This document shows, piece after piece, positions 1 to 64,000 of a stretch of 64,000 bases of DNA. Source of the stretch: Streptomyces sp. SID8374. Its GTDB lineage: Bacteria; Actinomycetota; Actinomycetes; Streptomycetales; Streptomycetaceae. The stretch is from the NCBI RefSeq assembly GCF_009865135.1, contig NZ_WWGH01000002.1, forward strand, positions 1,860,001 through 1,924,000, written 5' to 3'. The notes under the pieces are model-generated. The model was not told where the DNA came from. It searched no databases and was given only the letters and a program-made list of their open reading frames with translations. The translations under genes were made by a program, and so were the position numbers. Within the stretch, counting starts at the first letter, position 1. The number at the start of each line of letters is the position of its first letter.

Positions 1-186
1 GATCAGGCTCAGCAGGCCGTTGGTGGAGAGCCCGGCCACCTGGGAGCCGCTGGTGTCGAAGAAGCCGAGCTGGTTGGTGAAGCCGAGGATGCCGAAGACC
101 AGAAGGATGACTCCGCAGAGCCCCGCTCCGATCCGGTACACGGTCGCGAGCCGGTGGTCCACGGGGAGTTCGTCGCTCAGTTTCAT
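1..186 (-). CDS. DUF4383 family membrane protein, N-terminal part (truncated by window edge)
   Basis: Only the first 62 codons lie in the window; the gene runs off the left edge. The start ATG is the complement of 184-186. A charged N-terminus (MKLSDELPVDHRLATVYRIG) is followed by a hydrophobic segment (GAGLCGVILLVFGILGF), and the sequence continues toward a second hydrophobic stretch. This is the typical beginning of DUF4383 proteins, small four-helix membrane proteins of unknown function in actinobacteria. It lies 80 bp downstream of the ECF sigma factor on the same strand, so the two may be co-transcribed. No function can be inferred beyond membrane location. Confidence 0.7.
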   Translation of the reverse strand, partial: MKLSDELPVDHRLATVYRIGAGLCGVILLVFGILGFTNQLGFFDTSGSQVAGLSTNGLLSLI

Positions 187-266
187 TGCCGTCTCCTGTC
201 GGTGGCTGGTGCGGGGCCCGGGCGGGCCCTGATCGTCCGCCCCCTCTTCCTGCGGCCCCCCTCCCG

Positions 267-920
267 TCACGCCACTCCGTCGGGACAGCCCTCCGCGACG
301 GAGCGCCGGATGCGCAATATCGCGCGCCGGGCGTGACTCTTCACTGTGCCCAGCGGCAGGCCGGTCCGCTCGGCGATCTGGACATGGGTGAGGTCGTCGA
401 AGAACGCCAGGCAGAGGATGTGCCGCTGGACCGGGGGCAGCTTGCGCAGCTCCTGCGTCACGAGCACACGGTCCAGCGCCGCCTCCGGCCGCTCGGCCGT
501 TCCGGGGGCGCCGGACCCCTCGCGCGCCGCGTGGGCGGCGGCCAGCTCCGTACGCCGGGAACGGGCCGCATGCGCGTCGGCGATCTTGCGGCGGGCGATG
601 CCGACCAGCCAGCCCGGAAGGGGGCCGCGCACCGCGTGGTAGCCGTGGCGGCCGCGCCACGCGGCGAGGAAGGTCTGCTGCGCCACGTCCTCGGCCTCCC
701 GGGCATCCCCCAGGGACCGGGCGGCCAGCGAGTACACCAGGGCACCCCAGCGGCGGTACACCAGCGCGAAGCTGTCCTCGTCGCCGCGTACGAAGCCGGC
801 GGCCAGCCGTTCCGACTCCACCCGGTCGTCGGACGGATTCCCGGCCCGGTCCTCGTGCCGGTTCCCGGCCGGGGCGGGCAGCGCGGCCACCGTGCCGACC
901 GGGCTCAGGAGTGCCGTCAT
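267..920 (-). CDS. ECF-type RNA polymerase sigma factor (LitS/SigK-like)
   Basis: A 217-residue sigma-70 family protein with only regions 2 and 4, the ECF layout. Region 2 (about residues 45-110) contains SFALVYRRWGALVYSLA and the EDVAQQTFLAAWR helix. Region 4 (about 150-210) contains LPPVQRHILCLAFFDDLTHVQIA and the recognition helix GLPLGTVKSHARRAILRIRR. The start is the ATG complement of 918-920. It is divergent from a MerR/B12-binding regulator across 178 bp. That arrangement resembles the light-responsive litR/litS pair of Streptomyces, where the B12 regulator controls the sigma factor. Family assignment is firm; light regulation is inferred from the neighbour. No separate anti-sigma gene is visible. 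Confidence 0.88.
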   Translation of the reverse strand: MTALLSPVGTVAALPAPAGNRHEDRAGNPSDDRVESERLAAGFVRGDEDSFALVYRRWGALVYSLAARSLGDAREAEDVAQQTFLAAWRGRHGYHAVRGPLPGWLVGIARRKIADAHAARSRRTELAAAHAAREGSGAPGTAERPEAALDRVLVTQELRKLPPVQRHILCLAFFDDLTHVQIAERTGLPLGTVKSHARRAILRIRRSVAEGCPDGVA

Positions 921-1098
921 GTCCGTCCGTCCTCTCCGCTGCGCCGCACGTCCGCTGCTCGAACCGCGACGGCCGACGCGGGATGCCGCGCAGGGCGGGC
1001 CGTCTTCCGGGCACCCCCGTGGCCCCGCTGATCACCAGGCAACCGGGCGGTGCCGCACCGGGCAACATGCATCGTTTCTGCGTCGTATGGTGGGCCGT

Positions 1099-2136
1099 AT
1101 GGACGATGCGGTCTCCACGCTCACCAGAGACCCCGCCGTCGGTGGCCTGACCACCGGGGCGGTGGCCCGGCTGCTGGGGGTGGCGCCGACGACGCTGCGC
1201 TCGTGGGACCGCCGTTACGGAATCGGCCCGGCCTCCCGCGAGGGCGGCCGCCACCGGCGGTGGACGGCGGCCGACATTCGGCTGCTGGAGTGCATGTGCG
1301 GCCTGACGAACGCGGGACTGCCCCCGGCCGAAGCCGCCCGCGCGGCCCTGGCGAGCGCCTCCCAGGAGGCCCCCGCACGACCGGAAGAGCACAAGAGCGG
1401 TAGCGAGCAGGAGACCCGCGACGGGCGGAACCCCCGAGGCGAGCGGAAGAGCCCCGACGGGCACCCCGCCTCCCGCGCCCCCGGGGCGCTCCCGATCGGC
1501 CGGGCCCGCCGGGAGTGCCGAGGCCTCGCCAGGGCGGCCGTCCGCCTCGACGCGCAGGCCATGGACGAACTGCTGGCCGAGGCGATCGACCGGCACGGGC
1601 TGCTCGCCGCCTGGGAGTCGGTCATCATGCCGACGCTGCACGCCGTCGGCCGTAAATGGGAGACGGCGGGGGAGCGGTACGTCGAGGTCGAACACCTCCT
1701 GTCCTGGCACGTCTCCAGCGCACTGCGCAGGGCCGCGTCGCAGCGCGCGCCCGCGGCCGGCTCCGGGGTCTCGCTCCTGGCCTGCACCCCGGGCGAGAGT
1801 CATACGCTGGCCCTGGAGGCGCTCGCCGCCGGACTGGCCCAACAGGGGCTGCCGGTAAGGATGTTCGGCGCGGCCCTGCCGGTGGAGGCGATGGAGGAGG
1901 CGGTACGGCGAACCGGGCCCGCCGCCGTCGTGCTCTGGGCCCAGTCCCGGTCCACCGCGAGCCGTGCGCTGGTGGCGCGGGTGGAATCCATCGAGTGGGG
2001 CGTACGGGGCGCCCGCCGGCGGCCGGTCGTGCTGGCCGCCGGACCGGGCTGGGCCGGGCAGCTGCCGCCCGGTGCCCGCCATCCGTCCGGTCTCGCCGAG
2101 GCGTTGGACGCCCTCGCGGCCATCAGCCGCCGCTGA
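1099..2136 (+). CDS. MerR-family regulator with cobalamin-binding domain (LitR/CarH-like)
   Basis: About 345 residues. The N-terminal MerR winged helix (about 14-80) includes GAVARLLGVAPTTLRSWDRR. A low-complexity charged linker (about 90-135) follows, then a B12-binding helical bundle and Rossmann domain. The bundle has W187 and the pair E198-H199, matching the W-x9/10-EH signature of CarH. The Rossmann part has E233-S234-H235, the position of the lower axial cobalamin histidine. CarH-type proteins sense light through adenosylcobalamin. The residue after W187 is Glu, not the His that CarH uses as upper ligand after photolysis. I chose the ATG at 1099 (GGTGGG just upstream); ATG 1087 is also possible. 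Divergent from the ECF sigma gene, its likely target. Confidence 0.85.
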   Translation: MDDAVSTLTRDPAVGGLTTGAVARLLGVAPTTLRSWDRRYGIGPASREGGRHRRWTAADIRLLECMCGLTNAGLPPAEAARAALASASQEAPARPEEHKSGSEQETRDGRNPRGERKSPDGHPASRAPGALPIGRARRECRGLARAAVRLDAQAMDELLAEAIDRHGLLAAWESVIMPTLHAVGRKWETAGERYVEVEHLLSWHVSSALRRAASQRAPAAGSGVSLLACTPGESHTLALEALAAGLAQQGLPVRMFGAALPVEAMEEAVRRTGPAAVVLWAQSRSTASRALVARVESIEWGVRGARRRPVVLAAGPGWAGQLPPGARHPSGLAEALDALAAISRR

Positions 2137-2158
2137 CCTCCGGCGGACCGCCCGCCCC

Positions 2159-3364
2159 TCAGCGCAGGAAGTCCGCCAGCCCCGTCAGCAGCCGCTCCAC
2201 ATCGTCCGTGTCGTTGTACGGGGACAGCCCCACGCGCAGGCCGCCCGCGTCGCCGAGGCCCAAGTGGCGGGAGGCTTCCAGGGCGTAGAAGGAACCGGCC
2301 GGGGCGTGGACGCCGGAACGGGCGAGGAAGCGGTACGCGTCGGAGGCGTCCCGGCCCTCGAAGGTGAGCAGCAGCGTGGGCGTCCGCTCGGCCGCCCGGG
2401 AGTGCACCGTCACCCCGCCGAGCTCGCCGAGCGCCTTCTCGGCCACCTCCAGCAGGGCGGTCTCGTGGGCCTCGATCGCCGCGTACGCGGACCGCAGCCG
2501 CTCCCGCCGCCCGCCCGCCGCGTCGCCGGAACCCAGGTCCGCGATGAAGTCGACGGCCGCGCGGGTGGCCGCCAGCGACTCGTAGGGGAGGGTGCCGAGT
2601 TCGAAGCGCTCGGGGACGGCGTCGCTGGACGGCACCAGCTTGTCGGGCCGCAGGGACTCCAGCAGCTCCGGGCGGGCGGCGAGCACACCGTGGTGGGGGC
2701 CGAAGAACTTGTACGGCGAGCAGACGAAGAAGTCGGCGCCGAGACGTTCCACATCCACGAAGTCGTGCGCCGTCAGGTGCACCCCGTCGACGTGGAACAG
2801 GGCACCGGCCCGGTGGACCAGCTCACCGATCGCGGTGACATCGGGGCGGGTGCCGATCAGGTTGGAGGCCCCGGTCACCGCGACCAGCCGGGTCCGCTCG
2901 GTCAGCAGTGAGCCGACGGCCTCCGTGGGCAGCTCACCGGTGGCCGGGTCGAACTCCGCCCACCGCACCACCGCGCCGGCCCGCTCGGCCGCCTGCACCC
3001 ACGGGCGGATGTTGGCGTCGTGGTCCAGCCGGCTGACCACCACCTCGTCGCCCGGCGCCCAACTCCTCGACAGGACGCGGGAGATGTCGTACGTGAGCTG
3101 GGTGGAGCCGCGTCCGTGGACGATCCCGCCCGGGTCCGCCCCCAGCAGATCGGCCAGCGCCTGTCTGAACTCGCCGACGATCGTCTCCGCGTGCACCTCC
3201 CCGGGCAGCGTGGCGCCCCGGATCGACAGCGGCCGGCTCAGCGCCTCGGTGAAGGCCGCGATGACGGGCGCCGGGGTCTGTGTGCCGCCGGGGCCGTCGA
3301 AGTGGGCCGTACCGGCCCGGAGGGCGGGAAACTGCGCGCGCACCGTGCTGATGTCGTAACTCAA
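2159..3364 (-). CDS. Cysteine desulfurase-like protein (class V aminotransferase fold)
   Basis: About 401 residues, fold-type I PLP enzyme of the class V aminotransferase family and the cysteine-desulfurase-like subgroup. Landmarks are a nucleotide-free N-terminus (YDISTVRAQFPAL), the PLP-contact stretch DGVHLTAHDFVDV with its aspartate, and the Schiff-base lysine in SPYKFFGPHHG. The C-terminal small domain ends with LRVGLSPYNDTDDVERLL. The upstream reading frame extends to 3487, but a TTG at 3364 preceded by GAGGGAG gives a family-typical start at YDIST. Whether it moves sulfur or acts on another amino acid is not visible. It is convergent with the B12 regulator (22 bp apart) and divergent from the PTM cluster across about 610 bp. 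Confidence 0.85.
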   Translation of the reverse strand: MSYDISTVRAQFPALRAGTAHFDGPGGTQTPAPVIAAFTEALSRPLSIRGATLPGEVHAETIVGEFRQALADLLGADPGGIVHGRGSTQLTYDISRVLSRSWAPGDEVVVSRLDHDANIRPWVQAAERAGAVVRWAEFDPATGELPTEAVGSLLTERTRLVAVTGASNLIGTRPDVTAIGELVHRAGALFHVDGVHLTAHDFVDVERLGADFFVCSPYKFFGPHHGVLAARPELLESLRPDKLVPSSDAVPERFELGTLPYESLAATRAAVDFIADLGSGDAAGGRRERLRSAYAAIEAHETALLEVAEKALGELGGVTVHSRAAERTPTLLLTFEGRDASDAYRFLARSGVHAPAGSFYALEASRHLGLGDAGGLRVGLSPYNDTDDVERLLTGLADFLR

Positions 3365-3975
3365 GGAGACTCCCTCGCTCGTGGGCGCCCGGCCCGGGTC
3401 ACGGTCATGGCGCCGACAGTCCGTCGCCGCAGCGCCGCCCGAGGGCGGGCGCGCGGTTCGGCGCCGATCATCGCAGGGTGTCCCCACCCGTGAAAGGACG
3501 CCTCACACCGCCCCGTACGCGGGCGCACGGCCCCCGGTCAGGAGTGCGCCGCAGCGTACGCACGCACATCACGGCGCGCATTCATGCGCCCGTCACACGG
3601 CACAGGGATGATCCTATGAGGAAATTCCTCGTACAAATTGACTCACGCAGCCGTCGCGCAGGATTTCCCGCATTCTCCCCGCCCCGGTAAACGTGTTCAC
3701 CGGTGGTGCGCGGCGAACGCCCGTGAAGAGGCCGTCAATTCGGTGGCGAGGTGGTGGTTAAAGCCGTGGGATTCGGAAATGAATGATCTGGGCCGATGGA
3801 GTTGGGGGGCATCGGTTCACGCCACGGTCCGTTTCGCCGGAGCCGGGTGTCCGGAATTGGTCGGTGCATGAGTGATCCGCTCGCACCCCGAGGTGCCCAT
3901 CGACTTCTCGGGCTCCCTTGAGCTGCACCGATGCGATGTTCTCTCCTAGATCACATCTCCTGTGGAGGGTCGCGG
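3365..3975. promoter_or_regulatory. Intergenic region upstream of the PTM cluster
   Basis: About 610 bases between the class V enzyme and ftdA with no convincing coding potential. The middle part is less GC-rich than its surroundings, as is usual for control regions here. It contains a perfect 13-bp palindrome at 3618-3630 and must hold the promoter of the PTM operon. I see no unambiguous -35/-10 pair. The short reading frames here (for example around 3478-3690) lack ribosome binding sites and family resemblance. Confidence 0.55.
3618..3630. promoter_or_regulatory. 13-bp palindrome upstream of ftdA
   Basis: GAGGAA-A-TTCCTC is a perfect 6-bp inverted repeat around one base, in the AT-richest part of the intergenic region and about 350 bp before the ftdA start. 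It could be an operator or a transcript hairpin; nothing ties it to a known regulator. Confidence 0.35.
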
Positions 3976-4932
3976 ATGGACGAGTGCGAACGGTCCGCCG
4001 ATGGCGAGATCGATTCGGTTGGATATTCGGACGGCGGGAAGGGCCCGGTCGGAATCTCCCTGGCTTCCGTCCTCCGTGCGGTCGCCTATCCGCTCCTATT
4101 GCTGGCCGTCGTCCTTGTCGGCGCGTCAGCATTGGCCCTGCGCTGGGATCCGGCCATCGTGAGCCCGCTTTTCCTCGTCGGAACTCTCGTGTATCTGGCC
4201 GTTCTCGAACAACTGATTCCCTATGACCGGAGCTGGCATCCGGGAAAGGACGAGTGGCGCTGGTACGGCATCTACTTCCTGCTCACCATGGCCGGAAGTG
4301 GACTGGCGCAACTTCTGGTCACGGCCGCCGTGGGGTGGATCTCGGCCGACGAGCGGGGCCACCACCTCTGGGCCGAGATCCCGGGCGCCCTGCTGGCCGG
4401 ATCGCTCGTCAGCTACCTGGTGCACCGCCTCGGCCACACCAGCGCCCTCCTGTGGCGGCTGCACGGGGTGCACCACGTCCCGCAGAAGGTCAACGTCGCC
4501 AACAACGGCGTCAACCACGTGCTGGACATCGTGCTCGCCCAGAGCCTCGTCCAGCTGACCCTGGCCCTGGCCGGATTCTCCCGCTCGGCCGTGCTGGTGA
4601 CCGGGCTCTTCGTCGTCGCCCAGGGCTATTTCGTGCACGCCAACATCGACGTCCGCATCGGCCGCTTCAACCATCTGCTGGCCAGCCCCGAACAGCACCG
4701 CCTGCACCACAGCACCGACCTGTCCGAAGCCGGTCACTACGGCTCCGACCTCTCGTGCTGGGACCACCTCTTCGGCAGCTTCACCTGGCACCCCGGCCGC
4801 GAACCCGCCGCCGTCGGCCTCCACGACCCGGCCTCCTTCCCCGGCACCGGAGAGATCGTCGCCGGCTTCCTGCACCCGTGGCGGCGCCGGCCGGAACCGG
4901 AAACCCCGGCCGGACCGGCAGCCAACACCTGA
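3976..4932 (+). CDS. ftdA: Sterol desaturase / fatty acid hydroxylase family protein of the PTM cluster (FtdA-like)
   Basis: About 318 residues, membrane di-iron hydroxylase. Two to three hydrophobic segments (about 28-75 and 100-125) precede the histidine clusters: HRLGH, HGVHH, NHLLASPEQHRLHH and a late histidine in EAGHYGSD. These eight-histidine motifs define the fatty acid hydroxylase superfamily. In PTM clusters (HSAF, frontalamide) this enzyme hydroxylates the ornithine-derived part of the tetramate. The ATG at 3976 follows GGAGGG at 3963-3968; a longer frame from 3931 lacks such a site. It is the first gene of a same-strand operon, 29 bp before the hybrid synthase. Identification rests on family motifs plus exact cluster context. 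Confidence 0.9.
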   Translation: MDECERSADGEIDSVGYSDGGKGPVGISLASVLRAVAYPLLLLAVVLVGASALALRWDPAIVSPLFLVGTLVYLAVLEQLIPYDRSWHPGKDEWRWYGIYFLLTMAGSGLAQLLVTAAVGWISADERGHHLWAEIPGALLAGSLVSYLVHRLGHTSALLWRLHGVHHVPQKVNVANNGVNHVLDIVLAQSLVQLTLALAGFSRSAVLVTGLFVVAQGYFVHANIDVRIGRFNHLLASPEQHRLHHSTDLSEAGHYGSDLSCWDHLFGSFTWHPGREPAAVGLHDPASFPGTGEIVAGFLHPWRRRPEPETPAGPAANT

Positions 4933-4961
4933 TGCTCCACCACGACTTGAGGAGTTCGACC

Positions 4962-7900
4962 ATGGCCGACGCGAACAACCGGGCATTACGCGACAAGGTG
5001 GCGATCGTCGGGATGGGCTGCCGCCTCCCCGGTGGCGCCTCGGACCACCGGACGTTCTGGCGCAACCTGATGGCGGGCAAGGACTGCATCACGCCCACCC
5101 CGCCCGACCGGTACGACGTGACCACACTCGGCAGCCGGTTCCGGGACAAACCAGGGCGCCTCGTCGGCAGCCGCGGCGGATACATCGACGGCTTCGACGA
5201 GTTCGACCCCGCGTTCTTCGGCATCAGCCCCCGAGAGGCCGACCACATGGACCCCCAGCAGCGAAAGCTGCTGGAGGTGGCCTGGGAGACCCTGGAGGAC
5301 GGCGGCCAGCGCCCCGCCGACCTGGCCGGGGAGAACGTCGCCGTGTACGTCGGCGCGTTCACCCTGGACTACAAGATCCTCCAGTTCGCGGACCTGGGCT
5401 TCACCTCGCTGGCCGCCCACACTGCGACCGGCACCATGATGACGATGGTGTCGAACCGGATCTCGTACTGCTTCGACTTCCGCGGCCCCAGCCTCTCCAT
5501 CGACACCGCGTGCAGCTCCTCCCTGGTCGCCGTCCACCTCGCCTGCCAGGCCCTCGGCCGGGGCGAGACCGATCTCGCGCTCGCGGGCGGCACCCTGCTG
5601 AACCTGGCCCCGCAGTACACGATCGCCGAGACGAAGGGCGGCTTCCTGTCGCCCGAGGGCCGCTCCCGTACGTTCGACGCGGGCGCCGACGGCTATGTAC
5701 GGGCCGAGGGCGTCGGCCTGGTCGCGCTGAAGCGCCTGGAGGACGCCGTCCGCGACGGGGACCGCATCCACGCGGTCATCCTCGGCAGCGGGGTCAACCA
5801 GGACGGCCACACCAACGGCATCACCGTGCCCAACCCCGACGCACAGGTCTCCCTCATCCGCCGCGTCTGCGCCGAGGCGGGCATCGCCCCCGGCGAGCTC
5901 CAGTACATGGAGGCGCACGGCACCTCCACCCCCGTCGGCGACCCGATCGAGGCGGGCGCCCTCGCCCGCGCCCTGGCCATCGGACGCAAGCCGGGCACCC
6001 GCGCCTACGTCGGCTCCGTGAAGACCAACATCGGGCACACCGAGTCCGCCGCCGGGATCGCCGGGCTGATCAAGACCGTCCTCTGCCTCAAGCACGGAAC
6101 GATCCCGCCCCACATCAACCTGGAGCGCCTCAACCCCGCCATCGACCAGGCCTCACTGCCGTACGAGATCCCCACCCGGCCGACCCCCTGGCCCGACCAC
6201 GACGGACCCGCCCGGGCAGGCGTCAACTCGTTCGGGTTCGGCGGCACCAACGCCCATGTCGTCCTGGAGGAGGCCCCACCGCTCCCGCAGGACAGCGCCC
6301 CTTCCACCGAACGGGCCTGGAGCATCCTGCCGTTGAGCGCCCGGCACCCGGAAGCGCTCCCGGAGCTGGCCGCCGGCATCCGCGCCGAACTGGCCGGTGA
6401 GAACGGCCCCGCCGTCGCCCTGCCCGACCTCGGCCACACCCTGGCCCACCGCCGCCAGCACCTCCCGCACCGGCTCTCCGTCGTCCACTCCTCCCGCGCC
6501 TCCCTCGACGAGGCGCTCGCCGCCCTCCAGCGCGGCGAGGCCCACCCCCGGGTCGTCCAGGACCGCGCGCGGGACGCCGAAGCGCGGCGCCTGGTCTGGG
6601 TCTTCACCGGCATGGGCCCCCAGTGGTGGGGCATGGGCCGCCAACTCCTCCACGACGAACCGGTGTTCCGCGACGCGGTCACCGCATGCGACCACGCCCT
6701 GCGGGAGTTCGCCGACTGGTCCCTGATCGAGGAGCTGACCGCCGAGGAGTCCGCCTCGCGCATGGCCGAGACCTGGCTCGCGCAGCCCGCCAACTTCGCC
6801 CTCCAGGTCGGTCTCGCCGCCCTGTGGAGGTCGTACGGCGTGCGCCCGGACGCCGTCGTCGGACACAGCACCGGCGAGATCGCCGCCTTCCACGAGGCGG
6901 GCGTCTACTCCCTCCGGGACGCGGCCCGGATCGCGGTGCACCGCAGCCGCCTCCAGCAGACCCTCGCCGGGACGGGCACCATGCTCGCGGTGAGCCTGAC
7001 GGAGGAGGAGGCCGAGCGCCGGGTGCGGCCCTACCGGGACCGGGTCTCGGTCGCCGCCGTCAACAGCCCCACCTCCATCACGCTGGCCGGGGAGGCGGAC
7101 GCCCTGGCGCTGCTGGCCGAGGAGTTGCGGGCCGAGCAGCTGTTCGCCAAGTTCCTCACCGTACAAGTTCCCTACCACAGCGTCGGAATGGAGCGGATCA
7201 AGGACGAACTGCTCACGGCACTGGCCCCCTTGGAGCCGCGCCCGGCTCACCTCCCGCTCTACCTCACGGGCAGCGAAGGGGTGGCCGAGGGAAGCGAGTT
7301 GGACGCCGACTACTGGTGGCGGAACGTCCGCGACCGGGTGAGGTTCCGGTCCGCCGTGGACCGCCTCGCGGGCGACGGGCACCAGGTGTTCCTGGAGATC
7401 GGCCCGCACCCGGTCCTCGGCCATGCCATCCGCGAGTGCCTGGAGGCCACCGGGGCGGCCGGGCTGACCCTGCCCTCGATCCGCCGCCAGGAGGACGAGA
7501 GCGAGCGGTTCGCGCTCTCCCTCGCCTCCCTGCACAACCTGGGCGCCGACATCGACTGGGACGTCCTCCAACCCTCCGGCCGGCCCGTCACCCTGCCCCC
7601 TCACCCCTTCCGGCGCGACCGGCACTGGACCGAGCCCCCGGCCGTCGCGAAGGTCCGCCTGGGCCGGATCGACCACCCCCTCCTCGGCCGCCGCACCGAC
7701 CGCACCGAACCGGCCTGGCAGGCCCGCCTGGACACCGAGTCCCTGCCCTACCTGGCCGACCACCGCATCCAGGACACCGTGGTGTTCCCCGCCGCCGGAT
7801 ACATCGAGATGGCGACCCAGGCCGTCCTGCGGCTCACCGGTGGCACGGCAGCCGTCCTCGCCGACATCGACCTGCGCAAGGCGCTCTTCCTGCCCGACGG

Positions 7901-10900
7901 CGAGGACCGGACCGTGGAGGTGTCGCTCTCCCTGGAGGACGCGGCCTTCACGATCGCCTCGCCCGCGACCGGGGACGACGGGGAGCGGACCGTCCACGCG
8001 AGCGGCATCGTCCGCACCGGGCAGCGCCGCAGGACCGGCGCCCCTCTGGACGCCGCCGCGATCCGGGCCCGTACCGTACGCCGACTCGCCGGCCCCGACT
8101 GCTACACCGCGCTGGCCGGGCTCGGCTACCACTACGGCCCCGCCTTCCGGGCCATCGAGGAGGTGTGGATCGGCGCCGGGGAAGTCCTCGCCAGGATCCG
8201 CCCGCCCGAGGGGGTCGACGCCTCCGGCCACCACCTCCACCCGGTCCTCCTCGACGCCTGCTTCCAGGCGCTGCTGACCCCGCAACTCCTCCAGGACCCG
8301 GCACCGGGGGCAGGCATCAGGCTGCCGCTCTCGCTGGCCGAGGTCGCCCTCGGCCCCATCGGCGACCAGCCGCTCTGGGTGCACGCCACCCTGCGCCCCG
8401 CCGACGCGGACACCACGCTCGGGGACATCACCCTGTACGCCGACGACGGCACCCCGTTCGGCCGGATCGAGGGGTTCCGCGCCGCCGACGTGGAGAAGGC
8501 GGCGACCGCCGTCGCCCGGACCACCATCGACTCCTGGCTCGCGGAGACGGTCTGGACGGAGGTCCCGGAGCTGGGGGAGGAAGACCCGCTCGCGCCCGCA
8601 GGGATAGCGGCCCGGGACCACGGCTGGCTGGTCCTCGCCGACACCCAGGGCGTCGCCGACGCCTTCTCCACCCTCGCCGCCGCCCGGGGCGAGCGCTGCC
8701 ACCTGGTGCGCCGGGGCGAGGCGTACGCCGGAGCGGGCCCGGACGGCTCGTTCACCGTGAACCCCGGGTCCACCGCCGACCTGGAGCGCCTCTTCGCCGA
8801 CCTGGACCGGGACGGCGAGCCGTTCCGCGGGGCCGTCCTGCACCTGTGGAACCTGGACCGGCCCTCCCTCGCCGCCTGCGACCGGCAGGCCGTCCGCGAC
8901 CACGCGGGCCCGGGCTCGTACTCCCTGATCGCCCTGGCCCGGACCCTGCTCGCCCGGGGCCTCGGCGGCAGGCTGCACATCGTCACCCGGGGCGCCCAGC
9001 CCGTCCTGCCCGACGAACCCGTCGAACCCCTCGGGGCCCCCGCATGGGGCGTCGGCCGCGTCCTGCGCCACCAGGAATTGACCGACCACCGGGGCAAGTT
9101 GATCGACCTCGACCCCGAGCGGCGGCCCGGTCCGGAAGGTGCCCTCGCCGAAGCGGAGGCGCTCCTGCGCGAGGTGCTGACCGACGACGAGGAGGAGATC
9201 GCCCTACGTGAGGGCGTACGCCGCACCAGCCGCCTCCGCCAGGCCGAAGGCCTGACCCGGCCGCTGCCGCTGCGGCTGCGGGCCGACGGGAGCTATCTGG
9301 TGACCGGGGCCTTCGGCGCGCTCGGCCGGCTGCTCTGCCGCACCCTCGTCCAACGCGGGGCGCGCAGGCTCATCCTGGTGGGGCGTACGCCGGTGCCCGC
9401 CCGCGAGAAGTGGGGCTCCACCGACCCCGCCACCGCCGAGGGCCGGGCGGTGGAACTGCTCCGTGAGCTGGAGACGCTCGGCGCCCAGGCCGTCCTGGCC
9501 CCCCTCGACATCACCGACGAGGACGCCCTGACCACCTGGCTGGACGCCTACCGGCGCGCCGGCTCCCCTCCCGTACGCGGGGTTTTCCATCTCGCCGGAC
9601 AGGTCCGCGACACCCTGGTCACCGACCTGGACCGGCCCGCCTTCGACGCCGTCCACGACCCCAAGACCGTCGGCGCCCACCTCCTCCACCGCCACCTGCG
9701 GGACGAACCCCTCGACCACTTCGTCCTCTTCGCCTCCATCGCCTCCCTGCTCACCACCGCCGGCCAGACCAACTACGCGGCGGGCAACGCCTTCCTGGAC
9801 GCGCTGGCCCACCACCGCCGGGCCCAGGGCCTGCCCGCGCTCAGCCTGGACTGGGGCCCCTGGGCCACCGGCATGATCGAGGAACTCGGCCTGGTCGACC
9901 ACTACCTGCACAGCCGGGGCATGAGCTCCCTGGCCCCCGACGCGGGCATGGCCGTCCTGGAACGCGTCATCGGCCAGGACCACGCCCAACTCGTCGTCGC
10001 CACCGTCGTCAACTGGCCCACCTTCCTGGCCTGGTACCCCTCCCCGCCCCCGCTCGTCACCGCCCTCGCAGCAGCGGCCGCCCCACCCCCGGCCGCCGAG
10101 CGGGCCGGCGGCTTCCTCGACACCTTCCGTACCGCCGACGAAGCAACCCGCCGCTCCCTGGTGGCCGAGCGCTTCGCCACCCTCTCCGGCGCCGTCCTGC
10201 GCACCGGCACCGACCGCATCGACCCCGCCGAAGGCCTCGGCCAACTGGGACTCGACTCCCTGCTCGCCATGGAGCTGCGCGCCCGCATCCACGCCGAGCT
10301 CGGCGTCGCCCTGCCCGTGGTCGCCCTGCTCAGCGGGACCCCGGCCGGAGAGCTGGCCGCACAGCTCCACGACGGCCTGGCGGAACTCGCCGCGGCCGAC
10401 GGCTCCCACACCACCGGCCGGGCCGTCGAACTCCACGACGACCCCGCGTGCTACCCGCTGACCCAGAACCAGAAGGCCCTCTGGTTCCTCAAGCACCTCA
10501 ACCCCGACGGGTACGCCTACAACATCGGCGGAGCCGTCGAGGTGCATGTCGCCCTCGAACCGGACCTGATGTTCGAGGCCGTCCGCCGCCTCATCGCCCG
10601 CCACCCCGCTCTGCGCACCAACTTCCTGCTGGAGGACGGGCAGGCCGTGCAGCGGGTCTCCGAGGACACCGAACCGGACCTCGCTCTCTTCGACGTCCAG
10701 GGCGAGGAGTGGGAGACCATCCACGCCACCATCGTCGCCGAGTACCGCAAGCCCTACGACCTGGCCCACGACCCCCTGGTCCGCTTCCGCCTCTTCAAGC
10801 GCGGGCACGACCGCTGGGTCATCATGAAGGCCGTCCACCACATCGTCTCGGACGCCATCTCCACGTTCACCTTCATCGAGGAACTCTTCCAGGTCTACGA

Positions 10901-13900
10901 GGACCTGCGGCAGGGCCGGGAACCCCAACTGCCGCCCGTGGAAGCCCGCTACCTCGACTTCCTCAACCAGCAGAACACCTTCCTCGCCGGACGCGAGGCC
11001 GCCGGGATGCTGGACTACTGGCGCTCGCACCTCCCCGCCGAGGTCCCCCTCCTGGACCTCCCCACCGACAAGCCGCGCCCGGCCGTCCAGACGCACAACG
11101 GAGCCTCCGAGTTCTTCGTGCTGGACGCCGAACTCAGCGCCCGCGTGCACGCCTTGGCCCGCGCCCAGAACGTCACGCCGTTCATGGTGCTGCTGAGCGC
11201 GTACTACCTGCTGCTCCACCGCTACTCGGGTCAGGACCACATCGTCGTCGGCTCCCCGGTGACCGGCCGCACCCGGCAGGACTTCGCCTCCGTCTACGGC
11301 TACTTCGTCAACCCGCTCCCGCTCCACGCCGACCTCACCGGCGAGCCCACGGTCGCCGAACTCCTGGAGCAGGTCCGCCGGACGGTGCTCGGCGGCCTGG
11401 ACAACCAGGAGTACCCGTTCGTCCTGCTCGTCGACGAGCTGGGCCTCCAGCACGACCCCAGCCGCTCGGCCGTCTTCCAGGCGATGTTCATCCTCCTCAC
11501 CCACAAGGTCGCCACCGAGCAGTACGGCTACCGGCTGGAGTACATCGAACTACCGGAGGAGGAAGGCCAGTTCGACATCACCCTCTCGGCCTACGAGGAC
11601 GAGGCGGAGAACCGCTTCCACTGCGTCTTCAAGTACAACACCGACCTCTTCCTCCCCCAGACCATGCGCCGCATGGCCGCCCACTACACCCGCCTCCTCG
11701 ACCACATGACCCGGGCGCCCGGCGAACACCCCGCCTCACGGCTGGAGATGCTGGACGCGGAGGAACGCGAACAGCTGGTGGGGGAGTGGAGCCGCCCCGC
11801 CCTGCCTGCCGCCGCCGCGGATTCGCCGTTCACCCCGGTCCACGGGCTGATCGGCGCGGTCGCCACCGCCCACCCCTCGTCGGTCGCCGTCACCATGCCG
11901 CTCCCGGGCGGCGGCGCCCGCCGGCTGACCTACGGGGAGCTGGAGCGGCGGGCCGCCGACGTGGCCGCCCGGCTGCGCACCCTGGGCGTCACGGCCGGGT
12001 CGGTGGTCGTCGTCTGCCTGGACAAGTCGCCGGAGCTGATCGTCACCCTGCTCGCCGTGCTGAAGGCGGGCGGCGCCTATCTGCCGCTGCGGCCCGACCA
12101 GCCCGCCGACCGCATCGCCCACCTCGTCCGGGCCACCGGAGCGGGCCTCGTCATCGTCTCCGGCGAGCCCGCCCGCGAGGGAACCGCCGCGCTGCCCGTC
12201 ATCACCCTGACCCTCGACGCCCTGCACGCGACCGAGCCGCACCCGGAGGGCCCCGGGCAGAACACGGCACCGGACTCGACCGCGTACGTCATCACCACCT
12301 CCGGCTCCACCGGCCGCCCCAAGGCCGTCCGGGTCAGCCACCGCAACCTCGCTTCCGCGTACGGGGCCTGGCTTCAGGAGTACCGGCTGGAGACCGACGT
12401 CCGGGTGCACCTCCAGATGGCCGAGCCGTCGTTCGACGTGTTCACCGGCGACCTGGTCCGCACGCTCTGCTCGGGCGGCAACCTCGTCCTGGCCGACCGG
12501 GACCTCCTCTTCGACACCGCACGCCTGTACCGGACGATGCGTCAGGAGCGGGTCGACTGCGCGGAGTTCGTTCCGGCGGTGGTGCGTGGGCTGATGGACC
12601 ACTGCGTACGGGAGCGGCTGCGGCTGGACTTCCTGCGGCTGCTGGTGGTCGGCTCGGACGCCTGGAAGGTGGGGGAGTACCAGAGGCTGAGCGAGCTGTG
12701 CGGTCCGGCGACGCGGCTCGTCAACTCCTACGGCCTCACCGAGGCGACCATCGACAGCGCCTACTTCGAGGGGCCCGTCGACGACCTGGAACCAGGCCTG
12801 ATGGTCCCGATCGGCCGCCCCCTGCCCAACAGCACCCTCCACGTCCTGGACGCCCACGGCGAACCCGTCCCGCCCGGCGTCCCCGGCGAGCTGTGGATCG
12901 GCGGCGACGGGGTCGCGCTCGGCTATGCCGGAGACCCCGAGCAGACGGCGGACCGCTTCGTCACCCGTACGCTCAGCAAGGCGCGGGCCGCCCGGCCCGA
13001 ACGGCTCTACCGGACCGGCGACATCGCCCGCTGGGACGCCCACGGCCGCGTCCATCTGCTGGGCCGCACCGACGGCCAGGTCAAACTGCGCGGCCACCGC
13101 ATCGAGATCGGCGAGATCGAGGCCCACCTCGCCCAGTGGCCCCCGCTCGCCCGGGCCGTCGTCACCGTCGCCACCGACACCGGGGGAGAGGCCGCGCTCT
13201 GCGCCTACTGCGTACCGGCGACCCCGGGCACCGCACTCGACCGGCGGGCCCTGCGCCGCCACCTGGCCGGCTCGCTGCCCTCGTACATGATCCCGTCGTA
13301 CTTCGTCGAACTGCCCGCCCTGCCGCTCACCGCCAACGGCAAGATCGACACCGCCGCGCTGCCCGCACCCCGGGCCGAGACCGGGGAGCGCCCCCACGAG
13401 GAGCCGGTGACGCTCTACGAGACCAGCGTGGCCCGGCACTGGAAGGCGCTGCTGCGGCTCGAACAGGTGGGTCTGGAGGACGACTTCTTCGAGGTCGGCG
13501 GCTCCTCCATCAAGCTCATCGAACTCCTCCACCTGCTGCGCACCGAGTTCGGCGTCAGCGTCCCCGTCAGCCGCCTCTACCAGGTCACCACCCTCCACGG
13601 CATGGCCGCCACCGTGGAGGAGGTCCTGCACAGCACCAGCACCGACGAACTGCCGTATCTGACCTTCAACTCCGGCCAGTCGCCGCACCTCTTCTGCTTC
13701 CCGCCCGCCGGCGGCCACGGACTCGTCTACCGGGGCCTCGCCGCGCAGCTCCCGGAGTACGCCGTCATCGGCTTCAACTACCTCCCCGGCGACGACAAGG
13801 TGGCCCGCTACGCCGACCTCGTCGAAGCCGCCCGGCCCGAGGGCGCCATCCTGCTCCTCGGCTACTCCCTCGGCGGCAACCTCGCCTTCGAGACAGCGAA

Positions 13901-14336
13901 GGAGCTGGAGCGGCGCGGACGGCGGGTGGGCCATGTCGTCATCCTCGACTCCCGGCGCATCATGGAGCGTTACGAGCCCGGGGACGAGGGCATCCGCGCC
14001 TTCGAGGCCGAACTCGCCGACCACCTGCGCAAACACACCGGGTCGGAAGCCGTCACCCGCGAGACCCTCGCGCATGCCGCGGAGTACCTCACCTTCTGCG
14101 GCCGTACGCCCAACACCGGGACGGTGGACGCCCCGGTCAGCGTGATCACCGACGAGGAGAAGACCGCCCTGTACGCGGCCGGTGAGCACGGCACCTGGCA
14201 CGGCAGCTCCACCGCCACCACCGTGGTGCTGCGCGGCTCCGGCGTCCACGCCGACATGCTGGACCCCAAGCACCTCGCCCGCAACGCCGCCCTGGTCCGC
14301 ACCGTACTGACGGGAGACGCGGCCCATGGCGGATGA
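4962..14336 (+). CDS. ftdB: Iterative hybrid PKS-NRPS, PTM synthase (FtdB-like)
   Basis: A 3,124-residue single-module hybrid synthase. Domains in order: KS about 9-433 (C184, H319, H359), AT about 545-850 (GHSTGE, S636), DH about 904-1187 (H934, D1098, Q1102), KR about 1190-1700 (TGAFGALG, Y1605), ACP about 1727-1807 (S1766), C about 1827-2266 (HH at 1959-1960, HHIVSDA), A about 2290-2803, PCP about 2813-2890 (S2849), TE about 2897-3122 (GYSLGG, S2969). There is no ER or MT. In the PTM family one such protein makes two polyene chains iteratively and joins both to ornithine as a tetramate. The specificity residues I read (D-V-G-E-L-V-S-I-D-K) fit a diamino acid. The start ATG 4962 has a GAGGAG site. 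Codon 9 is TTA, so translation probably depends on the bldA tRNA. Confidence 0.96.
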   Translation: MADANNRALRDKVAIVGMGCRLPGGASDHRTFWRNLMAGKDCITPTPPDRYDVTTLGSRFRDKPGRLVGSRGGYIDGFDEFDPAFFGISPREADHMDPQQRKLLEVAWETLEDGGQRPADLAGENVAVYVGAFTLDYKILQFADLGFTSLAAHTATGTMMTMVSNRISYCFDFRGPSLSIDTACSSSLVAVHLACQALGRGETDLALAGGTLLNLAPQYTIAETKGGFLSPEGRSRTFDAGADGYVRAEGVGLVALKRLEDAVRDGDRIHAVILGSGVNQDGHTNGITVPNPDAQVSLIRRVCAEAGIAPGELQYMEAHGTSTPVGDPIEAGALARALAIGRKPGTRAYVGSVKTNIGHTESAAGIAGLIKTVLCLKHGTIPPHINLERLNPAIDQASLPYEIPTRPTPWPDHDGPARAGVNSFGFGGTNAHVVLEEAPPLPQDSAPSTERAWSILPLSARHPEALPELAAGIRAELAGENGPAVALPDLGHTLAHRRQHLPHRLSVVHSSRASLDEALAALQRGEAHPRVVQDRARDAEARRLVWVFTGMGPQWWGMGRQLLHDEPVFRDAVTACDHALREFADWSLIEELTAEESASRMAETWLAQPANFALQVGLAALWRSYGVRPDAVVGHSTGEIAAFHEAGVYSLRDAARIAVHRSRLQQTLAGTGTMLAVSLTEEEAERRVRPYRDRVSVAAVNSPTSITLAGEADALALLAEELRAEQLFAKFLTVQVPYHSVGMERIKDELLTALAPLEPRPAHLPLYLTGSEGVAEGSELDADYWWRNVRDRVRFRSAVDRLAGDGHQVFLEIGPHPVLGHAIRECLEATGAAGLTLPSIRRQEDESERFALSLASLHNLGADIDWDVLQPSGRPVTLPPHPFRRDRHWTEPPAVAKVRLGRIDHPLLGRRTDRTEPAWQARLDTESLPYLADHRIQDTVVFPAAGYIEMATQAVLRLTGGTAAVLADIDLRKALFLPDGEDRTVEVSLSLEDAAFTIASPATGDDGERTVHASGIVRTGQRRRTGAPLDAAAIRARTVRRLAGPDCYTALAGLGYHYGPAFRAIEEVWIGAGEVLARIRPPEGVDASGHHLHPVLLDACFQALLTPQLLQDPAPGAGIRLPLSLAEVALGPIGDQPLWVHATLRPADADTTLGDITLYADDGTPFGRIEGFRAADVEKAATAVARTTIDSWLAETVWTEVPELGEEDPLAPAGIAARDHGWLVLADTQGVADAFSTLAAARGERCHLVRRGEAYAGAGPDGSFTVNPGSTADLERLFADLDRDGEPFRGAVLHLWNLDRPSLAACDRQAVRDHAGPGSYSLIALARTLLARGLGGRLHIVTRGAQPVLPDEPVEPLGAPAWGVGRVLRHQELTDHRGKLIDLDPERRPGPEGALAEAEALLREVLTDDEEEIALREGVRRTSRLRQAEGLTRPLPLRLRADGSYLVTGAFGALGRLLCRTLVQRGARRLILVGRTPVPAREKWGSTDPATAEGRAVELLRELETLGAQAVLAPLDITDEDALTTWLDAYRRAGSPPVRGVFHLAGQVRDTLVTDLDRPAFDAVHDPKTVGAHLLHRHLRDEPLDHFVLFASIASLLTTAGQTNYAAGNAFLDALAHHRRAQGLPALSLDWGPWATGMIEELGLVDHYLHSRGMSSLAPDAGMAVLERVIGQDHAQLVVATVVNWPTFLAWYPSPPPLVTALAAAAAPPPAAERAGGFLDTFRTADEATRRSLVAERFATLSGAVLRTGTDRIDPAEGLGQLGLDSLLAMELRARIHAELGVALPVVALLSGTPAGELAAQLHDGLAELAAADGSHTTGRAVELHDDPACYPLTQNQKALWFLKHLNPDGYAYNIGGAVEVHVALEPDLMFEAVRRLIARHPALRTNFLLEDGQAVQRVSEDTEPDLALFDVQGEEWETIHATIVAEYRKPYDLAHDPLVRFRLFKRGHDRWVIMKAVHHIVSDAISTFTFIEELFQVYEDLRQGREPQLPPVEARYLDFLNQQNTFLAGREAAGMLDYWRSHLPAEVPLLDLPTDKPRPAVQTHNGASEFFVLDAELSARVHALARAQNVTPFMVLLSAYYLLLHRYSGQDHIVVGSPVTGRTRQDFASVYGYFVNPLPLHADLTGEPTVAELLEQVRRTVLGGLDNQEYPFVLLVDELGLQHDPSRSAVFQAMFILLTHKVATEQYGYRLEYIELPEEEGQFDITLSAYEDEAENRFHCVFKYNTDLFLPQTMRRMAAHYTRLLDHMTRAPGEHPASRLEMLDAEEREQLVGEWSRPALPAAAADSPFTPVHGLIGAVATAHPSSVAVTMPLPGGGARRLTYGELERRAADVAARLRTLGVTAGSVVVVCLDKSPELIVTLLAVLKAGGAYLPLRPDQPADRIAHLVRATGAGLVIVSGEPAREGTAALPVITLTLDALHATEPHPEGPGQNTAPDSTAYVITTSGSTGRPKAVRVSHRNLASAYGAWLQEYRLETDVRVHLQMAEPSFDVFTGDLVRTLCSGGNLVLADRDLLFDTARLYRTMRQERVDCAEFVPAVVRGLMDHCVRERLRLDFLRLLVVGSDAWKVGEYQRLSELCGPATRLVNSYGLTEATIDSAYFEGPVDDLEPGLMVPIGRPLPNSTLHVLDAHGEPVPPGVPGELWIGGDGVALGYAGDPEQTADRFVTRTLSKARAARPERLYRTGDIARWDAHGRVHLLGRTDGQVKLRGHRIEIGEIEAHLAQWPPLARAVVTVATDTGGEAALCAYCVPATPGTALDRRALRRHLAGSLPSYMIPSYFVELPALPLTANGKIDTAALPAPRAETGERPHEEPVTLYETSVARHWKALLRLEQVGLEDDFFEVGGSSIKLIELLHLLRTEFGVSVPVSRLYQVTTLHGMAATVEEVLHSTSTDELPYLTFNSGQSPHLFCFPPAGGHGLVYRGLAAQLPEYAVIGFNYLPGDDKVARYADLVEAARPEGAILLLGYSLGGNLAFETAKELERRGRRVGHVVILDSRRIMERYEPGDEGIRAFEAELADHLRKHTGSEAVTRETLAHAAEYLTFCGRTPNTGTVDAPVSVITDEEKTALYAAGEHGTWHGSSTATTVVLRGSGVHADMLDPKHLARNAALVRTVLTGDAAHGG

Positions 14337-16026
14337 CCCGAGCACCGTCGAAACCGCGCCCGACGACTGGAGCAGCCGCGAGCGCATCCCCGGCACCCCG
14401 CCCCGCGTCATCGTCATCGGCGCGGGCGTGGCCGGCCTCTCCACCGGCTGCTACGCCCAGATGAGCGGCGCAAGGACCCGGATCTTCGAGAAGCACGTAC
14501 TGCCCGGGGGCTGCTGCACCGCCTGGTCGCGGGACGGCTACCTCTTCGACTACTGCATCGAGTGGCTGATCGGCACCGCGCCCGGCAACGACGCCCACCA
14601 GGTGTGGCGGGAGCTGGGCGCCCTCGACGGCAAGACCGTCACCAACTTCGAGCTGTTCAACAAGGCCGAGGACGAGAGCGGCCGTTCGGTCACCTTCTAC
14701 AACGACCCGGACCGGCTGGAAGCGCATCTGCTGGCGATCTCACCGGCCGACGCACCCCTGATCCGGGCCTTCACCCGTGACCTGAGGCGGTTCATCGCCA
14801 TCGAGTTGTACCCGTTCCTGACGGCACCCGCCCTGCGGACCGTACGGGAGCGGGCGGCGACCCTGCGCACGGTGCTGCCGGCCTTCCGCCTCTTCTGGCG
14901 GACGGCCGCCACCCCGATGCACGTCTTCGCCGACAAGTTCCAGGACCCGCTGCTGCGCCGGGCCTTCCGCAACATCTTCTTCCAGGACCCGGAGGGCTTC
15001 CCGCTCCTGCCGTACCTGTTCAACATGGCGGCGGCTTACCACCTCAACGCCGGTTTCCCGCAAGGCGGTTCGCTCGGCCTCTCGCGCTCCATCGAAGAGC
15101 GCTACCTGAGCCTGGGCGGACACGTCACCTACCGGGCCCGCACGGAGAAGATCCTGGTCGAGAACGACCGGGCGATCGGCGTCGAACTCCGCAACGGGCA
15201 GAGGTACTTCGCCGAGCACGTCGTCTCCGCCGCCGACGGGCACACCACCGTCCACGGGCTGCTCGGCGGGCGGTACACCGGACCCAGGATCGACAAGCTC
15301 TACACCGACCTCCTCCAGCGCCCCGGCACCCTCTTCCCCGCGGTCGTCTCCGCCTTCGTCGGCCTGCGCGGCGACTTCGACCCCGGCGAGGCCCACAGCA
15401 CCACCCACCTCCTGGCCGACGAGGAAGGCAAGCGGCTCCCCGGCGCCCTCCAGAACAGCCTGGTCGTCCAGGCGCGCTCCCGCTACTCCGACGGCTTCGC
15501 GCCCCCCGGCCACTCCGTCCTGCACTGCACCTACTTCAGCGACTACACCTACTGGAAGGAGCTGCGCACCCGGAACCGCAAGGAGTACCGCCAACGCAAG
15601 CACGAGGTCGCCGACTTCGTCCGCACCTTCCTGGAGCGCCGCCACCCCGGCATCAACGACCGCATCGACCTCGTCGACGTGGCCTCACCCGCCACCACCC
15701 ACCGCTACACCGGCAACCACAACGGCTCCATCCTCGCCTGGAAGGCCTTCTCCGACGCCGACGACGTCTCCGCCCGCCTGGTCGGGAAGGACCGGATGCG
15801 GCTCCCCGGCCTCACCGGCTTCTCCATGGCCGGGCAGTGGGTCGGCATGGGCGGCCTGATCCGCGCCGCCTCCACCGGCCGCTTCGCCGTCCAGTACCTC
15901 TGCCGCGAACTCGGCCTGGAATTCCGGGCGTGGGAGAGCGAGGCCACCGAGCCCTGGCACACCGGAAAGCTGGGAAAGCTGCCCCAGCTGGACCGGTGGT
16001 CAGCACGGGAGGACACCAGTTCATGA
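14326..16026 (+). CDS. ftdC: FAD-dependent oxidoreductase, phytoene dehydrogenase-like PTM cyclase (FtdC-like)
   Basis: 566 residues. The N-terminal dinucleotide fold shows VIVIGAGVAGLSTGCYAQMSG followed by LPGGCCTAW, and a C-terminal FAD-contact segment lies near GLTGFSMAGQWVGMGGLIRA. The family is carotenoid/phytoene desaturase-like. In PTM pathways such enzymes reductively cyclise the polyene chains into carbocycles. The start at 14326 overlaps the end of the synthase gene by 11 bp and has a GGGAG site about 9 bp upstream, so translation is coupled. It is a clear paralogue of the next gene. Which ring each closes cannot be read from sequence alone. Confidence 0.93.
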   Translation: MADDPSTVETAPDDWSSRERIPGTPPRVIVIGAGVAGLSTGCYAQMSGARTRIFEKHVLPGGCCTAWSRDGYLFDYCIEWLIGTAPGNDAHQVWRELGALDGKTVTNFELFNKAEDESGRSVTFYNDPDRLEAHLLAISPADAPLIRAFTRDLRRFIAIELYPFLTAPALRTVRERAATLRTVLPAFRLFWRTAATPMHVFADKFQDPLLRRAFRNIFFQDPEGFPLLPYLFNMAAAYHLNAGFPQGGSLGLSRSIEERYLSLGGHVTYRARTEKILVENDRAIGVELRNGQRYFAEHVVSAADGHTTVHGLLGGRYTGPRIDKLYTDLLQRPGTLFPAVVSAFVGLRGDFDPGEAHSTTHLLADEEGKRLPGALQNSLVVQARSRYSDGFAPPGHSVLHCTYFSDYTYWKELRTRNRKEYRQRKHEVADFVRTFLERRHPGINDRIDLVDVASPATTHRYTGNHNGSILAWKAFSDADDVSARLVGKDRMRLPGLTGFSMAGQWVGMGGLIRAASTGRFAVQYLCRELGLEFRAWESEATEPWHTGKLGKLPQLDRWSAREDTSS

Positions 16027-17747
16027 CCACGTCCACGACCGGCAGGACCCGGCGGCCCCGCGAGTCGATGATCATCATCGGGGGCGGCCTCGGCGGCCTC
16101 TCCACCGGCTGCTACGCCCGGATGAACGGCTACCGCACCCACATCCTGGAGATGCACGAACTGCCCGGCGGCTGCTGCACCGCCTGGGAGCGCGGCGGCT
16201 TCACCCTGGACGCCTGCGTCAGCTGGCTCCTCGGCAGCGGCCCGGGCAACGAGATGCACCAGATCTGGCTGGAGCTGGGCGCGTTGCAGGGCAAGGAGAT
16301 CCGCCACTTCGACGTGTTCAACATCGTGCGCGGACAGGACGGGCGGGCCGTCCACTTCTACTCCGACCCGGACCGGCTGGAGGCCCACCTCATCGGGATC
16401 TCGCCCGCCGACGCCCGTACCGTACGCAAGTTCTGCGCCCAACTCCGCAGCTTCCGCAAGGCCCTTGCGGTCTACCCGTTCCTCAAACCCGTCGGGCTGA
16501 TGGGACGTGTGGAGCGGTGGCGGATGCTCGCCTCGTTCGTGCCGTACTTCAACGCCGTCCGCACCACGATCACCGTCCTGATGGCTGACTACTCGGCGAA
16601 GTTCAAGGACCCGCTCCTGCGGGAGGCGTTCAACTTCATCCTGTACGAGAAGCACCCGAACTTCCCCGTCCTACCCTTCCACTTCCAACTCGCCTCCCAC
16701 GCTAACCTTTCGGCGGGCGTACCCGAAGGCGGATCCCTCGGCCTCGCCCGGTCGATCGAGGCCCGCTACCGGCGGCTCGGCGGGGAGATCTCGTACAACA
16801 CGAAGGTCGAGACGGTGATCGTCGAGGACGACCGCGCGGTGGGCGTCCGGCTCAGCGACGGCAGCGAACTGCGGGCGGACATCGTGGTGTCGGCCTGTGA
16901 CGGCTACACGACGACCATGAAGTTCCTGGAGGGGAAGTACCTGGGCGAGGAGTACCGCAAGCTCTACACGCGGACCATCCATGAACCCGGCATGGTCTTC
17001 CCCGGCTACTTCACCCTCTTCCTCGGCCTCTCCCGCCCCTTCCCGGAAGGGGACCCCTGCACGACCTACCTCCTCGACGAAGCGACAGCCGCGAAGCTCA
17101 CCGGCATCCGCCACGCCAGCATCAACGTCCAGTTCCGCAACCGGCATTACCCCGAGCTCTCCCCGGACGGCACCACCGTCGTCTACGCCACCTACTTCTG
17201 CGACATCGCCCCCTGGCGGGCCCTGGACGAAGGCCCCGAGCAGGTCACCCGCACCCGCGGCGGCCAGGAGCTGCACACCCTGCCCGTCCGCCACGGCCGC
17301 GGCTACTACGCGGCGAAACGACGGGCACGCGAGACGCTCGTGGACTTCCTGGAGCAGCGCTTCCCGGGCATCCGGGACGCCATCGTCGTACGCGATGTCT
17401 CCAGCCCGCTCACCCAGGTCCGCTACACCGGCAACTACGACGGCACGGTGCTGGGCTGGCAGCCGTTCGTGGAGAGCGGCGAAACCCTGGAAGAGCTGGT
17501 CAAGAAGCACGGCCCGGGGCTGCCGGGGCTGGCGGACTTCTACCAGTCCGGCGTCTGGGCCACCACCGGCGGGCTGATCCGGGCGGCCGCCGCCGGACGC
17601 CACGTCATGCAGTTCATCTGCCGCGACGACGGCAAACCCTTCACCGCGTCGGTCGACCTCACCGCGCCCCCGCCCACCCACCGCGTCATCCCCGTACCGG
17701 CCGGCCGAGGGGCCACCGCCGTACCCACGACAGGGAAGAGCACATGA
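16023..17747 (+). CDS. ftdD: Second FAD-dependent oxidoreductase, PTM cyclase (FtdD-like)
   Basis: 574 residues starting at the ATG in an ATGA overlap with the preceding stop. The FAD fold is IIIGGGLGGLSTGCYARMNG, followed by LPGGCCTAWERGG. The C-terminal flavin segment reads GVWATTGGLIRAAAAGRHV. It is the same length class and has the same motif order as the upstream FAD enzyme, so a duplication within PTM clusters is likely. Together they would close two of the carbocyclic rings. The TA-rich overlap and absence of spacing indicate a single polycistronic message with ftdB and ftdC. Confidence 0.93.
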   Translation: MTTSTTGRTRRPRESMIIIGGGLGGLSTGCYARMNGYRTHILEMHELPGGCCTAWERGGFTLDACVSWLLGSGPGNEMHQIWLELGALQGKEIRHFDVFNIVRGQDGRAVHFYSDPDRLEAHLIGISPADARTVRKFCAQLRSFRKALAVYPFLKPVGLMGRVERWRMLASFVPYFNAVRTTITVLMADYSAKFKDPLLREAFNFILYEKHPNFPVLPFHFQLASHANLSAGVPEGGSLGLARSIEARYRRLGGEISYNTKVETVIVEDDRAVGVRLSDGSELRADIVVSACDGYTTTMKFLEGKYLGEEYRKLYTRTIHEPGMVFPGYFTLFLGLSRPFPEGDPCTTYLLDEATAAKLTGIRHASINVQFRNRHYPELSPDGTTVVYATYFCDIAPWRALDEGPEQVTRTRGGQELHTLPVRHGRGYYAAKRRARETLVDFLEQRFPGIRDAIVVRDVSSPLTQVRYTGNYDGTVLGWQPFVESGETLEELVKKHGPGLPGLADFYQSGVWATTGGLIRAAAAGRHVMQFICRDDGKPFTASVDLTAPPPTHRVIPVPAGRGATAVPTTGKST

Positions 17748-18799
17748 AGATCGAGAAATGGGTGGTCCGCGAGCACGTCGAGGGCGTGCCCGACGTGGAC
17801 CGCGTCTACGAGAAGGTCGTCGAGAACGTCGACGTGTCCCTGGCCCCCGACGAGATGCTGCTGCGGACGCTGTACGTCTCCGTCGACCCCTACCTCCAGG
17901 GCATCGCCCTGGACACCCCGATCGGGTCCCACATGGGCGCCGACTCGATCATGGAGGTGGTCGAGGCCGGGCCGCGCGCCGCCCATGCCGTCGGCGACCT
18001 GGTCCAGGGCTTCGGCGGCTGGCGCTCCCACGTCGTCTCCACCGGGGAGGCCGAGCTCTGGCAGACCGGCACGTTCCCCATGGTCTTCCCGGCCTACCGC
18101 AGGCTGGACCCCCGGTGGTACGACGATGCCTTGCCGCTCCCGACCGCGCTGAGCGTGATGGGCGGCCCGGGCATGACGGCCTGGGGGACTCTCGCCAAGT
18201 ACATGACGGTGACGCCCGGGGACACCTTCGTCATCAGCGGGGCCTCCGGCGCGGTCGGCGCCCTCGTCGGCCAGCTCGCCGCGCTCGCGGGCGCCCGCGT
18301 CATCGGGACCACCTCGTCCCCGGAGAAGGCGGAGTACCTCCTCGGCCTCGGCTTCGACACGGTCGTCGTCTACCGGCACACCGACAGCGCCGGCACCGTC
18401 CGCGAGGCGCTGGCCCGGGCCGCCCCCGACGGGGTCGACCGCTACTTCGACAACCTCGGCGGCACGGTCACCGACGTGGTGTTCTCCATGCTCAACGTCG
18501 GCAGCCAGGTGGCCGTGTGCTGGCAGTGGGCGACCCAGGTCGGCAACGAGGACACCGGCCCGCGCCTGCTGCCCTATCTGATGTTCCCGCGCGCCACGGT
18601 CCGGGGGATCTTCTCCCTGGAGTGGTTCACCGAGCAGAACTGGAAGGACCTCCACGCGGAGCTGGGCGGCCGGGTCCGGCGCGGAGAGGTCGTCTGCGAC
18701 CACACCCTCCACCACGGCTTCGACGCCATCCCCACCGCGTACGGAAGCCTCTACCGCGACCGGGCGGAGCACCGGGGCAAGGTGCTGGTCGCGCTGTGA
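17744..18799 (+). CDS. ftdE: MDR-family NADP-dependent alcohol dehydrogenase/enoyl reductase, PTM ring-forming (FtdE-like)
   Basis: 351 residues, zinc-independent medium-chain dehydrogenase of the leukotriene B4 dehydrogenase/curcumin reductase type. Visible signatures are the N-terminal substrate fold with VSVDPYLQG, the cofactor motif GASGAVGALVGQLAAL at about 165-180, and the FDNLGG segment. No structural or catalytic zinc cysteines are present. In ikarugamycin and HSAF pathways the equivalent enzyme (IkaC, OX4) closes the last ring by hydride addition. The ATG overlaps the upstream stop (ATGA). With two FAD cyclases upstream, its presence points to a three-ring PTM. Confidence 0.92.
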   Translation: MKIEKWVVREHVEGVPDVDRVYEKVVENVDVSLAPDEMLLRTLYVSVDPYLQGIALDTPIGSHMGADSIMEVVEAGPRAAHAVGDLVQGFGGWRSHVVSTGEAELWQTGTFPMVFPAYRRLDPRWYDDALPLPTALSVMGGPGMTAWGTLAKYMTVTPGDTFVISGASGAVGALVGQLAALAGARVIGTTSSPEKAEYLLGLGFDTVVVYRHTDSAGTVREALARAAPDGVDRYFDNLGGTVTDVVFSMLNVGSQVAVCWQWATQVGNEDTGPRLLPYLMFPRATVRGIFSLEWFTEQNWKDLHAELGGRVRRGEVVCDHTLHHGFDAIPTAYGSLYRDRAEHRGKVLVAL

Positions 18800-18842
18800 G
18801 GACCGCCGGCACTCGACGCCTCCTCCGCCGAAGGAGTTCACG

Positions 18843-20027
18843 ATGACCACCACCGACCCGTCCTCCCTGGTCCCCCTGCACCGCCTGCGGTTCGAGGAAC
18901 CCGGCCCGCCCCGCCTCGGCGAACTGCCGGGCGGCGCGCCCGCCTGGCTGGTCAGCCGGTACGCCGACGTCCGCCAGGTGCTCTCCGACCCGCGCTTCGG
19001 CCGGGCCCAGCTGTACGCCGACGACGCCCCGCCCCTCTCCGACGTACCGGACCTCGTGAACAACCCCGACCTGATGTTCAACCAGGACGGCCCCGACCAC
19101 CTGCGGCTGCGCCGGACGCTGCGCCGCGCCTTCACCCCGAGAGCGGTCGCCCGCTGGCAGCCGTGGATCACCGCCATCGTGGAGGAGCTACTGGACCGGC
19201 TGGAGGCAGAGCGCGGACCGGTCGACGTGGTCGAGGAGTTCACGCTGCCCCTCCCCGTGGCGGTGATCAGCCGGCTGATGGGCCTGGACGCGTCCGCCCA
19301 CGGCCGGATGCGGCACTGGAGCGAGCACGCCTTCTCCGACGGCTCGCACTCCGGGGAGGAGGTGGAGTCCGTGCTGAAGGAGTTCAGCGCGTTCGGCGCC
19401 GAACTCCTCGCCGAGCGGCGGCGCGACCCCGGCGACGACCTGATCAGCAGTCTGGTGCGGGCCGCCGACGAGGAGGGCGGCCTCCCCGAGGCGCAGTTGG
19501 TGAGCCTGGTGTGCGGGCTCGTCGTCGGCGGCCACGACAGCACCATGACCATGCTGGGCAACGCGCTGCTCTACCTCCTCGGCGAACGCCCGGAGAGCTG
19601 GCCCCGGATCGGCGCGGACGAGGAGGCGGCCGGAAGGGTGGCGGACCGGCTCATCCACCTCGTCCCGCTGGGCGACGACCGGGGAACGGCACGCCACGCG
19701 GCCGAGGACGTCGAGGTCGGCGGGGTGGTGATCCCGGCCGGCGCGGTCGTCCTGGCGGACTGCGGCGCCGCCAACCGGGATCCGGAGGTCTTCCCCCGCC
19801 ACACCCGCAACGACCTGTTCGCCCCGCTGGAGGCCCCCACGCTCTCCTTCGGTGCCGGGGCCCACTACTGCCTGGGCGCCTGGCTGGCCCGTACCGAGCT
19901 CCAGACCGCCCTGCACCGGCTGGCCGCCCGCCTCCCGGAGCTGCGCCTGGCGGAGCCCACGGAGGCGGTCGTCTGGCGGACCGGAACGACCTCACGCAGC
20001 CCGCGCAGGCTCCTGGTGAGCTGGTGA
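18843..20027 (+). CDS. ftdF: Cytochrome P450 of the PTM cluster (FtdF-like), atypical K-helix
   Basis: 394 residues, soluble bacterial class I P450. The heme loop FGAGAHYCLG supplies the thiolate Cys343, followed by the usual AWLARTEL helix. The I helix reads GGHDST (229-234), with Ser where the usual acid-Thr pair has Thr. The K helix, normally ExxR, reads RLIH (269-272) before LVPLGDD, so both invariant ExxR residues are replaced. The downstream EDVEVGGVVIPAG block is normal and the frame is intact. P450s of PTM clusters add late oxidations to the macrolactam. It is 43 bp after ftdE with AAGGAG before the ATG, probably the last gene of the operon. Activity is uncertain because of the motif loss. 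Confidence 0.9.
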   Translation: MTTTDPSSLVPLHRLRFEEPGPPRLGELPGGAPAWLVSRYADVRQVLSDPRFGRAQLYADDAPPLSDVPDLVNNPDLMFNQDGPDHLRLRRTLRRAFTPRAVARWQPWITAIVEELLDRLEAERGPVDVVEEFTLPLPVAVISRLMGLDASAHGRMRHWSEHAFSDGSHSGEEVESVLKEFSAFGAELLAERRRDPGDDLISSLVRAADEEGGLPEAQLVSLVCGLVVGGHDSTMTMLGNALLYLLGERPESWPRIGADEEAAGRVADRLIHLVPLGDDRGTARHAAEDVEVGGVVIPAGAVVLADCGAANRDPEVFPRHTRNDLFAPLEAPTLSFGAGAHYCLGAWLARTELQTALHRLAARLPELRLAEPTEAVVWRTGTTSRSPRRLLVSW

Positions 20028-20037
20028 GGCGGTGGTG

Positions 20038-20760
20038 CTAGCGGACCTGTTCGAAACTCGGTCCGTAGGGGCCGGCCTTGACGCGCAGCGTCTCGTACCC
20101 GCCGTCGCCCTGGTTGCCGTACTTGCTCCAGAACTGGCAGGTCAGACCGGAGTCGGCATCGAAGTCGACGGCCGTGGCGGCGGGGAACTCCTCGCAGGCG
20201 AGCTTGGACGCGTCGGAGCGGCCGGACCCGCTGCCGTACTGCTCGAACAGCTGGTTGTAGACGACCTTCGCGACGAGCAGTCCCTTGAGGGGCTTGGCGT
20301 TGTAGAAGGTCATGAAGCTGCCTTCCTTGTACGAGTCGCTGATCTTGACCTCGTACGGGATGACAGCGCCCTCGTAGGTGACGTTGCAGGTGCTGACGGC
20401 ACCGGCCTTCTGCGTCACCCCGTCCGGGCATTCGGCGCTGGTCTTGCCGGGCACCTTGACCCGGCCGAGGACCTGCTCCTGGAGCTTGTGCTCCACCCGC
20501 TCGGTGAAGGGGGCGCTGTTCTCCGGCTTGGGCAGGACCTTGAGCTGCCCGTCGGAGGAGCTGTCGAGTACGTCCTTCTGCGGGCCGTCCACGGCCACGG
20601 GCAGCGGCGCGGCCTGCGGGGCGGCGGTCGTCTCCTCCACGGCGTCGGGCTTGGAGTCGGCGGCGGGGGTCGCGGCGGTGCCGGAGGAATCCCCGGAGCC
20701 GCAGCCGACCGCGAGGATGCCGACGGCGGCCAGTCCGATGAGCTTCTTGGTGTAGTGCAT
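20038..20760 (-). CDS. Secreted lipoprotein, possible DUF4333-like domain
   Basis: 240 residues with a lipoprotein signal: basic MHYTKK, a hydrophobic core and lipobox LAVGC with Cys20. An acidic, Ala/Pro-rich linker (about 21-65) follows. The folded part contains four cysteines (in SAECPDG, STCNV, LACEEF and LTCQF) that could form two disulfides. The stretch ECPDG...GAVSTCNV with a following beta-rich segment resembles DUF4333 lipoproteins, but I am not certain. The gene is convergent with ftdF, only 10 bp apart, so it is not part of that operon. Function unknown; expected on the outer face of the membrane. Confidence 0.75.
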   Translation of the reverse strand: MHYTKKLIGLAAVGILAVGCGSGDSSGTAATPAADSKPDAVEETTAAPQAAPLPVAVDGPQKDVLDSSSDGQLKVLPKPENSAPFTERVEHKLQEQVLGRVKVPGKTSAECPDGVTQKAGAVSTCNVTYEGAVIPYEVKISDSYKEGSFMTFYNAKPLKGLLVAKVVYNQLFEQYGSGSGRSDASKLACEEFPAATAVDFDADSGLTCQFWSKYGNQGDGGYETLRVKAGPYGPSFEQVR

Positions 20761-21075
20761 AAGCGCAGCCTAAAAGTCGCCACGGACTGCACCGGGGCCT
20801 GCGGGAGGGCATGGAGACGGCCCGACCGCCCTCCGAAAGCGGGACATTGTGGAGGGAAACCTTCCACTTCGCAGCGCCCCACCGGCCTCACAGGCACCTG
20901 ACGGTGGCCCAGACGAGAAGGGGTCGTAGCGCGACTGTGACGCCCGGGGTGCCACCGGCCGGCCCCTGCCGCCATCCGGCAGGTCTGTCCGGCGGCTGTG
21001 CGGGAAGACGGCGTAACGCCGGAGGAGAACAGGCTCCACCGGCGCCGCCGTCAGGCGGAGGACCCGGGGGACCCG
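20761..21075. other. Intergenic region between lipoprotein and lipid operon
   Basis: About 315 bases between two divergent genes, so it should hold two promoters. Reading frames crossing it have no ribosome binding site. I see no repeat, operator or RNA structure that I can name. Confidence 0.4.
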
Positions 21076-22803
21076 ATGCCGACCACCACGCCCGCGAGAG
21101 CGACCGAACCGTCAGGAACTGCGGCTCCGCCACGCCTGGGCCACTCGCCGGCCCTGAGCAGCGGCGCCGGCCGGGCGGTGGCCCGGATCGCGGCCTTCGC
21201 GGTCTGCCAGGCGGCGATGATCGCGGGCCTCGGGCTGCTGATCACCGGGCCCGCACGGAACATCTGGCCGCTGTCCGCCGAGGACGCGGTGAACGAGGCC
21301 TTCGAACGCGTACGCACCGATACGCTCACCACCGTCTCGGCGGTCGTCTCCGGCGCGGGGGACACCTCCGCCGTCGTCGGCCTCACCGTCCTGTGCTGCC
21401 TGGGCCTCCTCCTGGTGCCGCCGTTCCCCCGGTGGCGCGCGGCGCTCTTCCTGGCCCTGGGCGTCTGGCTCCAGTCCCTGGTCTTCCTGGTCATCACGGA
21501 GTCCGTGGACCGGACGCGTCCGGACGTGGAGCGCCTGGACGCCTCGCCGCCGACGTCCAGCTACACCTCCGGGCACACCGGAGCGGCCACCGCGCTCTAC
21601 GCCGGGCTGGCCGTCCTGGTGCTGTCCCGGGTCCGCAGCCGCTGGGGCAAGGCCCTCGCCGTGCTCCTGCTGCTGATCCCGCTGCTGGTGGGGCTGGCCC
21701 GGCTCTACCGAGGCATGCACCACCCCAGCGATGTGGTGGGCGGGCTGCTCAACGGCGCGCTCTCGCTGCTCGTCGTCGGCCGTGCCGTGCTCGCCGACGA
21801 CGCCTGGGCCGCGCGGCCCCCGGCCGACGCGGTCGACATCGCCGTGGCCGCCGCCGAGAGCCGGCCGGGCCCGTCGCGCGAATCAGCCGTGGTGATCGTC
21901 AACCCGACGGTCACCGACACCGCCACCCGTGACCGGCTGCGGCTCGTCCTCGCACAACGGGGCCATACGGACGTGACGTTCGTGGAGACCACCGAACAGG
22001 ACACCGGGGGCGGCCAGGCGGCCGACGCGGTCCGTGGCGGAGCGGGTCTCGTGGTGGCGAGCGGCGGCGACGGCACCATCCGCGCGGTCGCCGACGCACT
22101 GGCCGGAACCGGTGTCGCGCTGGCCGTCGTGCCCTGCGGTACGGGCAACCTCCTGGCCCGGAGCCTGGGGCTGCCCCTCGACCCCGCCGACGCGCTGGCC
22201 GCCGGACTCACCGGCGAACGCCGCGCGCTGGACCTCGGCACCATCAGCGGCGACGGGACCGCCCGTACGCACTTCACGGCCATGGCGGGAGCCGGACTCG
22301 ACGCGGCGGTGATGGAGTCCACCTCCGACCGCGCCAAGTCGGCGCTCGGCTGGCCCGCCTACGTCCTGAGCGGGCTCGGCCAACTGCGGGGCCCCCGCAT
22401 CCGGTTGGCGGTCGCACTCGACGGCGGACCGGCGCTGCACCGCACCGCCCGCATGGTCCTCATCGCCAACATCGGCACCGTCCAGGGCGGTACGGCCCTC
22501 GTCCCCGGCGCCCGCCCCGACGACGGGCTCCTGGACCTCGCCCTCTTCGACCCCCGTGGCGCGGGCGGCTGGCTGCGGACGGCGGGCGTGCTGCTGGGCG
22601 GCTCACGGCCCACCGGGAGCGCCACCGCCCCCGGTGCGCACGGGGGCCCGGTCGAGTTCTTCACCTTCCGCCACGCCGAACTCACCTTCACCCGGCCCCA
22701 GCCCCGCGAAGTGGACGGCGACCCGGTGGCCCCCGGCCGGCGGATCACCGCGGAGGTCAGGCCCGGCGCCCTCACCGTCCTGCTGCCCGCCGGGGAGAAG
22801 TGA
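21076..22803 (+). CDS. PAP2 phosphatase fused to a diacylglycerol/sphingosine kinase domain
   Basis: About 575 residues with two catalytic parts. The N-terminal half is a membrane PAP2 phosphatase: several hydrophobic helices, TRPDVER, the YTSGHTGAATA motif and YRGMHHPSDVVGG with its catalytic histidine. The C-terminal half (about 270-575) is a DAGK catalytic domain with VIVNPT, the ATP-binding SGGDGTIRAV and PCGTGNLLAR. The fusion could hydrolyse a lipid phosphate and phosphorylate a lipid alcohol, for example in phospholipid turnover or undecaprenyl-lipid recycling. ATG 21076 is preferred over the longer frame at 20998 because of the family N-terminus. It is followed by YihY and a second PAP2 protein on the same strand. 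Confidence 0.88.
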   Translation: MPTTTPARATEPSGTAAPPRLGHSPALSSGAGRAVARIAAFAVCQAAMIAGLGLLITGPARNIWPLSAEDAVNEAFERVRTDTLTTVSAVVSGAGDTSAVVGLTVLCCLGLLLVPPFPRWRAALFLALGVWLQSLVFLVITESVDRTRPDVERLDASPPTSSYTSGHTGAATALYAGLAVLVLSRVRSRWGKALAVLLLLIPLLVGLARLYRGMHHPSDVVGGLLNGALSLLVVGRAVLADDAWAARPPADAVDIAVAAAESRPGPSRESAVVIVNPTVTDTATRDRLRLVLAQRGHTDVTFVETTEQDTGGGQAADAVRGGAGLVVASGGDGTIRAVADALAGTGVALAVVPCGTGNLLARSLGLPLDPADALAAGLTGERRALDLGTISGDGTARTHFTAMAGAGLDAAVMESTSDRAKSALGWPAYVLSGLGQLRGPRIRLAVALDGGPALHRTARMVLIANIGTVQGGTALVPGARPDDGLLDLALFDPRGAGGWLRTAGVLLGGSRPTGSATAPGAHGGPVEFFTFRHAELTFTRPQPREVDGDPVAPGRRITAEVRPGALTVLLPAGEK

Positions 22804-22840
22804 TGGCCACCACCGTCCAGCCGCCCGCACGGGAGAAGTG

Positions 22841-23794
22841 ATGGGAACCGCGACCCGGGTGCCGGTCACCCAGGACATGACCGGCGACGAACTCTCCGCC
22901 GACGAAGCCCTCGTGGCGCTGCGCCGGTACGGCCGCTGGCCCCTGCTGCGCGACGCCTTCGTACGCTTCCGCTACGCCGACGGCTTCAGCCACTCCCGCG
23001 CGCTGGCCCTCCAGACGATCCTGGCGATCATCCCCCTGGTCATCGCGTTCGTCGGACTCTCCACCGCGCTGCACACCGAGAACATAGGGAGACTCGCCGA
23101 GCTGACGATCCGCAGCTTGAGCGAAGGGCCGAGCGCCCCCGTGGTGGACGAGGCCCTGGACCGCGGCCGGCGAGGGGGCGGTGACGGGGCCGAGCTCGCC
23201 CTCTGGTTCGGCCTGCTCTTCTCCCTGGTCAACGTCACGACGGCGATGTGCCAGATAGAGCGCGGCGCCAACCGGATCTACGGGGTGGAGCGCGACCGGG
23301 TCTTCCACCTCAAGTATCTGCGGGGCCTGATCATGTCGTTGAGCGCCGGGATACCGCTCGGCATCGCCTCGATCATGATCGTGGCGGGCGGGGACCTCGT
23401 GACGGCCGCCACCACCGTCTACGCACTCGGCGACGGTGCCCGGACGGCCTGGGACCTGCTCCGCATCCCGCTCGGCCTGCTGCTGGCCCTGATCTCCGCC
23501 AGTGCGGTCTTCCGGCGCTCGCCGCGCCGCAGACAGCCCGGGTACACCTGGCTCGCCTTCGGCGCCGCCGTCTACCTGGTGCTGTGGACGCTGCTGACCT
23601 GGCTGCTCGGCCTCTACCTCGAACTCAGCGGCTCCTTCGACACGGTCTACGGACCGCTGAGCCTCTTCATGGCCCTGCTCCTGTGGTCCTACCTCACCTC
23701 CCTGTCCCTCTTCCTCGGACTGTCCTTCGCCGCCCAGCTGGAAGCCGTGCGCGCGGGGAAGCCCGGCCCGATCACCGCCGATCCAGGAACCTGA
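22841..23794 (+). CDS. YihY/BrkB family inner-membrane protein
   Basis: About 317 residues with the hallmark YihY/BrkB order: a first helix with FSHSRALALQTILAIIPLVIAF, a soluble loop, FGLLFSLVNVTTAMCQIERGANRIYGV, then further helices ending with GPLSLFMALLLWSYLTSLSLF. About six transmembrane helices are expected. The family is membrane-bound and functionally unclear; it was once misnamed ribonuclease BN. ATG 22841 follows GGGAGAAG. It sits between two PAP2 proteins, 37 bp after one and 1 bp before the other, so a role in membrane lipid handling is plausible but inferred only from context. Confidence 0.87.
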   Translation: MGTATRVPVTQDMTGDELSADEALVALRRYGRWPLLRDAFVRFRYADGFSHSRALALQTILAIIPLVIAFVGLSTALHTENIGRLAELTIRSLSEGPSAPVVDEALDRGRRGGGDGAELALWFGLLFSLVNVTTAMCQIERGANRIYGVERDRVFHLKYLRGLIMSLSAGIPLGIASIMIVAGGDLVTAATTVYALGDGARTAWDLLRIPLGLLLALISASAVFRRSPRRRQPGYTWLAFGAAVYLVLWTLLTWLLGLYLELSGSFDTVYGPLSLFMALLLWSYLTSLSLFLGLSFAAQLEAVRAGKPGPITADPGT

Positions 23795-23795
23795 C

Positions 23796-24590
23796 ATGCC
23801 GACACGCCCCGCCACCCCGCACACCCAGGAGCAGCGCACCCGCCGCGCCGACCGCCGGTTCGGTATCCGCCTGCTGGGAGCCGTGGCCGCCGCGGCCGCC
23901 GCCGCGATCCCCTTCGCCCTGCTGCTCGTCCTCGTCGAGGCGCGCTGGCCCCCGCTGCGGCGCGTCGACGCGGGGGCGGCCCGCCGACTGCACGACCTCG
24001 CCCTCGAACACCCGGCGTGGACCGGCACGTTGCGGATCCTGTCCGACTGGGTGTGGGACCCGGCGACCCTGCGCATCGCCGTGGCGCTGCTCACGCTCTG
24101 GCTCCTGTACCGGCGGGCCTGGCGCCTCGCCGCCTGGGCGGCGGTGACGGCGAGCGGCGGGGCGCTGACCGGCGTGCTCGTCAAGGTGGTCGTGGAGCGG
24201 GCGAGGCCCTCGCTGGAGGACCCGGTCGCCCAGGCGCCCGGCTACTCCTTCCCCTCCGGCCACGCGATGACGGCGACCACCTCGTTCGCCGTACTGCTCC
24301 TGGTGCTGCTGCCGATGGTGCCGCGCGCCTGGCGTGCGCTCTGCTGGGGCGTGGCGGGGGTGTCGGTCCTGGGTGTTGGCTTCACCCGGATCGCGCTCGG
24401 TGTGCACTGGTTCAGCGACGTCATCGGCGGCTGGCTGCTGGGCGCCGCCGTCGTGGTCCTGACCGGCTGGGCCTTCGAGGCGTGGCGGGCGGATTCCGGC
24501 CGCCGCCCGAGCGGCGTGGCCGAGGGCCTGGAACCGGAGCTCACCGACGAGGAGCCGGAGCCGTCGGACCCGGCGGCCCGCCAGGGGTGA
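23796..24590 (+). CDS. PAP2 family membrane phosphatase
   Basis: 264 residues with all three PAP2 signatures: KVVVERARP, YSFPSGHAM and GVHWFSDVIGG with its catalytic histidine. The layout has a first helix after a basic N-terminus, a loop to the first signature, then four more helices, and an acidic soluble tail (about 225-264). Such enzymes dephosphorylate phosphatidate, undecaprenyl pyrophosphate or related lipids at the membrane. It starts 1 bp after the YihY stop, so the three genes form one operon. Substrate cannot be predicted from the sequence. Confidence 0.9.
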   Translation: MPTRPATPHTQEQRTRRADRRFGIRLLGAVAAAAAAAIPFALLLVLVEARWPPLRRVDAGAARRLHDLALEHPAWTGTLRILSDWVWDPATLRIAVALLTLWLLYRRAWRLAAWAAVTASGGALTGVLVKVVVERARPSLEDPVAQAPGYSFPSGHAMTATTSFAVLLLVLLPMVPRAWRALCWGVAGVSVLGVGFTRIALGVHWFSDVIGGWLLGAAVVVLTGWAFEAWRADSGRRPSGVAEGLEPELTDEEPEPSDPAARQG

Positions 24591-24624
24591 GCGCCCGGCG
24601 CCGTACCGCTCAGCGGCCGGGCGC
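24591..24624. terminator. Bidirectional hairpin terminator
   Basis: A 9-bp perfect stem (GCGCCCGGC at 24591-24599 with its complement at 24616-24624) lies between the convergent PAP2 and TetR genes and overlaps the end of the TetR gene. No U tract, as is common in Streptomyces. Confidence 0.55.
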
Positions 24625-25191
24625 CCCCGCGCGCAGCCCGTCCATCACGAAGTCCAGCAGCCGGGCGGCCCTCGGCTCCCAGTCCTCCCGCGGATCCAGC
24701 TGCCAGAGACCGGCGATGGCCAGGAAGAAGTCGTCCGGCGTCACCCCCGGGCGGATGGTGCCGGCCTCCTCGTTGGCGCGGAGCAGGGTTCCGGCCGCCT
24801 CCATCACCGGCGCGGGGCCGGGCTTGGCCGGTCCGCCCGGCGCGCTGGTGACCAGCCGGATCGCGTCCGCCAGCCCCGCCTTGGTCATGGCGAACCCGGC
24901 GAGCCGGTCCATCCACTCGCGCAGGGCCGCCTCGGGGGCGCGGGTGCAGAGCAACTCGGCCGCCGCGTCCGACACTTGCTGCATCTCGTAGCGGTAGATC
25001 TCCAGGACGAGCGCTTCGCGGTGCGGGAAGTTGCGGTAGAACGTGCCCTGCCCGACGCCCGCCTTCCTGGCGATCGTGCTCAGCGGGACGTCCGGGCGCA
25101 CCGTCAGTTCGGCCATGGCGACGTGCAGGATGCGCTCACGGTTGCGCACCGCGTCCGAACGCGCGGGCGTGTCCTTCTTCGGCTGGGACAC
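24610..25191 (-). CDS. TetR family transcriptional repressor
   Basis: 193 residues. The N-terminal helix-turn-helix (about 15-60) reads RERILHVAMAEL, then LSTIARKAGVGQGTFYRNFPHREAL. The C-terminal ligand-binding region (about 70-190) is all-helical with no recognised signature. It is divergent from the Pao-like molybdenum oxidoreductase operon across 194 bp that contain two similar inverted repeats. The simplest reading is a repressor of itself and of that operon, responding to an aldehyde or related small molecule. The ligand is unknown. Confidence 0.9.
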   Translation of the reverse strand: MSQPKKDTPARSDAVRNRERILHVAMAELTVRPDVPLSTIARKAGVGQGTFYRNFPHREALVLEIYRYEMQQVSDAAAELLCTRAPEAALREWMDRLAGFAMTKAGLADAIRLVTSAPGGPAKPGPAPVMEAAGTLLRANEEAGTIRPGVTPDDFFLAIAGLWQLDPREDWEPRAARLLDFVMDGLRAGAPGR

Positions 25192-25230
25192 ACATCCTCC
25201 TCACGGGTTCGTGGCCGAATCCCGTCCTTG

Positions 25231-25252
25231 TTAAGCGGACAACTGTCCGTTA
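25231..25252. promoter_or_regulatory. TetR operator-like inverted repeat 1
   Basis: The core CGGACA-AC-TGTCCG at 25236-25249 is a perfect 6-bp inverted repeat, flanked by TTAAG and TTA. It sits between the TetR gene and the oxidoreductase operon and shares AAGCGGACA with site 2. Confidence 0.65.
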
Positions 25253-25263
25253 CGTTGGCCAGT

Positions 25264-25285
25264 GAAGCGGACAGCAGTCCGGTTA
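25264..25285. promoter_or_regulatory. TetR operator-like inverted repeat 2
   Basis: CGGAC-AGCA-GTCCG at 25268-25281, flanked by GAAG and GTTA, repeats the site-1 design about 32 bp downstream. Two such sites in a divergent promoter region support cooperative or dual control by the adjacent TetR protein. Confidence 0.6.
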
Positions 25286-25385
25286 GGTCTACCTTAGCGC
25301 GGCCCGGCACCCCCACGCACCGGTCGCGGACCCCGGACTCCTGCCACAGCGCCTGTCTCCTGTCACCGGACACCGAAGAAGGCTG

Positions 25386-25964
25386 ATGATGGCCCCAGCA
25401 CCCTCGTCGACCACCAGCGCGATCACCCTGAACATCAACGGCGAGAAGCACCACCTGTCCGTCGACCACCGCACCACCCTGCTCGACGCCCTGCGCGAGC
25501 GCCTCGACCTCACCGGCACCAAGAAGGGCTGCGACCAGGGACAGTGCGGGGCCTGCACCGTCCTGGTCGACCGGCGCCGTGTCGTCTCCTGCCTCAACCT
25601 GGCGGTGGCGGCCGAGGGCCGCGAGATCACCACCATCGAAGGCGTCGCCGACGGCGACGAGCTGCACCCCGTCCAGCAGGCCTTCCTCGACCTCGACGGC
25701 TACCAGTGCGGCTACTGCACACCCGGCCAGATCTGCTCGGCCATCGCCGTCATCGAGGAGCACGCGGCCGGCTGGCCCAGCGCCGCCACCGACGACGTGG
25801 CCGCCCAGGCGCCGCCACCCCTGACGCCCGAGGAGATCCGCGAACGGATGAGCGGCAACCTGTGCCGCTGCGGCGCGTACGTCTCCATCGTCCAGGCCGT
25901 CTCCCGTGGCGCCCAGGCCCACGAAGAGGCCCGTACGGCAGCAGCCGAGGAGGCCGCAGCGTGA
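25386..25964 (+). CDS. 2Fe-2S subunit of a molybdenum aldehyde oxidoreductase (PaoA/YagT-like)
   Basis: 192 residues with both 2Fe-2S domains of the xanthine oxidase family. The plant-ferredoxin-like cluster reads CDQGQCGACTVL plus a later Cys in RRVVSC; the second, all-helical cluster reads CGYCTPGQ and MSGNLCRCGAY. It passes electrons from the molybdenum site to the FAD subunit. E. coli PaoA has a Tat signal; here the N-terminus is short and shows no twin-arginine, so the enzyme is probably cytoplasmic. ATG 25386 (or 25389) opens a four-gene operon, and the next gene overlaps its stop (GTGA). Confidence 0.93.
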   Translation: MMAPAPSSTTSAITLNINGEKHHLSVDHRTTLLDALRERLDLTGTKKGCDQGQCGACTVLVDRRRVVSCLNLAVAAEGREITTIEGVADGDELHPVQQAFLDLDGYQCGYCTPGQICSAIAVIEEHAAGWPSAATDDVAAQAPPPLTPEEIRERMSGNLCRCGAYVSIVQAVSRGAQAHEEARTAAAEEAAA

Positions 25965-26953
25965 AAGAGTTCGACTACCGGCGCGCCCATGACGTCACCG
26001 GCGCCGTCGCCCTGCTCGCGGCCGCCCCGGACGCACGGTTCCTCGGCGGCGGCACCAACCTCGTCGACCTGATGAAGACCGGCGTCGAACGGCCCGCCCT
26101 CCTCGTCGACGTACGCGAACTGCCGCTGGACCGCGTCGAGTCCACGGCCGACGGCGGTCTGCGCATCGGGGCGACCGTCACCAACAGCGACCTCGCCGCC
26201 CACCCCGAAGTCCGCCGCCGCTACCCGGCGTTGACCCAGGCCGTCCTGGCCGGGGCCTCCGGGCAGCTGCGCAACATGGCCACCGTCGGCGGCAATCTGC
26301 TCCAGCGCACCCGCTGCGGCTACTTCACCGACGTCGGCGGACCGTGCAACAAGCGTGTCCCCGGCAGCGGTTGCCCGGCCGTCGCCGGTGAGCACCACAA
26401 CCACGCGGTCCTCGGCGCCTCCGACCACTGTGTGGCCGTGTACCCCTCCGACATGGGCGTGGCGCTGACGGCCTTCGACGCCCAGGTCGCGTACGAGACC
26501 CTCGACGGGCCTGGCGAGGTCCCGCTCACCGACCTCTACCTCCCCGTCGGTGACACCCCGCACCGCGAAACCGCCCTGCCGCCCGGCGCGTTGATCACCC
26601 ACATCACGCTCCCTGCCGCCCCCGTCGCCGCCGACTCCCGCTACCGCAAGGTGCGCGAACGCGCCTCGTACGCCTTCGCCATCGGCTCCGTCGCCGCCGC
26701 GCTGGACATCGAGGGCGGGCGCATACGCGAAGCTCGGCTCGCCCTCGGAGCCGTGGCCTCCCGGCCCTGGCGTGCCCGCGCCGCCGAAGCCGTCCTGACC
26801 GGCGCACCGGCCACCGGCGCGACCTTCGCGGCTGCCGCGGACGCCGAACTCGCCGCCGCAAGGCCGCTGCCCGACAACGGATACAAGGTGACCCTCATGC
26901 GCAACCTCGTGGTCTCCGTCCTGACCGAACTGGCGGAAGGGGACGCCCGATGA
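25961..26953 (+). CDS. FAD subunit of the molybdenum oxidoreductase with a 4Fe-4S cysteine set (PaoB/YagS-like)
   Basis: About 330 residues, GTG start overlapping the previous stop. FAD-binding signatures of the CO dehydrogenase/xanthine oxidase family are present: FLGGGTNLVDLM and ATVGGNLLQRTRCGYF. Four cysteines, C119, C129, C138 and C157, lie in an insert after the second motif (RCGYF, CNKR, GSGCPA, DHC). PaoB carries a 4Fe-4S cluster in just such an insert, which separates this branch from ordinary xanthine dehydrogenases. The C-terminal CODH domain (about 220-325) is complete. Confidence 0.92.
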   Translation: MKEFDYRRAHDVTGAVALLAAAPDARFLGGGTNLVDLMKTGVERPALLVDVRELPLDRVESTADGGLRIGATVTNSDLAAHPEVRRRYPALTQAVLAGASGQLRNMATVGGNLLQRTRCGYFTDVGGPCNKRVPGSGCPAVAGEHHNHAVLGASDHCVAVYPSDMGVALTAFDAQVAYETLDGPGEVPLTDLYLPVGDTPHRETALPPGALITHITLPAAPVAADSRYRKVRERASYAFAIGSVAAALDIEGGRIREARLALGAVASRPWRARAAEAVLTGAPATGATFAAAADAELAAARPLPDNGYKVTLMRNLVVSVLTELAEGDAR

Positions 26954-29103
26954 CCACCACCACACCGGGCCCCCGCGCGCTGCACACGGCCGTCGGCACC
27001 GCCCGCACCCGGGTCGAGGGCCGGGAGAAGGTCACCGGCGCCGCGCGCTACGCGGGCGAGATCCCCTTCGCCGACCTGGCCCACGGCTGGCTAGTGCTCT
27101 CCACCGTCACCCGGGGCCGTATCCGTACGATCGACACCGCATCCGTCCTCGCCATGCCGGGCGTCCTCACCGTGCTCCACCACGGCAACGCCCCGCGCCT
27201 GCACACCGATTACCTCGGCATGCTCGGCACCCCGCCGGACCCGGCCGCCGCCGTCTTCCAGGACGACAAGGTGCCGTTCGCGGGCTGGCCGGTCGCTCTG
27301 GTCGTCGCCGAGACCCCCGAGGAGGCCAGGGAGGCGGCCGAGGCGCTGGTGGTGACGTACGACGAGGAGCCGCACACCACCGTGCTGGCGGCCGACGACC
27401 CCGGCGCCTACCCGGGTGCCGGTCACATGCCCGCCGAGACCGAGAAGGGCGACCTGGACGCCCAACTCGCCGCATCCGCCGTCGTGCTGGACGAGGAGTA
27501 CACCACTCCCGAGGAACAGCACAGCATGATGGAGCCGCACGCGGCGACCGCCCTGTGGGACGGCGGACGGCTGGAGGTCGTCGACTCCAACCAGGGCGCC
27601 GGGTGGGTCCAGTCCGAGCTGGCCACGATGTTCTCCCTCGACGCGTCCTCGGTGCGGGTGCGCTCCGAACACATCGGCGGCGGCTTCGGCAGCAAGGGCC
27701 TCCGCGCCCACCAGGTGTCCGCCGTCATGGCCGCCACCGCACTCCAGCGGCCGGTACGCGTGGTATTGACGAGGCGTCAGACGTTCTCGCTGGCCGGCTA
27801 CCGCAGCCCCACCGCCCAGCGGGTCAGGCTCGGCGCGTACCCCGACGGCAGGCTCCGCGCCCTGGAGCACCGCTCGCTCAACCAGACCTCGACCGTGTAC
27901 GAGTTCGTGGAGCCGAGCGCGGGCGTCGCCCGGGTCATGTACGACGCCGACGCCCACCGCACGGCCAACCACGTCGTACGCCTCGACGTGCCGTCCCCCA
28001 CCTGGATGCGGGCCCCGGGGGAGGCACCGGGGTCGTTCGCGATCGAGGCCGCCCTCGACGAACTCGCAGAACGCGCCGGTATCGACCCGGTCGAACTCCG
28101 CCTGCGCAACGAGCCCGAGGTCGGCCCCGTCTCCGGCCTCCCCTTCAGCAGCCACAACCTGGCCGCCTGCCTCCGCGAGGGCGCCCGCAGGTTCGGCTGG
28201 GCGGACCGCGACCCGCGCCCCGGGATCCGCCGCGACGGCCGCTGGCTGCTCGGTACGGGAATGGCGGCAGCCTCCTTCGGTGCCGGGGCCATGCCCTCCA
28301 CGGCCCTGGTCACGGCGGAGGCGGACGGCTCCTACACCGTACGGATCACCGCGGCCGACATCGGCACCGGCGCCCGCACCGCGCTCACCCTGATCGCCGC
28401 CGACGCCCTGGAGACCACACCGGAACGGGTCCACGTACGCATCGGCGACAGCGACTTCGGCCCCGCCATGATCGCCGGCGGTTCCATGGGCACCCGCTCC
28501 TGGGCCTGGGCCGTCACGGCGGCCGCCGCCGAACTCCGGGAGCGGCTCGCGACGGGCCCGGACATCCCGCCGGAGGGGATCACCGTGCGCTCCGACACCA
28601 CAGCGGCGCTCGGCGCCCTCGCACAGAAGGAACGGCACTCCTTCGGCGCCCAGTTCGCGGAGGTCGCCGTCGACACCGCCACCGGCGAGGTCCGGGTCCG
28701 CCGCATGCTGGGCATCTTCGCCGCGGGCCGGATCGTCAACCCGCTCACCGCACGCAACCAGCTGGTCGGCGGGATGACCTGGGGCATCTCCATGGCCCTG
28801 CACGAGGAGGCGGTCCGCGACCGGAACACCGGCCGCCATTACAGCCCCGACCTCGCCGGCTACCACGTGGCCACGCACGCCGACGTCCCGGACATCGAGG
28901 CGGACTGGGTGGACGACCACGACCCGGACGACCCGGTCGGCATCAAGGGCGTGGGGGAGATCGGCATCGTGGGCGCGGCGGCGGCCGTCGCCAACGCGGT
29001 CTGGCACGCCACCGGCGTACGCCATCGGCACCTGCCGATCCGCCCCGACCGGATCCTCGCGGCGTCGGCACCGGAGCCCCGCAAGGGAGCGGCGGATGCT
29101 TGA
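26950..29103 (+). CDS. Molybdenum-cofactor catalytic subunit (PaoC/YagR-like)
   Basis: 717 residues, the large catalytic subunit. The small N-terminal domain begins REKVTGAARYAGEIPFADLAHG. The molybdopterin-binding region includes the GGGFGSKG loop, TWMRAPGEAPGSFAIE, and near the C-terminus GIKGVGEIGIVGAA, whose Glu is the conserved catalytic base. The family oxidises aldehydes or purines with water as oxygen source. Together with the 4Fe-4S cysteines of the FAD subunit, an aldehyde oxidoreductase is the better guess. ATGA overlap with the FAD subunit gene indicates translational coupling. Confidence 0.93.
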   Translation: MTTTTPGPRALHTAVGTARTRVEGREKVTGAARYAGEIPFADLAHGWLVLSTVTRGRIRTIDTASVLAMPGVLTVLHHGNAPRLHTDYLGMLGTPPDPAAAVFQDDKVPFAGWPVALVVAETPEEAREAAEALVVTYDEEPHTTVLAADDPGAYPGAGHMPAETEKGDLDAQLAASAVVLDEEYTTPEEQHSMMEPHAATALWDGGRLEVVDSNQGAGWVQSELATMFSLDASSVRVRSEHIGGGFGSKGLRAHQVSAVMAATALQRPVRVVLTRRQTFSLAGYRSPTAQRVRLGAYPDGRLRALEHRSLNQTSTVYEFVEPSAGVARVMYDADAHRTANHVVRLDVPSPTWMRAPGEAPGSFAIEAALDELAERAGIDPVELRLRNEPEVGPVSGLPFSSHNLAACLREGARRFGWADRDPRPGIRRDGRWLLGTGMAAASFGAGAMPSTALVTAEADGSYTVRITAADIGTGARTALTLIAADALETTPERVHVRIGDSDFGPAMIAGGSMGTRSWAWAVTAAAAELRERLATGPDIPPEGITVRSDTTAALGALAQKERHSFGAQFAEVAVDTATGEVRVRRMLGIFAAGRIVNPLTARNQLVGGMTWGISMALHEEAVRDRNTGRHYSPDLAGYHVATHADVPDIEADWVDDHDPDDPVGIKGVGEIGIVGAAAAVANAVWHATGVRHRHLPIRPDRILAASAPEPRKGAADA

Positions 29104-30226
29104 CATCGCCGACGCGCTGCACCGCTGGACGGCCGAGGGCCGGGAGTTCGCGGTCGCCACCGTCGTCTCCGTCGACGGCAGCGCCCCACGCGGGCCCGGC
29201 GCCGCCCTGGCCGTCGACAGCGAGGGCACGGCGATCGGCTCGGTCTCCGGCGGCTGTGTGGAGGGCGCGGTCTACGAACTGTGCGCCCAGGCACTCCAGG
29301 ACGGCCGGACCGTGCGCGAACGCTTCGGCTACAGCGACGAGGACGCCTTCGCGGTCGGCCTGACCTGCGGCGGGGTCCTCGACATCCTGATCACACCGGT
29401 CCGTACGGACACTCCGGAGCGGGCGGTGCTGGCGTCCGCACTGGCCGCCGCCACCTCCGGCGAGGCGGCGGCCCTCGCCCGGGTCGTACGCGGCCCGGCA
29501 GAGCTGCTCGGGCGGGCCCTGCTGGTCCGCCCCGACGGCAGCAGCGAGGGCGGGCTCGGCGGCCACGTGGAGCTGGACCGTACGGCGGCGGCCGAGGCCC
29601 GGGCCCTCCTGGACACCGGCCGGACCGGCACGGTCACCCTCTCCGAGGACGGCTCGCACTGCCCCGGCGGGCTCACCCTGCTCGTCGAGTGCAGCGTGGA
29701 ACCGCCCCGCATGATCGTGTTCGGTGCCGTCGACTTCGCCGCGGCCCTGGTGCGGGCGGGCAAGTTCCTGGGCCACCACGTCACGGTGTGCGACGCCCGG
29801 CCGGTCTTCGCCACCAGGGCCCGCTTCCCCGAGGCGGACGAGGTCGTCGTCGACTGGCCGCACCGCTATCTGCGAAGCACCCGCACCGACGGGCGTACGG
29901 TGCTGTGCGTCCTCACCCACGAGGCCCGGTTCGACGTGCCGCTGCTCACGGAGGCGCTGCGCAGGCCGGTCGCGTTCGTCGGCGCGATGGGCTCACGCCG
30001 GACCCACGAGGACCGGCTGCGGCGGCTGCGCGAGGCGGGGCTGGACGAACGCGAGCTGGCGCGGCTGCGGTCACCCATCGGCCTGGACCTCGGAGCCCGT
30101 ACGCCCGAGGAGACGGCCCTGTCCATCGCGGCGGAGATCATCGCGGCGAGGCGCGGCGGGACGGGCCTGCCGCTGACCGGCGGAGCGGAGCCCATCCACC
30201 GCGACCTGGCACGGACGGCGGCCTGA
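29096..30226 (+). CDS. XdhC/CoxI family molybdenum-cofactor maturation factor (PaoD-like)
   Basis: 376 residues with an N-terminal XdhC/CoxI domain (about 8-75: FAVATVVSVDGSAPRGPGA and SGGCVEGAV) and a C-terminal Rossmann domain (about 200-350: MIVFGAVDFAAALVRAGKFLG and FVGAMGSRRTHEDRL). XdhC proteins bind molybdenum cofactor, promote its sulfuration and insert it into the partner enzyme. The gene overlaps the end of the catalytic-subunit gene by 8 bp and closes the operon, exactly where PaoD sits in E. coli. Confidence 0.92.
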   Translation: MLDIADALHRWTAEGREFAVATVVSVDGSAPRGPGAALAVDSEGTAIGSVSGGCVEGAVYELCAQALQDGRTVRERFGYSDEDAFAVGLTCGGVLDILITPVRTDTPERAVLASALAAATSGEAAALARVVRGPAELLGRALLVRPDGSSEGGLGGHVELDRTAAAEARALLDTGRTGTVTLSEDGSHCPGGLTLLVECSVEPPRMIVFGAVDFAAALVRAGKFLGHHVTVCDARPVFATRARFPEADEVVVDWPHRYLRSTRTDGRTVLCVLTHEARFDVPLLTEALRRPVAFVGAMGSRRTHEDRLRRLREAGLDERELARLRSPIGLDLGARTPEETALSIAAEIIAARRGGTGLPLTGGAEPIHRDLARTAA

Positions 30227-30252
30227 GGGCAGCTTCCGGCCGGAACGAGGCC

Positions 30253-30525
30253 TCAGCGCACGCGGCGAATGCGGATCGGGCCGCGTGCCTCGCCAGGGTC
30301 CACGGGGCGTCCACCCTGGGTGATCTCCACCTCCCCGGCCGCCACCAGTCGCCGCGCGGCCTGACGGGCCGGCTCCATGAGCGCTCGCCAGCCGTCCCCC
30401 TCACCGTCATAGGCGGCTCGTGCGGCGTCGGAAGGGCAGATGGTCGCGGCGGGGGAGCGTGCGTCCAGCAACTCCAGGATGGTCTGTTCGAGCTGCTGGT
30501 CCTGCTGCTGCCCGTTCTTCGTCAT
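30253..30525 (-). CDS. DUF3253 small protein
   Basis: 90 residues. The chosen ATG is the complement of 30523-30525; a much longer frame upstream has no family support. The stretch QTILELLDARSPAATICPSD, then DGWRALMEPARQAARRLVAAGEVEITQGG looks like a small winged helix and matches the DUF3253 family. The conserved basic end (GPIRIRRVR) could bind nucleic acid. Function is unknown. It faces the Pao operon convergently and the serine hydrolase divergently. Confidence 0.8.
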   Translation of the reverse strand: MTKNGQQQDQQLEQTILELLDARSPAATICPSDAARAAYDGEGDGWRALMEPARQAARRLVAAGEVEITQGGRPVDPGEARGPIRIRRVR

Positions 30526-30691
30526 GGCTTCAGTGTCGCATCCGCCCGGAAAGGTCCCCTTTCGAAGGGCTTTGGGGTCACGTCCATGGTGGGGCCAGGC
30601 GTACCTGGGACTCGGAGGCCAGCCCCAGTGATCTTCGCGCCGGATCCCGACATCGTTGTGGTGTCGATCCGCAAGCAGAAGGAGCCTCTCG

Positions 30692-31885
30692 ATGCACCGG
30701 AAGAAGATCTCGACGAAGCTGCGCAGGGTCCTGCTGGCGGTGACGGTGACGGGGCTCGCGGGCGCCTTCGTGACCAACGCCGCGCCGGCCCAGTCGCCGA
30801 CGATGGACACCACGGCCGCCTCCACGCCCAAGAACAAGGCCACGTCTCTCCAGAAGAGCCTCGACGCCCTGGTCGGCCAGGAGAAGTTTCCGGCCGCGCT
30901 CGCCCATGTGGACAAGAACGGCCGGTCGGCCTCCCTGGTCGCCGGCTCGTCCCGGCTGGGCAGGCAGGTCCCGGTGCCACGCGACGGCCAGGTCCGGGCC
31001 GGGAGCAACACGAAGACCTTCACGGCCATCGTGGTCCTGCAACTGGTGGCCGAGGGCAGGGTCCGGCTGGACGAGCCGGTGGAGACCTATCTGCCCGGCC
31101 TCGTGCGCGGCGACGGCATCGACGGCCGCAGGATCACCGTCCGCCAGCTGCTCCAGCACACCAGCGGCCTGCCCAACTACACCGAACACATCGGCCTGGA
31201 GGACTTCGAGAAGATCCAGCACAAGTTCTTCCACCCCCACGACCTGCTCGAAGCCGCGCTCGCCCATCCGGCGAAGTTCGCTCCCGGCGCCAAGTGGGAG
31301 TACAGCAACACCAACTACCTCCTCGCGGGCCTGCTGGTCGAGAGGGTGACGGAGCGTCCGGTCCAGGAAGAGATAACGCGACGCGTGATCAAAAAGGCGG
31401 GCCTGCGCCACACCTACTGGCCCCAGCCGGGCGACCGCACCCTCCGCGCCCCGCACCCGCACGGCTACGCGCTCAGCAGCGCGGAGAACGGCAAGGTCAT
31501 CGACGTGACGACCATGGACCCGTCCTGGGGAGGGGCGGCCGGACAGATGATCTCGACCCCGAGCGACCTCGCCAGGTTCGCCCGCGTCCTGCTCGACGGA
31601 GAGCTGCTTCCGCCCCGGCAGCTGGCCGAGATGCGCAAGACCGTGGACGCACCGCTGCTGCCCGGCTGGCGGTACGGGCTCGGTGTGTTCAGCATCCCGC
31701 TGAGCTGCGGAGGCGTCTACTGGGGGCACGGCGGGGACATCGACGGCTACGAGACACGTGGCGGCGCCACCGACGACGGCCGCTCGGTCGGGGTCGCCGT
31801 GACGGCTCTGCCGGGTACGTTCGGCGACGCGGAGAAGGGGGCGTTGGCGGTCATGTCGGCCACGGACACGGCGTTCTGCACGTGA
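30692..31885 (+). CDS. Secreted serine hydrolase, beta-lactamase/DD-peptidase (class C, S12) family
   Basis: 397 residues. The Sec signal peptide is basic MHRKKISTKLRR, a hydrophobic core and a cleavage region near NAAPAQS. The penicillin-binding folds are intact: SxxK as GSNTKTF, YxN as YSNTNYL, and the third motif as HGGDIDG. This is the S12 arrangement of Streptomyces R61-type DD-carboxypeptidases and related esterases, acting outside the cell. The ATG at 30692 has AAGGAG seven bases upstream; the longer frame from 30656 lacks a signal. Whether it cuts peptidoglycan peptides or a small ester is open. Confidence 0.88.
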   Translation: MHRKKISTKLRRVLLAVTVTGLAGAFVTNAAPAQSPTMDTTAASTPKNKATSLQKSLDALVGQEKFPAALAHVDKNGRSASLVAGSSRLGRQVPVPRDGQVRAGSNTKTFTAIVVLQLVAEGRVRLDEPVETYLPGLVRGDGIDGRRITVRQLLQHTSGLPNYTEHIGLEDFEKIQHKFFHPHDLLEAALAHPAKFAPGAKWEYSNTNYLLAGLLVERVTERPVQEEITRRVIKKAGLRHTYWPQPGDRTLRAPHPHGYALSSAENGKVIDVTTMDPSWGGAAGQMISTPSDLARFARVLLDGELLPPRQLAEMRKTVDAPLLPGWRYGLGVFSIPLSCGGVYWGHGGDIDGYETRGGATDDGRSVGVAVTALPGTFGDAEKGALAVMSATDTAFCT

Positions 31886-31942
31886 CGTGGATGCCCTGCG
31901 GCGTGCGGGACCGGCCGACAGCACAATCCCTCGGTCAACCGG

Positions 31943-32326
31943 TCATGGGGACACCAGACGGCGCAGGGCACGACGAGCCAACGGCGCGTACACGACGACG
32001 ACCGCCGCCGGCCCCTCGATGCGCAGCTCGGTCTCCGTGCCGGACGGCGTGAGGACCCGCACGGCATGCCACAGCCGCATCCGTACGGGCCCCACCCGGA
32101 CCCGCCAGCACCAGGTGCGCGCCTCGTGGTCGACGGCCTCGACGACGAAGCCGACGCCCGGCCCCACCACGGGCACCACCCGCCCCCGCATCCCGGCCCG
32201 CAGCTCGGCCTCCGCCTCCACGGCCCGGATCTGCGGGGCCCACGTCGGCCAGGCGGACGTCCGTACGTACCGCTGCCAGGCCCTCTCCACGCTCGCCCCG
32301 CCCACGGCGCGTACCGTTCGTCTCAC
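31943..32326 (-). CDS. SRPBCC (polyketide cyclase/START-like) family protein
   Basis: About 127 residues. A helix-grip start [20 protein letters not shown], a beta-rich middle ([28 protein letters not shown]) and the long C-terminal helix [21 protein letters not shown] make a SRPBCC-type small-molecule pocket. The open frame extends far upstream through panD, but the family start matches the GTG at 32326. It is divergent from panD with about 130 bp between. Ligand and role are unknown. Confidence 0.72.
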
Positions 32327-32458
32327 GTCCTCACCCTGCTCGCGACGACGATTTGCGGCAAGCCGGGCACGCTGCCTGGACAGCCGACTCGTTGTAAAGT
32401 AGGGGCCGCACTTGACCTGCAAAAACGCAGGCAGGTAGCTGAATTCGGGAGTTGTTCG

Positions 32459-32884
32459 ATGTTGCGCACCATGTTCAAGTCCAAGATCCACCGGGCCACC
32501 GTCACCCAGGCCGACCTGCACTACGTCGGTTCCGTGACGGTCGACGCCGACCTGATGGACGCCGCCGACCTGCTGCCCGGCGAGCTGGTCCATATCGTTG
32601 ACATCGACAACGGCGCCCGCCTGGAGACGTACGTCATCGAGGGCGAGCGCGGCTCCGGTGTCATCGGCATCAACGGCGCTGCCGCACACCTCGTGCACCC
32701 CGGCGATCTGGTCATCCTGATCAGCTACGCGCAGGTCGAGGACGCGGAGGCGCGGGCGCTCACCCCGAAGGTCGTCCATGTCGACGTGGACAACCGGATC
32801 GTGGCGCTCGGGAGCGACGCGTCGGCGCCGGTGCCCGGGAGCCGTACGGAGCGGAGCCCGCAGGCGGTCGTCGCGGGCGGCTGA
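32459..32884 (+). CDS. panD: Aspartate 1-decarboxylase, PanD
   Basis: 141 residues. Aspartate alpha-decarboxylase makes beta-alanine for pantothenate and coenzyme A. The start [20 protein letters not shown] aligns with E. coli PanD, placing the self-processing Gly24-Ser25 pair (YVGSVTV) exactly at the pyruvoyl site. The conserved [17 protein letters not shown] segment with the active-site residues is present. The tail after about 118 is a Streptomyces-type extension. The ATG at 32459 has GGGAG eight bases upstream. No panB or panC gene is adjacent. Confidence 0.96.
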
Positions 32885-32941
32885 GTCTGCCGCTCGTGCC
32901 ACACGGAAGTGCGCCACACGGAACGAGGAGAGCGGAAGCCC

Positions 32942-33295
32942 ATGGCGGAGAACGGTGCCGTAGAGATCAGCGATGACCGGGAGCGCGGTGTGCTCACGGC
33001 CTACGAGGGCGGGAAGGCGGCCGGAACCATCGCCTACTTCGTCATGGAGCCCGCTCCGGGCGCCCTCGTGGCCGTTCACACGGTCGTCCGGCCCGAGCAC
33101 GAGGGCAAGGGCATCGCCGGTGCGCTCGTCCGGAAGTTCTACGGCCTCGCCGCTCAGGAGGGCGTCCCCGTCGTGCCGCTGTGCCCGTACGCGGCGAAGT
33201 GGGCGCAGCGCCACCCCGACGAGGCGCCCGCGGCTCCGGAGCAGCTCGTACGGGAGGCGGAGCGGCAGCTCAAGGACCACCCCGAGCTGTTCTGA
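32942..33295 (+). CDS. GNAT-like small N-acetyltransferase (YjdJ/YidJ type)
   Basis: 117 residues of the minimal GNAT-fold group (Acetyltransf_CG). The acetyl-CoA loop appears as VVRPEHEGKGIAGALVRKF, followed by PLCPYAAKW. The protein is much shorter than a full acetyltransferase, as usual for this group, whose substrates are unknown. ATG 32942 was chosen by the GAGGAG upstream. It lies 57 bp after panD on the same strand and may be co-transcribed, followed by a strong terminator hairpin. Confidence 0.85.
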   Translation: MAENGAVEISDDRERGVLTAYEGGKAAGTIAYFVMEPAPGALVAVHTVVRPEHEGKGIAGALVRKFYGLAAQEGVPVVPLCPYAAKWAQRHPDEAPAAPEQLVREAERQLKDHPELF

Positions 33296-33313
33296 CCCGA
33301 GCTGTTCCGAGGA

Positions 33314-33349
33314 GCGGCGGACGCCCGGGAGCGGTCGGGCGTCCGCCGC
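33314..33349. terminator. Strong bidirectional hairpin terminator
   Basis: A perfect 14-bp stem (33314-33327 with 33336-33349) around an 8-base loop separates the panD-GNAT transcript from the convergent PIG-L deacetylase gene. Confidence 0.8.
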
Positions 33350-33350
33350 C

Positions 33351-34124
33351 TCACGCGGTCAGTGACGTGTCCGCCGCACCCCGGGGCGTGAGGTCCTGGC
33401 GGATGTACCACTCGGTGCTCAGCACCTGGTGCTGAACGTCCGGTGGCAGAGCGGCGATCCGGCCGGGGGCGGCTCCCCGTTCCACCTCGCTGCGGTGGGC
33501 GAGGATCGCCGCCAGCTTCTGGGGGAGCCAGGGGGCGACATCGACCGTGGTGGTGATCCACGCGTCGTCGGAGACGTGGAACGCGTCGGCGGGGGTGCCC
33601 GGCCGGCCCAGGCGCCTGCCCACCTGCTCCGCGGCCGAACGCGGGTGCGTGGCCAGGTAGAGGGCGCTCGGCTGCCAGGGGGCACCCGCTGCGGGGAAGA
33701 GCCGGGGGAGCCCCGCCGCCCGGGCGGCCAGAGCGGTGACCCGGTGGGCGTGTACGTGGTCGGGGTGGCCGGTCATGCCGCCGTAGGGGTCGGGGGCGAT
33801 CACGACCTGCGGCCGTACGGCACGGATGTGGCCCACCACGGCGCCCACCGCCTCGTCCAGTGGCGCGTCCAGGAACCTGGGCCGCCCCGGGGCGGACTCC
33901 GGGACGCGGGCGTCCGCGTAGCCGAGGAGCCGGGGCGCTCCCGCACCCAGGATCTCCAGGGCCCGCGCCAGCTCGGCGGCCCGGTGGCTTCCCGCCCCCC
34001 CCCAGGTCGCGGTGACCACCGCGGTCCGCGCACCGGCGGCCGCGTGCTGGGCCAGTACGCCGCCCGAGAAGAGGGACTCGTCGTCCGGGTGGGCGTGGAC
34101 GGCAAGCACGCTCGGCAGGGACAT
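33351..34124 (-). CDS. PIG-L family (MshB-like) zinc deacetylase
   Basis: 257 residues. The zinc-binding AHPDDE motif is at residues 10-15 and the second zinc histidine lies in GMTGHPDHVHAHR. The LmbE/PIG-L family removes acetyl groups from GlcNAc-containing or small-molecule substrates, including mycothiol biosynthesis (MshB), mycothiol conjugates and antibiotics. The sequence does not settle which. A run of nine C bases on the plus strand inside the gene keeps the frame. AGGAAGG upstream of the ATG (complement of 34122-34124) supports the start. Confidence 0.88.
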   Translation of the reverse strand: MSLPSVLAVHAHPDDESLFSGGVLAQHAAAGARTAVVTATWGGAGSHRAAELARALEILGAGAPRLLGYADARVPESAPGRPRFLDAPLDEAVGAVVGHIRAVRPQVVIAPDPYGGMTGHPDHVHAHRVTALAARAAGLPRLFPAAGAPWQPSALYLATHPRSAAEQVGRRLGRPGTPADAFHVSDDAWITTTVDVAPWLPQKLAAILAHRSEVERGAAPGRIAALPPDVQHQVLSTEWYIRQDLTPRGAADTSLTA

Positions 34125-34302
34125 GGTGGACGCCTTCCTGTCGGTGTACGGGGCGGGTGGGCGGCCCGGTGGGGCGGCGCCTCACACCCTCCGTATTCCC
34201 TCATGCGTCGTACGTGTGGACTCGACAGGCGCGGGCAGCCGCACCGGGAGACGGTGGAGGAAAGCTCCATCTGTCCGTTTCATGTCGTTGTGGAGGATCG
34301 AA

Positions 34303-34515
34303 ATGACCCACCCGTACCCCGACCCCGTACCGCCGTCGCCGACGCCTCCGCCCGTGCCGGGTCCGCCCACCCCCGTCCCGAGCCCGCCGCCTGTGCCGCC
34401 GGGGCCCGCCCCGGTGCCTCCCGGCCCGGCCCCGGACCCGATTCCGCAGCCCCCGGCGCCCGGCCCGGACCCCGTACCGGACCCGGAGCCGCAGCCCGAG
34501 CCCGCCGGGCCGTAG
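34303..34515 (+). CDS. Small proline-rich protein
   Basis: 70 residues, about half proline, with repeated PxP steps and acidic spacers in the C-terminal third. There is no signal peptide, hydrophobic helix or cysteine. It starts at an ATG six bases after a perfect GGAGG (34292-34296), the best ribosome binding site in the neighbourhood, and ends just before a strong terminator. That makes a real small gene more likely than chance. Function unknown; an unfolded linker or binding peptide is all that can be said. Confidence 0.6.
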   Translation: MTHPYPDPVPPSPTPPPVPGPPTPVPSPPPVPPGPAPVPPGPAPDPIPQPPAPGPDPVPDPEPQPEPAGP

Positions 34516-34541
34516 GGGGGCGTGAGGCGACGTGGGGACGT

Positions 34542-34572
34542 GCGCGGGGCGGCCGCCGGAGCCGCCCCGCGC
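34542..34572. terminator. Bidirectional hairpin terminator
   Basis: A perfect 12-bp stem (34542-34553 with 34561-34572) around a 7-base loop lies between the proline-rich gene and the end of the encapsulin operon on the other strand. Confidence 0.75.
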
Positions 34573-34603
34573 CGGGCTGTAGCCACGGTGGGCAGGGGAC
34601 CGC

Positions 34604-36040
34604 TCAGCCGAGGCCCGTCAGCGTGTTCGCGTGTGCCAGGCCGCTCTCCGCGGCGATCGCGTCCATCGTCTGGGCCTCCCGTACCGTCGCGAACACCACC
34701 TCGCCGGCCGGGGCCGAGGAGCGGAAGCCGTACACCGCGGGGCGCGGCAGGCTGTTGTACGCCCACGGGGTGGAGAAGTAGTACGCCCCGGTGTCGTAGA
34801 GGACGACGAAATCACCCTCGGCCAGCTCCGGCAGCTCCCGGCCGTGCGCCACCACATCGCCCGCGAAGCAGCAGGGCCCCGCGATGTCCTGCGCCAGCCC
34901 CGGTCCCTGCTTGGGGGAGCCGTCCTCCGTGAACGCCCCGATGCGCAGGGGCCAGGAGCCGGGCATGAAGACCGTACGGGTGGCGGTCTGCGCCCCCGCG
35001 TGGGTGAGCGCGATCCGGCGGCCGCCCGCGTCCTTCGTGTACTCCACCCGCGCCCCGATGAAGCCGTTCTTCGCCAGCAGTGATCTGCCGAACTCCGTCA
35101 CGAGTCCGTACCGGCCGGAGAAGAGCCCGGGGGCTGCGGCCGTCAGCGCGTCCACGTAGGCGGCGTAGGTGGGGTGCACGGTGTCGTCGGTGAAGTTGAC
35201 CGGCAGCCCGCCGCCGATGTCCAGGCTGGTGACCTGCCGGGTGCCGAGGCGTTCGTTGATCTCCTCGGCCAGCTCGTACGTCCGCGCCACGCCCGCCGCG
35301 ATCAGCTCCAACGGGCAGCCCTGGGAGCCGACATGGGCGTGCAGACGGGTCAGCCACGGGCGCGCCTCGAAGGCCCGTACGACCGCCTCGCGGGCGCCCG
35401 GGTCCCGTAGCGCCACCCCGAACTTCGAGGTGTCCGTCGCCGTGGACATCGGGCCGATCGCTCCGCCGCCCACCTGCGGATTGACCCGCAGCCCGAGGAC
35501 GGAGGGGGCATCGCGATGCCGCAGTGCGTCGATGCGGCGGAGTTCGTCGATGCTGTCGGCGTTGACGGCCACCCCGAGGGCGAGCGCCAGCCGGATCTCC
35601 TCGCGGGTCTTGGCGGGGGAGTCCAGGACGATCGTCCCCGGCGCGAAACCCGCCTCGACGGCGAGCCGCAGCTCACCCGGGCTCGCCACCTCGCACCCCA
35701 TCCCGCAGGCGGCGAGCAGCCGCAGGACCGGGACGAGGGAGGAGGCCTTGGCCGCGAAGGTGTGCAGCACACCGGGGCTGTGGGCGAACGCCTCCCGCAG
35801 CTCGGCGACGGACGAGCGCACCCCGTCCGTGTCGATGAACCCGGCGACCGGCCGGGACTCGCTCAGCAGCCCCTGCCCGACGGCCGCCCGGACGGCCGCG
35901 TCGAAACGGACGGCGGGCCGCCGCCCCAGGGGTGCGGAAGGTGTCTGTGTCTGTGTCGTGCGGCCGGAGTCGGTGATGGCTGCCCCCACAGGTCTCGGCC
36001 CTTCGGTTCTTCGGCGGATGGCTCGGGAACGGCCCGCCAC
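34604..36040 (-). CDS. Fold-type III PLP decarboxylase (diaminopimelate/ornithine decarboxylase-like)
   Basis: About 478 residues. The alanine-racemase-like barrel shows the PLP lysine in HTFAAKAS, then DIGGGLPVNF and the phosphate-binding loop. The C-terminal beta domain has GPCCFAGDVV with its cysteine, then YDTGAYYFSTPWAYNSLPRPAVYGF. The family decarboxylates diaminopimelate or related amino acids. Length and the tail resemble DAP decarboxylase-like paralogues rather than the housekeeping LysA. A GTG start directly follows the encapsulin stop; a later start is possible, since the first 40 residues look unstructured. As third gene of a DyP-encapsulin operon it may act near or in the shell, but I see no targeting peptide at its C-terminus. 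Confidence 0.8.
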   Translation of the reverse strand: MAGRSRAIRRRTEGPRPVGAAITDSGRTTQTQTPSAPLGRRPAVRFDAAVRAAVGQGLLSESRPVAGFIDTDGVRSSVAELREAFAHSPGVLHTFAAKASSLVPVLRLLAACGMGCEVASPGELRLAVEAGFAPGTIVLDSPAKTREEIRLALALGVAVNADSIDELRRIDALRHRDAPSVLGLRVNPQVGGGAIGPMSTATDTSKFGVALRDPGAREAVVRAFEARPWLTRLHAHVGSQGCPLELIAAGVARTYELAEEINERLGTRQVTSLDIGGGLPVNFTDDTVHPTYAAYVDALTAAAPGLFSGRYGLVTEFGRSLLAKNGFIGARVEYTKDAGGRRIALTHAGAQTATRTVFMPGSWPLRIGAFTEDGSPKQGPGLAQDIAGPCCFAGDVVAHGRELPELAEGDFVVLYDTGAYYFSTPWAYNSLPRPAVYGFRSSAPAGEVVFATVREAQTMDAIAAESGLAHANTLTGLG

Positions 36041-36838
36041 TCAGGCGATGAGCCCCACCACCGCCTCCGGTGTCAGCATCCGGAACGTGAACGCCTGCTG
36101 GAAGTAGAGGTGGACGCTGGTGGCGTCGTGGTCCGCGTAGCCGATCGACAGGTCCTGGCCCAGGCAGAGTTCGAAGTCCCCGCCCCGGGCCGACAGCAGC
36201 ACCCCGCCCTTCACCGCGGGCGCCCACAGGATCTCGTCGTCCACGATACGGGCCAGATGGGTCTTGACCGGATACCCGTGGTCGGAGGTCTCGGCGGCCT
36301 CGGTGAACGCGTCCGCGCCGAGCAGCAGCCGGTACGGTCCCTCGACACCGGCCAGCCGCAGCCGTGTCACCGCCTGACCGACCGCCACCGGATAGTCCCG
36401 GGCGTCGGCGGGCAGCGGCAGCGGGTCGTGCGAGGAGCCGTCCCGCAGACCGGTGATCCCGGCCGCCGCGTACCCGTCGATGACCGCCATGTCCTCCGCG
36501 AACGCGCAGGTGCGCGCGGCGTCCTTGACGGGCTGCCAGTCGCTGTCGGCGGAGCCGCGCTCCACGTCGTCCACGGCCTGCCTGCTCACCGTGAACGGCA
36601 CCCGCCACTCGATGACCGGCATCGACGTACGCGCCCGGGCCACCACGTCCGGGGTGGGCGGGTCGATGTCGCGCAGATGCCCGTCACCGACCGCGGCCGA
36701 CGTCGGGCCGTCCGGATCGGAGACGTCGACGACGCGCCGGCCCGCCACATGGCGGCGGAACGTACGCCGGGCCTCCTCCTCGATCTCGTCCCAGGCGGCG
36801 GGGGTGACCGGTGCGAGTTCGCGGTGCAGATTGTTCAT
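36041..36838 (-). CDS. Encapsulin shell protein (family 1, linocin M18-like)
   Basis: 265 residues, the usual length of HK97-fold encapsulins. The start MNNLHRELAPVTPAAWDEIEEEARRTF and the end AFTFRMLTPEAVVGL are diagnostic, with DYPVAVGQAVTRLRLAGVEGPY in the middle. Such proteins form a 60-subunit icosahedral nanocompartment of about 24 nm. The start codon overlaps the DyP stop (TGATG), so shell and cargo are translationally coupled. The cargo peptide is visible on the DyP C-terminus. Confidence 0.95.
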   Translation of the reverse strand: MNNLHRELAPVTPAAWDEIEEEARRTFRRHVAGRRVVDVSDPDGPTSAAVGDGHLRDIDPPTPDVVARARTSMPVIEWRVPFTVSRQAVDDVERGSADSDWQPVKDAARTCAFAEDMAVIDGYAAAGITGLRDGSSHDPLPLPADARDYPVAVGQAVTRLRLAGVEGPYRLLLGADAFTEAAETSDHGYPVKTHLARIVDDEILWAPAVKGGVLLSARGGDFELCLGQDLSIGYADHDATSVHLYFQQAFTFRMLTPEAVVGLIA

Positions 36839-37908
36839 CACTGGGCGCTTTCTTGCAGGCTGCCGATGCGCAGCGAACCGTGGTCCGACCCGGCGGCGGC
36901 GGGCTCCTGCCGGACCGGTGCGGACACCGGTTCCGGCCGGTCCCCGGCACTGGCCCGGTCGGGCGGGGGCGGCGGGTCGTCGAGGAAGTCGGCGCGGGGG
37001 GCGAAGAAGAGGGAGCCGGTGACCGCCGTGGAGAAGTCGAGGATGCGGTCGTGGGTGCCGGGCGGGTCGCCGAGGAACATGTTGCGGAGCATGCGTTCGG
37101 TGACGTCGGGGTCGGCCGCGTACCCGATGAAGTACGTGCCGAACTCGCCCTGGCCGAAGTTGCCGAACGGCATGTTCGCCCGCAGGATGTCGCGTTCGGT
37201 GCCGTCCGGGTCGGTGATCGTGTTGAGCGCGAGATGGGAGTCGGCGGGCTTCTCCTCGTCGGGGAACTCCACGTCGTTGAGCTTGGTGCGGCCGATGACG
37301 CGTTCCTGCTCCTCCACGGAGAGCGCGTTCCACGAGGTCAGGTCATGCAGATACTTCTGTACGACGACATAGCTGCCGCCCTCGAACTCCGGGTCCTCCG
37401 CGCCCACGAGCGCCGCCGCGCGGGCGTCGTCGCCCACCGGGTTCTCCGTACCGTCCACGAAGCCGAGCAGGTCCCGGTGGTCCAGATAGCGGAAGCCGTG
37501 CGTCTCGTCGACGACGCGCAGCGCCCCGCCGAGCTTGGTGAGCAGCTGCGCCGCCCACTCGTAGCAGACGTCCATCCGGTCGGCCCGGATGTGCAGCAGC
37601 ACATCGCCCGGGGTCGACGGGGCGTGGTGGAGCCGGCCCCGCAGCTCCTGGAACGGGTGGAGGTGGGCGGGGCGCTCCCCGCCGAACAGGCGGTCCCAGG
37701 CGGTGGAGCCGAACCCCGTCACACAGGCGAGTCCGGCGTCCGGGTAGCGGAAGCCCAGGGAGCGGGCGACGGCCGCCAGATCCGGCAGCACCTCCCGTAC
37801 GGCGTCCTCGCCGCCCGGCTCGATCGTGCCGACCAGGAAGAGCGCCGCGCTGGTCAGCGGGGCCACGACCGGCTGGACGGAGACAGGCTCGGGGACGGTT
37901 GCGGACAT
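36838..37908 (-). CDS. DyP-type heme peroxidase with encapsulin-targeting peptide
   Basis: 356 residues. The DyP signature GFVDGTENP, including the catalytic Asp of GxxDG, and the downstream heme region ESxL are present. The family oxidises dyes, phenols and other bulky substrates with hydrogen peroxide. After a Pro/Ala-rich linker the C-terminus reads GSLRIGSLQE, matching the GSLxIGSL anchor that docks cargo inside family 1 encapsulins. The frame extends upstream to 38022, but ATG 37908 fits the family length. It is the first gene of the encapsulin operon. Confidence 0.94.
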   Translation of the reverse strand: MSATVPEPVSVQPVVAPLTSAALFLVGTIEPGGEDAVREVLPDLAAVARSLGFRYPDAGLACVTGFGSTAWDRLFGGERPAHLHPFQELRGRLHHAPSTPGDVLLHIRADRMDVCYEWAAQLLTKLGGALRVVDETHGFRYLDHRDLLGFVDGTENPVGDDARAAALVGAEDPEFEGGSYVVVQKYLHDLTSWNALSVEEQERVIGRTKLNDVEFPDEEKPADSHLALNTITDPDGTERDILRANMPFGNFGQGEFGTYFIGYAADPDVTERMLRNMFLGDPPGTHDRILDFSTAVTGSLFFAPRADFLDDPPPPPDRASAGDRPEPVSAPVRQEPAAAGSDHGSLRIGSLQESAQ

Positions 37909-38041
37909 GCGCGGCACTCCAGGCGTCGGGTGGATCGCGTGAGATCGCGTGTACAGGGCTCGCTGCCCACTAAGCCATGCCCCGCGGACGCCCGCACCCG
38001 GGGTGGCCCGGCCGACTGACACCCCACCCCGGGCGTACGCC

Positions 38042-39484
38042 TCAGCCCGCCTCGACCTCCGACCGGTCCCCGCCCCACAGCGTGTGGAACGAACCCTCCC
38101 GGTCCGTACGCCGGTAGGTGTGCGCCCCGAAGAAGTCCCGCTGCCCCTGCGTGAGCGCCGCAGGCAGCCGGTCCGCGCGCAGCCCGTCGTAGTAGGACAG
38201 CGCGGCGGCGAAACCGGGCGTCGGCACGCCCTGGCGCGCCGCCTCCGCCACCACCGCGCGCCAGTCGTCCTGCGCGGCCCCGATCTCCCGCCCGAACTCC
38301 TCGTCTGACAGCAGGCTCACCAGTTCGGGCCGGGAGTCGTAGGCGGCCCGGATCCGGTCCAGGAACGCCGCCCGGATGATGCAGCCGGCCCGCCAGATCG
38401 CCGCCACGGAACCGAGGTCGATGTCCCAGTCGTACGCCTGGCTGCCGGCCCGGATCTGGTGGAAGCCCTGCGTGTACGAGACGACCTTCGAGGCGTACAG
38501 GGCCTGTTCGACCCGGTCCGCGAACGCCGACGCGTCCGCCCCCTCCAGCGGCTTCGCCACCGGGCCCGGCAGCTCCCGCGACGCCTCGCGCAGGTCGGCG
38601 TGGCCCGACAGCGAGCGGGCGAAGACCGCCTCGGCGATCCCGGAGACCGGAACGCCCAGGTCGAGTGCGATCTGCACCGTCCACCGCCCGGTGCCCTTCT
38701 GCTCCGCCCGGTCCTGCACGATGTCGACGAACGGCTTGCCGGTGGCCGCGTCCGTATGGGCGAGGACCTCGGCGGTGATCTCGATCAGATACGAGTCCAG
38801 CCGACCGGTGTTCCAGCTGCGGAAGGTGTCGGCGATCTGAGCGGGGGAGTACCCGGCGACCCGGCGCAGCAGGTCGTACGCCTCCGCGATGAGCTGCATG
38901 TCCGCGTACTCGATGCCGTTGTGCACCATCTTCACGAAATGACCGGCGCCGTCGGGGCCGATGTGCGCGGTGCACGGGGTGCCGTCCTTCGCCTTCGCGG
39001 CGATCTTCTCCAGCATCGGGCCCAGCGACTCGTAGGACTCGGCCGACCCGCCCGGCATGATGCTCGGGCCGTGGAGCGCGCCCTCTTCGCCGCCGGAGAT
39101 GCCCGCACCGACGAAGTGGATTCCGCGCTCGCGCAGCTCCTTCTCCCGGCGGCGGGTGTCCTCGAAGTGGGCGTTGCCGCCGTCGATGATGACGTCGCCG
39201 TCCTCCAGGAGCGGCGCGAACTCCTGGATCACCGCGTCCGTGGGGTCCCCGGCCTTGACCATGATCACCAGGCGCCTGGGCCGCTCCAGAGCAGCGACGA
39301 ACTCCTCGGGGGTGTGCGCGGCGACGAACGTGCCCTCGTCGCCGAACTCCTTCACCAGGGCGTCGGTCCGGGAGGTCGTGCGGTTGTGCACGGCGACGGT
39401 GAAGCCGTTGCGGGCGAAGTTCCGGGCCAGGTTGCGGCCCATGACCGCGAGTCCGGTGACGCCGATCTGGGCGGTGCCGCTCAT
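38042..39484 (-). CDS. gndA: NADP-dependent 6-phosphogluconate dehydrogenase
   Basis: 480 residues, the long (decarboxylating) form. The N-terminal Rossmann fold begins IGVTGLAVMGRNLARN with the NADP-type HNRTTSR. The substrate loop GAGISGGEEGALHGPSIMPGG and the active lysine of the KMVHNGIEY helix are visible. It converts 6-phosphogluconate to ribulose 5-phosphate in the oxidative pentose phosphate pathway. The start is the ATG complement of 39482-39484. It follows the encapsulin operon on the same strand with a 133-bp gap and appears independent. Confidence 0.97.
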   Translation of the reverse strand: MSGTAQIGVTGLAVMGRNLARNFARNGFTVAVHNRTTSRTDALVKEFGDEGTFVAAHTPEEFVAALERPRRLVIMVKAGDPTDAVIQEFAPLLEDGDVIIDGGNAHFEDTRRREKELRERGIHFVGAGISGGEEGALHGPSIMPGGSAESYESLGPMLEKIAAKAKDGTPCTAHIGPDGAGHFVKMVHNGIEYADMQLIAEAYDLLRRVAGYSPAQIADTFRSWNTGRLDSYLIEITAEVLAHTDAATGKPFVDIVQDRAEQKGTGRWTVQIALDLGVPVSGIAEAVFARSLSGHADLREASRELPGPVAKPLEGADASAFADRVEQALYASKVVSYTQGFHQIRAGSQAYDWDIDLGSVAAIWRAGCIIRAAFLDRIRAAYDSRPELVSLLSDEEFGREIGAAQDDWRAVVAEAARQGVPTPGFAAALSYYDGLRADRLPAALTQGQRDFFGAHTYRRTDREGSFHTLWGGDRSEVEAG

Positions 39485-39552
39485 CTGTGTGCTCCTGCGA
39501 TTCCGGGGACGTTCGTTCGGTCAGGGGAGTACGGGACGGGGGACGGGCGCGT

Positions 39553-40125
39553 TCACGTGCCGTCGGCGGAGGAGCCTTCGGCGGGGGAGCTGTCGACACG
39601 AGAGCCGCCGTCCTGGGAAGCCCCGTCGACGAGCGCGCCGTCCGGCAGCGAACCGTCCAGCAGGGCGTCGTCGTCCCCGTCCTCGGGGATCACATGCATC
39701 GCGGCCTCCTCGGCCGACGCCGCCGCGCCGTCGATGCCCACGTCGCTGGCGGTGAGTGTGGCCGGGACACTGCCGTCCGCCTGCTGGGTCAGCCGCCCGG
39801 CGCGGGCGACACCGACCTTGCCGTCCCAGAGCTCGCCGTCCCCGCCCGCCAGGTCTCCCACACCGTCGCCGGTGAACCCGGGCGTCTCGGGAAGTTCCCT
39901 GGTCAGCCGGGCCTCCAGGGACTCGCCCGTGAGGCTCTCGGCGGCTGTGGTGCCGAGGCCCTCGACCACCCAGGGCCGGTCCGGCGGTGAGTAGCCCTCG
40001 TCGAGGGGGTCGCCCGTGCCCGAGGGGTCCAGCAGCGTGTCCTCGGCGCCGAGCTGTTCATCGGGGTCGGAAGCCTCCGGCTCCTGGGGCTGGTAGACGT
40101 CGTCCCCCCAGTCGGTGTCGCTCAT
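39553..40125 (-). CDS. DUF5709 family acidic protein
   Basis: 190 residues, strongly acidic. The start MSDTDWGDDVYQPQ, the middle LLDPSGTGDPLDEGYSPPDRPW and the block GTTAAESLTGESLEARLTRELP match DUF5709, a streptomycete protein family of unknown function. The tail (about 150-190) is low-complexity Asp/Gly/Ser. The ATG complement of 40123-40125 was chosen over the long upstream frame because it gives the family N-terminus. No membrane segment or motif for activity. Confidence 0.82.
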   Translation of the reverse strand: MSDTDWGDDVYQPQEPEASDPDEQLGAEDTLLDPSGTGDPLDEGYSPPDRPWVVEGLGTTAAESLTGESLEARLTRELPETPGFTGDGVGDLAGGDGELWDGKVGVARAGRLTQQADGSVPATLTASDVGIDGAAASAEEAAMHVIPEDGDDDALLDGSLPDGALVDGASQDGGSRVDSSPAEGSSADGT

Positions 40126-40340
40126 GGCGCGTCCTTTCCTCGGGAGAACCACTGTCCCCTGTACGCAATTCCACTCCGGTACCGCTCCGGCCGCAAAGGG
40201 AAGATCGGAATCCGGCGCTCCGCCGTGGTGCGCCGGCCGGGTCCGTACGGAGGTCGCGGCCCCCTGCCGTACGGGGGCCGAAAGCCCCGGCACTGGGGGC
40301 ACACACTGTCCAACTGGGCCCGTGCATAGGGTTGCCTCCC

Positions 40341-41243
40341 ATGACGAACGGAGCGCAGTCGCCCGGCGGCGAACACCCCCACCCCCAGCAGTACGCAGGG
40401 CCCGTGCCCCCTCCGTGGGCGGCACCGACCGTCCCGTCCGGGATGCCGGCGCACCCGCTGCCGTCACCCCCGCGGGGCGGCGGACGCCGGACCGCGGTCG
40501 TCGCCGTGTGCGCGGCCGCAGCCGTGGTGGCGGCCGCCGGGATCGCGGCCTTTCTGGTGTTCGGCGGGGGCGACGGGGAGAAGCCCGCGGTCGGCCCGAC
40601 ACCCGCGGACTCCCTCGCCCCGTCCGACGCGCCCGCTGAGGCGGCGGGCCCCCTCGTCTCCGGCTGGAAGACCGTGGTCAACGCCAAGCGCGACATCGCC
40701 TTCGATGTACCGGTCGAGTGGGCGCCGAAGCCGACCACCTGGGTGAGTTACGTCGCCGACGACAGCGACCCCGATGAGATGCCGCTCGTCGGGTTCTCCG
40801 CCCCGGCGATCCTCAAGGAGAAGTGGTGCCTCTCCGACGAGGACCGCGACGGCACCAAGGAGGAGACCGCGCTCGCCGCCGCCGGCTCCCGGGGCGAGAG
40901 CGGTGCCCGGAGCACCGGGGAGGCGGCCCGGGAGAACGCGAGGCTGTGGGTGTACGGCAACTACGCCCAGCCGCACAAGGACAAGGTCACCACCGGACCC
41001 GCCGAGCCCTTCACGACGGAGTCGGGCCTCACCGGCAGCGTCGCGACGGCCACCTCGTCCGGCGTCGAGGTGAAGGACCGGTGCGACTTCGACGGCACGG
41101 CGACCGCGTTCGCCTTCAAGGACGCGAAGGGGGAGATCGTGTCCTGGACGTTCGTCGGGGTACGCGGTGTCCCCGGCGAAGTACCCGATCCGACCGTGCG
41201 GAAGATCCTCTCCACGGTCCGGCTCGTCGAGAAGGCCTCCTGA
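40341..41243 (+). CDS. Membrane-anchored protein with extracellular domain, function unknown
   Basis: About 300 residues. A Pro/Gly-rich cytoplasmic N-terminus (1-48) precedes one membrane helix (TAVVAVCAAAAVVAAAGIAA). An acidic linker and a beta-rich outer domain (about 100-300) with cysteines near KEKWCL and DRCDFDG follow. The region ISFDVPVEW/KDRCDFDG-type core is common in streptomycete sensor-like proteins with an N-terminal PxxP tail, but I do not recognise the family. The start at ATG 40341 gives a single transmembrane helix. It is divergent from the DUF5709 gene. Confidence 0.7.
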   Translation: MTNGAQSPGGEHPHPQQYAGPVPPPWAAPTVPSGMPAHPLPSPPRGGGRRTAVVAVCAAAAVVAAAGIAAFLVFGGGDGEKPAVGPTPADSLAPSDAPAEAAGPLVSGWKTVVNAKRDIAFDVPVEWAPKPTTWVSYVADDSDPDEMPLVGFSAPAILKEKWCLSDEDRDGTKEETALAAAGSRGESGARSTGEAARENARLWVYGNYAQPHKDKVTTGPAEPFTTESGLTGSVATATSSGVEVKDRCDFDGTATAFAFKDAKGEIVSWTFVGVRGVPGEVPDPTVRKILSTVRLVEKAS

Positions 41244-41834
41244 CCCGTACGCCTGGCCGCCCCGCCCGCCGACGGCCCTGACGTGCCTTGACGTGCCCCG
41301 GTCCGCCCCCGCGAGGGCCGGGGCACCCCGGGCCGGACGTACACTCGGCTCATGGGTCGTAGCGCCGAACCGAGGAAGTGCCCGCACCGGGCAGCCTCCG
41401 CGCTGCCCCCGGCCGCGGCCCCCGCCGCCGCACCGGCGCCCGCCGACGCGGCGCCCGGAACGGGCCGTACCGCGCTGCACGGCCACGGCTAGCGATCTTC
41501 GGCGTCCGCAGGGCCCGGCCCGCCACCCTCCCACGAACGACTCCGGCCTCTCCGCGCCGGAGGGAGCCACCTCCCCCGGCATGCGCCGGACCCGCGATCG
41601 TCCGTCGGCTCCCCGGCACCACCGATCACGCGCACCACACCTGGCTGATCGCGTCACGCATCTGACTGATGACGTCACGCACCACGCCTGACCGCTTACA
41701 TCACGCATCACGCATCACGCATCACGCATCACGCATCACGCATCACGCATCACGCGGCACACGGCGCTCCCGCCCGTGCCGCTGCCCGGCGACGGCCGCA
41801 GAGACGGGCCCGAGCCGCACTCGAAGGGACCACC
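41244..41834. other. Non-coding region with tandem heptamers upstream of the MurE-like gene
   Basis: About 590 bases. An ATG at 41352 opens a 46-codon Ala/Pro-rich frame without a good ribosome site and is probably not a gene. Degenerate GTCACGCA copies at about 41653-41690 lead into the exact heptamer array at 41699-41754. The right end contains the promoter of the MurE-like gene. Confidence 0.5.
41699..41754. repeat. 8 perfect tandem copies of CATCACG
   Basis: Eight head-to-tail CATCACG units without a mismatch, about 80 bp before the MurE-like start. Unlike a CRISPR array there are no spacers. A slippage-prone microsatellite of this length is unusual in such GC-rich intergenic DNA and could tune the downstream promoter. 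Confidence 0.9.
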
Positions 41835-43310
41835 GTGAAGCTGAGCGACCTACTGGCCGGGCAGGACCACCACGTACTACAGGGAAGCCCCGAGCGCACG
41901 CGGATCACCGCCGGGACGACGTTCGACGCGGACCGGGTCACCCCCGGCTCGGTCTTCGTCGCGGTACCCGACCACGCGGCCGGCGGTCCCGACGCCGTCG
42001 CACCGGCCGTCGCCCGCGGCGCCGCAGCCGTCGTCGTCGACGCCCAGGCCCCACCCCTCCCCGCGTCGGCGGGCGACGTGTGCGCGATCCGGGTGCCGGA
42101 CGCCCGCAAGGCCGCTGCCGTCATCGCCTCGCGCTACTTCGGTGAGCCGGGCCGCGCGATGGACCTGATCGCGATCACCGGGACCAACGGCAAGACCTCC
42201 GTCTCGTACATGGTCGAGTCGGTGCTGCGGCTCGCCGAGGGCGCCCGGGTCGGGGTGATCGGCACGGCGGGGAGCCGGATCGGGGACGAACCGATCCCGA
42301 TGCCGCCCTCCGCGCTCTCCACCCCCGAATCGCCCGACCTCCAGTACCTGTTGAGCCGGATGCGTGACAGCGCGGCCGGCAGCGTCGTCCTGGAAGCCAC
42401 CTCGATGGGCCTGCTGACCCACCGTCTGGACCGGACCTTCATCGACGTGGGGGTCTTCACCAACCTGTCGCAGGACCACCTCGACGACCACGGCACCATG
42501 GAGCACTACCGGGACGCCAAACTCCGCCTCTTCCAGGGGCTGTGCAAGCGCGCCGTCATCAACGCGGACGACCCGGTCGGCGCCGGCATCCGGGAGCTGA
42601 TGCCCGACGCGGTGACCACGTACGCGCTGGACGTCCCGGCGGACTACCGCGCCACCGACCTGGTGGTGGACGCCGCGGGGACCCGGTTCACCCTGCACCA
42701 CGACGGCCGGAAGTACCCGGCGGCGATCCCGTCCCCGGGCCGGTTCTCGGTCTCCAACGCCCTGGCGACGGTGGCCGCCTGCCATCTGCTCGGCCACAGC
42801 CTGGCCGGGCTGGTCGACGCGCTGGACCGCATGCCGCAGATCCCCGGCCGCTTCGAGCGCCTCCACACCCCCGAGGGCACCTCGGTGATCGTGGACTACG
42901 CCCACTCGCCGGACTCCCTCAACAAGGTCCTGAGCACGATCAGGGGCTTCGCCGACGGACGGGTCATCACGGTCTTCGGCTGCGGCGGCGACCGCGACAC
43001 CACCAAGCGCGCCGAGATGGGCACCATCGCCGGTACCCACTCCGACCTGTGCGTCCTCACCTCGGACAATCCCCGGTACGAGGACCCCGAGGCCATCCTC
43101 GACGAGATCGCACCGGGCATCACCGCGACCGGCACGCCGTTCGAACGGTTCACGGACCGCCGTGAGGCGATCGCCTGCGCCCTCGCCTCGGCGGGCCCGG
43201 CCGACATCGTGCTCATCGCCGGAAAGGGCAGCGAGCCCCACCAGATCGTCGGTGACGAGCTGCTGCCCTTCAGCGACATGGCCACGGTGCGCGAACTGAT
43301 CGGCCAGTAA
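41835..43310 (+). CDS. Mur ligase, MurE-like (UDP-MurNAc-dipeptide:DAP ligase paralogue)
   Basis: 491 residues. The Mur ligase triad is complete: P-loop GTNGKTSVSYM, a central domain with TPESPDLQYLL and the carbamate lysine in HYRDAKLRLF, and the C-terminal domain with DYAHSPDSLNKVL and the DNPR motif typical of meso-DAP-selecting MurE (TSDNPRYEDPEAI). It adds an amino acid to a UDP-muramyl peptide or a similar carboxylate. There is no dcw gene nearby, so this is a second, stand-alone copy, possibly for modified peptidoglycan or a specialised metabolite. GTG 41835 has GAAGGGA upstream; the stop is TAA. Confidence 0.87.
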   Translation: MKLSDLLAGQDHHVLQGSPERTRITAGTTFDADRVTPGSVFVAVPDHAAGGPDAVAPAVARGAAAVVVDAQAPPLPASAGDVCAIRVPDARKAAAVIASRYFGEPGRAMDLIAITGTNGKTSVSYMVESVLRLAEGARVGVIGTAGSRIGDEPIPMPPSALSTPESPDLQYLLSRMRDSAAGSVVLEATSMGLLTHRLDRTFIDVGVFTNLSQDHLDDHGTMEHYRDAKLRLFQGLCKRAVINADDPVGAGIRELMPDAVTTYALDVPADYRATDLVVDAAGTRFTLHHDGRKYPAAIPSPGRFSVSNALATVAACHLLGHSLAGLVDALDRMPQIPGRFERLHTPEGTSVIVDYAHSPDSLNKVLSTIRGFADGRVITVFGCGGDRDTTKRAEMGTIAGTHSDLCVLTSDNPRYEDPEAILDEIAPGITATGTPFERFTDRREAIACALASAGPADIVLIAGKGSEPHQIVGDELLPFSDMATVRELIGQ

Positions 43311-43432
43311 GCGGGCCGGACATCCGGCACGCCTTGCCGGAAAGCCGCTGGCCCGACGGGCGGCCCGGCTGACATCCTGCCACCGCACGCCCGACCACCG
43401 GGCGGGCGGAGCAGGGCGGGGGAGCGGCAGCG

Positions 43433-44950
43433 GTGGACGTGTTCACCACGCGGGCGGGACGGGTACGGGGCCGGCGCTCCGAGCGGGACCCGGGGATCGT
43501 CACCGTACGCGGACTCCCTTACGCAGCACCGCCGTTCGGCGCCGACCGGTTCCGGGAGCCACGTCCGGCGCAGCCCTGGGACGGCGTACGGGAGTGCACC
43601 GCGTACGGCCCCGTGGCGCCCCAGTCCGCCGAACTGCCCGGCTCCCCGGCCTGGTCGCCCGGGGGCGAGGACATCCTCACGCTGAACATCTGGTCACCGG
43701 CCCACGGGCCCGGCGGTCTGCCGGTGCTCGTGTGGATCCACGGCGGTGCGTACGTCTTCGGCTCCTCCGCCCAGCCCGACTTCGACGGCACCGCCCTCGC
43801 CGCCCGGGGGCTCGTCGTCGTCACGCTCAACTACCGCCTGGGCTTCGAAGGGTTCGGCCATGTCCCCGCCGATGGCGTGGGGCCCGCCTGCCCCGACAAC
43901 CGGGGGCTGCTGGACCAGATCGCCGCCCTGGAATGGGTACCGGACGACATCGCCGCCTTCGGCGGCTCACCCGGGCGCGTCACCCTGGCCGGACAGTCCT
44001 CCGGGGCCACCTCCGTGGCCTGCCTGATGGCGGCCGACCGGGCGCGCGGGCTCTTCCACCGCGCCATCGTGCACAGCGCCGTGAACGCCTGCGCCACGGT
44101 CGGACAGGCCGCCCGCACCACCGCCGAGGTCGCGGCGGCGGCCGGGGTGCCCGCCACCCGCGCGGGGCTGCTCGCCGCCCCGCCGCAGACGCTGGTGACG
44201 GCCTCGGACCAGGTCGCCGACCGGTACCGGCAGGACCCCCGATCCGGGCAGCGCCACTACGATCCGGCGATCTACGGGCCCGTCGCCGACGGGGTTCTCC
44301 TGCCCTCCGACCCGCTGGAGGCGTGGGCCGCCGGAGCCGGCGCGGAGGTGGAGCTGCTGGTCTGCCACACCACGGAGGAATACTGGCTCCTGGACGCGGT
44401 GGGCAGCAGCGCCAAGGTCACCACGGAACAGCAACTCGGTTCCTTCGCCCAGGACTTCGGCCTGCCACCGCAGCTCGTCGACGCCTACCGCGACCGCCTG
44501 CCGGGCCCCGCTCCCGTCCTCGACGTCTATCTCGCCCTGTACGGAGACCTCCTTTTCGCCGAGTACAGCAGCCGGCTCGCCGAGGCCCACGCCCGGTCAG
44601 GCGGACGGACCTTCCTCTCCCGCTTCGACCGCCGGTGCGGCGGGGACGGCGGACGGGTCCGGGCCTGGCACTGCGCGGACATCCCCTTCGCCTTCGGGAA
44701 CCTCCACGACGAGAACCTCCACTTCCTGATCGGCGGCCCGCCGGGCCCGGCCGACCACGAGCTGTCGCACCGCATGACGGGCGCCTGGGCCGCGTTCGCC
44801 GCCGAGGGGGACCCGGGCTGGGCCCCGCTGGACGGCGGCGGAGACGTAACCGGGGTGCGGGTGTGGCGTACGGCCGGGGAGGAAGCCCGGGAGACCGGCG
44901 CGTTCCGTGATCTGTGGGATGCGGCCGGCCTGCCCCTGCCGGCCCCCTGA
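43433..44950 (+). CDS. Type B carboxylesterase
   Basis: 505 residues with the esterase type B order: an N-terminal RGLPYAAPPFGADRFREP, the oxyanion loop WIHGGAYVFGSS, nucleophile elbow GQSSGATS, and the late-chain active-site residues (Glu near HTTEEYWLL, His in WHCADIPFAFGN). It has no signal peptide, so a cytoplasmic ester or carbamate hydrolase is likely. The GTG at 43433 is preceded by GGGGGAG. It is the same strand as the MurE-like ligase with 122 bp between, but a shared role is not evident. Confidence 0.9.
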   Translation: MDVFTTRAGRVRGRRSERDPGIVTVRGLPYAAPPFGADRFREPRPAQPWDGVRECTAYGPVAPQSAELPGSPAWSPGGEDILTLNIWSPAHGPGGLPVLVWIHGGAYVFGSSAQPDFDGTALAARGLVVVTLNYRLGFEGFGHVPADGVGPACPDNRGLLDQIAALEWVPDDIAAFGGSPGRVTLAGQSSGATSVACLMAADRARGLFHRAIVHSAVNACATVGQAARTTAEVAAAAGVPATRAGLLAAPPQTLVTASDQVADRYRQDPRSGQRHYDPAIYGPVADGVLLPSDPLEAWAAGAGAEVELLVCHTTEEYWLLDAVGSSAKVTTEQQLGSFAQDFGLPPQLVDAYRDRLPGPAPVLDVYLALYGDLLFAEYSSRLAEAHARSGGRTFLSRFDRRCGGDGGRVRAWHCADIPFAFGNLHDENLHFLIGGPPGPADHELSHRMTGAWAAFAAEGDPGWAPLDGGGDVTGVRVWRTAGEEARETGAFRDLWDAAGLPLPAP

Positions 44951-44956
44951 CGCGCC

Positions 44957-45988
44957 TCAGTACGGCGGCAGCCGCAGCGCCCCCTTGCCCTCCCGTACGT
45001 CGTGCACGATGCGGATCTTCCCCACCGGGTTGCCGTGCTCGTCCGCCGTGACCAGGACCGCGTCGTCGCTGTTGACGCAGCGTCCCCGCTCGCCCGGCTC
45101 GGGGCAGAAGAGCAGATAGCCGGTCTGCCGGTCGATCCGGCCCGGCTCCAGGCGCCACACCCACTGATAGTCGCTCATGACCACGTTCGGGTACGTGGCG
45201 CGCAGCTCCTCCCGTACGGCGTCCTGGACCGTCTTCCCGAACGCCTCGCTCTCTTTGAACGGCCGTACCACCCGGGCGCTGCCCACCGTGTCCACCCGCC
45301 CGTCCACGATGTCGTAACTGGCCGAGTGATAGGTGTGCTTGGTGAGCGAGGCGAGCAGGTTGCTCCGGGTCAGGCGCAGCAGGGTGGGCCAGGAGTCCTT
45401 GCCCCGGTTGCGCTTCTCGGCGACGGCGGGGGAGATCACGTTCACGTACGAGGCCTTTGCCTTCGCGAGCGGGCTGCCGGGTGCGCTCGCCGTGACCCAG
45501 CGCTGGATACAGCCGCCGATGTCGGCCAGCACCCGCTGCACGGTGGCGTTGGTCAGTTCGGCCACCACGTACGGCGGCGTCCCGGTGGGGCCGAGGGCGA
45601 TGACTTCGTAGCCGCACGCGTCGAACGTGTCCCGCAGGGTGCGGTACGCGGCCGCGTCCGCCCGTCCGCGCGCCACCGCCTCCGTGAGGACCCCGGCGCA
45701 CTCCTTGCCGTCGCAGGTGCCCTTGTCCGCGTCGATGTTCAGCCGGACCACGGCGTCCCGGTCGTCGGCCACCGCGAAGGTGACCTCGGAGCCTCCGGTG
45801 CCCGGGAAGAGCGTGCGTGCCCCGATCGCCTTGATCTGGCCGGGGAAGTGCTTGTCGGCCAGTTCCTCAGCCGCCCGGCGGTCCTCCTTGGTGGTGACCA
45901 CCCCGCAGGCACCGAGCAGGCCCACCAGTGAACCTGCCAGTACGCAGGTGACGGCCGCTCTCCACTGGCTGCGGCGTGATCCGGCCAT
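44957..45988 (-). CDS. Secreted lipoprotein, function unknown
   Basis: 343 residues. The lipoprotein signal reads MAGSRRSQWRAA, a hydrophobic core and LLGAC with Cys28 as lipidation site. The mature part is mixed alpha/beta with cysteines in pairs (KGTCDGKECAG, DACGYE, GGCIQRW) suggesting disulfides. I recognise no family with confidence, though similar lipoproteins occur in many Streptomyces. GAGGAG upstream of the ATG supports the start. It is convergent with the carboxylesterase, 6 bp apart, and divergent from the protease. Confidence 0.75.
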   Translation of the reverse strand: MAGSRRSQWRAAVTCVLAGSLVGLLGACGVVTTKEDRRAAEELADKHFPGQIKAIGARTLFPGTGGSEVTFAVADDRDAVVRLNIDADKGTCDGKECAGVLTEAVARGRADAAAYRTLRDTFDACGYEVIALGPTGTPPYVVAELTNATVQRVLADIGGCIQRWVTASAPGSPLAKAKASYVNVISPAVAEKRNRGKDSWPTLLRLTRSNLLASLTKHTYHSASYDIVDGRVDTVGSARVVRPFKESEAFGKTVQDAVREELRATYPNVVMSDYQWVWRLEPGRIDRQTGYLLFCPEPGERGRCVNSDDAVLVTADEHGNPVGKIRIVHDVREGKGALRLPPY

Positions 45989-46193
45989 GGTCTGCTCCTC
46001 GGGGTGGTGCTGCCCTGTGTTCCTGTGACAGTAGGACCGGAAGCCGTGAGGCCGGATGAGTACGCCTACTCAAAGTCGGTGTGCGGCACCTTCGCGGACG
46101 GTCCGTACGCCCTCCGCACCTCCCCTCCGCACCGCCTCCGTCATTGGCATGGACCTGACTATCGAACTCCGCTACAGTCCGGGACGACGCATC

Positions 46194-46207
46194 TGAGAGC
46201 GCTCTCA
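46194..46207. promoter_or_regulatory. LacI-type operator palindrome upstream of the protease gene
   Basis: TGAGAGCGCTCTCA, a perfect 14-bp palindrome with the CG centre typical of LacI-family sites. It lies 79 bp before the TTG start and about 15 bp after a possible TGGACC-17-TACAGT promoter (46150-46178), a position that would block transcription. It shares its core with four other sites in the window. Confidence 0.8.
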
Positions 46208-46285
46208 AAGACTCGATCCGGATGTGCTCCCGGATGCCTCCCGTTCCACCCCCACGTCGCTGGAACAACAGGAAGGGTCACTCCC

Positions 46286-47431
46286 TTGAGACACGCAACC
46301 GTCCTGCGGACCGGTCTGTCCGCGCTCCTGGTCCTCGGTGCCTGGACCGCCGCAGGTCCGTCGACCGCATCCGCCGCCCCCACCGACTCCGCGGAGCTCC
46401 CCGCCTCCGCCGCCCTGCTCTCCGCCATGCAGCGCGACCTCGGCCTGACCGAGGGCCAGGCCCGCACCCGGCTGGCGCAGGAGAAGGCGGCGACCGCCCT
46501 GGAACCGAAGGCGCAGCGCGTCGCGGGCTCCGCCTACGGCGGGTCCTGGTTCGACCCGGCGACCGGCAAGCTGACCGTGGCGGTCACGGACGCCGCCAAG
46601 GCCGGTGCCGTACGGGCCGCCGGCGCGCAGACCCGGATCGTCGAGAACTCGGCGGCCCGACTCGACGCCACCATGAAGCGCATCGACGCCCTGAGCGCGC
46701 CGGAGGGCGTGGCCGGCTGGCGCGTCGACCCCGCCACCAGCCGCGTCGTCGTGAACGTCGTCGACTCCGCGCAGAGTGACAACGATGTCCGCGCCTTCGT
46801 CGCCAAGGCCCGCAAGGCCGGGCCCGTCACCGTGGAGCGGACGGCCGAGGCCCCGCAGACCTTCGCCGCGGGCACCGTCGGCGGCGACCCGTACTACACC
46901 GGCAACGTCCGCTGTTCGATCGGCTTCTCGGTGCACGGCGGCTTCGTCACCGCCGGGCACTGCGGGGGCACCGGGCAGCAGGTCCGCGGCTGGGACAACT
47001 CGTACATCGGCAACTTCCAGGGCTCGTCCTTCCCCGGCGACGACTACGCCTGGGTGAACGTCGGCAGCGGCTGGTGGACCGTTCCGGTCGTCCTCGGCTG
47101 GGGCACCGTCTCCGACCAGCTGGTCCGGGGCTCCAACGAGGCCCCGATCGGCGCCTCGATCTGCCGCTCCGGCTCCACCACGCGCTGGCACTGCGGCCGG
47201 GTCCTCGCCAAGAACGAGACCGTCAACTACAGCCAGGGCGCCGTGCACCAGATGACCAAGACCAGCGTCTGCGCCGAGGGCGGCGACTCCGGTGGTTCCT
47301 TCATCAGCGGCGACCAGGCCCAGGGCGTCACCTCGGGTGGCTGGGGCAACTGCTCCAGCGGCGGTGAGACCTGGTACCAGCCGATCAACGAGATCCTCAA
47401 CCGGTACGGGCTGAGGCTGCACACCGCGTGA
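46286..47431 (+). CDS. Secreted streptogrisin-type serine protease (S1, alpha-lytic family) with pro-region
   Basis: 381 residues. The Sec signal ends near TASAAP. The alpha-lytic type pro-domain (about 40-190: LLSAMQRDLGLTEGQARTRL and GVAGWRVDPATSRVVVNVV) acts as folding chaperone and is cleaved around residue 195. The mature chymotrypsin-fold protease has the triad His225 in TAGHC, Asp253 in DDYAWV and Ser335 in GGDSGGS, plus conserved cysteines. The start is TTG 46286, eight bases after GGAAGGG; the long upstream frame has no signal peptide. The operator upstream places it with two other secreted proteins in a likely regulon. Confidence 0.93.
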   Translation: MRHATVLRTGLSALLVLGAWTAAGPSTASAAPTDSAELPASAALLSAMQRDLGLTEGQARTRLAQEKAATALEPKAQRVAGSAYGGSWFDPATGKLTVAVTDAAKAGAVRAAGAQTRIVENSAARLDATMKRIDALSAPEGVAGWRVDPATSRVVVNVVDSAQSDNDVRAFVAKARKAGPVTVERTAEAPQTFAAGTVGGDPYYTGNVRCSIGFSVHGGFVTAGHCGGTGQQVRGWDNSYIGNFQGSSFPGDDYAWVNVGSGWWTVPVVLGWGTVSDQLVRGSNEAPIGASICRSGSTTRWHCGRVLAKNETVNYSQGAVHQMTKTSVCAEGGDSGGSFISGDQAQGVTSGGWGNCSSGGETWYQPINEILNRYGLRLHTA

Positions 47432-47435
47432 TCCG

Positions 47436-47471
47436 GGGGAGCCGGCCGCCCGGCGGGACGGCCGGCTCCCC
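47436..47471 (+). terminator. Hairpin terminator of the protease gene
   Basis: A perfect 13-bp stem (47436-47448 with 47459-47471) with a 10-base loop starts 4 bp after the protease stop. Confidence 0.8.
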
Positions 47472-47820
47472 TCGATGCGTACGACAGGTGCCCGAGCGGC
47501 CCCGCCCACGTGCGGGGCCGCTTCCGCGTGCGGGGCGTCCTCAGGCTTCCGCTTCCCGGGCAATTCGGTATCCACCGCCGCATCCGCGCGTTACCCCAAC
47601 GCCCTTTGCGCAGCGCATCGTTCACAAGCTATTGACACCCTCTCAGCCTCGACGCAACACTGACACCGCCTTGGAGAGCGCTCTCCCAGTCAGTCCCCGG
47701 CCGCTTCCCGGCCTCGTGGACGCCCTGGGCCGGCGGCTCTTCCCGGCTGCACCGCCCAGCTCAACTCTCCCCCCACCGTGCACCCGATGTGCATGGATGC
47801 AGAGCGGCATGGAGGTCCGC
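47472..47820. promoter_or_regulatory. Promoter region of the DUF1996 gene
   Basis: About 350 non-coding bases. A consensus -35 (TTGACA at 47632-47637) lies 35 bp before the LacI-type palindrome. A matching -10 near 47656 is weak. A perfect GGAGGT sits four bases before the ATG at 47821. Confidence 0.6.
47673..47686. promoter_or_regulatory. LacI-type operator palindrome upstream of the DUF1996 gene
   Basis: GGAGAGCGCTCTCC, perfect 14-bp palindrome, just downstream of the TTGACA promoter element. Same core as the other sites. Confidence 0.8.
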
Positions 47821-48936
47821 ATGGCGACAAGACTCAACAGAACGACCCTGGTGTCCGCGCTGATCGTGGCGACCGCCCTGGCCCTGGTGGCCCTGGGGCT
47901 GACCGCGATCACGAACGCCGGGGCCACCACGGCCGCCGCCTCTCCGGCCGCGGCCGATCAGCCCGCTGCGGCGTCCCACGTGATGCAGGGGCACAAGATG
48001 GCGGCCGCCCAGCCCGTCGCCTTCGGGGACGACCCCGACGGCGACGGCTACATCCCGGCGAATCCGCCGGTAACCGGTGTGGAACCGTCCCAGGAGATAC
48101 CGCCGCACCGCTACTTCCACGAGTTCCAGGCGAACTGTTCGGTCAGCCACACCGCCCCGGACGACCCGATCGTCTACCCGGGCCAGGCCGGCGCGTCGCA
48201 CGACCACACGTTCATGGGGAACGACACCACCAACGCGAGCAGCACCACCGCCTCGCTGGGTGCGGGCGGCACGGCCTGCGTGGCGCCGGGTGACCTCTCC
48301 GCGTACTGGATGCCGACCCTCTACAACGGGAACGAGGAGATCCGCCCGATCGGACCGCAGACCATCTACTACAAGGCCGGAGTCACCGACTACCGCACCG
48401 TCCGCCCCTTCCCCAAGGGGCTGCGGTTCGTCGTCGGGAGCCCGACCCAGACCGCCGAGCAGTTCCGCAACCACCCCGGCATGGTCGAGGGGTACGAGTG
48501 CGGGGAGAGCTACCACAACTACGACTTCCCGGCGGCCTGCCCCACCAGTCCGGACACCCAGCTCAACCTGCGTATGCAGGCGCCCAGTTGCTGGGACGGG
48601 AAGTACCTGGACACCCCCGACCACAAGGCCCACATGGCCTATCCGGTCGTGATGGGGGCCAACCAGGACGTCTGCCCGGCGAGCCACCCGGTCGCCCTGC
48701 CGATGATCGAGTTCAAGATGGCGTGGCCGGTCAACGGGGACATGTCGCAGGTGAGACTGGCCAGCGGCACCGGCTACTCCTTCCACTACGACTTCTTCAA
48801 CGCCTGGGACGACGCCACCCTGAAGGCCTTGGTCGACCACTGCGTCGTCGGCGGCCTCCAGTGCAACGCCCGGGGTTACGACGAGAACAACCCCGGCCGG
48901 GGCGCGGCTCTGGACGAGAACTACGAGCTGCCCTGA
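47821..48936 (+). CDS. Secreted DUF1996 protein
   Basis: 371 residues. A signal/anchor helix (LVSALIVATALALVALGLTAI) precedes an Ala/Pro linker. The DUF1996 domain follows (about 95-360) with HRYFHEFQANC, SHDHTFMGN, SAYWMPTLYN and a conserved late WDDATLKALVDHCV. The many His/Asp positions suggest a metal site, and cysteines suggest disulfides. DUF1996 proteins are common in fungi and saprophytic actinomycetes with no proven activity; an extracellular role in polymer attack or binding is inferred from co-control with a protease and a glycosidase. ATG 47821 follows a perfect GGAGGT at 47811-47816. Confidence 0.88.
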   Translation: MATRLNRTTLVSALIVATALALVALGLTAITNAGATTAAASPAAADQPAAASHVMQGHKMAAAQPVAFGDDPDGDGYIPANPPVTGVEPSQEIPPHRYFHEFQANCSVSHTAPDDPIVYPGQAGASHDHTFMGNDTTNASSTTASLGAGGTACVAPGDLSAYWMPTLYNGNEEIRPIGPQTIYYKAGVTDYRTVRPFPKGLRFVVGSPTQTAEQFRNHPGMVEGYECGESYHNYDFPAACPTSPDTQLNLRMQAPSCWDGKYLDTPDHKAHMAYPVVMGANQDVCPASHPVALPMIEFKMAWPVNGDMSQVRLASGTGYSFHYDFFNAWDDATLKALVDHCVVGGLQCNARGYDENNPGRGAALDENYELP

Positions 48937-48975
48937 CGGGGTCGGCCGTCCGGGTCGACCGCCTGACCGACCTCT

Positions 48976-48983
48976 GAGCGCTC
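48976..48983. promoter_or_regulatory. Degenerate LacI-type half operator
   Basis: GAGCGCTC core with broken flanks, 39 bp centre-to-centre before the perfect site at 49011-49026. May give cooperative binding; weak alone. Confidence 0.4.
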
Positions 48984-49010
48984 TCCCTCGTGGGCGCACC
49001 CTGCCTACGG

Positions 49011-49026
49011 GGGAGAGCGCTCTCCC
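49011..49026. promoter_or_regulatory. LacI-type operator palindrome upstream of the GH-A glycosidase
   Basis: GGGAGAGCGCTCTCCC, a perfect 16-bp palindrome, the longest of the set, 47 bp before the ATG at 49074. Confidence 0.85.
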
Positions 49027-49073
49027 ATCTCTCCTTTCCCCCAGCCCCTTCCCCACTGAGGAGCACTCCCCCC

Positions 49074-50840
49074 ATGAACCTCCCCCCTCCCCGACGGTCA
49101 CCCCGCATGCGGCGCCGGGCCACCGCGCGCCTTGCCGCGGCCGCTCTCCTGGCCGGAGCCGTGGCCGCCCTCCCGGTGCCCGCCGCCCATGCGGCGGGCA
49201 GCGTCGTCAAGGTGACCGGGTCCCAGGGCGACTGGCAGTTGACCGTGGACGGTTCCCCGTACACCGTGAAGGGCCTGACCTGGGGCCCGTCCGTCGCGGA
49301 CGCCGATCGGTACATGCCCGATGTGAAGTCGATGGGCGTCAACACGATCCGTACGTGGGGCACCGACGCCACCACGAAGCCCCTCCTCGACAGCGCGGCG
49401 GCCAACGGCATCAAGGTGATCGCCGGGTTCTGGCTCCAGCCCGGCGGCGGCCCCGGCAGCGGCGGCTGTGTGAACTACCTGACGGACACCGCCTACAAGA
49501 ACGACATGCTCGCCGAGTTCCCCCGGTGGGTGGAGACGTACAAGGACCATGAGGGCGTCCTCATGTGGAACGTGGGCAACGAGTCGGTGCTCGGGCTCCA
49601 GAACTGCTACAGCGGCGAGGCCCTGGAGCAGCAGCGCGACGCGTACACCTCGTTCGTCAACGAGATCGCCAAGAAGATCCATGACGTCGACCCGAACCAC
49701 CCGGTCACCTCGACCGACGCCTGGACCGGTGCCTGGCCGTACTACAAGAAGAACGCGCCCGACCTCGACCTGTACGCCGTCAACTCCTACGACGCCGTCT
49801 GCGACATCCGCTCCACCTGGGAGCAGGGCGGGTACGACAAGCCCTACATCGTCACCGAGGGCGGTCCCGCCGGCGAGTGGGAGGTGCCGGACGACGCCAA
49901 CGGCGTACCGGAGGAGCCCACCGACGTGGAGAAGGCGGCGGGGTACAAGAGCGCCTGGGACTGCGTCCAGGGCCACCCGGGCGTCTCGCTCGGGGCGACG
50001 CTCTTCCACTACGGCACCGAGTACGACTTCGGGGGCGTCTGGTTCAACCTGCTCCCCGCGGGCCAGAAGCGGCTCTCGTACTACGCGGTGAAGGAGGCGT
50101 ACGGCGCCTCCACCTCCGGTGACAACACCCCGCCCGTCATCAGCGGGTTCACCGTCGACAACGCCACCGCCGTGCCGGCCGGCCGGACCTTCCGGGTGAG
50201 CGCCTCCGTCACCGACCCGGACGGCGACGCGCTCAGCCACCAGGTGCTGTTCAGCTCCAAGTACCTCGACGACAACGGCAGCCTGACGGAGGCGGAGTTC
50301 ACCGACCGGGGCGACGGCACCTTCGACGTGACCGCCCCGGACCGGCTCGGCGTCTGGAAGGTCTACCTCAAGTCGACCGACGGGCAGGGCAACGTCGGCA
50401 TCGAGACCACGTCCTTCAAGGTGGTCCCGCCGCAGGTGGACGGGGACAACCTGGCGCTCGGCAGGACCGCCACGGCCTCGACCTTCCAGGCGGACAGCAC
50501 CGGCTGCCCCTGCCCGGCGGCCAACGCCGTCGACGGGTCCTTCGACACCCGCTGGGCCAGTGAGTGGGCCGACCAGCAGTGGATCCAGGTCGACCTGGGC
50601 ACCACCACCTCCTTCGACCACGTCCAGCTGGCCTGGGAGGCCGCCTACGCCAAGGGCTACACCGTCCAGACCTCTGAGAACGGCGAGGACTGGACCACTG
50701 TCCACACCGAGACCGCGGGCAACGGCGGCATCGACGACATCGAAGTCGCCGCAAGCGGCCGGTACGTCCGTGTGAACACCTCCGAGCGCGGCACCCCGTG
50801 GGGCAACTCGCTCTACGAGTTCGGCGTCTACCGCAGCTGA
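49074..50840 (+). CDS. Secreted clan GH-A glycoside hydrolase with C-terminal discoidin/CBM32-like domain
   Basis: 588 residues. The signal peptide ends near AAHAAG. The TIM-barrel part (about 45-350) has GVNTIRTWGTDATTKP, the acid/base pair in MWNVGNES and the nucleophile region in VTEGGPAGEW. A beta-sandwich (about 355-450, VISGFTVDNATAV start) and a discoidin/CBM32-like domain (about 455-588, starting NLALGRTATAST, ending GNSLYEFGVYRS) follow. The barrel resembles beta-glucan-active GH-A enzymes (GH2/GH5/GH72 style), but I cannot fix the family. It probably acts on beta-glucan or another glycan outside the cell. GAGGAG before the ATG; two operator palindromes upstream. Confidence 0.82.
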   Translation: MNLPPPRRSPRMRRRATARLAAAALLAGAVAALPVPAAHAAGSVVKVTGSQGDWQLTVDGSPYTVKGLTWGPSVADADRYMPDVKSMGVNTIRTWGTDATTKPLLDSAAANGIKVIAGFWLQPGGGPGSGGCVNYLTDTAYKNDMLAEFPRWVETYKDHEGVLMWNVGNESVLGLQNCYSGEALEQQRDAYTSFVNEIAKKIHDVDPNHPVTSTDAWTGAWPYYKKNAPDLDLYAVNSYDAVCDIRSTWEQGGYDKPYIVTEGGPAGEWEVPDDANGVPEEPTDVEKAAGYKSAWDCVQGHPGVSLGATLFHYGTEYDFGGVWFNLLPAGQKRLSYYAVKEAYGASTSGDNTPPVISGFTVDNATAVPAGRTFRVSASVTDPDGDALSHQVLFSSKYLDDNGSLTEAEFTDRGDGTFDVTAPDRLGVWKVYLKSTDGQGNVGIETTSFKVVPPQVDGDNLALGRTATASTFQADSTGCPCPAANAVDGSFDTRWASEWADQQWIQVDLGTTTSFDHVQLAWEAAYAKGYTVQTSENGEDWTTVHTETAGNGGIDDIEVAASGRYVRVNTSERGTPWGNSLYEFGVYRS

Positions 50841-50899
50841 CCCCGCCGGACGGCGAGACCTGCCGCACCGTTTCTCCCCGCTGCCGGTGCGGTGGGACA

Positions 50900-50937
50900 G
50901 GCCGTGGCGGCCACGGAAATCCGTGGCCGCCACGGCC
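50900..50937 (+). terminator. Strong 17-bp hairpin terminator
   Basis: A perfect 17-bp stem (50900-50916 with 50921-50937) around an AAAT loop, followed by a pyrimidine-rich TTCCCCTTT. It ends the glycosidase transcript and lies inside the longer frame upstream of the alpha/beta hydrolase, so that gene must start at 51007. Confidence 0.88.
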
Positions 50938-51006
50938 TTCCCCTTTGTAGCGTGGGCCCCTTCCGGCTCCGACAAGATCACTGCCTTCCGCCGGACGGAG
51001 AAGACG

Positions 51007-52050
51007 ATGACCGACAGGACGCCCGTACGCACGGGTCTGCTCACGGTGGACGGTGCCACCCTCCACCACGAGGTGCGCGGCGAGGGGCCGTTGCTGGTGA
51101 TGATGCCCGGCGGGAGCGCCGACGCGGGGATCTACGACGCGATCGCGGCGGACCTGGCGGACCGCTGGACGGTGGCCACCTTCGACCCCCGGGGCTACTC
51201 GCGCAGCCCGCTGGACGGCCCGGTGACGGACCAGTCGCCCGCGACGCACGCGGATGACATCATCCGGCTGATCGGCCTGCTGTCGCCGGACGGGGCTCCC
51301 GCCGCGGTCTTCGGCTCCAGTTCGAGCGCCGTCGTCGCGCTGGCCGCCCTGGCCCGCCACCCCGGCCGGCTGAGCCGGGTCGTCGCGCACGAACCGCCCG
51401 TGGTCGCGCTGCTGCCCGACCCGGACGCGGGACGCGCGCTCTTCGCGGCCGTACGGGAGGCGTTCCGGCGGGACGGGGTGGCGGCGGCGATGGCCACGAT
51501 GGCGGCGGGGCTGGCGCCGGAGGAGGAGTCCTCATCGGGCCCGGAGGGGGAGGCCGCCTCAGACCCGGAGGGGGAGGCCCTCGGCCCGGAGGAGGCGGCC
51601 GCAGCCGAACAGGCTCCCGCCTCGGAACAGACCCCGACCCCGCACCAGGTCACGACCTTGGAACAGGCTCCCGCCCCGGAGCACGCGGCCGACCCGCGAC
51701 GAGCCCCCACCCGGGAGCAGAACCCCGACCCGGAACGAGCCCCCGCCCCCACCCCGGCCCAGGCCGCCACCTTCCAGCGGATGCACGCCAACCTGCCCGT
51801 CTTCCTGGAGCACGTGCTCTGCCCCTTCAGCGGTTACGTCCCCGACCTCGTGGCCCTCAAGGCCGCCTCCGCCCAGCTGGTCGTCGGCGTCGGGCGGGAC
51901 TCCCGCGCCCTCCTGCCCGCCGTCGCGGCCGAGCGGCTGGCCCGGCACGTGGACGCCGGGGTGGTGGAGTTCCCCGGCGGGCACATCGGCCTCACCGAGG
52001 ACCCCCGGGCGTTCGCAGCCCGCCTGCGGAAGGTCCTCCTCGCCACATGA
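51007..52050 (+). CDS. Alpha/beta hydrolase with a tandem-hexapeptide insert
   Basis: About 347 residues. The hydrolase core has HGxxx-like MPGGSADAG, the nucleophile elbow FGSSSSA and the C-terminal histidine in FPGGHIGL. Between the core halves (about 168-250), where a cap domain belongs, lies an 80-residue low-complexity stretch. It ends in eight hexapeptides of the type E-Q-A-P-A-P (51607-51750), preceded by a shorter GPEGEA-type repeat. The substrate is unknown. ATG 51007 has GGAG six bases upstream; the upstream terminator excludes the longer frame. It is convergent with the GH1 gene across a hairpin. Confidence 0.85.
   Translation: MTDRTPVRTGLLTVDGATLHHEVRGEGPLLVMMPGGSADAGIYDAIAADLADRWTVATFDPRGYSRSPLDGPVTDQSPATHADDIIRLIGLLSPDGAPAAVFGSSSSAVVALAALARHPGRLSRVVAHEPPVVALLPDPDAGRALFAAVREAFRRDGVAAAMATMAAGLAPEEESSSGPEGEAASDPEGEALGPEEAAAAEQAPASEQTPTPHQVTTLEQAPAPEHAADPRRAPTREQNPDPERAPAPTPAQAATFQRMHANLPVFLEHVLCPFSGYVPDLVALKAASAQLVVGVGRDSRALLPAVAAERLARHVDAGVVEFPGGHIGLTEDPRAFAARLRKVLLAT
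51607..51750 (+). repeat. 18-bp tandem repeat, 8 units, in coding sequence
   Basis: Eight 18-bp units in frame, coding for EQAPAS, EQTPTP, HQVTTL, EQAPAP, EHAADP, RRAPTR, EQNPDP and ERAPAP. Two units are near identical at DNA level and the rest have diverged. Confidence 0.9.
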
Positions 52051-52053
52051 AAA

Positions 52054-52089
52054 CTCCCGGCCGTGGCGGCGTACCACCACGGTCGGGAG
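52054..52089. terminator. Bidirectional hairpin terminator
   Basis: A 13-bp stem (52054-52066 with 52077-52089, one G-U pair) around a 10-base loop lies between the convergent alpha/beta hydrolase and GH1 genes. Confidence 0.8.
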
Positions 52090-52110
52090 CCTCGTGCGTA
52101 GGGAGCGGGT

Positions 52111-53469
52111 TCAGACGGCCAGCCCCGCGCGGCGCCCCGCGTGTTCCCGGACCAGCTCCGCGTACCGCCGTCCGCTGCTCTTGACCGTACGGCGCTGGGT
52201 CGCGTAGTCCACGTGGACCAGGCCGAACCGCTTGTCGTAGCCGTACGCCCACTCGAAGTTGTCCAGCAGCGACCAGGCGAAGTACCCGGCCAGCGGCGCG
52301 CCCTTGGCGACGGCGCGGGCGCAGGCGGCGAGGTGCTCCTCCAGGTAGCGCACGCGCTCCGGGTCGTGGACCGAGCCGTCGGCCGCCACGGTGTCCTGGT
52401 AGGCCGAGCCGTTCTCGGTGACGTAGATGCGCTCCACGCCGTACTCCTCGGTCAGCCGCAGCAGCAGCTGCTCCAGCCCGTCCGCGTACACCTCCCAGTC
52501 CATGTACGTGTGGCGCCCGCCAGTCACGGGGACCTGCGTGAAACCCGGCGCCGGGCCCGAGGGATCGGCGGTGACGATCTGCCGGAAGTAGTAATTGAGC
52601 CCCAGCCAGTCCAGCGGTGCCGCGATGGTCTCCAGGTCGCCCGGCCGTACGGGGAGTTCGACCCCGTACGTCTCGACCATGTCCTGCGGGTAGCCCCGCC
52701 CCAGGACCGGGTCCAGCCACCAGCGGTTGATGTGGCCGTCGGCGCGGCGGGCGGCGGCCAGGTCGGCCTCGCTCGTGCTCGCCGGCACGATCGGGCTGAG
52801 GTTGTTCACGATGCCGACCCGGGCGTCCGGGGAGGCGGCGCGGATCGCCTGCACGGCCAGGCCGTGGCCCAGGTGCAGGTGGTACGAGGCGCGTACGGCG
52901 GCGGTGAGGTCGGTGAGGCCCGGGGCCATCCGGCCCTCCAGGTGCCCGATCCACGCCGAGCAGAGCGGCTCGTTGAGCGTCGCCCAGTCCTTGACCCGGT
53001 CGCCCAGGCGGTCGACGACATGGGAGGCGTACGCGGCGAAGTGCTCCGAGGTCTCCCGTACGGTCCAGCCGCCCCGGTCCTGGAGCACCTGCGGCAGGTC
53101 CCAGTGGTAGAGCGTGGCGAACGGGGTGACCCCGGCCTCCAGGAGCCCGTCCACCAGCCGGTCGTAGAAGTCCAGGCCCGCCTTGTTGACCGGTCCGTCG
53201 CCGCCCGGCACGACGCGCGGCCAGGCGATGGAGAACCGGTAGGCGTCGGCGCCGACCTGCTTGATCAGGCCGATGTCCTCGGGGACCCGGTGGTAGTGGT
53301 CGCAGGCCACATCGCCGGTGTCACCGCCGTCGATCTTGCCGGGGGTGTGCGAGAACGTGTCCCAGATGGAGGGGGAGCGGCCGTCCTCGGCCACGGCTCC
53401 CTCGATCTGGTACGAGGCGGTGGCGACGCCCCAGGTGAAGTCGGCGGGGAGGGCGTTGAGGTCGGTCAC
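52111..53469 (-). CDS. GH1 beta-glucosidase
   Basis: About 452 residues, standard GH1 length. Signature start [15 protein letters not shown], acid/base Glu167 in TLNEP and nucleophile Glu352 in YVTENGSA, with [12 protein letters not shown] and the WSLLDNFEW end block. No signal peptide, so it works in the cytoplasm on imported beta-glucosides such as cellobiose or laminaribiose. GTG 53469 is supported by AGAAGGG upstream. It is the last gene of the importer operon, 20 bp after the second permease, like bglC-type genes in sugar ABC operons. Confidence 0.94.
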
Positions 53470-53489
53470 GTGCTGCCCTTCTGCGGAGG

Positions 53490-54383
53490 TCACTTGACGG
53501 CTCCCGCGGTGAGTCCGGCGACGAGGTAGCGCTGAAGCAGCAGGAATCCGGCGACGATCGGCACGCTCACCACGAGCGAGGCGGCCATGACCTGGTTCCA
53601 GTAGACGTCGTTCTGCGTCGCGTACCCCTGGAGGCCGACGGAGAGGGTGCGGGTCGCGTCGTTGGTCATCACGGAGGCGAAGAGGACTTCGCCCCAGGCC
53701 GTCATGAACGAGTAGACGGAGACGGCGACGATGCCCGGTACGGCGGCCGGCACGACGACCCGGAAGAGGGCGCCGACCGGTCCGCAGCCGTCCACCAGGG
53801 CGGCCTCGTCGAGGTCCTTGGGGATGGAGTCGAAGTACCCGATCAGCATCCAGATGGAGAACGGCAGCGAGAACGTCAGATAGGTGAGTATCAGGCCGCC
53901 GCGTGAACCATAAAGGGCGACGCCGGTGGAGCTGCCGATGTTGACGAAGATGAGGAACAGCGGCAGCAGGAAGAGGATGCCCGGGAACATCTGTGTGGAG
54001 AGCACGGTGACGGTGAAGACCCGCTTGCCCCGGAACTTGTAGCGGCTCACCGCATAGGCGGAGAACACCGCGATCGTCACCGAGAGCACCGTCGCCGAAC
54101 CCGCCACGATCAGCGAGTTGACGAAATACTTCGCCAGCGGAACGGTCTTCCAGATGTCGAAGTACGGCTGGACCGTCAGCGTGGACGGGATCCACTGGAA
54201 CTTCCCCGACACGTCCTGGAGCGGCTTCAGCGAGCTGCTGACCATCACGTAGACCGGCAGCAGGACGAAGCCGGCCAGCAGCGTGAGGACGATGCGGCGG
54301 GTCCAGAGGAAGGACTGCGGCGCGGCCATGGGGGAGCGGGAGCGCGAGCGGGCGGCGCCCGGGGTCCGCGTGAGGCTAGACAT
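53490..54383 (-). CDS. Sugar ABC transporter permease (MalG/CebG type)
   Basis: 297 residues, six predicted transmembrane helices. The ABC-contact EAA loop reads [21 protein letters not shown]. It is the second of two unequal permeases, typical of CUT1 oligosaccharide importers. It overlaps the start-side permease gene by 8 bp. No ATPase gene is present in the operon, as in other Streptomyces CUT1 systems that borrow the shared MsiK. Confidence 0.94.
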
Positions 54384-55386
54384 CGGCGCCCTTCCTTCCG
54401 CGCGAGGTGAGGATCAGATAGACGGCCGTCACCAGCAGCAGGAAGAGCAGCAGCAGGACGGACATCGCCGAGCCGGTGCCGAAGTTCCAGGTGACGAACG
54501 AGGACTGGTAGATGTGGATCGAGATGAGGTCCGCGCTCTCCGGCGCCGACTTCCCGAACAGCACGTACGGGGTGTTGAAGTCGTTGAACGTCCAGAGGAA
54601 GAGCACGAGGACCAGCACCTGGTTGACGGGGCGCAGCGAGGGCAGCGTGATCTTGCGGATCTGCTGCCAGATGCCGGCGCCGTCGATCGAGGCGGCCTCG
54701 TACAGTTCACGCGGGATGTTCTGAAGGCCCGCCATCAGCATGAGGAAGGCGAACGGCCAACCCTTCCAGACCGAGACGATGATCAGCGTGTAGATGCTGT
54801 TGTCACCGATCAGCCAGAAGGACGGCTCGTCGGTGATCCCCAGCTGGTCGTGGAGCACATGGTTGATCAGGCCGTTGTCCCGCTGGAACATGAACGCCCA
54901 GGTGATGACGGCGGCGTAGACCGGCAGGGCGTACGGCACGAGGAAGATCGCCCGCAGAACGCCCCGGCCCCGGAAGCTCTCCTGGAGGAGGATCGCCGCC
55001 GCCGTCCCCAGCAGCCAGGCGAACCCGACCGAGAAGAACGTGAACACGCAGGTCACGAAGAACGAGTGGAGCAGGGCCTCACCGATCGGCGCGTCGAAGT
55101 CGACGGCGATACGGTAGTTGTCGAGGCCGATCCAGGGCGCCGCACCCCAGTTGTTGATGAAGAACTGAGTGAGCTGACGAAAGCTCATCACGATCCCGAT
55201 GACCATCGGGATGATGTGGATGAGGAGTTCCAGCAGCACGGCGGGCAGGAGCAGGAGATAGGGCAGTCCGCCTTGGCGGATCCGGTCGGGGATGCGCGGC
55301 AGTCTCCTGCGCGCACCCCCGGTGCCCCGGCTCGTACCCCCGTCGGTCGACTTGTCGACCTCGGGGTTGGTGACGGTGGCGGTCAT
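54376..55386 (-). CDS. Sugar ABC transporter permease (MalF/CebF type)
   Basis: 336 residues. A basic soluble N-terminus (1-45) is followed by six helices and the EAA loop YEAASIDGAGIWQQIRKITLP. The longer N-terminal region and first helix match MalF/CebF-type subunits of CUT1 importers. It sits 11 bp after the binding-protein gene and overlaps the second permease. Confidence 0.94.
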   Translation of the reverse strand: MTATVTNPEVDKSTDGGTSRGTGGARRRLPRIPDRIRQGGLPYLLLLPAVLLELLIHIIPMVIGIVMSFRQLTQFFINNWGAAPWIGLDNYRIAVDFDAPIGEALLHSFFVTCVFTFFSVGFAWLLGTAAAILLQESFRGRGVLRAIFLVPYALPVYAAVITWAFMFQRDNGLINHVLHDQLGITDEPSFWLIGDNSIYTLIIVSVWKGWPFAFLMLMAGLQNIPRELYEAASIDGAGIWQQIRKITLPSLRPVNQVLVLVLFLWTFNDFNTPYVLFGKSAPESADLISIHIYQSSFVTWNFGTGSAMSVLLLLFLLLVTAVYLILTSRGRKGADV

Positions 55387-55397
55387 GGATCAGGGCC

Positions 55398-56708
55398 TCA
55401 CTGCTGCATCGTCTGCTGGGCCTTTTCGAGGCGCGCCTTGACGGACGCCTCCGTCACCGGACGTCCGGCGGCGGCGTCCGCCCACAGCTCCTTGACCGCG
55501 GTGCCCACGGCCGTCTCGAACTGCGACTCGTTGGGGACCTGGGGGAGCGGGGCGGCGCTGGTGGCCAGGGTGTCGCGCAGCACCGTGAGGTCAGGCGCGC
55601 CGAAGGCCTCGTCCGCCTGGGCCGTCTTGACCGGCGGGATCGACCCGTAGGTCTTGTTGAGGTGCTTCTGCTCCTCGTCGCTGGTCATGAACTTCACGAA
55701 CTTCTTCGCGCCGTCGATGTTCTTGGTGTTCTTGAACACCGCGATGTTGATGCCCGCGACCATCGAGTTGACCTGCTTGCCCGTGCCCGGGGTGCCCGAG
55801 GGGACCGGCACCGGGGCCGCGCCCCAGTCCTCCGGCTTCATGCCCTGGGCGGCGAAGGTGGAGGCGGCCGCCTGCCACAGCACCATCGCGGTCTTGCCCT
55901 TGGCGAAGTCGGTGAGCGACTGGTTCTGGGCGTACTCCGCGTTGCCCGGAGCGATGATCTTGTCCTTGGCCATGAAGTCGATGTACTGCTTCACGGCGGC
56001 GACGGCACCGTCCGAGGTGAAGGTCGCCTTGCCGTCCTTGTCGAAGAAGTCGGCACCGTGCTGCTGGCCCAGGACGAAGGTCTGGTGGATGTTGTTGGAG
56101 AGGTTGCCGCCCTCGGCGCCCAGCCCCCACTTGCCGCCCTTGGATATCTTCTTACCCGTGGCGACGAGGTCGTCCCAGGTCGCCGGAGGCCCGTCGATGC
56201 CCGCCTCGGCGAACATCTTCTTGTTGTAGTAGAGCGCGTACGCCAGCGAGTACAGCGGCACGGCGGCGGGCGGTTCGCCCTCCTTGCCGGCCGAGGCGAC
56301 CGCCGAGTCGACGAAGCGGTCCCGGCCGCCGATCGCCTCGAAGTTCTTGTCGTCCCACGGCAGGAGCGCGCCGGTCGCCTGGAGCGAGGCCGACCAGGTG
56401 TTGCCGATGTTCAGCACGTCCGGGCCCTGACCGGAGGCGGTGGCGGCGAGGATCCGGTTCAGCAGGTCGGCCCACGGCACGACCTCCAGCTTCACCTTGA
56501 TCCCGGTCTCCTTCTCGAACTTCTTCAGCTCGGGAGTGAGGATCTCCTTGTCGGCCTCGATGCTGGGGCCCTGGTTGGAGGCCCAGTACGTGAGGGTCTT
56601 CGGGGACTCGTTGCTGCCCGAGTCGGTGGTCCCGCCGCCGCAGCCGGTGGCGGCTGCGGCGATGGCGATCGCGAGGGTGACGGCGCTTGCGGCTCTGAGG
56701 TGACGCAT
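55398..56708 (-). CDS. Sugar ABC transporter substrate-binding lipoprotein
   Basis: 436 residues. The lipobox is AATGCGG after a hydrophobic signal. The CUT1 binding-protein fold shows LTYWASNQGPSIEADKE, FEKETGIKVKLEVVPWADLLNRILAATASGQGPDVLNIGNTW and the hinge NNIHQTFVLGQQ. It captures an oligosaccharide outside the membrane for the two permeases. The GH1 gene downstream makes a beta-linked glucoside the likely ligand. ATG is the complement of 56706-56708. It is divergent from a ROK regulator with inverted repeats between. Confidence 0.93.
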   Translation of the reverse strand: MRHLRAASAVTLAIAIAAAATGCGGGTTDSGSNESPKTLTYWASNQGPSIEADKEILTPELKKFEKETGIKVKLEVVPWADLLNRILAATASGQGPDVLNIGNTWSASLQATGALLPWDDKNFEAIGGRDRFVDSAVASAGKEGEPPAAVPLYSLAYALYYNKKMFAEAGIDGPPATWDDLVATGKKISKGGKWGLGAEGGNLSNNIHQTFVLGQQHGADFFDKDGKATFTSDGAVAAVKQYIDFMAKDKIIAPGNAEYAQNQSLTDFAKGKTAMVLWQAAASTFAAQGMKPEDWGAAPVPVPSGTPGTGKQVNSMVAGINIAVFKNTKNIDGAKKFVKFMTSDEEQKHLNKTYGSIPPVKTAQADEAFGAPDLTVLRDTLATSAAPLPQVPNESQFETAVGTAVKELWADAAAGRPVTEASVKARLEKAQQTMQQ

Positions 56709-56737
56709 GTGAGGTGGCCCCTTTCCGGGGATGGCTG

Positions 56738-56754
56738 CGTTCGGGAACCGAACG
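56738..56754. promoter_or_regulatory. Inverted repeat CGTTCGG-GAA-CCGAACG
   Basis: A perfect 7-bp inverted repeat with a 3-base spacer, 30 bp upstream of the binding-protein start and in the divergent ROK promoter region. Likely operator. Confidence 0.6.
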
Positions 56755-56764
56755 GCCTCCATGA

Positions 56765-56787
56765 CTTAATTTATGCCGTGATTTAAG
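56765..56787. promoter_or_regulatory. AT-rich inverted repeat, candidate ROK operator
   Basis: CTTAA-N13-TTAAG in an AT-rich stretch (CTTAATTTAT...ATTTAAG) between the ROK gene and the importer operon. AT-rich inverted repeats of this kind suit ROK/XylR-type repressors; the assignment is inference. Confidence 0.55.
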
Positions 56788-56849
56788 AGGTGAGAGAAGG
56801 TCGCGTCAAGGTCTGGGACCAGGTATGTTCCTGGACGGGAAGGAGCACC

Positions 56850-58196
56850 ATGGCCGAGCGCAACAGACGAACCGTGCGTGACCTGCGGCGGGGCAACCGG
56901 GCGAGGGTATTGCAACGGTTGTATTTCGACGGTCCGCTGAGCCGCCAGGAGCTCGGACCCGCCACCGGGCTGAGTTCGGGCTCCATCAGCAACGTCGTCG
57001 CCGAACTGGCCGCCGAGGGGCTCCTCCAGGAGGCCGGCATCGTCGACTCCGACGGCGGCCGCCCCCGTACGCTGCTGAAAGTCGCCCCGGACGGCGGACT
57101 GCTGGTCGGCATCGACATCGGGGAGACCCGGGTGCGGGTGGAGCTCTTCGACCTCTCCCTGACCGAACTGGCCCGTACCGAAAGGCTGCTGGCCCAGCAC
57201 GGGTACGACGTCGACCGCATCGTCGCCCACGTCCGTACGGGCGTCGCCGACGTCCTGCGCGACGCGGGCGCCGACCCGCACCGGCTGCTCGGCATCGGCG
57301 TCGGGGTCCCCGGCATCATCGAACGGGAAGGCCCCGAAGGCCCCGACGGGAAGCGCACCGCCGTCGTCCACGGCCAGACCATCGGCTGGCAGGCGGTCCC
57401 CTTCGAGCAGCTGCTCCGGGAGGCCGTCGACGTACCGCCCGAGGTACCCCTCTTCATCGACAACGGCGCCAAGACGCTCGGCCGCGCCGAGATGTGGTTC
57501 GGCGGCGGGCGGGGTGCGGGCGCCGCCGCCATCGCCCTCATCGGCTCCGGGGTGGGCGCCTGCGTCGACCACGGCGACATCCTCGCCGAGGACCGCACCA
57601 GCCTCGCCCTCGAATGGGGCCACACCACCGTCCAGCTGCGCGGCCGCCGGTGCCGCTGCGGCTCCATCGGCTGCCTGGAGGCGTACGCCGGCGCGGAGGC
57701 GCTCCGTGAGCGCTGGCGCGAGGCGGGCGGCCCGCTCCCCGAGGACGCCGACGACGAGACCGCCCTGGCCGCCCTCCTCGCCGCCGCCTACCCCCCGCCC
57801 GGCGGACCCGCCCCGGACCGGATCGCGCTCTCCCTCCTCGACGAGACCGCCGAATGCCTGGGCGCCGCCCTCGCCGACCTGGTCAACCTCTTCCTGCCCG
57901 AACGCATCCTGCTCGGCGGCTGGGCGGGCCTGCTGCTCGGCCCCCACCTGCTCCCCGAGATCCGCCGGTACGCCGGCGAGTACGCCCTGCGCCACGCGGC
58001 GGCCCGCACCACCATCGAGATGGGCCGCCTCGGCCCGGACGCGGTCACGGTCGGCGCGGCCACGCTCCCGCTGGCCGACTTCCTGACCCGCGGCGGCAGC
58101 CGTCCGGCCTCCGGCACCCGGCCGGACGGCACCGGCACCCCACCGCGGACGGCGACGGAGACCGTACGCAATCGGAGCCGTACGAAGGCGGGTTGA
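56850..58196 (+). CDS. ROK family transcriptional regulator
   Basis: 448 residues. The N-terminal winged helix (about 12-75) reads NRARVLQRLYFDGPLSRQEL and GLSSGSISNVVAEL. The ROK sugar-kinase-like domain has GIDIGETRVRVELFDL, GVGVPGIIER and the zinc motif CRCGSIGCLEAYAG. XylR/NagC-type ROK proteins sense a sugar or sugar phosphate and repress transport genes. ATG 56850 follows AAGGAG. Its divergence from a beta-glucoside importer over 141 bp with two inverted repeats makes it the operon's regulator. Confidence 0.92.
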   Translation: MAERNRRTVRDLRRGNRARVLQRLYFDGPLSRQELGPATGLSSGSISNVVAELAAEGLLQEAGIVDSDGGRPRTLLKVAPDGGLLVGIDIGETRVRVELFDLSLTELARTERLLAQHGYDVDRIVAHVRTGVADVLRDAGADPHRLLGIGVGVPGIIEREGPEGPDGKRTAVVHGQTIGWQAVPFEQLLREAVDVPPEVPLFIDNGAKTLGRAEMWFGGGRGAGAAAIALIGSGVGACVDHGDILAEDRTSLALEWGHTTVQLRGRRCRCGSIGCLEAYAGAEALRERWREAGGPLPEDADDETALAALLAAAYPPPGGPAPDRIALSLLDETAECLGAALADLVNLFLPERILLGGWAGLLLGPHLLPEIRRYAGEYALRHAAARTTIEMGRLGPDAVTVGAATLPLADFLTRGGSRPASGTRPDGTGTPPRTATETVRNRSRTKAG

Positions 58197-58211
58197 GGGC
58201 GGCGGGCGTAC

Positions 58212-58649
58212 TCAGGCCCAGTGCGGGTCGGCCAGTCCGAGCCACGCGTCCTGGGCATCGGCCAGGGGCTGCGCCAAGGGGAGGGGGACGAACCGGCAGG
58301 CGAACCGCATCCCGGCGTCGGCCCCGTCGCCGCCGACCGTGTGCTCCCAGGCCTCCGGCCCGTCCGGCGGCGCGTCGAGCAGGAAGAAGGTGGTCCTGCG
58401 CGGCTGCCCGGTCACCGGATGCGGCCGGTCCTCCACCGCGAGCCGCCGGACGACCGTGCCGCCCGTCAGCCCGGTCTCCTCGGCGGCTTCGCGCAGCACG
58501 GCCCGTTCCAGGTCCTCACCCGCCCCGACGCCGCCCGCGGGCACCTGCGTACCGGCTTCGGGCGCGTCCATGTGGTCGAACACCAGCAGGGCGGGGGAGG
58601 GGTGACGCCGGATCACATAGGCGGCGACCCGGATGCGGGGTGAGGTCAT
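58212..58649 (-). CDS. NUDIX hydrolase
   Basis: 145 residues. The Nudix box is complete: GGVGAGEDLERAVLREAAEETGL with the REAAEE core. The N-terminus RVAAYVIRRHPSPALLVFDH has no extra domain. Such proteins hydrolyse nucleoside diphosphate-linked compounds; the substrate is unknown. It is convergent with the ROK gene, 15 bp apart. Confidence 0.92.
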   Translation of the reverse strand: MTSPRIRVAAYVIRRHPSPALLVFDHMDAPEAGTQVPAGGVGAGEDLERAVLREAAEETGLTGGTVVRRLAVEDRPHPVTGQPRRTTFFLLDAPPDGPEAWEHTVGGDGADAGMRFACRFVPLPLAQPLADAQDAWLGLADPHWA

Positions 58650-58674
58650 ACCGCCATCCTCGCCCGGGGGCGCG

Positions 58675-58716
58675 CCCGAGCGCGGGCGGACCGGGCCCGA
58701 GCGCGGCGGGACCGGG
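58675..58716. repeat. Two 21-bp imperfect tandem repeats
   Basis: CCCGAGCGCGGGCGGACCGG(G) at 58675-58695 is followed by a near-identical unit at 58696-58716 (two base changes) and a partial third copy, in the non-coding space between the NUDIX start and the LacI stop. Confidence 0.75.
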
Positions 58717-58761
58717 ACCGAGCGCTGTCGAAGCGCGGCAGAGCCCCCCGGCGTGCGCGCC

Positions 58762-59844
58762 CTACGCCGACCCCCGTACCACCAGCTCCGGTTCGAAGAT
58801 GACCGAGGTGGCGGGGGAGGACGGGCGGGCCATCCGGTCCAGGAGCAGGCGGGTCATCTCGGCGGCCATCTCCTCCACCGGCTGGCGGACCGTGGTCAGC
58901 GGCGGGCGGCATGCCAGGGCCGCGCTGCTGTCGTCGAAGCCGACCACCGCCACGTCCTCGGGCACCCGGCGGCCGTGCTCCCGCAGCACATGGCAGGCCC
59001 CCATCGCCATCAGGTCGTTGGCGGCGAAGACCCCGTCCAGATCGGGATGCTCCGTCAGCAGCCGCTCCATCGCCGCCTCACCGCTCTCCTGGGTGAACTG
59101 CCCCTCGACGATGGGGGTGTACGGGTGCCCGTGGCGCGCCATGGTGTCCCGGAAGCCGGCCAGTCGCGCCTGGCCCGCCGGCACGTCCAGCGGGCCGCTG
59201 ATCGTCGCGATGCGGCGGCAGTCCCGAGCGAGCAGGTGCTCGGCCGCCAGCCGGGCACCGTCCTGGTGGGCGAGGTCGACGTAGCTGATGGGTACGGGGC
59301 GGGCGGGGCGCGCGTAGAGGACCGCCGCGAGCCCCGCCTCCGTGAGCAGGCCCGGCAGCGGGTCCTCGGCGTGCGTGGAGACGACGAGCGCCCCGTCCGC
59401 GCTGCCCTGCCGGAGGTACGCCACCACCTCGTCGCGGGCCCGCGAGGTCTCCGCGAACATCAGCACCGGATGCATCCCGCGCGGCCGCAGGTAGTTGACC
59501 ACCCCGGTCACCACCCGGCCGAAGAACGGGTCGGCGAAGACCTGCGCGGTGAACGAGCCGTCGTCCCCGGCCGCCCGTGAGCCCGAGCCCTCCGACCCCG
59601 ACTCGACGCCCGCCCCCGACACCACCAGCGCCACGGCGTCGGCCCGCCGGGTGACCAGGGAGCGGGCCGCCCGGTTCGGCGCGTAGCCCGTGACGGAGAC
59701 CGCCTGCCGTACGACCTCCTGGATCGCCGGATCGACGTTGCGCACACCGTTGATGACCCGGGAGACGGTGGCGCGCGAGACACCGGCCGCGCGCGCCACG
59801 TCCTCCAGGGTTGGTGCTCCGGCCGACCGCAGATCATCCGTCAT
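58762..59844 (-). CDS. LacI family transcriptional repressor
   Basis: 360 residues. The helix-turn-helix starts TLEDVARAAGVSRATVSRVI and continues GYAPNRAARSLVTRR; the periplasmic-binding-protein-like effector domain (about 65-350) includes DGVFAANDLMAMG and VAVVGFDDSSAA. A 35-residue Gly/Ser/Glu insert near 85-95 (SGAGVESGSEGSGSR) is unusual. The ATG is the complement of 59842-59844. A GAGAGCGCTCTC palindrome lies 22 bp upstream. The identical core before three secreted-enzyme genes makes this protein the best candidate repressor of that set, presumably induced by an oligosaccharide. Confidence 0.9.
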   Translation of the reverse strand: MTDDLRSAGAPTLEDVARAAGVSRATVSRVINGVRNVDPAIQEVVRQAVSVTGYAPNRAARSLVTRRADAVALVVSGAGVESGSEGSGSRAAGDDGSFTAQVFADPFFGRVVTGVVNYLRPRGMHPVLMFAETSRARDEVVAYLRQGSADGALVVSTHAEDPLPGLLTEAGLAAVLYARPARPVPISYVDLAHQDGARLAAEHLLARDCRRIATISGPLDVPAGQARLAGFRDTMARHGHPYTPIVEGQFTQESGEAAMERLLTEHPDLDGVFAANDLMAMGACHVLREHGRRVPEDVAVVGFDDSSAALACRPPLTTVRQPVEEMAAEMTRLLLDRMARPSSPATSVIFEPELVVRGSA

Positions 59845-59858
59845 GAGCGCCTTTATAG

Positions 59859-62611
<2,753 letters not shown>

Positions 62612-62855
62612 GTACACCACCCTGTCCCTGTCCGGGGTGCCGCGTCATCGTCCTTGAGACGTCACTTGCGCGTACTGCCCCAGTAGTACGGACGTCGGAC
62701 CGAGGTCCTCCCCTCGACGGTAGTCCTGCCGGGCCCGGCCGTCAGAAGTTGTGCACCGGCGGATACGGTGAGCCGCGAAGCCGGTACGCGCGGTCGCCGG
62801 TCCCCGGCCGCGCTCCGGCGCCGACGCGGTGACCGTGGCGAGTGAGGAGCGGGGC

Positions 62856-63560
62856 ATGGACCTGGCACAGGCGGCGTCGGTGGGCGGCTTCTTCGCGCTG
62901 CGGACGACGCCGGTGCCCGGGGGTGGCCACCGGCCGCTGGCGGAGCTGTACGAGGGTGGCACGGCGCCCCTGACCGCGCGGGTCGACAGGGTCGCGGAGA
63001 GACTGGGCGCCCCCGAGCGCCGGGTCGCCGCCTCCATCGCCCACCTCGGCCTCGCCGCCCGGCTCTGGTCCATCGCGCTGGGCCCGGCCGCGCTCTTCGG
63101 ACGGTTCCCCGGCCTCGTACCGGACACCCTGCACTGGGACCCGCTCAGCACCTCGCCGGACGATCTGTGGCTCGCGGACCCCGAGGAGCTGCCCGGGACG
63201 GCCGACCGGATCCGCGAGCAGGTCCAGTACGGGCATCTGGTGCCGCTGGCCGAGGCCGTCCGGCGCGACGGGAACATCTCCCCGCAGCTGCTGTGGGGCA
63301 ACGCCGGGTCCGCGCTCGCCGGGGCCGTGCGCGAGCTGGTCGCCTGGTCGCGCGGGCAGGACCGACCGGATGTGGCGCGGCGGGCCCGCGCCCTGGGGGC
63401 CGAGCTGTTCGACCACCCCGACCTGCGCTCCACCGGCGCCCCGCACGGCCCGGCGTTCCGGCGGCGGAGCTGTTGCCTGTACTGGCGCTGTCCGGGCGGC
63501 GGGCTCTGCGGCGACTGCGTCTTCGACCACGCGCCGGGGGCGGCCGGGGCGGCCCGGTAG
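62856..63560 (+). CDS. FhuF-like 2Fe-2S protein (ferric siderophore reductase family)
   Basis: About 234 residues. The C-terminal cysteine set CC-x10-C-x2-C (CCLYWRCPGGGLCGDC) is the 2Fe-2S site of FhuF-type ferric-siderophore reductases, preceded by an FhuF-like helical domain with HLGLAARLWSIALGPAALFG. It would release iron from imported siderophores in the cytoplasm. ATG 62856 with GAGGAG six bases upstream is preferred over GTG 62829. No siderophore transporter is adjacent, so the partner is elsewhere. Confidence 0.85.
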   Translation: MDLAQAASVGGFFALRTTPVPGGGHRPLAELYEGGTAPLTARVDRVAERLGAPERRVAASIAHLGLAARLWSIALGPAALFGRFPGLVPDTLHWDPLSTSPDDLWLADPEELPGTADRIREQVQYGHLVPLAEAVRRDGNISPQLLWGNAGSALAGAVRELVAWSRGQDRPDVARRARALGAELFDHPDLRSTGAPHGPAFRRRSCCLYWRCPGGGLCGDCVFDHAPGAAGAAR

Positions 63561-63602
63561 CCGCAGGGGCAGGGCCGCCCCGGCCCGGCCGGGCCGCGGG
63601 TG

Positions 63603-63974
63603 TCAGGAAGGCTGGGCCGCGTCTATGGCCTCGTCGACGTCCCGCAGGACGGGGATCGCGCTGTCGAGGCCGATCATTCCGATCAGCCGCTGGACGAACG
63701 GGGAGGGCGCGGCGAGCCGCAGCCGGCCGCCCAGCGCGGCCTGACCCTGGAGCAGCACGTTGACCGTGGTGGAGTCCGCGAAGCCCACCCCCGAGAGGTC
63801 CACGACGACGGGACCGGAGCCCTCCGTGGTCGCTGTCTCAAGTGCTCGGCCGAGCGGCGGGACGCTGTCGATATCGAGGTCACCCGACACGGTGAGGACC
63901 AGAGCACCCCGTTCCTGACGGGTGATGATTCTGACTGCTCTGTCTTCGCTGGGCGGTGGTTGCACGGAAGGCAC
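63603..63974 (-). CDS. STAS domain anti-sigma factor antagonist
   Basis: 123 residues, single STAS domain. The phosphorylatable serine lies in GVGFADSTTVNVLL and the fold starts RGALVLTVSGDLDIDSVPPL. Such proteins bind anti-sigma kinases and free alternative sigma factors when dephosphorylated. The GTG start is near the window end. No partner kinase or sigma gene is in view. It is convergent with the FhuF-like gene. Confidence 0.92.
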   Translation of the reverse strand: MPSVQPPPSEDRAVRIITRQERGALVLTVSGDLDIDSVPPLGRALETATTEGSGPVVVDLSGVGFADSTTVNVLLQGQAALGGRLRLAAPSPFVQRLIGMIGLDSAIPVLRDVDEAIDAAQPS

Positions 63975-64000
63975 CTCGGGCGGTTCGGGCGGACGTCGGG

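Follow-up and report, generated by a model that had tools for sequence, protein, structure and literature searches.

A six-gene operon of the polycyclic tetramate macrolactam type in Streptomyces sp. SID8374, with a predicted 5/5/6 product

The window considered here, a 64,000-nucleotide stretch covering 1860001-1924000 of contig C2 in the Streptomyces sp. SID8374 genome (7.78 Mb in 4 contigs), carries between positions 3976 and 20027 six intact, co-directional open reading frames on the forward strand, which we call A to F. We have hardly any doubt that, with chemistry transferred from homologues, they make up a complete Group I Streptomyces operon for a polycyclic tetramate macrolactam (PTM), maintained by purifying selection. 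The Group I assignment follows from the two flavoenzymes (C and D) and the alcohol dehydrogenase-like enzyme (E), all of them intact and adjacent; in the excerpted text of PMC6950151, Group I comprises the 5/5/6 clusters with two flavoenzymes and Group II those with three. PTMs are described in a further excerpted source as antibiotic, antifungal and cytotoxic compounds (PMC11724479). The cluster is an ordinary member of this known family and changes no concept; its interest lies in details such as P450 specificity and promoter variants and not in the system as such.

The preliminary description of this DNA had claimed a complete PTM cluster consisting of a hydroxylase, a synthase, two FAD enzymes, an MDR dehydrogenase and a P450, and both this gene order and the kinds of protein encoded are borne out by the reading frames and their Pfam domains. 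Gene A (3976-4932, +) encodes a member of the sterol-desaturase/fatty-acid-hydroxylase family, of the C-25 hydroxylase type represented by FtdA, SGR815 and SD (FA_hydroxylase, PF04116, E 1.8e-24). Gene B (4962-14336, +) encodes an iterative hybrid PKS-NRPS of the FtdB/SGR814 type, identified by its motifs, its KS phylogeny and the Pfam domains KS, AT, DH, KR, ACP, C, A, PCP and TE in a single protein of 3124 aa (the Pfam query began at 4932 instead of 4962). The products of C (14326-16026, +; FtdC/PtmB1/SGR813 type) and D (16023-17747, +; FtdD/PtmB2/SGR812 type) are FAD phytoene-dehydrogenase-like oxidoreductases, recognised by their NAD_binding_8/amino-oxidase flavoprotein domains, their relatives and a tree of the two proteins. 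Gene E (17744-18799, +) encodes an MDR/ene-reductase-like enzyme of the FtdE/PtmC/SGR811/OX4 type (PF16884/PF00107, ADH_N_2/ADH_zinc_N), and gene F (18843-20027, +) a cytochrome P450 of the FtdF/PtmE'/SGR810 type (p450, PF00067). The genes had also been said to be mostly overlapping, which is true of three of the five junctions (11 bp for B/C, 4 bp each for C/D and D/E) but not of A-B and E-F, where there are gaps of 29 and 43 bp. The start of A is preceded by GGAGGG and its column in an alignment with 17 relatives (L114-L130) reads ATG, except for GTG in L116 and L122; the best start for B is the ATG at 4962, downstream of TTGAGGAG, and gives the 3124-aa protein. None of the six genes has signs of being a pseudogene. 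Among the NCBIfam families listed, no model names the A-F proteins as PTM enzymes and, for the 25 of 130 families listed for B, the only one above its cut-off is a general amino-acid adenylation domain.

The synthase has the catalytic equipment of its family: DTACSSS, EAHG and NIGH in the KS, GHSTG in the AT, DxxxQ in the DH, the nucleotide motif TGAFGALG in the KR, LGLDS in the ACP, HHIVSD in the C domain, GGSS in the PCP and GYSLG in the TE. These motifs agree with those of 20 aligned homologues, except for the blank columns of the SPB074 row, which is empty in the KS, AT and DH because its best segment begins later; the KR tyrosine is seen in the translation of B and lies outside the alignment columns. 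The first DH motif is HRIQD, i.e. HxxxD, where the usual consensus is HxxxG. Eighteen of the 20 rows that have sequence here, that of S. griseus included, share this aspartate, and the other two (L121 and L133) have glycine. Mapping the adenylation domain by hand, at positions that we take to be those of the specificity pocket, gives DVGELVSI in 19 of 21 rows, among them the window and Lysobacter, and DVGELVSV in two.

The genome has 20 KS matches, that of the window and 19 others, and five weak ones (L149-L153) were left out of the phylogeny. In the resulting tree, the window KS and 20 PTM KSs stand opposite the remaining 14, with a branch support of 93/90 (slightly below the program's starred mark) and recovery in 96% of 200 bootstrap trees; the window KS has S. 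microflavus and CB00316 as its closest neighbours. One row of the outgroup (L148) sits on a very long branch, and the program flags a long-branch join among the non-PTM rows. A synthase phylogeny had been proposed as one way to challenge the original reading, and it puts the window KS with the PTM KSs. Elsewhere in the genome, contig C1 carries a large modular PKS locus (3317633-3385535) with 12 KS matches over ~68 kb.

The conservation of gene order was assessed starting from D, which as a query on a genome collection recovered 131 relatives, the best 80 of which were kept. Thirty genomes from these best 80 were searched for A and 29 had a match, the sole miss being Actinoalloteichus caeruleus (L049). 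Twenty of the 29 loci were fetched (~20 kb each, with ~2.5 kb upstream), and genes A-F are found in identical order in 19 of them, so that a chance arrangement is not an issue. Gene A is matched in all 20 (53-94% identity) and E in 19 (73-96%). Over the six genes the identities are 92-96% for S. microflavus and 91-97% for CB00316, then 80-91% for S. griseus NCTC13033, 69-82% for S. albidoflavus and 60-79% for SPB074. The rival reading, a PKS-NRPS cluster of some other kind that carries carotenoid-type desaturases, has to be considered against this background. NCBIfam does label C and D with terms like carotenoid isomerase or phytoene desaturase family, but with scores under the curated cut-offs (e.g. 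116 vs 587 and 105 vs 238 bits), and the KS tree and the six-gene synteny are both of the PTM kind; together these two rule out such a cluster, to which we give practically no credence. The PTM reading stands on intact genes, Pfam domains, synteny and the KS phylogeny alike.

A match to E is present in 69 of the best 80 of the 131 D loci, and the 11 loci without one include some that end early. In the D tree the window falls in a clade of 43 rows (SH-aLRT 100). Of the clade's other 42 loci, 40 have, downstream of D, a P450 with 57-92% identity to F; the remaining two (L037 and L066) end before this point. Among the 38 loci outside the clade, six give a P450 match (E<=1e-15), with 33-39% identity to F. 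These six (L048, L050, L063, L064, L068 and L071) are PTM-type loci, five of which encode the P450 on the opposite strand, and their divergent P450s are perhaps other tailoring enzymes. In an even draw across the genus, 50 of 392 Streptomyces genomes, that of the window included, have a D relative (E<=1e-50). Since PTM clusters are this widespread, the present one, intact and closely related to that of S. griseus, serves mainly as a further strain in which promoters and P450 tailoring can be compared.

Purifying selection is apparent in the NG86 dN/dS ratios. These come to 0.08-0.24 for CB00316 and 0.10-0.21 for S. microflavus; comparison with S. griseus and SirexAA-E gives 0.15-0.26, and S. 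albidoflavus, which is more distant, gives higher values (0.26-0.43). The dS values of 0.14-0.24 against CB00316 and S. microflavus indicate that these two and the window do not represent the same strain.

With respect to the named PTM systems, the closest counterparts are the PTM loci of CB00316 (L115) and S. microflavus JCM 4496 (L114), whose six proteins are 91-97% identical to those of the window. S. griseus SGR810-815, compared through NCTC13033 (L126), whereas the SGR numbers and products were reported for NBRC 13350, has the same six genes in the same order and on the same strand, with the same checked catalytic motifs; A is less conserved (80%) and D more so (91%). The frontalamide cluster was compared through SPB074 (L132) as a stand-in for SPB78. 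All six genes have counterparts there in the same order at 60-79% identity, the P450 being the lowest at 60%, and the ftdA-F order originally proposed for the window agrees both with the 19 of 20 loci and with the published ftdA-F and SGR815-810 orders, as excerpted (PMC5705629, PMC8399814). The likeness to the HSAF cluster, for which Lysobacter antibioticus HS124 (L133/L044) served in place of L. enzymogenes C3, is partial: A-D are matched at 53, 66, 67 and 78%, but the fetched HS124 DNA has no match to the P450 and, with the 10 kb that follow D included, none to E. An E match at 71% does occur in Lysobacter sp. Root690 (L046). In the excerpted descriptions, Group II clusters (HSAF, Lysobacter) have three flavoenzymes (PMC6950151) and the HSAF cluster is listed with no P450 (PMC5705629, PMC8399814), whereas the window has two flavoenzymes and a P450. 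The ikarugamycin type (ikaABC), compared by its description in part of PMC11724479, has the same kinds of synthase and flavoenzyme, but just one of the latter in place of two, and 5/6/5 rings.

If the chemistry is carried over from these homologues, the single iterative PKS module of B would produce two polyene chains and its NRPS module would link these to L-ornithine through its two amino groups, releasing a tetramate polyene. D would form the first five-membered ring, and C the second, with oxygenation at C-14; E would close the inner six-membered ring through a Michael-type addition, A would hydroxylate C-25, and F would contribute a late oxidation, at a position that is unproven. Excerpted accounts assign the first five-membered ring to PtmB2 and the second to PtmB1, the inner six-membered ring to PtmC, SGR811 and OX4, and C-25 hydroxylation to SD, FtdA and SGR815 (PMC6950151, PMC8399814). 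The protein A has the histidine motifs HRLGH, HGVHH and HRLHH; at E<=0.001 the PDB holds nothing related to it. For C there are four distant PDB relatives, the best of them a phytoene dehydrogenase (52 bits). Searched against its own genome at E<=1e-20, C recovers itself and D and nothing else, and a second PTM-type flavoenzyme set elsewhere was consequently rejected. C and D separate into a pair of paralogous clades, in each of which the window is closest to CB00316, in a quick tree whose C rows come from the window and just 7 hand-picked loci of the 80.

A 5/5/6 product is our best prediction, and the expected compounds would be 5/5/6 PTMs of the HSAF/pactamide/SGR type, with some alteramide-like 5/5 side products. 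The earlier deduction of a 5-5-6 carbocycle from two FAD cyclases and the ADH accords with the Group I rule; the skeleton is nevertheless put forward as a prediction, because Group I strains yield 5/5/6 and/or 5/5 PTMs, such as the alteramides of S. albus J1074, according to the same excerpts (PMC6950151). The main product could accordingly be a 5/5 bicyclic, alteramide-like compound, should E work poorly or should F or A divert the bicyclic intermediate, and it fits with this that SGR815 is described, in the text available from PMC8399814, as acting on C-25 of a 5/5 ring system. The state of E makes such an outcome unlikely, however: the gene is intact, its product is 96% identical to those of the two nearest relatives with a dN/dS of 0.13 against each of S. 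microflavus and CB00316, and the protein aligns end to end with the solved homologues 9jp8 (559 bits) and 9ji7 (554 bits), well ahead of the next PDB match (145 bits). The name of both entries is just 'NADP-dependent oxidoreductase'.

Within the 5/5/6 prediction, the P450 is the part that touches a question of wider interest, the role of the FtdF-type enzymes. The excerpted literature predicts that PtmE'/FtdF act at C-12 or C-14, a role still unverified in 2021 (PMC8399814, PMC6950151), and a limited literature search found nothing that settles it. F has the heme motif FGAGAHYCLG. The solved PTM P450 CftA is no particularly close match to it, ranking seventh among its PDB matches with 231 bits (top match 260 bits). 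Against CB00316, S. microflavus and SPB074 it is the protein of lowest identity in the cluster, or ties with A. It is conceivable, though we consider it quite doubtful, that the site of oxidation may have shifted in this lineage, giving an undescribed oxidation pattern on the usual 5/5/6 core.

Upstream of A, an alignment with 18 relatives reveals a conserved block at 3756-3794 (+), which is present in L114-L130 but not clearly in L131; the DNA preceding it is variable among L114-L130. The 39-base pattern of this block, with up to 3 mismatches, has a single occurrence in the 7.78 Mb genome, and it is probably promoter DNA. On the opposite strand at 3815-3824, 161 bases before the start of A, is an AdpA-like site (TGGCGTGAAC) that fully matches what we take to be the AdpA consensus. 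Twelve of the 18 aligned relatives share a full match at that place, and L116, L121, L122, L127, L128 and L131 lack one there; in L116 and L122 there are an apparent 2-base gap and substitutions at the site. Over the whole window, full matches to the consensus number 12, for 7.3 expected, a count reached in 9 of 100 shuffles and so not significant. Four of these 12 matches lie inside A (at 4002, 4147, 4394 and 4568, spanning 4002-4577). L114 has all four, L115 three and five loci one each; since 13 of the 20 loci have none, these poorly kept sites were rejected as functional elements.

The promoter site suggests that the cluster may be under the control of AdpA, which reportedly activates the PTM promoters of the S. 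griseus clade. In this clade, promoter indels are said to weaken the PTM promoters and to separate weak from strong producers. As the window keeps the putative AdpA site, our guess from the promoter sequence is that the strain would be a producer and not a silent one. The contrary, an intact cluster that stays silent under ordinary culture, is a possibility of some weight although the less likely one. In its favour are those same promoter indels and the statement, in the excerpted PMC11724479, that under standard conditions many of these clusters stay silent and that many have received no study. Weakly against it speaks the presence of both the conserved block and the AdpA-like site in the window; six of the 18 relatives lack a full match there, L116 and L122 among them with their apparent 2-base gap. 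Strains of the S. griseus clade with PTM clusters have been reported (PMC7729405, in part).

The operon is flanked upstream by a class-V aminotransferase gene (2159-3487, -), divergent from it, and, two genes upstream of A, by a gene for a MerR-family regulator with B12-binding domains (892-2136, +), which is presumably CarH/LitR-like. In the ~2.5 kb upstream DNA of the 20 fetched loci, the former has matches in 12 and the latter in 11. Neither has a counterpart among the described PTM genes, and both were rejected as cluster members. The aminotransferase is common to the window, CB00316 and S. microflavus, and the MerR/B12 gene is present in CB00316; of these two relatives, only CB00316 was seen to have the downstream DAGK gene. 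Further along the window there are genes for xanthine/CO-dehydrogenase-type FAD and molybdenum subunits and an XdhC-like protein (25544-30226, +) and three adjacent genes (46004-50840, +) with, respectively, a match to an alpha-lytic protease prodomain, a DUF1996 domain and an F5/8 type C domain.
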